A stretch of DNA of 23,601 nucleotides from a virus. Location: the IMG/VR virus record IMGVR_UViG_3300030103_000982, positions 4,364 to 27,964 of that record. One strand, 5' to 3'. This document shows, in pieces, positions 1 through 23,601 of this stretch. A program made the position numbers and the translations under genes. How positions within the stretch are numbered: the stretch's first letter is position 1; every line of letters starts with the position of its first letter. A model generated the notes under the pieces. The model ran no database searches. It had not been told where the DNA came from and was given only the letters and a program-made list of their open reading frames with translations.

Positions 1-76
1 TGATATGCACGAGTTGATGGATGCACTAAGAAGATTAGAAGATAAGTTGGATAAGGTATTAATAGGAAATAGATAA
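1..76 (+). CDS. C-terminal end of an upstream structural-operon gene (partial)
   Basis: An open frame enters from the left edge (full codons from base 2) and ends with TAA at 74-76. The visible 24 residues are charged and helical (ELMDALRRLEDKLDKVLIG) and look like the end of a coiled coil. The TAA shares its last base with the ATG of the next gene (TAATG), so the two are probably translationally coupled. The family cannot be recognised from this fragment. The gene is cut by the window edge. Confidence 0.6.
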   Translation, partial: DMHELMDALRRLEDKLDKVLIGNR

Positions 77-2037
77 TGGCAATGTTCAGAGGCTTTAAGC
101 CACAAGGATTACAAAAGATAGCTAATCGTATGGGTTATGCAGGTAGCATGGAAAACTTTGATAATTACCTAAAACAAAACCCTGATAAAGAACGTGAGAT
201 GATTGTGTATCGTCAAAGAGCACAAGATATGGCTAAAGGTGGGTCTGTAGTTAAACTGCAAACAGGTGGTGCTCCTACACAGTCTACACCATCATTTACT
301 CCTGCAGGACAAGCATATGTACCTACATTAGGAGAAGGTGAAGGACAAGTTCCTGCTTTTGGTACTGCTGATGAAGGTAAAACTATAGCAGAGGCAAGCA
401 CAACATTAGCACAGACAGGTGCATTACCTGTGGGTGCAGTTACACAGCCTCAACTCACACCTGTAATGCAGGAACAACTTATTACTCCAACTACAGGAGT
501 GTTAGGAGCAGACCCTATAGCACCCACATATGGTGCAGAAACAATGCAAGCAGGTGCTCCTGTGGCTGTTACCTCAACATCTATGGAGGCAGCTCAAGCA
601 AGTCCTGAAGTTCAAAATGCTATAGAGGCTAACCAAGCAGCTCAAACTGATTTAGCTGACCCAAGAGCTAAAGTTGTAGCGGCACAACAAACAGCTACAA
701 GTGTTGCAAATGTTACTGCAGCACAAGGTAATTCTATTAAATTAGACAATCCAGTACAAAGACAGATACAGGCAGGTGAGTTAATAGATACTACTGCTGA
801 TGCAGAAAAAGCAAAAGCATTTACAGAACAAGTAGAGGCTGCCACAACAACACCTACTGACCAAGCTACTGTAGCAGGACAACTAGCAGGACTAACTGCT
901 AACTTTGATGCAACTAATCCACCTGCATGGGCAGCAGGAGCAATCAGAGGTGTCCAAGCAGTAATGCAACAGAGAGGCTTGGGTGCATCTAGTATTGCAG
1001 GACAGGCACTTGTACAGGCGGCAATGGAATCAGCTTTACCTATTGCACAGGCAGATGCTAGAACTGTTGCTACATTTGAACAGCAGAATTTATCCAACAG
1101 ACAACAAAGAGCTATGTTAGCGGCTCAACAGAGAGCACAGTTCATTGGACAAGAGTTTGACCAAGGATTTCAAGCACGAGTGCAAAACTCTGCACGTATA
1201 GCTGATATAGCAAACAGAAACTTTACTGCAGAACAGCAGATAGCATTAGAAAATAGTAGAACAGCAAATACAGTCAATCTTAATAATTTATCAAATAGGC
1301 AAGCTGTAGTTATGGCTGAAGCATCAGCATTATCACAATTAGATACTGCAAACTTAAATGCTAGACAACAAACTGCTGTGCAAAACGCAAGTAACTTTTT
1401 ACAGTTAGACATGGCTAATTTAAGTAATGAACAACAGACTGCACTATTTAATGCACAAGCAATAAATCAATCATTACTAACCGACCAATCTGCTGAAAAC
1501 GCATCAAGACAATTTAATGCTACATCACAGAATCAAGTTGACCAGTTTATGGCTAATCTCTCTAATCAAATATCTCAATTTAATTCAACACAATCAAATG
1601 CACAGAATCAGTTTAATGCAGGAGAGTTAAATACATTATCAAGATTTAACGCAGAAGTAGCTAATCAACGTGACCAATTCAATGCACAAAATCAATTAGC
1701 TATAGCACAGAATAATGCAGTGTGGCGAAGAGAAATAGCTACAGCAGATACAGCAGCTTTAAATAGAGCTAATGAATTAAATGCTAAAGCAGCATTAGAT
1801 GTATCTAACACACAATATGCTAATCTGTGGCAGTATTATGCCGACACTATGGAGTGGGCATGGAAGAGTGCTGAGAGTGAGCAGGATAGACTAGTAGAAG
1901 TTGCAGTAGCAAATATTAATGCTGAGGCATCTGAAAGATTAGCTGAAGCTAAACAAAGGTCTAGTAGCACTAGTGCTATAGGAAATATTATAGGACAATT
2001 AGGTTCTGCATACATAGGTAAACTAAAACCTTTCTAA
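76..2037 (+). CDS. Putative internal virion/structural protein with 11/22-residue repeats
   Basis: A 653-aa protein that I cannot assign to a named family. Residues 1-55 form a compact head (MFRGFKPQGLQKIANRMGY) ending in an AKGG motif at 53-56. Residues 60-335 are Ala/Thr/Gln/Pro-rich and low in complexity. Residues 338-560 are a helical repeat: the unit N-L-S-N-x-Q-Q recurs at 338, 382, 404, 426 and 448 (steps of 22 or 44), then QF/RF recurs at F480, F491, F502, F513, F524 and F535 (steps of 11). A Trp/Tyr-rich patch follows (about 580-597), then a short Gly/Ile-rich tail. Place in the operon, Gln/Asn/Ala composition and the rod-like repeat suggest a virion core or ejection protein; this is inference. 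An AGGA at 63-66 precedes the start; a second ATG lies two codons downstream. Confidence 0.8.
   Translation: MAMFRGFKPQGLQKIANRMGYAGSMENFDNYLKQNPDKEREMIVYRQRAQDMAKGGSVVKLQTGGAPTQSTPSFTPAGQAYVPTLGEGEGQVPAFGTADEGKTIAEASTTLAQTGALPVGAVTQPQLTPVMQEQLITPTTGVLGADPIAPTYGAETMQAGAPVAVTSTSMEAAQASPEVQNAIEANQAAQTDLADPRAKVVAAQQTATSVANVTAAQGNSIKLDNPVQRQIQAGELIDTTADAEKAKAFTEQVEAATTTPTDQATVAGQLAGLTANFDATNPPAWAAGAIRGVQAVMQQRGLGASSIAGQALVQAAMESALPIAQADARTVATFEQQNLSNRQQRAMLAAQQRAQFIGQEFDQGFQARVQNSARIADIANRNFTAEQQIALENSRTANTVNLNNLSNRQAVVMAEASALSQLDTANLNARQQTAVQNASNFLQLDMANLSNEQQTALFNAQAINQSLLTDQSAENASRQFNATSQNQVDQFMANLSNQISQFNSTQSNAQNQFNAGELNTLSRFNAEVANQRDQFNAQNQLAIAQNNAVWRREIATADTAALNRANELNAKAALDVSNTQYANLWQYYADTMEWAWKSAESEQDRLVEVAVANINAEASERLAEAKQRSSSTSAIGNIIGQLGSAYIGKLKPF
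1087..1755 (+). repeat. Hendecad (11/22-residue) protein repeat region
   Basis: Within the 653-aa protein, residues 338-560 repeat with a period of 11 or 22 residues (33/66 bases). The first half carries N-L-(S/N)-x-x-Q-Q-x-A units at residues 338, 382, 404, 426 and 448. The second half carries x-Q-F-N-A units with phenylalanine exactly every 11 residues from 480 to 535. The DNA copies have diverged, so the periodicity is kept at protein level. Hendecads are typical of straight or slightly right-handed helical coiled coils or amphipathic helices. Confidence 0.8.
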
Positions 2038-2046
2038 GGAGTATTG

Positions 2047-2289
2047 ATGTATAATCCAGCAGCAAGTATATACCAAGCTATAGATAAAAGAATAAAGCAA
2101 GGTAAAATTATATCAGAAAAAAATATACAAAAAGATAAAGGTAGTGGTATTCTATCTAGGTCTAGTAGCATGAAAAAAAGTCCTACAGGTGATAATTACA
2201 TAGAGCCTATAGACTTTGTAGTTGATGCAGTTATAACCTTGAGAAAAGAAAAAGAAGGTATGATGGAGAAGATAAATGCCGATACGTGA
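2047..2289 (+). CDS. Small hypothetical structural-operon protein, 80 aa
   Basis: A short basic, hydrophilic protein (MYNPAASIYQAIDKRIKQGK) with no family I recognise. The ATG at 2047 is preferred over the TTG just upstream at 2044, because GGAG at 2038-2041 then sits at a usable five-base spacing. It lies between the repeat protein and the 167-aa gene, and its last 14 bases overlap the start of that gene, so it is an operon member. The middle is Ser/Lys-rich (ILSRSSSMKKSPTG) and the end is a short charged helix. A role in the virion is inferred only from position. Confidence 0.65.
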   Translation: MYNPAASIYQAIDKRIKQGKIISEKNIQKDKGSGILSRSSSMKKSPTGDNYIEPIDFVVDAVITLRKEKEGMMEKINADT

Positions 2290-2779
2290 AGAACTTCCAT
2301 TAGAAGCACCTATAGCAGGTATGGCTCTAACACACGAAGTAGGAGCTAGACCGTGGCAGAATCCACCACAGCAAGCGAGTGTACAAGAGGCTATTGCACA
2401 TTATATAGAACGTATGCAGGATGAGTCTTTAACAGAACAGATAGTAAATATATTACAGTCTGATGTTCCTGTAACAACATTAGCTAATACAATACAGTTA
2501 GCAGGTGTTATGGAAGGTAGACATAGTATTGATGTAGGTGTTTTGATATTACCTGTTATCATGGAAATGATAATGCTTATTGCTGATGCTGAAGGTATAA
2601 AGTATCAAACAGGTATGGAAAGAGATATAGAAGCTGAAGTAAAAGATTCAAGAATACTTGCTGGAATTAGTAAGGCTAGAGAAGAATTATCTGAAGATAG
2701 AGAAGAAACTGACGAACAAATAATTGAAACAGAAGAAGAGTTGGCAGAAATGCCAAGAGGATTAATGGGCAGGAGATAA
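2276..2779 (+). CDS. Conserved marine-phage hypothetical protein, 167 aa
   Basis: Starts MPIREELPLEAPIAGMALTH, an opening I recall from hypothetical proteins of marine podoviruses (memory, not a search). Residues 30-80 are helical, and about 85-108 are strongly hydrophobic (IDVGVLILPVIMEMIMLIAD) and could be a membrane-interacting or buried helix. Residues 120-160 are very acidic. The protein ends in PRGLMGRR, similar to the end of the 556-aa ART-like protein. GGAG at about 2264 lies upstream of the ATG, inside the preceding gene, which it overlaps. The position argues for a virion-associated role; the biochemical function is unknown. Confidence 0.75.
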   Translation: MPIREELPLEAPIAGMALTHEVGARPWQNPPQQASVQEAIAHYIERMQDESLTEQIVNILQSDVPVTTLANTIQLAGVMEGRHSIDVGVLILPVIMEMIMLIADAEGIKYQTGMERDIEAEVKDSRILAGISKAREELSEDREETDEQIIETEEELAEMPRGLMGRR

Positions 2780-2780
2780 A

Positions 2781-3986
2781 ATGGCTTTCTTAGGATTAAG
2801 TGGTGATGCTTTAACTTTCTTAGGTGGTGTTGCTGAAGGTGCATCTAAAGAAATTGATAGACAGCTAGATAGACAACAAGAGGCTATTAAGGCTGCATCC
2901 TCTGCTGCTATTAGAGCTAGATTAGCCGCTAGAAAAAAATATGATACTGATATAGAAAATATGACAAAGGAAATAAGACCTTTGTTATCACAGTATAATT
3001 TACCTAATGTAGCTGCTCTTATGGCATTACCTGAACCACAAAGAAAAGAAATAGTAGGTAAGTTAGCTACTATAGATGGTAAAGATAATAGAGCTAAATT
3101 TTTTAGTGCTATAAAAGAATTTGAAGGTAAGACCAATTTAACTGAAGCTGAATTAATAAACTCTCTAGTGCCTGCATATAAAGAAGCAGAAATAGATTAT
3201 TCAGGTTTAGTTCCACGAACTGCTGTGGATGTGCTATTTGGTTTTGACCCTAAAGATGAGTTAGCAAGTAGAGTTAAACTTGGAACAGGTGCTACAAGAC
3301 CTGATGTTACTAGACGTGATTTATCATCTTTTCAACAAGGTTTGAGTAGAAAAGGTAAGATAAAAGTATTTGCTGATGATGCAAAAGATGTAGATAACTT
3401 TAGAAGAGCTTTTACTAAAGATATTTTTGCTCGTCTTGGTGGTAAAGGTGTTGAGGGTATTGATGGTATATATAGACCTGAGTCAGGTAAAGAAGCAGAT
3501 TTAACATTAGCTACAACTTATGTTAACTTATTAATTCCTCAATATAATGAAATAGTAAGAAAACTTCAAATAGATGAAGGGTTAAGTTTGATTGAGGCAC
3601 AAAATAGAGCTAGGTCTATTGCAGCAAATAATATTAATTCAAGATACAAGATGGAAGATATTGCAGGCAATCAAAATAAAATTAAATCTATTTTAAACAA
3701 TGCAGCACTTCAAAATCCTGATGCGTTAGCTCAAAATAGTTACATGTCTTTACTAAAAGGTAATGCTTCAGATAAAGTTTCCTTAATGAGTTTACTTACT
3801 TATAATGAAAATAGATATTCAAATAAATTTTCTAAAAATGAAAATATAGGAACAGACTTTCATCAAGAAGTAGAAGGTGAATTAAGAGAAAGATTGACAG
3901 CTTTAAATTATTCTGAAGAAGAAATATCAAGAATTATGAAAGTTTTTACTATTAGGATTAAACCATATGTAACTGGAGGCAATTAA
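2781..3986 (+). CDS. Putative internal virion protein, 401 aa
   Basis: A mostly helical protein starting MAFLGLSGDALTFLGGVAEG, a hydrophobic Gly-rich opening followed by a long charged helix (about residues 20-60, rich in Arg, Gln and Ala). No catalytic motif is visible. It starts two bases after the preceding stop, with AGGAG just upstream in the end of that gene, and is followed one base later by the 1320-aa gene. Lying between the repeat protein and the giant protein, it resembles by position the internal core proteins of T7-like phages. That is a positional inference, not a sequence match. Confidence 0.7.
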   Translation: MAFLGLSGDALTFLGGVAEGASKEIDRQLDRQQEAIKAASSAAIRARLAARKKYDTDIENMTKEIRPLLSQYNLPNVAALMALPEPQRKEIVGKLATIDGKDNRAKFFSAIKEFEGKTNLTEAELINSLVPAYKEAEIDYSGLVPRTAVDVLFGFDPKDELASRVKLGTGATRPDVTRRDLSSFQQGLSRKGKIKVFADDAKDVDNFRRAFTKDIFARLGGKGVEGIDGIYRPESGKEADLTLATTYVNLLIPQYNEIVRKLQIDEGLSLIEAQNRARSIAANNINSRYKMEDIAGNQNKIKSILNNAALQNPDALAQNSYMSLLKGNASDKVSLMSLLTYNENRYSNKFSKNENIGTDFHQEVEGELRERLTALNYSEEEISRIMKVFTIRIKPYVTGGN

Positions 3987-3987
3987 T

Positions 3988-6900
3988 ATGTCAAGTTACA
4001 TCGAAACTTTTTTAAAAGAAGATGCTGATACAACTTCTGAAGAAACTTCTTTAGATGACAACCTATTATTGAATGAGTTTAATACTATATTTAATACTGA
4101 CAGTGATTTAAGTAAACAAACTCAAGAACTTTTTAAAGTTGAACCAACTGAAGTAAAACAAAAGAAACCTACCATAAGTAACATTTTTACAGAAGTAGAT
4201 GTTACATCCCCCGGAACTCCCTTTGTAAAAACTATAAAAGATATTGAAAACAGACCTTACACAACACCTGAAGGTTTGACTCTTAAATCGTATAATAAAT
4301 TAGACAGAAAGAATATCACTAAAGAATCTTTACTGAAAGATGCTTCTTTTCTATCCGATGCTCGTACCTTATTGAAGGCACGTCATAATATTGATGATGA
4401 CGAGTTAGATACACCAGATAAGATATGGGAAGCGTGGACTGAAAGACAGAGATATTATGATACAGGTAATGAGTTTACATTAGCTAGAGATTTTGATTAT
4501 TTATATGACTCAGATGATAATGATGTTAAAAACTCAAGAGTTAATAGATATGGTAGACTTTTAGATGTATGGGAAAAATATAAAGGAGAAGATTTATCTT
4601 TTAGAAAAGTAAAAGATTATATGGGTGCTACTTTCACATCTCCTTCTAATATATTCTCAGCGATGTTAGCTACTAAAGGTAAACTAGGCACAGGTGTAAT
4701 GTCTCAGTCTAGTAAGCAAGGTATTAAAACATATATTAAAGAATTTTTAAAAGGTGCAGCTAAGGTAGCTCCTGTTGAATTTGGTGTTGGATATTTACAA
4801 AGTTCAGGTAAAGAAAAGCTAAGAAGCATGACTATGAAAGAGGAGTATAGACCCGGAGTTGTAGGTTTAGAAACAGGTATTCAAGGTGCAGGTGGCTCTT
4901 TATTTGGTGGATTTAGTTCTTTATTAGAAACAAGGTCTGCAGCTAAAGCAATAGAATTAAAAGAGGCATTTAAACTTTCTAAGGAAGAAGTCAAAAAATC
5001 TGCTAAATTAAAAACAGATGAGTTTCTAAAGACAGTTGGTTTAGAAGATATACAGAGAATATCAAAAAAGTTAGAAAGATTAAATCCAGAGTTAACAGCT
5101 AAGGGTAGAGAGTTACGTAAGGATTTAACTGCAGACCCTAAAAATTTTATAGCAGGACTTCCTGTAGAGTTTCATAATAATTTAGTGGCAGCTACGCTAA
5201 GAATGGAAAAGTTAATTAAGCTAGGTCCTACAGAAAGAGTAACAGCAGGTCTTCATAGAGCTATCACCGAGGGTGTATTACAAAAAGATGGTACACGTAA
5301 ATTATTAGAAACAGCAGAGATTAAAAAAATATTGAGAGACCACAACTTAACAACAGACCAATTTGGTATGGTGTTTTTAAGTGATGTATCCGATGCTGCT
5401 AGAATATTACAATCTAAAGGACAACTAAGTAAAGCATTAACAGATTTTAAACAACCTAAAAAATTAATAAAAAAATTTGGAAAAAAATCAAAAGAGAAAA
5501 TACAATTTGATGAACTGTTAAATAAAGTGGATGCCTTGAATGAAGCTAATTTAACAGGTGGTATAACTAAGGATGTTGCTGATAATGTAGCAAAAGAAAA
5601 TAATAAAGGAATATCATTACTTAGAAATTTCTTTAAAAATGCTGACCGTGCCAAGTTAGGTATGATGACATCTCAGCCACAAACAACTATAAGAAATAAT
5701 ATAAACGGTTTATTTAGGGTGGGTGTAGATACAGGTGTATATGCACTAAATCAGGCATTACAATTAAAAAATCCTTTTAGTAAGGATACACTAGCAATGG
5801 CTAAATATATGGTTAGACCTGCAGAAGCTAGAATATTTAGAGATATACTTAAAGAAGATTTCCCTGAAGAAATGTCTAACTTATTTAGAGAGGCAGCAGA
5901 CCTAAATAATAGAATGGCAGATGATGGAGCAGTAACTAAATTTACAACAAGTAAGATGGCTTGGCTTGGAACGAAGATGAATTATTTCAATACATTGTCT
6001 GATAACTATTTTAAGCAGGCAGCCTTAACGACTTTTTTGCGTAGAGGTATAAATAATTTAGACCCTGAAAATGCTGTAAAAATGACAACGTTAGATTTAG
6101 AAACATTGTTAGCACAGAAGATACAAAAAGATTTTCCAAACATGGAAGCAACAAGAGAGTTTATATCTACTTTATCTCCTGCAGGTTTTGAACAAGCATT
6201 AAAAGATAATAAGATTGGTAATCTTGTTAAGGGTGAAAGAGTACATGACTTTTTTACACTTACTCAGACAGGTAAATTATCTGAAATACCTGATGAGGTA
6301 TTGAAAACAGCTATTCAAGATACTTATGAATTTGTGTATCAAGCAACCTTTAAAAGCGATGGATACTTAAACAGATTCAATAAGATGTTACAATCAGGTC
6401 ACAAAAATTTACCTTTTGTTATATCAACATTTTTACCATTTCCTAGATATACAGCGAACCACCTAAAAACTATCTATAATCATGTTCCTCTTATAAATAT
6501 GGTAAAGATAGAAAACATAGGTAGTAGAAAATTAACTAAAGAAGGTTATACAACTGTAGGAAAATTATTTAAAACAGACAAAGCAACTTTTTCTAAAGAC
6601 TTAGCTAGAGGAACTATGGGAACAGGTTTGTTTTTAGCTGCTTTAGAGTGGCGATATAGACAAGGGAACACTAATCATTGGTGGGAAATTAAAAGTGAAA
6701 CAGGAAAACCTATAGATGGTAGACCTATATATGGTGCATTAGCACCTTGGATATTAGCTGCTGATATAATGTATAGATATCAAACAGATACATTACCATC
6801 AGATACAGGGTTAGGGTATGAACAATACTCAAAAGATGCATCACAAGCACTCATAGGTGTTACAGTTAGACGAGGTATGGGTCTATTGTTTTTAGAAGAC

Positions 6901-7950
6901 TTTGTTAGTACTTTTAGTGAAAATAAAGAAAAGATGGATAGACCAATGATAGATGAATTTATTGGTAATGTTGGTCAGGCATTTATGATACCCACACAAA
7001 TTGTGAAAAACTTTTATGGTATATCTGATAAAGATATGAGGAAAGTTCCTGAAAGTAAAACAGGACAAACAAACATACTAGATACTATTTTAGCAAGTGC
7101 TCTTAGAGGTGCACCTGATTTTAAATCAGTAGATGTTAAAGGAGCAGTCCAAGAGTTTGAGTTTTTTGGTGAAGGTAAATTAAGGGCAGATAAATTATTT
7201 ACTAATATTCCAACTGTAGATAAACAAGCTGTTGACCCAAGACAAGGACCTAGAAGAACTGTATCTCCCATCTACAAACTTTCAGGTTTTACATTAGGAG
7301 AAGCTAAGACTATATTTGATAATGAACTTACAATTTTAAATATTCCTGATAGAGAATTTTATAAAAGAGATTACAAAAATCCACAGATAGAAGTTTCTGC
7401 ACGTGACCTTTTAGGTAAAGATGGTAGTGAATTTAATTTAGCTAAAAGAATGGCTACATATATAAGAGGTAAACCTTATCAAACTATTATAAAAGACGCA
7501 AAAGAAGTTGCTGAAAAACGTGGTGAAAAACTAGTAGCTGAATCTTTTTTTGGTCAGACTGCTCCTGTTCAAGTTGCTCCTGCACAAAGAACTACTGCTA
7601 TTATGAAAATAGCTAGATTATATGTACAAGAGGCTAGAGCTTATGCTGCATCTAAACTTGAGACAATAGAAGTTGAAGCAGGTTTTCCTTACACAAGTAA
7701 GGTAGTAAAAGATTGGAGAAGTCTATCAGGTCAGAAAACTGTAGCAGCAAATGAGCATTACAGACAGACAAATGATTTTGTTTATGATAAAAATAAAAAC
7801 TTAATTGAACCAAAAAATATATATATGGATAGAAATTATTTTATAGTTAAAGGTCCTTTAACTGATAAATCTTGGGCAAATAGAGAAAATGTATTTGTTA
7901 AATACACAGACTACGCTAAAGGTCTAGGTAAAAAAGATAGGTTAAAATAA
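3988..7950 (+). CDS. Giant putative internal/ejection virion protein, 1320 aa
   Basis: The largest gene in the window. Residues 1-60 are acidic and Ser/Thr-rich. Residues 200-320 contain Gly/Ala-rich, hydrophobic stretches (EFGVGYLQSSG; GAGGSLFGGFSS), the kind of segment that could cross a membrane during DNA ejection. Residues 310-560 are Lys-rich helices. The centre (about 770-960) has aromatic segments such as FLPFPRYTANH and NHWWEIKSE. I see no lytic transglycosylase ESG motif and no RNA polymerase DxDGD motif. GGAGG at 3975-3979 gives a good ribosome site. Size and position match the large ejected protein of podoviruses (compare T7 gp16), but the identity is inferred. Confidence 0.7.
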   Translation: MSSYIETFLKEDADTTSEETSLDDNLLLNEFNTIFNTDSDLSKQTQELFKVEPTEVKQKKPTISNIFTEVDVTSPGTPFVKTIKDIENRPYTTPEGLTLKSYNKLDRKNITKESLLKDASFLSDARTLLKARHNIDDDELDTPDKIWEAWTERQRYYDTGNEFTLARDFDYLYDSDDNDVKNSRVNRYGRLLDVWEKYKGEDLSFRKVKDYMGATFTSPSNIFSAMLATKGKLGTGVMSQSSKQGIKTYIKEFLKGAAKVAPVEFGVGYLQSSGKEKLRSMTMKEEYRPGVVGLETGIQGAGGSLFGGFSSLLETRSAAKAIELKEAFKLSKEEVKKSAKLKTDEFLKTVGLEDIQRISKKLERLNPELTAKGRELRKDLTADPKNFIAGLPVEFHNNLVAATLRMEKLIKLGPTERVTAGLHRAITEGVLQKDGTRKLLETAEIKKILRDHNLTTDQFGMVFLSDVSDAARILQSKGQLSKALTDFKQPKKLIKKFGKKSKEKIQFDELLNKVDALNEANLTGGITKDVADNVAKENNKGISLLRNFFKNADRAKLGMMTSQPQTTIRNNINGLFRVGVDTGVYALNQALQLKNPFSKDTLAMAKYMVRPAEARIFRDILKEDFPEEMSNLFREAADLNNRMADDGAVTKFTTSKMAWLGTKMNYFNTLSDNYFKQAALTTFLRRGINNLDPENAVKMTTLDLETLLAQKIQKDFPNMEATREFISTLSPAGFEQALKDNKIGNLVKGERVHDFFTLTQTGKLSEIPDEVLKTAIQDTYEFVYQATFKSDGYLNRFNKMLQSGHKNLPFVISTFLPFPRYTANHLKTIYNHVPLINMVKIENIGSRKLTKEGYTTVGKLFKTDKATFSKDLARGTMGTGLFLAALEWRYRQGNTNHWWEIKSETGKPIDGRPIYGALAPWILAADIMYRYQTDTLPSDTGLGYEQYSKDASQALIGVTVRRGMGLLFLEDFVSTFSENKEKMDRPMIDEFIGNVGQAFMIPTQIVKNFYGISDKDMRKVPESKTGQTNILDTILASALRGAPDFKSVDVKGAVQEFEFFGEGKLRADKLFTNIPTVDKQAVDPRQGPRRTVSPIYKLSGFTLGEAKTIFDNELTILNIPDREFYKRDYKNPQIEVSARDLLGKDGSEFNLAKRMATYIRGKPYQTIIKDAKEVAEKRGEKLVAESFFGQTAPVQVAPAQRTTAIMKIARLYVQEARAYAASKLETIEVEAGFPYTSKVVKDWRSLSGQKTVAANEHYRQTNDFVYDKNKNLIEPKNIYMDRNYFIVKGPLTDKSWANRENVFVKYTDYAKGLGKKDRLK

Positions 7951-9620
7951 TGGAAGATGAAGATAAAATATTAGATGATATAGACAAGTCAAATGCTAGT
8001 AGTGAATTGATTGATGCTTTCACTGAACCATTTCAGTCTGACAATTTATCTAAGTCTATGTTTGAGGCTTTGCCGGGTGTATTTGATGACCCTGTATTTG
8101 GTGGTATAAATAAAACTGTTGTTGGTGGTGCAGTTGATTCTTTAGATTTAGGATTACGTACCATTGAATCAGGTATAAAGGGTGGAGCAGCAGTTATAAA
8201 TGAAGCTAAAAATTATATTACAGGTCAAGATGATGATAGATTAAGAAGAGACATAGTTAATTTTTTTCTTACTGCAGGAGTTGGTGGTGCTACATCAGGA
8301 CCTATGCGATTACAAAAGGGTATAAGTCAGCTAATAAAAGAGGGAAAGAAAGATGAGGCAGCTAAAGTTATATTAGCTGAAAGTGATGCATTTAAGAAAG
8401 ATAATTTTAAGGAAGTTATACTAGCTCAAACTAAGAAACGTGAACCATCTCTTGCAATACAACGAAAAAAGTCTAAGCTACGTACTTTATTTGATGAGTT
8501 GCCTGAATCTGAAAGAGCACTGTTACCTAAACAAATTGATGAATTTAGTATAGCAGGATATCATGGAACATCCAAGAGTAGAGACATGGATAAGCCATTC
8601 TTTGATATAAAGTTTGGAAGAAGGCAAGACGAATTTTTAGGCGAAGGTTTTTATTTTACCCTCGACCCTAAAGTTGCTTCTGAGTATGCTAATATGAGAG
8701 CAATTAATCAGTTAGATATAGTAGGTAAGCAGGGTGGTCAAGGATTATATTCTTACAGACCAACAGGTCAGAAAGTCACAACTAGCACTTTACTTAAAGG
8801 TGTTGACATAGACGGTAATCCAATACCTGTAGGACAACAAGTAGCTAAATTTGATTTATCTAAACTTGAAAACCCTTACGTGGTTAAGACTACTAAAGAT
8901 AGAATTTACTTAAAAGAAAACTTTCAAAAGATAAAGGATGAAGGTTATGACTCTGTTTTGTTTGATAATTTTAAGGACAGGTCAAAACAGATTATGGTAT
9001 TTCCTGAACATATAGGAAAGATTGATGAAGGTAGTGGTGCAGTTAAACAAGCAACCACAAGTGGAGAGAGATATATACCTAGAGAAACTAATACTATTTC
9101 TGTGTTTCCTAAACCTGAAAAATTGTTTCCGAAGGGTGAAGCACCGAAAGGTGGTGATTATATAAATCCTGCAACAGGAGAAGTTATCACAGACAGAAAC
9201 GTTACTTCTGCTAACATAAAAATTAATCCTGATGGAAGAGCATCCTTTAAGGCTTCTGATGATAATGTGGATAATGTTGGAACTATAGGTAAGGGTAATT
9301 CACAGATAAAAGCAAACTTATTCAAGACAAGTGCAGGATGGAAATGGACACAAGCTCCGATGGGTATGGAAGATATAGGAACATTAGTGTCTGTTACACA
9401 CAAGGGTAAACATTTTTATACACTAGAAACAGATTTTACAAAAGGTGTAAATCTAAAAAAATATCCAAATCAAAAGGATGAACCAAAACTAAGACCAACT
9501 GTTGTAGGTAAAATAGAATTGGGTCAACCCATTGGTACAATCTCTGTAAGAGGAAATTCACACAACGTATATGATAAAATTAAAACATTTAATCGTGGTG
9601 GTCTAATGGCAAGAGCCTAA
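7950..9620 (+). CDS. Virion-operon protein with ADP-ribosyltransferase-like domain, 556 aa
   Basis: Last gene of the + strand operon, coupled to the giant gene by TAATG at 7948-7952. Residues 1-120 are acidic then Gly-rich. Residues 200-356 look like an ART fold of the kind found in phage polyvalent proteins (ART-PolyVal, Iyer and Aravind). They show YHGT at 204-207, the G-x-G-F-Y-F-T strand at 231-237, A-x-x-Y-A at 243-247, GYDSV at 332-336 and QIMVF at 347-351. The likely triad is H205, Y235 and Q347; the third position is often Glu in active ARTs, so activity is uncertain. Residues 380-556 are a beta-rich domain of unknown role ending FNRGGLMARA. Such enzymes modify host proteins using NAD+. 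Delivery with the DNA, like T4 Alt, is inference. Confidence 0.7.
   Translation: MEDEDKILDDIDKSNASSELIDAFTEPFQSDNLSKSMFEALPGVFDDPVFGGINKTVVGGAVDSLDLGLRTIESGIKGGAAVINEAKNYITGQDDDRLRRDIVNFFLTAGVGGATSGPMRLQKGISQLIKEGKKDEAAKVILAESDAFKKDNFKEVILAQTKKREPSLAIQRKKSKLRTLFDELPESERALLPKQIDEFSIAGYHGTSKSRDMDKPFFDIKFGRRQDEFLGEGFYFTLDPKVASEYANMRAINQLDIVGKQGGQGLYSYRPTGQKVTTSTLLKGVDIDGNPIPVGQQVAKFDLSKLENPYVVKTTKDRIYLKENFQKIKDEGYDSVLFDNFKDRSKQIMVFPEHIGKIDEGSGAVKQATTSGERYIPRETNTISVFPKPEKLFPKGEAPKGGDYINPATGEVITDRNVTSANIKINPDGRASFKASDDNVDNVGTIGKGNSQIKANLFKTSAGWKWTQAPMGMEDIGTLVSVTHKGKHFYTLETDFTKGVNLKKYPNQKDEPKLRPTVVGKIELGQPIGTISVRGNSHNVYDKIKTFNRGGLMARA
8547..9017 (+). other. ART-like (H-Y-Q) domain
   Basis: Segment encoding residues 200-356 of the 556-aa protein. 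The order YHGT, GEGFYFT, A-x-x-YA, GYDSV, then a hydrophobic strand led by Gln (QIMVF) is the core layout of PARP-like/PolyVal ADP-ribosyltransferases. I judged this by eye from the motifs and not from a profile search. Confidence 0.65.
9617..9620. other. Tail-to-tail operon junction with overlapping stop codons
   Basis: The four bases CTAA hold the TAA of the + strand ART-like gene (9618-9620) and the TAG of the - strand MazG gene (complement of 9617-9619). No intergenic space remains. I see no GC-rich hairpin followed by a T tract on either side, so no intrinsic terminator is evident here. Confidence 0.9.
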
Positions 9621-9976
9621 CGATTATCGCCTGAACCTGCGAGTGTTCCTCTCTCTTTTCTACTACTTAGTTTATGTAGATTGTCTTCCATAATCTTACC
9701 TAAGTTAGCGTCTAACTCATTCGCTAACATAGCACAGTACCAAAGCACATCACCTATCTCTGATGCTACGTTTGACTCTGTACCATCACGTATTTGTTTC
9801 TTTACTTTTCCTGCTACCTCGCCTGCCTCACTAACAAGTCCAAGAGATAAGTAAGCTATTGCATCCTTCTTAGGATATATTGCTGTAGCCTTACACTTCT
9901 CTTGATACTCGTTAGCACTTATCAAACTCTTATTATGTAACTGCATGAATTTTTTCGCCTCTTCTTCTAGCTTCAT
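9617..9976 (-). CDS. mazG: MazG-like nucleotide pyrophosphohydrolase, 119 aa
   Basis: All-alpha NTP pyrophosphatase of the MazG family, which hydrolyses (d)NTPs to monophosphates plus pyrophosphate. The metal-binding pattern ExxE...ExxD is present: E50, E53 (LVSEAGEVAGKVKK) and E73, D76 (SEIGDVLWY). The length fits a single-domain phage MazG. Phage MazG has been proposed to act on (p)ppGpp or to tune the dNTP pool; the substrate is not visible here. It is the last gene of the - strand operon and overlaps the preceding gene by 44 bases. The start is uncertain: the ATG at 9976 has only AAAAAGG directly before it, and the internal ATG at codon 11 has a better-spaced AGAGG. Confidence 0.85.
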   Translation of the reverse strand: MKLEEEAKKFMQLHNKSLISANEYQEKCKATAIYPKKDAIAYLSLGLVSEAGEVAGKVKKQIRDGTESNVASEIGDVLWYCAMLANELDANLGKIMEDNLHKLSSRKERGTLAGSGDNR

Positions 9977-10181
9977 CCTTTTTAACTCTTTCTAACTTTT
10001 GAAAGTAGGAAAGATTAAAACCTCTCTCCCACTCTCTTGCTTGCATGGTGTTAAGATTGTAGGGATTATTTAACCTACCTCTCTTAAAATCCGAAACACC
10101 TTTCATAAATTGTATTTTCAAAGGTGCATCATACTTACTTAGATTTGGATTCCTTTTTCGGCTCTTCTGCTGTCTCTGCAT
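9933..10181 (-). CDS. Ribosome modulation factor-like small protein, 82 aa
   Basis: A basic protein whose residues 27-60 (FKRGRLNNPYNLNT, then AREWERGFNLSYF) follow the layout of ribosome modulation factor/CrpP: G-x-x-x-F-x-x-G, then N-P-Y, a short loop, and W-x-x-G-F/W ending the second helix. RMF silences ribosomes by promoting 100S dimers in stationary cells. Many phages carry small proteins of this shape, and ribosome binding has not been shown for this one. The first 20 residues are very basic (RQQKSRKR). AGGAG eight bases before the ATG supports this start even though it overlaps the previous gene by 47 bases. The C-terminus overlaps mazG. Confidence 0.6.
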   Translation of the reverse strand: MQRQQKSRKRNPNLSKYDAPLKIQFMKGVSDFKRGRLNNPYNLNTMQAREWERGFNLSYFQKLERVKKDEARRRGEKIHAVT

Positions 10182-10392
10182 TTTCCTGTCTCCTTTCTAA
10201 ATATTTGAGTATCATTGATAGTCTATCATCGTACTTACCAATCTCTCCTACCTCTTTGTCCATAGCTTCAATAATATCAGAGTGTTCTCCAATACCTGTA
10301 GACCTACTTAAATATATTTCTACATTAGCTATGTGCTTATTTATATGTCCTACATAGTAAGACTTCAAAGCTGATAATAACATTTCTCTCAT
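10135..10392 (-). CDS. Conserved phage hypothetical protein, 85 aa
   Basis: A helical small protein (MREMLLSALKSYYVGHINKH) with a central GIGEHSDIIEAMDKE segment and a charged Glu/Lys tail. Proteins with this opening and the GIGEH motif are familiar to me from marine phages, always as hypothetical. It starts in an ATGA overlap with the upstream nuclease-like gene, with GGGAG upstream, and overlaps the RMF-like gene at its end. Helix-helix packing suggests a small dimeric or adaptor protein, but nothing in the sequence reveals a function. Confidence 0.75.
   Translation of the reverse strand: MREMLLSALKSYYVGHINKHIANVEIYLSRSTGIGEHSDIIEAMDKEVGEIGKYDDRLSMILKYLERRQENAETAEEPKKESKSK
10340..10368 (-). 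promoter_or_regulatory. Weak candidate sigma70 promoter
   Basis: On the - strand TTGAAG (10368-10363), 17 bases, TATAAA (10345-10340). The -35 matches only 4 of 6, the -10 5 of 6. It would serve the RMF-like and mazG genes. Listed because the 17-base spacing is the same as in the four stronger candidates. Confidence 0.3.
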
Positions 10393-10808
10393 TGTTTGTC
10401 TCCCTTAAATGTTTTAATTACATCAGATGAAAATAATTTATCAAGTTTTAGTAAATACATTCTTGATGCATTATGGTCTCCACCTGCTACACTTCTCTTG
10501 TAATCTAATTTACCAATTAGTTTCTTGAGATTATCTACACTAAATACTAATGTACAGAATATATCTTTACCTATGCATAGGTTATGAAACCAATAGTCTG
10601 CCTCTGTTGCATTTATACCACTAGGCTTACCATATGATTCATATTCAATAGCTATGTTGCCTGTTCTCTGCCACATATCTCTTTCACTTTTTACTTCTAT
10701 CTTTTTATCTTGTAACATATCTGCTACAAACTGTTCTCTAACTTTACCATACTCTAGGTCGATGTCAAACTTTTTTCTGTTTTCTTTACTTGGTGATAGA
10801 TTTTCCAT
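10389..10808 (-). CDS. Putative PD-(D/E)XK-like nuclease-fold protein, 139 aa
   Basis: Opens KFDIDLEYGKVREQFVADML, then KKIEVKSERDMW-x-x-TGNIAIEYESYGKPSGI, then ATEADYW. The pattern Gly-x-x-x-Glu (G21, E25) followed by a strand ending E38-V-K40 is what the PD-(D/E)XK nuclease fold shows, with E55 on the next strand as a further candidate ligand; the usual Asp before E-x-K is not obvious. I recall this family as hypothetical in marine phages. It sits between the small membrane protein, which it overlaps, and the 85-aa gene. A resolvase or restriction-like nuclease role is possible; confidence in enzymatic activity is low. Confidence 0.7.
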   Translation of the reverse strand: MENLSPSKENRKKFDIDLEYGKVREQFVADMLQDKKIEVKSERDMWQRTGNIAIEYESYGKPSGINATEADYWFHNLCIGKDIFCTLVFSVDNLKKLIGKLDYKRSVAGGDHNASRMYLLKLDKLFSSDVIKTFKGDKQ

Positions 10809-10965
10809 TTACTTGTCCTTTGCGTTTAGGTTTAATGTGTAATAGTTCTCTTATATGTAGCTTTCTACCCTTGAAGAAAACAATTAAGTTTATCAGAGTG
10901 TTGATGCTAATGGCGATAAGTAACCACCATTGCCACCATATTAGTTGTACCGTATTTTCTAACAT
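10786..10965 (-). CDS. Small single-pass membrane protein, 59 aa
   Basis: Short gene found by reading the stretch between RNR and the nuclease-like gene. The ATG (10965-10963) overlaps the RNR stop as TAATG, and the TAA lies at 10788-10786 inside the next gene. Residues 8-31 are hydrophobic (LIWWQWWLLIAISINTLINL), followed by a strongly basic tail (KGRK...KPKRKG). This predicts one membrane helix with the tail in the cytoplasm. Size, single helix and basic tail recall small holins such as that of T7, but that is a resemblance only. The frame and coupled start support a real gene. Confidence 0.65.
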   Translation of the reverse strand: MLENTVQLIWWQWWLLIAISINTLINLIVFFKGRKLHIRELLHIKPKRKGQVNGKSITK

Positions 10966-10984
10966 TAACTAGCCTGTATGTCAA
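10956..10984 (-). promoter_or_regulatory. Weak candidate sigma70 promoter at the end of RNR
   Basis: On the - strand TTGACA (10984-10979), 17 bases, TAGAAA (10961-10956), with TG one base before the -10. The -10 matches 4 of 6. The predicted start would fall after the ATG of the 59-aa gene, so it would serve the nuclease-like gene instead. Confidence 0.3.
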
Positions 10985-12878
10985 CCATCTCGCAAGCATC
11001 TGCTGTGCAAGCTAGTTCTCTACCACCACTAGTTGTATCTTCTTTCTCATAGTCTGCTAACTTTGACCAATCAATAAACTCAGGCATTTCATGCGATGCT
11101 GCATAATACATTGCTTCAGTTATATCTTGATATGGTGCTTGAGCATACGTATGGTCGCTGAAAGGTAGGAAGGATATACCTGATACTTCATCGAAGTTTT
11201 TATATACCCATGCTCCTACATCCATCCACTCATCCTCTTTTACAGACACAGTTACTGAAGGTTTGTGTTCACACCAATGTCTTTGAAACATAAGCCAATA
11301 CTCTAACTGCTCAATAGCTGACATCTCTGTTCTAGTAATAGCACCTGATGGTGACTTCATAGGAAAACTAAAAACAGTTGTACTGTCAGGTTTCATAACA
11401 CATGGCTCACTTGGTATGCCACTATCTTTCATAAACTGTGTGAGTGGGTCTTTGTTGTCACCACGCACAGTTCTAACATAATAGTCATTATGTCTAGCAT
11501 GGATACCTGATGCACTATCAACTAATTGACTGACTGTACCACTAGGTTTGACACAAGTTATAGCAGTTGACTGTGGTATGCCTAAATCTTTAGCAAACTT
11601 TTTATTAGTTTCTACTGCTACATCTCTTAGTATAGTTAGTATTTCCTCTGTCCATATATTAGTATCTAGTATACCTGTTAGGGAAACTCCTAATAGCCTT
11701 TCTTCTTCTGTATTATCTTTCCATACTTTACGTAGATACTTAAAGTTAGTAAGAGTAGATTGAAATGTACCAAGTATAGTAGCCATACGAACCTTTTCTT
11801 TCAAAGATACTAGGTCATCTGTGGCTCTACACACTACCTCTGTAAGATTGCAGAACTGATAAGGTCTAAGTATAATCTCACTACATGGATTACAACCAAA
11901 GTAATAGTCTGCATCTCGTCTGCCATTCTCAAGTGCTTTTACTTTAGCAGCCTGTCTATTAAATATACCACGTTCTCCTGACTTAGATTCATATAATGAT
12001 GTCCACTCTCGCATGAATGTACCCATCTCAGGCTTACCTTTAAATGCAACAGAGTTGTTGGCAAGTGCTCTTTGACCTTCATTCTCCCACCATTGACCTG
12101 ACTTAGCATGACGCATTTGGTCATCTCCTAAATTGGATAATGATATAAGTGCCGACCTACGTACTCCACCAACAACTACAACCTCTCCTATCTTGCACAT
12201 AATATCGTGACACTCAATAGGAAATAATCTTCTACCTTTAGCACCTTTGAACTTTTGTATGCAGAACTGAAACAACTCAACTAATGGTGCAGGTCCTGAT
12301 GCTCTACCACCAAATGTCTTGAGTCTTGCACCTGCAGGTCTTACCTGTGACACATCCCAAGTAGGCACTTGTCCTACATATAACATAGCTATAAGTTCTC
12401 TTAATGCTTTTGCCCAACCGGGTCTACTGTCACCAACAGTGATTATAGTAGTGCTGTCCTCAAAATGTTCATTGACTACAGGTAGCTTGTCTACATTCTC
12501 TCTTTCAACAGAGAAACCTACACCTGTACCACACATAAGTATGTACATACACTCATCAAAACTACGTGGACTATCTACAGGTATGTAGCTACAATTATAA
12601 CCACCTACATGACATCTATCTAAAGCAGGTCCTGCTGTCATCAATGCTCTCATACTAGGCATTACACCCAAACTAGTTATGTGCTCTGTAAGTTTTTCTT
12701 TTAATGCTTTAGTTATATTGTATGAATAGTTTTTCTGTAAATGATTATCCATATAATCAAAGTATCTACCTACAGTCTCTCCCCAATTTTCCCTTCTCTG
12801 CTCATCATCTTTCCACCTTGCATAGCGAGAGAGTGCTATGAAGTTTTGATAATCTGTCGGTAAGTAATTATTTATCAT
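10965..12878 (-). CDS. nrdJ: Adenosylcobalamin-dependent (class II) ribonucleotide reductase, 637 aa
   Basis: Reduces ribonucleoside triphosphates to deoxyribonucleotides using a B12-generated thiyl radical, supplying dNTPs for phage DNA. It resembles the monomeric Lactobacillus leichmannii type but is about 100 residues shorter. The active-site strand FGCNPCSEI carries N330, thiyl cysteine C332 and E334. C96 (NCSY) and C343 form the expected redox pair. The KPSGTVS loop is at 444-450, and the shuttle cysteines C624-x4-C629 (CTADAC) lie near the C-terminus. No class I radical subunit is needed. GGAG six bases upstream supports the ATG. A promoter-like GTGACA-N17-TATAAA lies 60-90 bases upstream. 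The stop is coupled to the 59-aa gene. Activity depends on cobalamin from the host or sea water. Confidence 0.95.
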   Translation of the reverse strand: MINNYLPTDYQNFIALSRYARWKDDEQRRENWGETVGRYFDYMDNHLQKNYSYNITKALKEKLTEHITSLGVMPSMRALMTAGPALDRCHVGGYNCSYIPVDSPRSFDECMYILMCGTGVGFSVERENVDKLPVVNEHFEDSTTIITVGDSRPGWAKALRELIAMLYVGQVPTWDVSQVRPAGARLKTFGGRASGPAPLVELFQFCIQKFKGAKGRRLFPIECHDIMCKIGEVVVVGGVRRSALISLSNLGDDQMRHAKSGQWWENEGQRALANNSVAFKGKPEMGTFMREWTSLYESKSGERGIFNRQAAKVKALENGRRDADYYFGCNPCSEIILRPYQFCNLTEVVCRATDDLVSLKEKVRMATILGTFQSTLTNFKYLRKVWKDNTEEERLLGVSLTGILDTNIWTEEILTILRDVAVETNKKFAKDLGIPQSTAITCVKPSGTVSQLVDSASGIHARHNDYYVRTVRGDNKDPLTQFMKDSGIPSEPCVMKPDSTTVFSFPMKSPSGAITRTEMSAIEQLEYWLMFQRHWCEHKPSVTVSVKEDEWMDVGAWVYKNFDEVSGISFLPFSDHTYAQAPYQDITEAMYYAASHEMPEFIDWSKLADYEKEDTTSGGRELACTADACEMVDIQAS

Positions 12879-12881
12879 TTT

Positions 12882-13043
12882 CTACTCCATTGTTACTTTC
12901 ATATTCTTTATCTTTACACCCTCTAAGTCATGGTATAATTCTTTTATATAATCTTCAAAATCTTCTGTCACATCTCCATCAGAAGGAACAGGATATTCTT
13001 CAGGGTCTACATTTAGGGTAATCATTATCTTTACTCTAATCAT
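12882..13043 (-). CDS. Small conserved phage protein, 53 aa
   Basis: Found by hand in the stretch upstream of RNR. It begins MIRVKIMITLNVDPEEYPVP and continues with an acidic segment (DGDVTEDFEDYI) and a short closing strand (GVKIKNMKVT). I recall the EYPVP-DGDVTE pattern from small conserved proteins of marine phages. The ATG (13043-13041) overlaps the preceding stop as TAATG, GAGG lies about ten bases upstream, and RNR starts three bases after its stop. A beta-alpha-beta fold is plausible; function unknown. The RNR promoter candidate lies inside this gene. Confidence 0.7.
   Translation of the reverse strand: MIRVKIMITLNVDPEEYPVPSDGDVTEDFEDYIKELYHDLEGVKIKNMKVTME
12943..12971 (-). promoter_or_regulatory. 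Sigma70-like promoter upstream of RNR
   Basis: On the - strand GTGACA (12971-12966), a 17-base spacer, and TATAAA (12948-12943): 5 of 6 matches in each box. The predicted start is near 12936, giving a leader of about 58 bases to the RNR ATG. It lies within the 53-aa gene. Confidence 0.55.
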
Positions 13044-13384
13044 TATGCGTTACCCTCAGTATCTGTATTAAATGACAGGTAAACAACATTGTCATCTTTA
13101 TCTACTACTTTAGCTTTTTCATTTGAGTTTCTATTCTCATACTCATCAGCCTTTGCCTCTAACTTATCTCTTACATAATCATCTTCTTCCATGACAGGTA
13201 TAGAAGAACATATAGTTCTACAAAAAGACATCAGAGAATAAAAATCATCATCATTCAATGGGTTCTCGTGTGATGACATAATAGTTACATCAACTTGACC
13301 TGTCCACAATCTTCTAGGGTCTAACTGTGGTCTGACACTAATTAGAAAATCTTCAGGTCTCATACTTCTTCTAAATTCTTTCAT
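13043..13384 (-). CDS. Conserved phage hypothetical protein, 113 aa
   Basis: Begins MKEFRRSMRPEDFLISVRPQ, then GQVDVTIMSS, NPLNDDDFYSLMSFC and an acidic, charged C-terminal third. The MRPEDF opening and the NPLNDDDF motif are familiar to me from marine phages, where the protein is uncharacterised. It starts in an ATGA overlap with endonuclease I, with AGAGGAAAG upstream, and its TAA overlaps the start of the 53-aa gene. Always lying among DNA-metabolism genes suggests a supporting role there, but no motif tells which. Confidence 0.8.
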   Translation of the reverse strand: MKEFRRSMRPEDFLISVRPQLDPRRLWTGQVDVTIMSSHENPLNDDDFYSLMSFCRTICSSIPVMEEDDYVRDKLEAKADEYENRNSNEKAKVVDKDDNVVYLSFNTDTEGNA

Positions 13385-13869
13385 TTTTTTACTTTCCTCT
13401 TAGGTTTAGTCTTATATCTTCTTACGATTTTAGTACCTTTAAACTTTATAAATTTAGGATGTACATTCTTTCCTTTTTCTTTTAGCCAATCTTCAGGTAT
13501 TATTCTATCGTAATATCTAAAACCATGTTTATCACACCATTGACCATAAGAAGATTTAGCACCCTTTTGTAACTTAGTTCTACTGTTTGTAAATACAAAT
13601 CGTATATCTAAATCAGGGTGTTGTTTTTTTATAGCTATATGTTTCTTTCTATCTGATGCTAAAAATCTACCCTTAGTTTCTATTATTATTCCATTGTTTA
13701 GTATAAAATCAGGAGTGTACGTTCTGTAAGTTAAGTCTTCCCACTCTATCTTTAGACTTTCATAACCATATTCGCATTTAAGTTCAGTGAGGTATATGGA
13801 TATAGCATGTTCTAAGCCACTCCTATATCCATATTTTATAGCCTCTCTTCTTACTTTATGAGGAGACAC
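13381..13869 (-). CDS. T7-type endonuclease I (Holliday junction resolvase), 162 aa
   Basis: Homologue of T7 gp3, which resolves four-way DNA junctions and helps degrade host DNA and trim replication intermediates. PD-(D/E)XK residues are all visible: E20 (SGLE), D54 (TYTPDF), E64 and K66 (IIIETKGR). The DRKKH, HPDLDIRFVFTNSRTK and SYGQWCDKHGFR segments follow the T7 order closely, and the basic C-terminal tail (KTKPKRKVKK) resembles that of T7. The start is GTG at 13869, directly abutting the preceding TAA (TAAGTG). It overlaps the next gene by four bases (ATGA). Acts as a homodimer in the known family. Confidence 0.93.
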   Translation of the reverse strand: MSPHKVRREAIKYGYRSGLEHAISIYLTELKCEYGYESLKIEWEDLTYRTYTPDFILNNGIIIETKGRFLASDRKKHIAIKKQHPDLDIRFVFTNSRTKLQKGAKSSYGQWCDKHGFRYYDRIIPEDWLKEKGKNVHPKFIKFKGTKIVRRYKTKPKRKVKK

Positions 13870-14088
13870 TTAGAAGTTTCGCCAAGTTATACCTGTGAAT
13901 GGACTATAGGAAGTGCTATATCCTAAGTTCTTTAGTTCTTCCTTTACAGCATCCTCAGCTACTTTTCTAGCCTCTATAGCATTACGCAAACCTTCAGTAC
14001 GTATTTCACGATACTGCTTTTTAGCCTCTGCGAGTTGCTTTTCCATTTCCTGTATTTCTTCTTTTAATTCATCCATTGACTTACTCAT
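13870..14088 (-). CDS. Small coiled-coil protein, 72 aa
   Basis: Residues 3-55 are an almost unbroken charged helix (MDELKEEIQEMEKQLAEAKK) with heptad character, ending in a short aromatic tail (SPFTGITWRNF). It lies between the exonuclease (ATGA overlap, AGGAG upstream) and endonuclease I (its TAA abuts the GTG start). A dimeric coiled-coil partner for either nuclease is conceivable but not shown. No named family recognised. Confidence 0.75.
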   Translation of the reverse strand: MSKSMDELKEEIQEMEKQLAEAKKQYREIRTEGLRNAIEARKVAEDAVKEELKNLGYSTSYSPFTGITWRNF

Positions 14089-14939
14089 GCTTTTCTCCTT
14101 TCTAATTTTACGTACTGAACCATTCTAGGTTCTTTAGCTTGAGACACCTGTGAAGGTAACTCTTCGAGAGTTTCCCAACAGTCTTGTCTGTATGAACAAA
14201 ATGTACAGTTTTTACTTAAAACCATGTTACCTGTAGGTTTACCTCTAAAAGTTTCAGGCTCAGGTTCAAAGCATCGTACTAACTTGTCTGACTCTGCAGA
14301 CTTTATATTCTTTTTGATTTTATCAATCTCTTTGTTCATCTCTATGTGAGCAGGAACATACTTAAATTGACCATTCGCTTTATTGACAACCCACCAACCA
14401 CCTGCCTTTTTGTTAGAGGCTTTTGCGTAACCTGCGAGTTGTCCTACATAACCAAAGCTATCGCCTGAATGTAAAGTCTCATAAGAATCAAACTTATATT
14501 TGTATGACCAATCAGATGCCGACTTGATATCATCAACTGCATCATTCATAACTAAATCATACGTACCTGATATAGTATTATTTTTATCAATGTCAAGAGA
14601 TACAGTATCACTATCTTCAAAGTCTACTTTAGCTGACCTAAGAATAGCTTTGAACACAGCCTCAACTATATCTCCTATCATCATATTCATAACAAATGTA
14701 GTAGGTCTAGGTATCGCTGTCTCAGGTTTATTCTTCTCATACCATAGCTGACAAGAGGGTCTACCAATATTTGACATGCGAAACCTAAAATCCGTATCCC
14801 TTTTTGAGTTGAACTGACGATTCAGTGCATCCTTTATATCAGATGCTACCTGCTCAATAGTCTCAGAACTCATAGCAGTCTCACCCTTACTTGCATTTTG
14901 TAAGTATTGATGAATCATCATTTCAGCAGGGTGGTTCAT
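14085..14939 (-). CDS. Cas4/RecB-type PD-(D/E)XK exonuclease with Fe-S cluster, 284 aa
   Basis: The RecB-family nuclease core is visible: E93 (MIGDIVEAVF), D128 (SGTYDLV), D137-x-K139 (DDIKSAS) and the Q167-x3-Y171 motif (GQLAGYAKA). Four cysteines in the AddB/Cas4 arrangement, C63 then C245-x2-C248-x5-C254, should bind a 4Fe-4S cluster that ties the two ends of the domain together. Enzymes of this family degrade DNA ends; in T7-like phages the same position holds the gp6 exonuclease, so this is probably its functional counterpart, working next to the SSB, polymerase and endonuclease I. Starts in TAATG with the SSB stop, with GAGG eight bases upstream. Confidence 0.9.
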   Translation of the reverse strand: MNHPAEMMIHQYLQNASKGETAMSSETIEQVASDIKDALNRQFNSKRDTDFRFRMSNIGRPSCQLWYEKNKPETAIPRPTTFVMNMMIGDIVEAVFKAILRSAKVDFEDSDTVSLDIDKNNTISGTYDLVMNDAVDDIKSASDWSYKYKFDSYETLHSGDSFGYVGQLAGYAKASNKKAGGWWVVNKANGQFKYVPAHIEMNKEIDKIKKNIKSAESDKLVRCFEPEPETFRGKPTGNMVLSKNCTFCSYRQDCWETLEELPSQVSQAKEPRMVQYVKLERRKA

Positions 14940-15844
14940 TAAGCTACCTCATCATCAATATCAATGAACTCATCTACAGTCTGCATATCATCTTTGCTGA
15001 TATCATCCTTCGCTTTCATATCCCACTCGTTAATTATGTAAGAGTTATAGTTCTCAATCCAAGAAATAAAATTGGAAAACATCTCTTGGTCTTTGTCATC
15101 GAGAGTAACAGCATTAATCAAATCGAGACTAGCTGTAGGTAGATAAAAAGAATTACCATTTGGTAGCTTTCTTTCTTCAGTATTCAAAGCTATCGTATGC
15201 TGAACAGGTAACTTCTTCATCTGTGCTAACTTAGCGAAAGGAATACCTAAAGTCTTGAAGGCATCTCTATTATCTATCTCCCATATAAAAGGATGAGCAC
15301 TTGTATCTAAAGAGTTACCCTTTTCATCTGTAGGTTTATCTAACTCAATAGTACCAAAGATAACACGAACACGTTTGATTTGCTTTATCAAATCCTGTGT
15401 GGCTACAGGTAAAGCCTGAAAGTCTTTTATCCAACCTGAAGGTTTACCACAATTAAAACCACCCTGATTATCTTTCAAATCTATATTAAGATTATCAGCC
15501 ATAATAGTCTTATGATAAATACCCATAGGGTCTCCTGCCTTTGCAGACATATTCTTCACAAATCTTTTGTACATAAATCTTTGTACAAAGGGTCTTATCT
15601 TGGCTGACTTAGAGTAGAATATATTCTCATCAGGAACATCTAACTTGTATGTTCCCCCTTCTACTACTTCCACATTAACATTCTTACCATTGACTTCTGC
15701 CTCGCCCATGATAGGTGAATGATTAATCTTTAATCTAGGAAGATTGTTTGTCTTCCCATCACTGCTAGTGCCTTCATTAGCAATACCCATTGCCTTAGCC
15801 ATAGCATTATAATTGTTAGTATCTATTGTAACTAAATTACTCAT
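14939..15844 (-). CDS. Putative single-stranded DNA-binding protein, 301 aa
   Basis: Lies between polymerase and exonuclease, where T7-like phages encode gp2.5, and ends in a strongly acidic tail (VDEFIDIDDEVA) as phage ssDNA-binding proteins do. The body is beta-rich with basic segments (QRFMYKRFVKNM). An OB fold cannot be confirmed by eye. The acidic tail would bind polymerase and helicase. Good AGGAG upstream, and a near-consensus promoter sits 30-60 bases before the ATG, so high expression is likely, fitting an SSB. Its stop is coupled to the exonuclease start. Confidence 0.7.
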   Translation of the reverse strand: MSNLVTIDTNNYNAMAKAMGIANEGTSSDGKTNNLPRLKINHSPIMGEAEVNGKNVNVEVVEGGTYKLDVPDENIFYSKSAKIRPFVQRFMYKRFVKNMSAKAGDPMGIYHKTIMADNLNIDLKDNQGGFNCGKPSGWIKDFQALPVATQDLIKQIKRVRVIFGTIELDKPTDEKGNSLDTSAHPFIWEIDNRDAFKTLGIPFAKLAQMKKLPVQHTIALNTEERKLPNGNSFYLPTASLDLINAVTLDDKDQEMFSNFISWIENYNSYIINEWDMKAKDDISKDDMQTVDEFIDIDDEVA

Positions 15845-15873
15845 ATGTAATTCTCCTTTCTAAAAGTTTTATT

Positions 15874-15902
15874 GTTATATCACAAAACGTCTTTGGTGTC
15901 AA
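15874..15902 (-). promoter_or_regulatory. Strong sigma70-like promoter for the SSB gene
   Basis: On the - strand TTGACA (15902-15897), a 17-base spacer, TATAAC (15879-15874), with TGA immediately before the -10 (extended -10). Matches 6/6 and 5/6. It overlaps the last codons and stop of the polymerase gene. Predicted start near 15867 gives a leader of about 23 bases containing AGGAG. Confidence 0.75.
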
Positions 15903-17892
15903 GCCAATTATTACCTATTTTTGCCTCTAGTAATAATGGAACATTCAAAGATATTGCAAACTGTTGCTCTATAAGAGCCTTCATGGTATTATTTATATTC
16001 TTTATAAGAGAGATAACAGTATCTATCTCATCAGGGTGTACATCAATAACGATAGAATCGTGTACACTATTTACAACTTTAGATTGTAATACTTCTAACT
16101 TCTTCGCTATGTGTGTAAGTATAAGAGGTACAATATCAGCAGTAGCGAATGACTGCACAGGATAGTTCTTTATCTGCGTGAAGTGAGAAACAGAACCATC
16201 TCTGCGTCTTACTACATCAGGGAAACTAAACTCTCTGCCTGATGGTATTCTAACCTTACCTGTATTCATAACTTCTTTAGCCAATTTGGAGTGCCATAGT
16301 GCGATTCCTTTATACTTTTCCGTGAAGTGTTTGTAATATGTAGCCTGAGAAGGTGTCCTGCCAAATCCTGTTGCTCCATACAAGGGAGCAAACGTGTGTG
16401 CCTTCGCCTCTTGCCTAGATGTTTTTTCGCCTGCATCACTAATAATACGAGCAGTATAACTATGCACATCAAATCCATCTTCTATCTCCTTCATAGCAAT
16501 CTTGTCTTGTGATAGGTATGCTGATACTCTAAACTCTAATTGAGCAAAGTCTGCCTCAAGTATCTGTCCACCCTTCCAACGTGATATAAACACCTTCTTC
16601 ACAGGGAATGTACCACCTCTAGGCATATTCTGCATGTTAGGGTCAGCACCACTAAATCTTCCTGTAGAAGTTCGATGCTGTAACAACCTAACATGTAGCT
16701 TACCATCAGGCTTGATATGTGTGTTGATACCTTCAACAAAAGATGAAAGGTATGTATCAAGTGCTGATAGTCTCTGTAAGTCCGTAAGAAAGTTCATTGC
16801 GTCTGTCATATTCTTTTGTTTAGCTATACCATGTAACATAGCTAGATTAGTTTTGTTTACACTAAATCCATTAGCACTGACCCACTTCGCAGTAGGAGCA
16901 TTGAACTTTAATCCTGCAATAATCTTATTAGGTACAAATAAATATCCAACTGCATCACAATCACTACATTTTGTAGGTTTAGCAAAGGGTGTACCATCTT
17001 TTCTAGTCTTTCTGTAGTAGCCTGTGCCTACACAACTTGAACACTGCTCTGCTCTTGTCTTGTACACAATGTCAGAGTTTTGCCCTATCGCATGTCTGTA
17101 GTCAGACTTATCCATGTATGGAGTAAAACTGTTTGCCCACATAGTCTTGTCGTGTGGCTTTCTACTGTATATCACCCAAGACATCTGCTCAGGACTATTA
17201 AGATTGATAGGTGTATCTCCCATCAACTCTTTGACTTGTCTGTTTAAACGTATCTCTATATCTGACTTCTCTTTCTCAAACTCACTACGAACTTCATCTA
17301 ACTTATCCTTATCTACATGAAATCCATTCTGATATATTCTAGCTAGAGTGATTGCAACCTTATTTGTAAGGACAACTGTATCCATCAAACTTGCATACTC
17401 TGTGGTATTGAGTTTTCTGTATATGACATCAGATAACTCTTGGGTAGCACGTAAGTCTGCAGACAGATAGTCTGCTAACTCTTGTGGTGGTATCTCATCA
17501 ATAGGAACTTTGTTAGCAAAGTATTCCTTCATGGTATCTTGCTTTTTAGTATCAAGGTCATATCGAATAGCACATGCCTCAAGCGATAGAGGTTGCTTGT
17601 TACCTCTCTGCAATACATACTCTCCAAGCATTGTATCAAAAACAGAACCATTGTACGTAAAGCCACACTCCCACAACCACAGTAAGTCGTGTACAATATT
17701 ATGTCCTATCAGGATTGTAGCATCATCTAGTAACTTTTGCACTCCACTAAAGTCATCTCTAAACAAATACTCTTCGCCTTTATCTGTCAGACATCCAACC
17801 ATCACTAACTTATTACTAGCCTCGAATGGGTCGAGATGTAACTTACCATCTCTGTGTGTAACTGTGTTCTCTACATCAAGAGTTAACTTCAT
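15880..17892 (-). CDS. Family A DNA polymerase with 3'-5' exonuclease and zinc-finger insertion, 670 aa
   Basis: Replicative polymerase of the T7/PolI class. Exonuclease residues are D6 and E8, N65 and D69 (GHNIVHD), and Y142-x3-D146. Polymerase motif A is D448 (EADFAQLEFR), motif B is R493-x3-K497-x3-F501-x3-YG, and motif C is H611-D612 (NSVHDS). F501 matches E. coli F762. Between the exonuclease and the palm, C284-x2-C287 (CSSCVGTGYY) and C309-x2-C312 (CSDCDAVGYL) form a DnaJ-like CxxCxGxG zinc finger, near where T7 polymerase carries its thioredoxin-binding loop. From memory, this insertion is known in HMO-2011-type phages. ATGA overlap with helicase. The stop overlaps the SSB promoter. 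Confidence 0.95.
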   Translation of the reverse strand: MKLTLDVENTVTHRDGKLHLDPFEASNKLVMVGCLTDKGEEYLFRDDFSGVQKLLDDATILIGHNIVHDLLWLWECGFTYNGSVFDTMLGEYVLQRGNKQPLSLEACAIRYDLDTKKQDTMKEYFANKVPIDEIPPQELADYLSADLRATQELSDVIYRKLNTTEYASLMDTVVLTNKVAITLARIYQNGFHVDKDKLDEVRSEFEKEKSDIEIRLNRQVKELMGDTPINLNSPEQMSWVIYSRKPHDKTMWANSFTPYMDKSDYRHAIGQNSDIVYKTRAEQCSSCVGTGYYRKTRKDGTPFAKPTKCSDCDAVGYLFVPNKIIAGLKFNAPTAKWVSANGFSVNKTNLAMLHGIAKQKNMTDAMNFLTDLQRLSALDTYLSSFVEGINTHIKPDGKLHVRLLQHRTSTGRFSGADPNMQNMPRGGTFPVKKVFISRWKGGQILEADFAQLEFRVSAYLSQDKIAMKEIEDGFDVHSYTARIISDAGEKTSRQEAKAHTFAPLYGATGFGRTPSQATYYKHFTEKYKGIALWHSKLAKEVMNTGKVRIPSGREFSFPDVVRRRDGSVSHFTQIKNYPVQSFATADIVPLILTHIAKKLEVLQSKVVNSVHDSIVIDVHPDEIDTVISLIKNINNTMKALIEQQFAISLNVPLLLEAKIGNNWLDTKDVL

Positions 17893-19112
17893 GCCTCGTA
17901 CCTCGCTGTTATATAATCAAGTTCGCAATGAACTGTACCATGCCAACCTGTCAACTTATTCTTGACTACGTTTAAATGTCTCTGTGCATCTTCTTCGTCT
18001 TGACCCTCTACTTGTGGATTCTTAGCTATCAATATCATCAAATCAGCCTCGGCAGCTTTACCTGTACGACTGCCTTCCATCATAGCTTGGTTAAGAATAA
18101 CCTTGCCCTCTGCCTCTGCTGACAACTGCGACATATACAATACAGCACAGTTGTATGTCTTAGCTATCTGCCTTGCGTGTATGGCATTAGCTTTGAGTGC
18201 CTCATCATGCCTTGCAAATCCTGCAGTAGTAGCAAACTTATCTCCCATGTCAAGCACGAGTATGTCAGGCTTTTCTGCTTTGCATACACTCTCGACCCAA
18301 GCCATGTCTCTGTTTGATGCATCTCTAATCCTGATGTTCTCAAAGACAGGCTTGTACTTTTGTAGTGCTGTCTCTTTATTCTTTGTAATATCACTAATCT
18401 TCATACCTGTAGATGCAGTCAAGTAACGTACACCAACTCTGTGATAACTTTCTTCGTTACAGAGTATGATACACTTTGCACCTTGATGAGCAAAGCCATT
18501 AGGACTAGCAATCAAACTCGCATGGAAAGATGTCTTACCTGTATTAGGTCTAGCACCTATCTCAACGAGATGACCTGCATTGATACCATCAACTTTACGT
18601 GTGAGACTTGGAATATTGAATGACCATCTAGCCTCTAAGTCATTCTTCTCAAGCAGAGTATCAATAGTAATGTCATCCCACTCAATATTAAGATTGGGTG
18701 TAAAGTCATCTGCATACAACTCAAGAATATTTCTTAGTGGCTCAAGCGAGGACTTAACACCATTGACATAATCAAAACCAAGATTAGCAATATCCTCGCC
18801 AACAACTTGTTGGAATAGTTTGGATAGCACCTCTTGGGCAATGTCTTCTCCAAGTGGTACTTCCTTCTTTATTGTGTTGAACAGTGATGAGTAAGCCTGC
18901 TTTTGTGCAGTAGTCATAGATGCATTATTTGCTAGGAACAAAGCCTCTATCTCATCAGGGGTAACTGTTCTCTCATATCTATTGATTGCTTGGTCAAGTG
19001 CCTGTTTAATCTTACGCACATCTTTACTAAACAATCTGTCAGGACACTTTGCACCTCTATGTGCATCATAGAATGGCTTGTCCATCAAACTTCGTATTAA
19101 TGATAATTCCAT
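17889..19112 (-). CDS. DnaB-type replicative helicase, 407 aa
   Basis: RecA-fold hexameric helicase unwinding DNA at the phage fork. Walker A is GARPNTGKT (186-194), the catalytic Glu is E220 (CNEES), Walker B is DILVLD (283-288), Q329 (MSQLS) is the motif H3 glutamine, and the H4 region with KNKLTGW is near 384-390. Residues 1-150 are a helical N-domain that replaces the primase half found in T7 gp4. The primase is a separate gene immediately upstream, five bases away, with AAAGGAG across its stop. The end overlaps the polymerase start by four bases, keeping the replisome genes in one coupled block. Confidence 0.9.
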   Translation of the reverse strand: MELSLIRSLMDKPFYDAHRGAKCPDRLFSKDVRKIKQALDQAINRYERTVTPDEIEALFLANNASMTTAQKQAYSSLFNTIKKEVPLGEDIAQEVLSKLFQQVVGEDIANLGFDYVNGVKSSLEPLRNILELYADDFTPNLNIEWDDITIDTLLEKNDLEARWSFNIPSLTRKVDGINAGHLVEIGARPNTGKTSFHASLIASPNGFAHQGAKCIILCNEESYHRVGVRYLTASTGMKISDITKNKETALQKYKPVFENIRIRDASNRDMAWVESVCKAEKPDILVLDMGDKFATTAGFARHDEALKANAIHARQIAKTYNCAVLYMSQLSAEAEGKVILNQAMMEGSRTGKAAEADLMILIAKNPQVEGQDEEDAQRHLNVVKNKLTGWHGTVHCELDYITARYEA

Positions 19113-19117
19113 GTTGG

Positions 19118-19891
19118 TTACTCCTTTGGGGTTAATAATTCTAATTGTTTATAGTCTTCTTCTTTCCTGTATTTTAAATCGTCTTGTACTCGTAGTACCT
19201 TAACGTCATTCACATGACCTCGTAATTCTTTCGCAAAAGCTAATGTCTTTGGCAAGGCATCAGGGTCTAAAGCTATTATAGCAGTCGAGAACTGTGAGAG
19301 ATATTTCTTATGTGCCTCAGCTAATGATGTACCCAACACTGCTACCCCAACATATACCTCATTACCTACTGCTACTGCACTCACACAGTCCTCAACAACT
19401 ACTGCCACCCTACCACATCCATGAGTAAAAGGCAAGTTATTTCTTCCATACCTTTTCCATTTGGGTAAACGAGACCCTAGTGCCCTTCCTGTGGCATCAA
19501 CCATTTTATCATCGTGGAGAATAGGAAAGACAACTCTGTCATCTTTCACATCATAAAACAGTTCTATCTTGGACATATCTATACTCCAAGACGCACACCA
19601 AGAAGTGACACTAGGTCTATCCCCATGTGGTAATACGTACTCAGGCAATGTAAAATCATTTACATCATCATCAAGTACACTTGGGTCTATGGCATCCCTT
19701 ATATCTTCTACAGACAGGTGGATACGTGTTGAACCTGATAACTTACAGCTAGACTTGTAACAATTCCACAAGATTCTACCCATATTATTCGTTACTGTAA
19801 AAGTTTTGTATCCATTACAACTAGGACAAGATAATCTTTTAGTCTCTCCTATACCTAACTGTAAATCATTTATATAATTATATATATTCAT
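19118..19891 (-). CDS. DNA primase (zinc finger plus Toprim), 257 aa
   Basis: Makes RNA primers for DNA synthesis. The N-terminal zinc ribbon has C22-x2-C25 and C44-x4-C49, like the primase half of T7 gp4. The Toprim part shows E167 (VVVEDCVSAVAVG), LGTS at 186-189, and D209-x-D211 (ALDPDA), with D237/D238 as the third acidic site. There is no helicase domain, so primase and helicase are split. It starts in an ATGA overlap with the integrase. A strong promoter-like sequence lies just upstream inside the integrase end, which would allow replication genes to be expressed independently of integrase. Confidence 0.9.
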   Translation of the reverse strand: MNIYNYINDLQLGIGETKRLSCPSCNGYKTFTVTNNMGRILWNCYKSSCKLSGSTRIHLSVEDIRDAIDPSVLDDDVNDFTLPEYVLPHGDRPSVTSWCASWSIDMSKIELFYDVKDDRVVFPILHDDKMVDATGRALGSRLPKWKRYGRNNLPFTHGCGRVAVVVEDCVSAVAVGNEVYVGVAVLGTSLAEAHKKYLSQFSTAIIALDPDALPKTLAFAKELRGHVNDVKVLRVQDDLKYRKEEDYKQLELLTPKE

Positions 19892-20811
19892 AATATATCA
19901 TTTTCCCTGTCGGCATTTATAATGCTTATACCATAATTTTTTCTAGTTGTCAATGCATTTTCTGCACTAGCATACGTATTTTTCATGTAAGGCTTTACAC
20001 TATTAGGATTAGCATGACCTGTAACAGACATAATCTGACCCATAGAAACTCCTGCCTCAACCATCTCTGTAGTTCCTGTCCTACGTAAATCAGCTATTCT
20101 AAGCTCGTTAGGTAAGCCACAGAGCCTCATAACCCTTCTTGCTATCTTGGACAACCTATAAAGAGTATAAGGCTTGTATGAGCCTCTAATCGCCTTTGGA
20201 CAGGGTGCAACATATTCTTGGAATCCATAGTCATTCTTTTGTTGACTTAACATTTCAAGTAATTCATCACTAATTGGTAGGTGTACAACTGCTCTTCGCT
20301 TAGATTGTTGCAAATTTAACACACGATTATCAAAATCTATGGAAGTAAACTTCAAATTTCGCATGTCTCCTACTCGTTGACACCATTCGTATGCCATTTG
20401 CACTATCAAACCCATACTTCTGTACTTAAAATCAGCATAAGCATAGTCAAGAAATTGACAAACCTGTTCTTTTGACCATACTACTTTGCGAGGTTGTGTT
20501 GGTTTACGTTTGAAAGTAGAGAAAGGGTTAGTCTCTGCGTACTCCATTTCCATTGCGAATCCAAAAAGTCTTCGTGAAACAGAGCAAGTATAGTTTGCCA
20601 TAGGAATACCTCTTTTTAGCCATATTTCATAGGCACGTCTACACATACCACCTGTTAATTTAGTTAGATTGACAGAGCCAAGTTTTTTGGTGTCTATGAT
20701 AGTAGTAGACATGACACCTAAGAAATACTTATAATCTACTTTAGATTTATCTGATAACATATTGAAATCACTAGATAAATAATACTCATCAATCAACTTA
20801 TTTATTTTCAT
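19888..20811 (-). CDS. int: Tyrosine recombinase/integrase, 307 aa
   Basis: Two-domain tyrosine recombinase: SAM-like core-binding domain (about 1-105) and catalytic domain (about 110-290). Catalytic residues: R146 (CQRVGDMRNL), K171 (QQSKRR), R243 (ADLRRTG), H266 (TGHANP) and nucleophile Y275 (VKPYMKN). The usual histidine two residues ahead of the DLRR core is Ala (A240), a replacement tolerated in some members. GGAAGG lies ahead of the ATG. It implies integration into a host chromosome or resolution of phage DNA. No attP-like tRNA fragment is seen next to it, and no repressor is in the window. It overlaps the primase start. Confidence 0.92.
   Translation of the reverse strand: MKINKLIDEYYLSSDFNMLSDKSKVDYKYFLGVMSTTIIDTKKLGSVNLTKLTGGMCRRAYEIWLKRGIPMANYTCSVSRRLFGFAMEMEYAETNPFSTFKRKPTQPRKVVWSKEQVCQFLDYAYADFKYRSMGLIVQMAYEWCQRVGDMRNLKFTSIDFDNRVLNLQQSKRRAVVHLPISDELLEMLSQQKNDYGFQEYVAPCPKAIRGSYKPYTLYRLSKIARRVMRLCGLPNELRIADLRRTGTTEMVEAGVSMGQIMSVTGHANPNSVKPYMKNTYASAENALTTRKNYGISIINADRENDIL
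19925..19953 (-). promoter_or_regulatory. Strong sigma70-like promoter for the primase-helicase-polymerase block
   Basis: On the - strand TTGACA (19953-19948), a 17-base spacer, TATAAG (19930-19925), with TGG just before the -10 (extended -10). Matches 6/6 and 5/6. It lies in the last codons of the integrase; the predicted start near 19918 gives a leader of about 27 bases to the primase ATG. Confidence 0.7.
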
Positions 20812-20829
20812 ATTACACCTTCCATTATT

Positions 20830-21078
20830 CTATGCCACATTTTTCTTTCCTCTCTTTACAAATTTATAATCTCTCCATCTGTCTGCATAACTATGCTCAC
20901 ACTTAGGTAGTTCTAAGTTAAATATGTCTGCTAGTATAAATTCTAAGCTAGGTAATTCAACTACTGTGTGGTAGTCTAAAGGCATACCCTCATTAATATT
21001 ATTAACTATATCTTTCAAATTATTAATTTGTTTTAGTAATCTTTCTTCTTGTACTTCTGTAAGTTTAATCGTTGTCAT
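20830..21078 (-). CDS. Small hypothetical protein, 82 aa
   Basis: Starts MTTIKLTEVQEERLLKQINN at 21078, chosen because AAGGAG lies directly upstream; a longer frame starting at 21129 lacks this. Helical N-terminal half, acidic middle, and a basic, aromatic C-terminus (YADRWRDYKFVKRGKKN). Lies between the CD-x-HVVKM protein and the integrase with a 16-base gap on the upstream side. No family recognised. The size and charged tail would suit a small regulatory or DNA-binding protein, for example an excisionase, but no helix-turn-helix is clear and I do not assign one. Confidence 0.65.
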   Translation of the reverse strand: MTTIKLTEVQEERLLKQINNLKDIVNNINEGMPLDYHTVVELPSLEFILADIFNLELPKCEHSYADRWRDYKFVKRGKKNVA

Positions 21079-21094
21079 TTTACTTCTCCTTTTA

Positions 21095-21694
21095 TTATCT
21101 ATGTCCATACGATTCTGCATTTGACCCACGTGCTACTACACAACCTAGTGGTGCTATGTCACAGTTAGGGTAACTAAAACAGGCTATATGTTTATCTTCT
21201 TCATAAAACCAATCAGGTCTTTCTGTATATTTATATCTTGCAAATTTCATTTTGTCAACAATATAAAATGACCTATATGCTTGTATGGGAAAGTCCTCAT
21301 CTGTTTTTAATTCATCATGCCCACTAAAACATTGTGGGTGTGGTGTTATAGATGTCGTAGTGTCAGGTATATATTCTGCACCTAGAACGATTGCATCATA
21401 GTGTTTACTTGCACCATGAGTTTTGTTGTATCGCTTAGTATATTCCTGTAGCATTGCAATATACAAGTTGGTTGCCCACATATAATTCATGCGACATTCC
21501 ATTGCCCATAGTGTACAAGGATGTTTTTGATGTACAGGTTTATACAAATTTTTTTCCTCTGCATAACTAGGTGCATGATGCCATAGTGCAGTACACAACA
21601 TCTGTGCCTCTTCTAGTGGCATCTTGACTACGTGTTGGTCACATAGAGATGATGCAATCTTTTGTGGTGTATCTTCTATAAGAAATCTATTCAT
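21095..21694 (-). CDS. Conserved phage CD-x-HVVKM family protein, 199 aa
   Basis: Begins MNRFLIEDTPQKIASSLCDQ; the signature C18-D-Q-H21-V-V-K24-M is followed by a helical body with HPCTLW near 55-62 and an aromatic C-terminal half (YRSFYIVDKMKFARYKY). This is a widespread uncharacterised phage family, sometimes labelled pyrimidine-dimer-glycosylase-like because T4 endonuclease V also has a DQH near its N-terminus; I regard that link as weak. The start at 21694 is fixed by AAGGAGGAG. A longer frame begins at 21739, inside the membrane protein gene. The first eight bases overlap the preceding gene. A promoter candidate lies inside this gene. Confidence 0.75.
   Translation of the reverse strand: MNRFLIEDTPQKIASSLCDQHVVKMPLEEAQMLCTALWHHAPSYAEEKNLYKPVHQKHPCTLWAMECRMNYMWATNLYIAMLQEYTKRYNKTHGASKHYDAIVLGAEYIPDTTTSITPHPQCFSGHDELKTDEDFPIQAYRSFYIVDKMKFARYKYTERPDWFYEEDKHIACFSYPNCDIAPLGCVVARGSNAESYGHR
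21230..21258 (-). promoter_or_regulatory. Sigma70-like promoter upstream of the 82-aa gene and integrase
   Basis: On the - strand TTGACA (21258-21253), a 17-base spacer, TATAAA (21235-21230). Matches 6/6 and 5/6. It lies inside the CD-x-HVVKM gene. The predicted start near 21223 would transcribe the 82-aa gene and integrase. Confidence 0.6.
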
Positions 21695-22043
21695 GTTCTC
21701 CTCCTTTGTCATTATCATCATACTTAATTCTCTTGCCATTGTGATACATATATCTACTTCTGCTTGGTGTGTGATAACCTTTCTTCAAAAAGAATGTAGG
21801 CTTTCTCTTTGCAGTTTCAAACGTAGCTACAGTTAATACAATAGCACCTATTAAAAACACGTGAGCAACTGCAGTTATACCAAACACCCACATACTACCA
21901 AAGTACATAGAGAATACAATGCACCACATCCATGCTAACACTTGCATGACCATGTGTCTAGTATTTAAATCAGGTATATATTTCAATGGGTTACGCTGAT
22001 GATTCATAATCAGTTGCCATGTATCATGTACTACTTTAGTCAT
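21687..22043 (-). CDS. Two-helix membrane protein, 118 aa
   Basis: Residues 1-30 are polar (DTWQLIMNHQRNPLKYIPDL). Two hydrophobic helices follow at about 32-54 (VMQVLAWMWCIVFSMYFGS) and 55-75 (FGITAVAHVFLIGAIVLTV). Then comes a basic tail (KRKPTFFLKKGYHTPSRSRY) ending in Asp/Gly-rich residues. I recall the HQRNP and MQVLAWMW motifs from other marine phages, uncharacterised. It lies three genes after the lysin, so a holin-like role is possible, though the long tail is unusual. AGGAG upstream is part of a 16-base repeat shared with the 46-aa gene. Its stop overlaps the next start by eight bases. Confidence 0.8.
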   Translation of the reverse strand: MTKVVHDTWQLIMNHQRNPLKYIPDLNTRHMVMQVLAWMWCIVFSMYFGSMWVFGITAVAHVFLIGAIVLTVATFETAKRKPTFFLKKGYHTPSRSRYMYHNGKRIKYDDNDKGGEHE

Positions 22044-22055
22044 GTGTCCACTCCT
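22040..22055 (-). repeat. Translation-start repeat, copy 2
   Basis: On the - strand AGGAGTGGACACATGA, identical over 16 bases to 22191-22206. It holds the ribosome site and ATG of the 118-aa membrane protein gene. The AG of AGGAG is also the end of the preceding TAG stop. Confidence 0.85.
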
Positions 22056-22194
22056 AATCTGTTATATCTATTGCTACTATATCATATTCATCAAACATAT
22101 CTCGTATTTGTTCTTCATTATATGCTTTAACGTAAAGATAAGCAGTTCCATTAGTTTGTTTTGTGTCTTTAAATTCTACATAATATCTATTCAT
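22054..22194 (-). CDS. Very small hypothetical protein, 46 aa
   Basis: Found by hand in the gap between the 82-aa and 118-aa genes. It starts MNRYYVEFKDTKQTNGTAYL and ends in an acidic helix and strand (YDIVAIDITD). AGGAG seven bases before the ATG and tight overlaps at both ends (eight bases with the upstream gene, the stop lying within the next gene's ribosome site) support it. The beta-beta-alpha-beta look suggests a compact fold. Function unknown. Confidence 0.65.
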   Translation of the reverse strand: MNRYYVEFKDTKQTNGTAYLYVKAYNEEQIRDMFDEYDIVAIDITD

Positions 22195-22435
22195 GTGTCC
22201 ACTCCTCTTGTTTACAAAACAAATCTATACCAAAGTCATAGCCTTGTTTATAGTAATGGTGTGATTGTTTCTCATCTCTTGTGCCATGTAACATAGCATC
22301 TGTAACACCATCTTTGAACGCATTTAAAATTTCATTAACTGCTAGTTGTCCTACAGAGCCATGTCTATCTATAAAAGAATTAGGTATTTTATCAGTTGTA
22401 TCACTACTAGCTAATTGGTCTCGTTGTACTCCCAT
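22187..22435 (-). CDS. Small hypothetical protein, 82 aa, downstream of the lysin
   Basis: Starts MGVQRDQLASSDTTDKIPNS at 22435, just after the lysin stop, with GGGAG upstream; the frame extends further upstream into the lysin gene but without a reason to use it. The second half is helical with HHYYKQGYDFGIDLF, a Y-x-x-GYDFGI pattern I recall in other phage hypotheticals. Polar and soluble. The final eight bases overlap the 46-aa gene. No function assigned. Confidence 0.65.
   Translation of the reverse strand: MGVQRDQLASSDTTDKIPNSFIDRHGSVGQLAVNEILNAFKDGVTDAMLHGTRDEKQSHHYYKQGYDFGIDLFCKQEEWTHE
22191..22206 (-). repeat. Translation-start repeat, copy 1
   Basis: On the - strand AGGAGTGGACACATGA, identical to the copy at 22040-22055, here giving the ribosome site and ATG of the 46-aa gene. 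Confidence 0.85.
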
Positions 22436-22436
22436 A

Positions 22437-22871
22437 TCATTTACTCCCTTCAATATCCCACCTATAAAATATGTGGTCATCTATTCTTGTTATGTATGTT
22501 TTAGTTTCTGCCCAACTAGGATTAACATAGTGTGCATGATAATGTGTTGCACCCTCTACGAAGTCATCTAGGTTGCCATAGTAAACACCCTTGGCTACCT
22601 TGAGTGCAACATTCCATGCCTTCTTCTCTCTAGCCTTATCACTTTTACCATCACAGTACCAACTAAATTGACACTTGTTTCTGATAGGTAGTGTGGGTTT
22701 CCACTTATATGTTAAACCCTGTTTGACTACATCACACACATTGTTAGGGTATCTATTATCCTTTACTCTATTCATTACAACTTGTGCGACTGCCACTTGT
22801 CCTACAAAACTTTGATTCTTTGCCTCATGGTACACGTTAAGTGCTAGGCATATTAGTGATTCCATAAGCAT
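22437..22871 (-). CDS. SleB/CwlJ-type cell wall hydrolase (probable endolysin), 144 aa
   Basis: Hydrolase_2 (SleB) family, which cleaves peptidoglycan glycan strands. The opening helix carries the conserved glutamate E16 (LNVYHEAKNQ) followed by GQVAVAQVVMNRV, then a long loop with CQFSWYCDGKSD, and a C-terminal GATHYHAHYVNPSWA segment: the standard order of the family. The domain starts at once, so there is no signal peptide, and release would need a holin. AAGGGAG about ten bases before the ATG; TAATG overlap with the upstream gene. Its place among early replication genes instead of next to the structural genes is notable. It could alternatively act at another stage, but lysis is the simplest view. 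Confidence 0.88.
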   Translation of the reverse strand: MLMESLICLALNVYHEAKNQSFVGQVAVAQVVMNRVKDNRYPNNVCDVVKQGLTYKWKPTLPIRNKCQFSWYCDGKSDKAREKKAWNVALKVAKGVYYGNLDDFVEGATHYHAHYVNPSWAETKTYITRIDDHIFYRWDIEGSK

Positions 22872-23035
22872 TATACTATTACTCCCTTAATATGTACTTC
22901 TTCTAAATGTCTAATGAGCATATCCAAACCTCTGCATACACCATTATGCTCTGCTTTAGTGTGGCTATCTACTACCCATTCATCATCATCTTTAATATCA
23001 TCAACTGCATTTTTTAAGTCTTGTAATGTTATCAT
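22871..23035 (-). CDS. Small hypothetical protein, 54 aa
   Basis: Starts MITLQDLKNAVDDIKDDDEW at 23035, in TAATG overlap with the methyltransferase stop. AAGGAG sits in the last codons of the methyltransferase at proper spacing, which decides this start over the one 21 bases upstream. Acidic and helical, with an isolated Cys (GVCRGLDMLIRHLEE). Its own TAA overlaps the lysin ATG. No family recognised. Confidence 0.65.
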   Translation of the reverse strand: MITLQDLKNAVDDIKDDDEWVVDSHTKAEHNGVCRGLDMLIRHLEEVHIKGVIV

Positions 23036-23601
23036 TATACATTCTCCTTTGTCCATCGTTTATCCCATACAGGGTCAGTTAGTAAATATTGTTTTTCAAC
23101 ATCCATAGTCTTGAGTATATGTGCAATCACATCAACTGTCCACCCATTGCCAATCATCTTGTATCTCTGTGAGTTGGACACATGATTAGTGTAGTTGTCA
23201 GGTAATGTCTGCAATCTCTCACATTCTAAGGGTGTCAGCTTTCGCCACATATCTTTTGATACTACTACATTATCTTTCTGCACAGTAGTAAGACAGTTGG
23301 ACTTACCATCATCTCGCACTTCTAGTTGCCTAGTAAAAGGCAAGTCAAGTTGGTCATCTTTCCTAGTGCCATGCTCATCTAATCTACGATTAACGATACG
23401 ACCAATGGCAACCTTTGGTTCTCTGTGTCCACCTTGCATAGTCGTAAGGGTAGGTGCTTTGCCTTCCTGTGCATACACTCGTCTAATAGAGTCATGTCCT
23501 TTGAGGTCAGCAGTACCAACACGTATCAATCCATCTTTGGACATGGTAGGATTATCCTTGAGTACCATAGTACGTTGCTTACGTTCAATACTATTCCACC
23601 A
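23035..23601 (-). CDS. C5 cytosine DNA methyltransferase, C-terminal part (partial)
   Basis: The frame is open through the right window edge, so the catalytic N-terminal half (PCQ motif) lies outside. The visible 188 residues contain a target-recognition region with two similar segments (GKAPTLTTMQGG and GKSNCLTTVQKD). They then show motif IX (RKLTPLECERLQTLPDNYT) and motif X (QRYKMIGNGWTVDVIAHIL), both standard for C5-cytosine methyltransferases. Such phage enzymes protect DNA against host restriction; the target site cannot be read. It is the first gene of the visible - strand operon, and its stop is coupled to the 54-aa gene. Confidence 0.92.
   Translation of the reverse strand, partial: WWNSIERKQRTMVLKDNPTMSKDGLIRVGTADLKGHDSIRRVYAQEGKAPTLTTMQGGHREPKVAIGRIVNRRLDEHGTRKDDQLDLPFTRQLEVRDDGKSNCLTTVQKDNVVVSKDMWRKLTPLECERLQTLPDNYTNHVSNSQRYKMIGNGWTVDVIAHILKTMDVEKQYLLTDPVWDKRWTKENV

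What the first reader, a model, noticed from the sequence alone, without database searches (positions are those of the whole stretch)
8547..9017. ADP-ribosyltransferase-like domain in the last gene of the virion operon
Residues 200-356 of the 556-aa protein show the YHGT, GEGFYFT, A-x-x-YA, GYDSV and QIMVF blocks in the order of ART/PolyVal domains. The gene directly follows the giant internal-type protein and is coupled to it. A virion-carried ART could modify host proteins at entry, as T4 Alt does. The third triad position is Gln (Q347), so the chemistry or target may differ or activity may be lost.
Basis: partly seen in the sequence, partly recalled or inferred. Interest (0 to 1): 0.75.

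Follow-up and report, generated by a model that had tools for sequence, protein, structure and literature searches.

The report
Phage virion-operon ADP-ribosyltransferase as swappable cargo
A marine virus of bacteria carries, in the last gene of its particle-building operon, an enzyme domain of a known type that probably tags host molecules with ADP-ribose at entry; close relatives carry the same domain in a different particle gene, or other cargo in this gene, so it looks like an exchangeable payload.

Summary
Residues 174-363 of the 556-aa protein (7950-9620) form an ADP-ribosyltransferase domain of Pfam family ART-PolyVal. The domain alone passes the family cut-off (E 1.1e-7), all 22 aligned relatives match too, and a 22-sequence AlphaFold model (pLDDT 78) finds only ARTs in its first 13 PDB hits (weak E-values) and named ART-PolyVal proteins in the viral library (E 2e-6). 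H205, Y235 and Q347 are invariant in all 22 and dN/dS is 0.06-0.08, so H-Y-Q is a conserved configuration, not decay.

In relatives the same ART sits in the gene between portal and scaffold; only the window and a 99% copy have it in the operon-terminal gene. Related phages fill that gene with other cargo before a GGL...MAR tail. A near-sister (95.5% DNA identity across 11 kb) lacks the gene, with the exchange breakpoint at the stop codon, but has the ART beside its portal.

Best explanation: a virion-loaded, exchangeable payload of the polyvalent-effector type, injected to mono-ADP-ribosylate a host molecule. Virion presence, activity and target are inferred. A new variant of a known kind.

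The parts
7950..9620 (+). 556-aa gene, last of the late (virion) operon ('slot T'); start overlaps upstream stop (TAATG)
7950..8466 (+). N-terminal region aa 1-172, conserved (37-71% identity) in slot-T genes of L017, L018, L019, L021 that carry other cargo; proposed virion-targeting part (inferred)
8469..9038 (+). ADP-ribosyltransferase domain aa 174-363 (ART-PolyVal, PF18760; H-Y-Q)
8562..8564 (+). H205, first catalytic position (aligns with exotoxin A YHGT motif)
8652..8654 (+). Y235, second catalytic position (aligns with exotoxin A GFY motif)
8988..8990 (+). Q347, third catalytic position; Q in 22/22 sequences
9087..9617 (+). Domain B, aa 380-556: second cargo domain without family match; 90% identical to domain B next to the portal-adjacent ART of near-sister G008; found alone (no ART) in slot T of L018, L019, L201
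9594..9617 (+). C-terminal tail RGGLMARA, shared by slot-T proteins with unrelated cargo
3988..7950 (+). 1320-aa upstream gene, presumed internal/ejection protein; every contig with the slot-T N-terminal region has it
9617..9976 (-). Convergent MazG gene; its 3' end is the breakpoint of the module exchange with G008

Best explanation
The gene encodes a modular virion effector. Its N-terminal ~170 residues (and perhaps the GGLMARA tail) load it into the particle with the giant upstream protein. Its middle is an H-Y-Q ADP-ribosyltransferase of the ART-PolyVal type. It is ejected with the DNA and transfers a single ADP-ribose from NAD+ to a host macromolecule early in infection; domain B may contribute target binding or regulation. 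The ART(+B) unit is an exchangeable cassette that in most relatives rides in the portal-adjacent protein instead. Shown: ART fold and family, conservation of the three motif residues, cassette exchange between genes, purifying selection. Inferred: virion presence, injection, NAD+ use, mono- rather than poly-transfer, host target, role of domain B.
For: PF18760 over cut-off for the domain; 22/22 sequences match, H/Y/Q invariant. AF2 pLDDT 78.3, pTM 0.71; Foldseek PDB ranks 1-13 are all ARTs (exotoxin A, diphtheria toxin, ParT, cholix) at E 0.025-0.24; BFVD best hit an ART-PolyVal protein, E 2.2e-6, probability 1.00. Sequence profile against PDB: the top nine hits are all exotoxin A-type ARTs, best E 0.056. 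Relatives sit between portal and scaffold in about 20 contigs, as single gene (L026) or in 700-1800-aa proteins, some with LPD23 or L5 gp82-like domains. ART tree: window nested among portal-adjacent ARTs, 100/98 support. Slot T with other cargo. Near-sister G008. dN/dS 0.06-0.08. Published prediction that polyvalent ARTs are packaged and modify host proteins: PMC5512222, PMC9503650.
Against: No virion proteomics for this group was found. PDB Foldseek E-values are weak and TM-scores low (0.29-0.44 for these hits); residues 211-229, between the His and Tyr motifs, are modelled with low confidence. The canonical third residue (E or D) is absent. The upstream giant protein has no family match, so 'ejection protein' rests on position and on a weak (23-24%) match to hypothetical proteins of CRP-2 and CRP-13. 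Convergent MazG and replication genes follow directly, so expression timing is inferred.
Confidence: 0.6

Rival explanations
1. Catalytically dead ART fold (pseudo-enzyme): Q347 abolishes transfer; the domain only binds NAD+ or a host or virion protein.
For: Third residue is Q in all 22, whereas N4-like virion RNA polymerase ARTs show E there by eye alignment.
Against: H205 and Y235 are kept everywhere together with the surrounding motifs (GEGFYFT or GEGYYFT, DRSKQI-VFPE); dN/dS 0.06-0.08; Q is a named alternative in the H-Y-[EDQ] clade, and an unrelated polyvalent ART (phage Y3) also shows Q by eye.
Confidence: 0.2
2. NAD+ hydrolase (NADase) or nucleic-acid modifier rather than a protein modifier: on entry it depletes NAD+ or marks RNA/DNA, for instance to disarm defence.
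For: ARTs of the two large macromolecule clades include NADases and nucleic-acid modifiers (PMC9503650).
Against: No match to defence-related models; the closest solved ARTs by profile are protein modifiers.
Confidence: 0.15
3. Not a virion protein: a late-expressed cytoplasmic enzyme that acts in the producing cell (as T4 ModA/ModB do) and merely shares the operon.
For: No direct proof of packaging; the gene lies at the operon end beside early genes.
Against: The same ART is fused into portal-adjacent giant proteins; the slot-T N-terminus is found only beside the 1320-type giant protein and the gene is missing when that protein is replaced.
Confidence: 0.2
4. Structural or maturation role: domain B and the tail act in assembly, ART is incidental.
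For: Domain B and the tail occur without ART in slot T (L018, L019, L201).
Against: The ART is maintained under purifying selection and occurs without domain B (L026, L053, L054).
Confidence: 0.1

Closest known systems
ART-PolyVal (PF18760), ART domains of phage and conjugative-element polyvalent proteins (Iyer 2017, PMC5512222)
   Same: Passes the domain cut-off; motif order; virion-gene neighbourhood; relatives lie in large multidomain proteins, some with LPD23 and L5 gp82-like domains
   Different: Third active-site residue Q instead of the described D; here in a mid-size operon-terminal gene with exchangeable cargo
ART domain of N4-like virion RNA polymerases (Roseovarius Plymouth podovirus 1, CBX87992)
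   Same: ART in a virion gene; same YHGT / A..YA / GYDG blocks
   Different: Fused to a virion RNA polymerase; E at the third position and F for Y by eye alignment; profile match very weak (0.05)
T4 Alt
   Same: Proposed mode: head-packaged ART injected with DNA
   Different: R-S-E clade, no sequence kinship detected; Alt is proven in virions, this is not
Exotoxin A / cholix / diphtheria toxin catalytic domains
   Same: Best PDB matches by profile and by fold; YHGT and GFY motifs align with exotoxin A
   Different: Distant (12-16% identity), E at the third position, eukaryotic target, secreted toxins
HMO-2011-type phages (HMO-2011, CRP-2, CRP-13)
   Same: Replication module, DNA polymerase with DnaJ insert, gene order
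   Different: These three isolates lack the slot-T gene; no isolate in the phage collection matched this ART convincingly by tblastn

Membership tests
ART-PolyVal (PF18760) | Score over curated cut-off | tested here: met
   33.1 bits against 31.2 for the domain alone; 28.8, just under, for the whole protein; 22/22 members match at E<=0.1, best 1.8e-9
ART-PolyVal (PF18760) | ART fold | tested here: met
   AF2 pLDDT 78; first 13 PDB hits and named viral hits are ARTs; PDB E-values weak
ART-PolyVal (PF18760) | H in strand 1 and Y in strand 2 | tested here: met
   H205 and Y235 invariant, in predicted strands 29-34 and 61-64 of the model
ART-PolyVal (PF18760) | D in strand 5 (H-Y-D, Iyer 2017) | tested here: not met
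   Q347, invariant Q in 22/22. The broader clade is H-Y-[EDQ], and E or Q is seen by eye in other polyvalent ARTs, so this lowers the match to the H-Y-D subgroup, not to the clade
Virion-packaged effector (T4 Alt-like mode) | Protein present in the virion and delivered | not testable with these tools
   Only operon position, coupling and the portal-adjacent position of relatives
T4 Alt family | R-S-E active site | tested here: not met
   H-Y-Q; among ART families only ART-PolyVal matches strongly
Polyvalent protein | Several effector or LPD domains in one polypeptide near virion genes | tested here: inconclusive
   The window protein has ART plus uncharacterised domain B; its relatives L002 and L003 match LPD23 and L5 gp82 models near or above cut-off
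HMO-2011-type phage | DNA polymerase A with partial DnaJ central domain | tested here: met
   PF00684 (E 0.0019, under cut-off) at aa 279-318 between exonuclease and polymerase domains, with CXXCXGXG-like motifs; 65% identity to the HMO-2011 polymerase; criterion in PMC9038755

The most novel reading that the evidence does not exclude
These phages run a polymorphic-effector scheme in the virion: a loading head and a constant GGL...MAR tail carry exchangeable enzymatic cargo (ART, domain B, an L5 gp82-like domain, and a further possible ART-like cargo), drawn from the same cassette pool as the portal-adjacent polyvalent protein, so that the injected payload can be swapped between two virion loading sites.
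Probability: 0.4. Interest if true: 0.65.

Novelty: new variant of a known kind. Interest (0 to 1): 0.47.

Why it matters
HMO-2011-type phages are a dominant, widespread group of marine viruses (PMC9038755), and how they take over cells is largely unknown. A conserved H-Y-Q transferase in their virion genes is a candidate first-strike effector. The two-slot cassette exchange gives a natural experiment (near-identical phages with the ART in different virion genes) and a handle, the N-terminal region and tail, for finding further payloads that sequence searches miss.

Tried and rejected
Full-length tblastn against phage records: nothing. ART-only tblastn at E<=10: only chance-level matches. Prokaryote genome scan: no relative. 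The first 6-sequence model was poor (pLDDT 65) and was replaced. Attempts to link the window to its own head module failed: contigs reached through the tail gene or the DNA polymerase do not join both ends, so whether this phage also has a portal-adjacent ART is unknown. The 0/11 result for the N-terminal region had no positive control and is used only where the junction itself was read (G008). The domain B tree was unresolved and is not used. An ADP-ribosylhydrolase partner was sought: none in the window record or in G008.

Full report
Check of the observation. The 556-aa gene at 7950-9620 (+) exists and starts one base inside the stop codon of the 1320-aa gene upstream (TAATG). Pfam ART-PolyVal PF18760 matches aa 204-358 at E 2.4e-6 for the whole protein, slightly under its cut-off; for the domain alone it is over the cut-off (33.1 bits against 31.2, E 1.1e-7), and all 22 members of the family alignment match it. 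A profile from distant relatives gives 267 bits for the real protein and at most 12 for 2000 shuffles. This is far beyond chance.

Fold. AlphaFold2 on the 22-sequence alignment A6 gave pLDDT 78.3 and pTM 0.71, with all five models at similar confidence. Foldseek against the PDB: ranks 1 to 13 are all ADP-ribosyltransferases (exotoxin A, diphtheria toxin, ParT, cholix), at weak E-values of 0.025-0.24 and TM 0.29-0.44 by query length. Against viral models the top hit is an ART-PolyVal protein of crAss-like phage cr130_1 (E 2.2e-6, probability 1.00), and several further hits are named PolyVal ART. A sequence profile against the PDB also puts exotoxin A-type ARTs first, aligning YHGT and GFY (best E 0.056). 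Taken together the ART fold is well supported.

Active site. H205, Y235 and Q347 are invariant in 22 of 22 sequences down to 46% identity. Iyer and colleagues describe polyvalent ARTs as H-Y-D (PMC5512222) and the wider clade as H-Y-[EDQ] (PMC9503650). By-eye alignment of other phage ARTs shows E at this position in N4-like virion RNA polymerases and Q in the polyvalent protein of phage Y3. dN/dS of the domain between close relatives is 0.06-0.08, and 0.18 for window against L010 (synonymous sites are near saturation for the wider pairs, but the closest pair, L009 and L010, gives 0.058). The Q is therefore a maintained configuration. My inference, from general knowledge of ART enzymes, is mono-transfer or weak hydrolysis rather than chain elongation.

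What phage it is. The DNA polymerase carries a partial DnaJ-type insert like the one that defines HMO-2011-type phages (criterion in PMC9038755) and is 65% identical to that of HMO-2011; class II ribonucleotide reductase, MazG and endonuclease I genes are also present. The source record is a 27,964-base virus contig, about half the length of isolate genomes, and no portal gene was found in it.

Where the ART normally lives. Scans of viral contigs for the gene, the ART and the giant protein collected relatives. In about 20 contigs the ART lies in the gene between portal and scaffold: as a single gene (L026), near the N-terminus of 700-1400-aa proteins, or inside larger ones, some with LPD23 or L5 gp82-like regions, followed by one of several cargo domains (B, C, gp82-like) and a conserved GG-DDIPA region. 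Only the window and a 99% copy have it in the operon-terminal gene, called slot T here. The ART tree nests the window among portal-adjacent ARTs with 100/98 support, so the cassette most likely moved from the portal-adjacent gene into slot T.

Slot T is a cargo site. Contigs with a related 1320-type giant protein carry a slot-T gene with other content: L017 and L021 carry domain C; L018, L019, L020 and L201 carry domain B without ART; L179, L207 and L220 carry another large domain. Features in common are a related N-terminal ~170 aa in window, L017, L018, L019 and L021 (37-71% identity; not detectably shared by L201, L179, L207 and L220) and a C-terminal GGL...MAR tail in nearly all. L194 has a distant relative of the giant protein without such a gene, so the link is not absolute.

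Near-isogenic comparison. Contig G008 is 95.5% identical to the window over 9617-20834. Directly upstream of that point its two last virion genes are unrelated and slot T is missing: its 1373-aa giant protein ends at the same TAA that ends the window's ART gene, CTAACGATTATC in both. G008 instead has ART+B beside its portal, its ART 68% and its domain B 90% identical to the window's. The window's ART is closest to L002 and L003 (82-83%), so its cassette is mosaic. The slot-T gene therefore seems to travel with its giant protein as a module, which supports a functional link between the two. HMO-2011, CRP-2 and CRP-13 also lack it.

Mechanism. The best-supported account is a virion-loaded effector: loading by the N-terminal region together with the giant protein, ejection with DNA, ADP-ribosylation of a host molecule early in infection. 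The enzyme family and cassette exchange are shown; loading, injection, activity and target are inferred. Rivals are a dead ART, an NADase or nucleic-acid modifier, and a cytoplasmic late enzyme.

Novelty. ARTs in phage virion-gene proteins are a published theme (PMC5512222, PMC9503650). New here are the H-Y-Q branch in HMO-2011-type phages, its movement between two virion genes, and the slot with exchangeable cargo. The HMO-2011-type survey mentions an ADP-ribosylhydrolase in five genomes; no ART was mentioned in the passages read (PMC9038755).

Noticed in passing
L179:10000-11931 (-), L207, L220:16261-18882 (-): Slot-T cargo with YHGS ... LLSTSRDPNVSMSPSF ... GHVEAELAVAFPE, which by eye recalls an ART with STS and E-x-E motifs; no Pfam, NCBIfam or PDB match. 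The L220 record (G025) also encodes an ADP-ribosylhydrolase (PF03747, E 5e-41): possible writer and eraser pair.
   Followed up: partly
window 9594-9617; C-termini of L005, L042, L055, L062, L064 portal-adjacent proteins: C-terminal [KR]GGL tails are shared by slot-T and portal-adjacent cargo proteins; the 178-aa virion-operon protein of G008 ends KGGLMSRRV and the window's 167-aa protein ends RGLMGRR. Candidate particle-loading tag.
   Followed up: partly
window 9617: Sharp recombination breakpoint between virion and replication modules at the convergent stop codons (95.5% identical beyond, unrelated directly before) compared with G008.
   Followed up: yes
window 19888-20811 (-): Tyrosine recombinase (Phage_integrase, E 4e-18) within the replication module.
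   Followed up: no
L002:6145-11343, aa ~340-390: The portal-adjacent polyvalent protein has an LHEIQHAIQ zinc-peptidase-like motif (weak DUF6782 match), LPD23 and an L5 gp82-like domain around the ART.
   Followed up: no
L017:8408-10186, aa 421-551: Alternative slot-T cargo (domain C) has an L5 gp82-like (PF25735, E 8e-6) region that also follows the ART in portal-adjacent proteins.
   Followed up: partly
L037:1369-2409: A 346-aa ART gene in a different phage type, overlapping the start of an 811-aa gene and following a terminase-like gene.
   Followed up: no
window 21095-21739 and 23035-23601 (-): Pyrimidine-dimer glycosylase-like protein, and a C5 cytosine methylase cut by the contig end.
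   Followed up: no

Follow-up and report, generated by a model that had tools for sequence, protein, structure and literature searches.

Three copies of a two-box motif, TTGACA-N17-TATAA(C/G/A) with a spacer of exactly 17 bases, lie on the - strand of the stretch of viral DNA analysed here (the window; 23,601 nucleotides, positions 4364-27964 within a 27,964-base viral record), and comparison with related phages suggests that all three are very probably real transcription start signals. We place them in a promoter class of the HMO-2011-type phages, TTGACA-N16/17-TA[T/A/C]AAC, usually followed by TA. With a probability of roughly 0.75, they would be promoters for the host sigma70 RNA polymerase of the alphaproteobacterial kind that does without a T at -7, with CarD or a phage factor probably aiding opening. 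The original prediction, of a recurrent promoter buried in gene ends, had flagged four sites; it stood well for sites 1 and 2, stood also for site 3, and fell for site 4, which varies at third codon positions. The sites and the genes around them are as follows.

21258-21230, - strand: site 3, predicted promoter inside the Pyr_excise gene, TTGACA-N17-TATAAA, predicted start near 21223
21095..21739, - strand: Pyr_excise (pyrimidine-dimer glycosylase) gene, which holds site 3 (Pfam PF03013, 1.7e-6; PHROG 624, 1.3e-41)
19888..20811, - strand: tyrosine-recombinase integrase gene, which holds site 2 and lies downstream of site 3 (Pfam Phage_integrase, 4e-18)
19953-19925, - strand: site 2, predicted promoter ahead of the primase, lying within the 3' end of integrase, TTGACA-N17-TATAAG, predicted start near 19918
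19118..19891, - strand: DNA primase gene, which site 2 would serve, start codon about 27 nt past the predicted start
15880..17892, - strand: DNA polymerase A gene; site 1 overlaps its final codons and its stop codon (64% identity to CRP-345/HMO-2011)
15902-15874, - strand: site 1, predicted promoter before SSB, TTGACA-N17-TATAAC, predicted start near 15867
14939..15844, - strand: SSB-like open reading frame, which site 1 would serve, start codon about 23 nt past the predicted start
12971-12943, - strand: site 4, upstream of RNR, GTGACA-N17-TATAAA, not accepted as a promoter

The identity of the DNA polymerase to those of Roseobacter phage CRP-345 and Puniceispirillum phage HMO-2011 extends over its full length, and the gene order of the window agrees with that of both; on these sequence grounds the window phage is HMO-2011-type. 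This marine group has been reported as dominant and widely distributed, and the hosts of its isolates are Rhodobacteraceae, Puniceispirillum (SAR116) or Pelagibacter. Replication genes occupy the - strand from about 23,600 down to 9,617 (integrase, primase, helicase, polymerase, SSB, exonuclease, endonuclease, RNR and a MazG-like gene), and late genes, their lateness assigned from position, the + strand at 1-9,620. The primase agrees in position and relatedness with the annotated DNA primase of HMO-2011 and the CRP phages. The SSB-like gene has an equivalent location in the same phages and is without a Pfam or PHROG match; its name comes from the original prediction and from roseophage gene maps, one of which carries the SSB label (PMC6918029).

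Coordinates, letters and the 17-base spacer of all four flagged sites proved exact when the window was re-read, and the extended -10 TG claimed for two of them was found at sites 1 and 2 (TGATATAAC and TGGTATAAG). Over the whole window, the - strand has nine copies of TTGACA, three of them paired with TATAA at 17, and the + strand has ten copies and no such pair; the two TTGACA on the + strand within 1-9620 (3894 and 8803) indeed have no -10 partner, as had been reported. Three pairs had been judged unlikely by chance, which the shuffles bear out: the early strand never reached three sites in 2000 dinucleotide shuffles (one site in 44 of them; mean 0.022), and only 2 of 3000 synonymous-codon shuffles did so. 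The scan with a generic sigma70 matrix that had been proposed as a check gave no excess (37 against 46 expected; 38 against 46), because it demands a T at the last position of the -10, and none of the sites has one. The TATAAN consensus was given with the right letters and with no remark that N is never T. Promoter finders trained on E. coli would be expected to miss such phage promoters.

Site 1 is the best documented of the three in relatives. Polymerase genes were grouped into clusters at <90% nucleotide identity (n=93), and these clusters, like the 51 coat representatives below, are drawn from the matches listed, 80 loci per search; all conservation counts concern related sequences and are not independent events. 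Among the matches listed, TTGAC[AG]-N16/17-TA[TAC]AAC was found at this position in 88 of 93 clusters, with a -35 of TTGACA in 85 and TTGACG in 3, a -10 of TATAAC in 84, TAAAAC in 3 and TACAAC in 1, and a spacer of 17 in 86 and 16 in 2. The base at -7 is C in all 88. TG precedes the -10 in 86 of the 88, mostly supplied, as in the window, by the polymerase stop codon TGA, which doubles as the extended -10, the -10 itself being intergenic. TTGAC is spelled by a Leu CTT and an Asp GAC codon, both unchanged in 109/109 sequences, against 18% and 39% expected from pooled codon frequencies, whereas the adjacent Thr, Asp and Val codons drift at the median rate.

At site 2, where the extended -10 is TGG, TTGAC[AG] is kept in 64 of 81 unique relatives; among those 64, TATAAG or TAAAAG follows at 17 in 40 and at 18 in 1, and nine relatives have TACAAT or TAAAAT at a spacer of 16 as an alternative. 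The -7 base here is mostly G. The Leu TTG, Ile ATA and Ser AGC codons of the site stand at the 97th-100th percentile of synonymous conservation in the integrase gene. Since both sites 1 and 2 are conserved at synonymous codon positions, the DNA itself is under selection.

Site 3 looks like a class member with a drifting -10, a view supported by the relatives. Its TTGACA is kept in 20 of 30 unique relatives, all 20 with TA[TC]AA[ACG] at 17, and its Val GTT and Asp GAC codons reach the 98th and 89th percentiles of synonymous conservation; the full class motif (TATAACTA/TACAACTA) is found at this position in relatives. The -7 base is A, C or G, and T in 0/20. AAC occurs here in 7 of 20 relatives and AAT in none, AAT being the commoner Asn codon in two other genes measured, which is a hint of T avoidance; no probability is attached to these counts because the sequences are related. 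Downstream lie a 99-aa open reading frame and then the integrase. Site 4 was rejected: in about 45 relatives both hexamers vary at codon third positions, the -35 reading GT[ACGT]AC[AT] and TATAAA usually becoming TATGCG or TATGAA, and by this comparison the site is a coding coincidence.

Relatives have a further copy of the motif, TTGACA-N16-TATAACTAT, on their late strand, in non-coding DNA about 185-225 nt upstream of the coat start codon. In 51 non-redundant relatives among the matches listed, it has TTGACA in 51/51, TATAAC in 49 (TA[AC]AAC in the other two), C at -7 in all 51 and a spacer of 16 in 48, the spacer letters being free; the flanks are conserved too, with TATA after the -10 and an A-rich stretch plus GTG (AAAAAAGTG) just before the -35. 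As this copy sits on the late strand, we read the motif as a lineage-wide sigma70-type promoter and not as a peculiarity of the early strand. The original description of an early-strand promoter is therefore right for the window sites and too narrow for the class, the best-conserved copy of which precedes the coat gene on the other strand of relatives.

Across 11 isolates and the window, TTGACA/TATAA pairs number 6 at a spacer of 16 and 11 at 17, and 0-2 at each of the remaining spacers between 8 and 30. TTGACAN{16,17}TANAACTA gave 48 matches in 22 phage records, two of them at the site 3 position of relatives, against none for the reversed pattern. When viral contigs were scanned for TTGACAN{16,17}TATAACTAT, 100 of 117 loci carried HMO-2011-type core genes, with 61 matches at the coat gene and 31 at SSB, all among the matches listed; the pattern TTGACA-N16/17-TATAACTAT could serve as a signature marking these phages in metagenomes. 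HTVC033P has the motif elsewhere within its early region. The class motif was not found in the deep CRP-3 branch, nor was a clear counterpart seen on inspection of that branch. A term search of open-access full text on the HMO-2011-type group found no mention of promoters.

That conserved protein sequence simply forces the hexamers is the least credible of the alternatives: sites 1-3 do overlap coding sequence, synonymous-codon shuffles still average 0.25 sites, and site 4 behaves in just this manner, but within the hexamers the choice of codon does not vary where neighbouring codons drift, the -10 of site 1 lies between genes, and no part of the coat promoter is coding. The comparisons contradict this explanation for sites 1 and 2 and bear it out for site 4. 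It is also highly improbable that the two boxes form an operator or some other protein-binding site and no promoter. Such a role would suit the unusually strict conservation, which in the coat copy includes the bases flanking the hexamers, but the sigma70 geometry, the one-base freedom of the spacer, its free sequence and the place just before start codons are best fitted by a promoter.

Set beside known systems, the class has the sigma70 layout of a TTGACA-like -35 and a TATAAT-like -10 16-18 apart, with a perfect -35, a spacer of 16 or 17 and five of six -10 bases. Canonical E. coli TTGACA-N17-TATAAT shares the -35, the spacing, the first five -10 bases and, at two of the three window sites, the extended TG; it differs at -7, where T is present in >95% of E. 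coli and B. subtilis promoters and sites 1-3 have C, G or A. The sigma70 promoters that carry A, C or G at -7 in Alphaproteobacteria (Myers et al. 2021, PMC8407463) resemble the window sites in their TTG-type -35, 17-base spacer and lack of -7T; more than 60% of alphaproteobacterial sigma70 promoters are without -7T, a spacer of 17 is favoured, and CarD has been proposed to compensate for the missing base. In those bacterial promoters the four bases at -7 are about equally common, whereas in the phages the SSB and coat promoters have C without exception, and the -35 only rarely departs from a perfect TTGACA. T7-type promoters present a contiguous conserved block of about 20 bases, unlike the two hexamers and free 16/17 spacer seen here. 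Middle promoters of phage T4, which combine a MotA box with TATAAT and are read by the host polymerase, resemble the class as proposed here in being a phage promoter class read by that polymerase, but they lack a consensus -35, which is perfect in the HMO-2011-type class. Promoter-like sites of Roseobacter phage SIO1 (Cobavirinae) share TTGACA-N17-TA[TC]AA, recurrent in one genome, and differ in having -7T (TATAAT) and a shared tail, TATAATAGTCTTAA; Cobavirus group members are reported to be without a phage RNA polymerase (PMC6918029).

From the motif, its conservation as DNA, its places and the fixed -7C, we infer that transcription starts at the motif and that the host sigma70 RNA polymerase would read these promoters, the perfect -35, ideal spacing and often extended -10 TG offsetting the missing -7T. 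Help in opening the DNA from host CarD, or from a phage factor, is probable, a role suggested by the literature on the host promoter class. Transcription would begin anew at site 3 for the integrase block, at site 2 for primase-helicase-polymerase and at site 1 for SSB-exonuclease-endonuclease-RNR, and a further copy in relatives would drive the coat gene from the opposite strand. Both alphaproteobacterial genomes tested have CarD-family domains. In the 11 isolates neither a sigma factor above the family cut-off nor a CarD gene was found; one sub-threshold Sigma70_r4 match is in CRP-212, a phage without the motif. A T7-type RNA polymerase is absent from the published annotations of the isolates, and PF00940 had no match in the 11 isolates and G000, where the positive control was silent too.

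Less probable, and in our view unlikely, is that a phage-coded factor retargets or modifies the host RNA polymerase and that the -7C promoters fire after the first genes, as a middle or late class. Such a factor would account for a -7C that is fixed in the lineage, yet is not preferred in the sampled alphaproteobacterial genomes nor in SIO1, and for the conserved TATA and AAAAAAGTG around the coat promoter. Small genes annotated without a function track with the motif, namely a gene of 113 aa (window 13043-13384) and the first late gene, of 71 aa; five genes track with it by presence and absence across isolates, but this tracking mirrors a single branch split. Neither the 113-aa nor the 71-aa protein has a PHROG match or a predicted fold with a significant PDB match, the former has no Pfam match, and nothing in the -35, the spacing or the extended -10 is unusual for sigma70.

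In 142 alphaproteobacterial genomes, which are not hosts of the HMO-2011-type group, TTGACA-N16/17-TATAAC is not enriched (51 matches against 69 for the reversed control), and TTGACA-N16/17-TATAAT gives 150 against 55, an excess that comes mostly from a few genomes. Neither these nor 97 Pelagibacterales genomes yielded enrichment that would support -7C as simple host mimicry. Since TATAAC is not enriched in the sampled genomes and SIO1 uses -7T, the fixed C looks lineage-selected and appears to be a property of the HMO-2011-type phages. Exceptions with -7T occur in isolates, in HMO-2011 at 31754 and upstream of the leftmost late-strand gene; a -7T exception stands in CRP-2, and its CRP-603 counterpart has C. 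We tentatively suggest, at somewhat under even odds, that -7C is actively maintained, mutation to the strong consensus -7T being selected against, and that the capsid promoter and those in the middle of operons would in this way continue to need an accessory factor (CarD or a phage protein). If so, the timing of phage gene expression would be gated, throughout the lineage, by a single base. A class fixed for a non-consensus -7 offers a natural test of why promoters without -7T are tolerated in Alphaproteobacteria, and of the role of CarD. An example of this layout in Alphaproteobacteria themselves, TTGACA-N17-TATAAC, is conserved in 18 of 97 Pelagibacterales (SAR11) genomes upstream of an acyl-CoA-dehydrogenase-like gene; the site was rejected as an rRNA or tRNA promoter.

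Among relatives, the leader that separates the coat promoter, a copy of the sigma70-type motif TTGACA-N16/17-TA[T/A/C]AAC, from the coat start codon is strongly conserved (L084 and L252–L331) and lies outside the window:

L084 about 37393–37583, − strand (also loci L252–L331): coat leader, ~185–225 nt, coat promoter to coat start codon.

In 18 relatives, 16 of the 17 predicted pairs display two-sided changes with the pairing kept; many predicted pairs are nonetheless broken in some of these sequences. From this modelled pairing the leader looks like a structured RNA, matching no Rfam family, and it is possibly a new RNA that regulates coat synthesis. Its core, ACC..GGCCCG..CGCACC, is recognisable in the CRP-3 branch too, a deep branch of HMO-2011-type phages that lacks the motif. 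Some contigs in MAGs classified as Flavobacteriales, Neomarinimicrobiota, Euryarchaeota and other groups also carry HMO-2011-type coat genes (L332–L343), and a contig of a Maricaulis MAG (G012 contig 54) contains an apparent phage SSB promoter; all are most likely misbinned phage contigs.

Two small proteins accompany the motif. One is encoded within the window and the other by the leftmost late-strand gene of six isolates, where the ATG immediately adjoins a TTGACA and TA[AC]AACTAT follows 16 nt later, inside the gene:

Window 13043–13384, − strand: gene for a 113-aa acidic protein.
HMO-2011 53152–53181, − strand (also L246, L247, L248, L249 and L251): TTGACA and TA[AC]AACTAT at the leftmost late-strand gene.

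The 113-aa protein occurs in each of the six CRP/HMO-2011 isolates that carry the motif and in none of the four CRP isolates that lack it; its fold was predicted with fair confidence, and searches of PHROG, Pfam and PDB returned no match. For the conserved product of the leftmost late-strand gene (~70–85 aa), three helices are predicted with modest confidence, and no known relative was found.

Across 97 Pelagibacterales genomes, the consensus promoter TTGACA-N16/17-TATAAT is strongly depleted: it was matched 10 times, and the reversed pattern that served as control about 150 times. One TTGACA-N17-TATAAC site is kept in 18 of the 97, before an acyl-CoA-dehydrogenase-like gene (L468–L471) whose ATG begins 8 nt past the −10 element, a spacing because of which its mRNA may be leaderless.

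Roseobacter phage SIO1 (L473) carries two copies of TTGACA-N17-TATAATAGTCTTAA, at 37512 and 8612, both on the − strand; in this different Roseobacter phage lineage, the recurrent promoter-like site has T at −7 together with the shared tail. CRP-212 (L461), a phage without the motif, gave a weak Sigma70_r4-like match within a 224-codon open frame (52190–52291, − strand; 20.4 bits, under the family cut-off).
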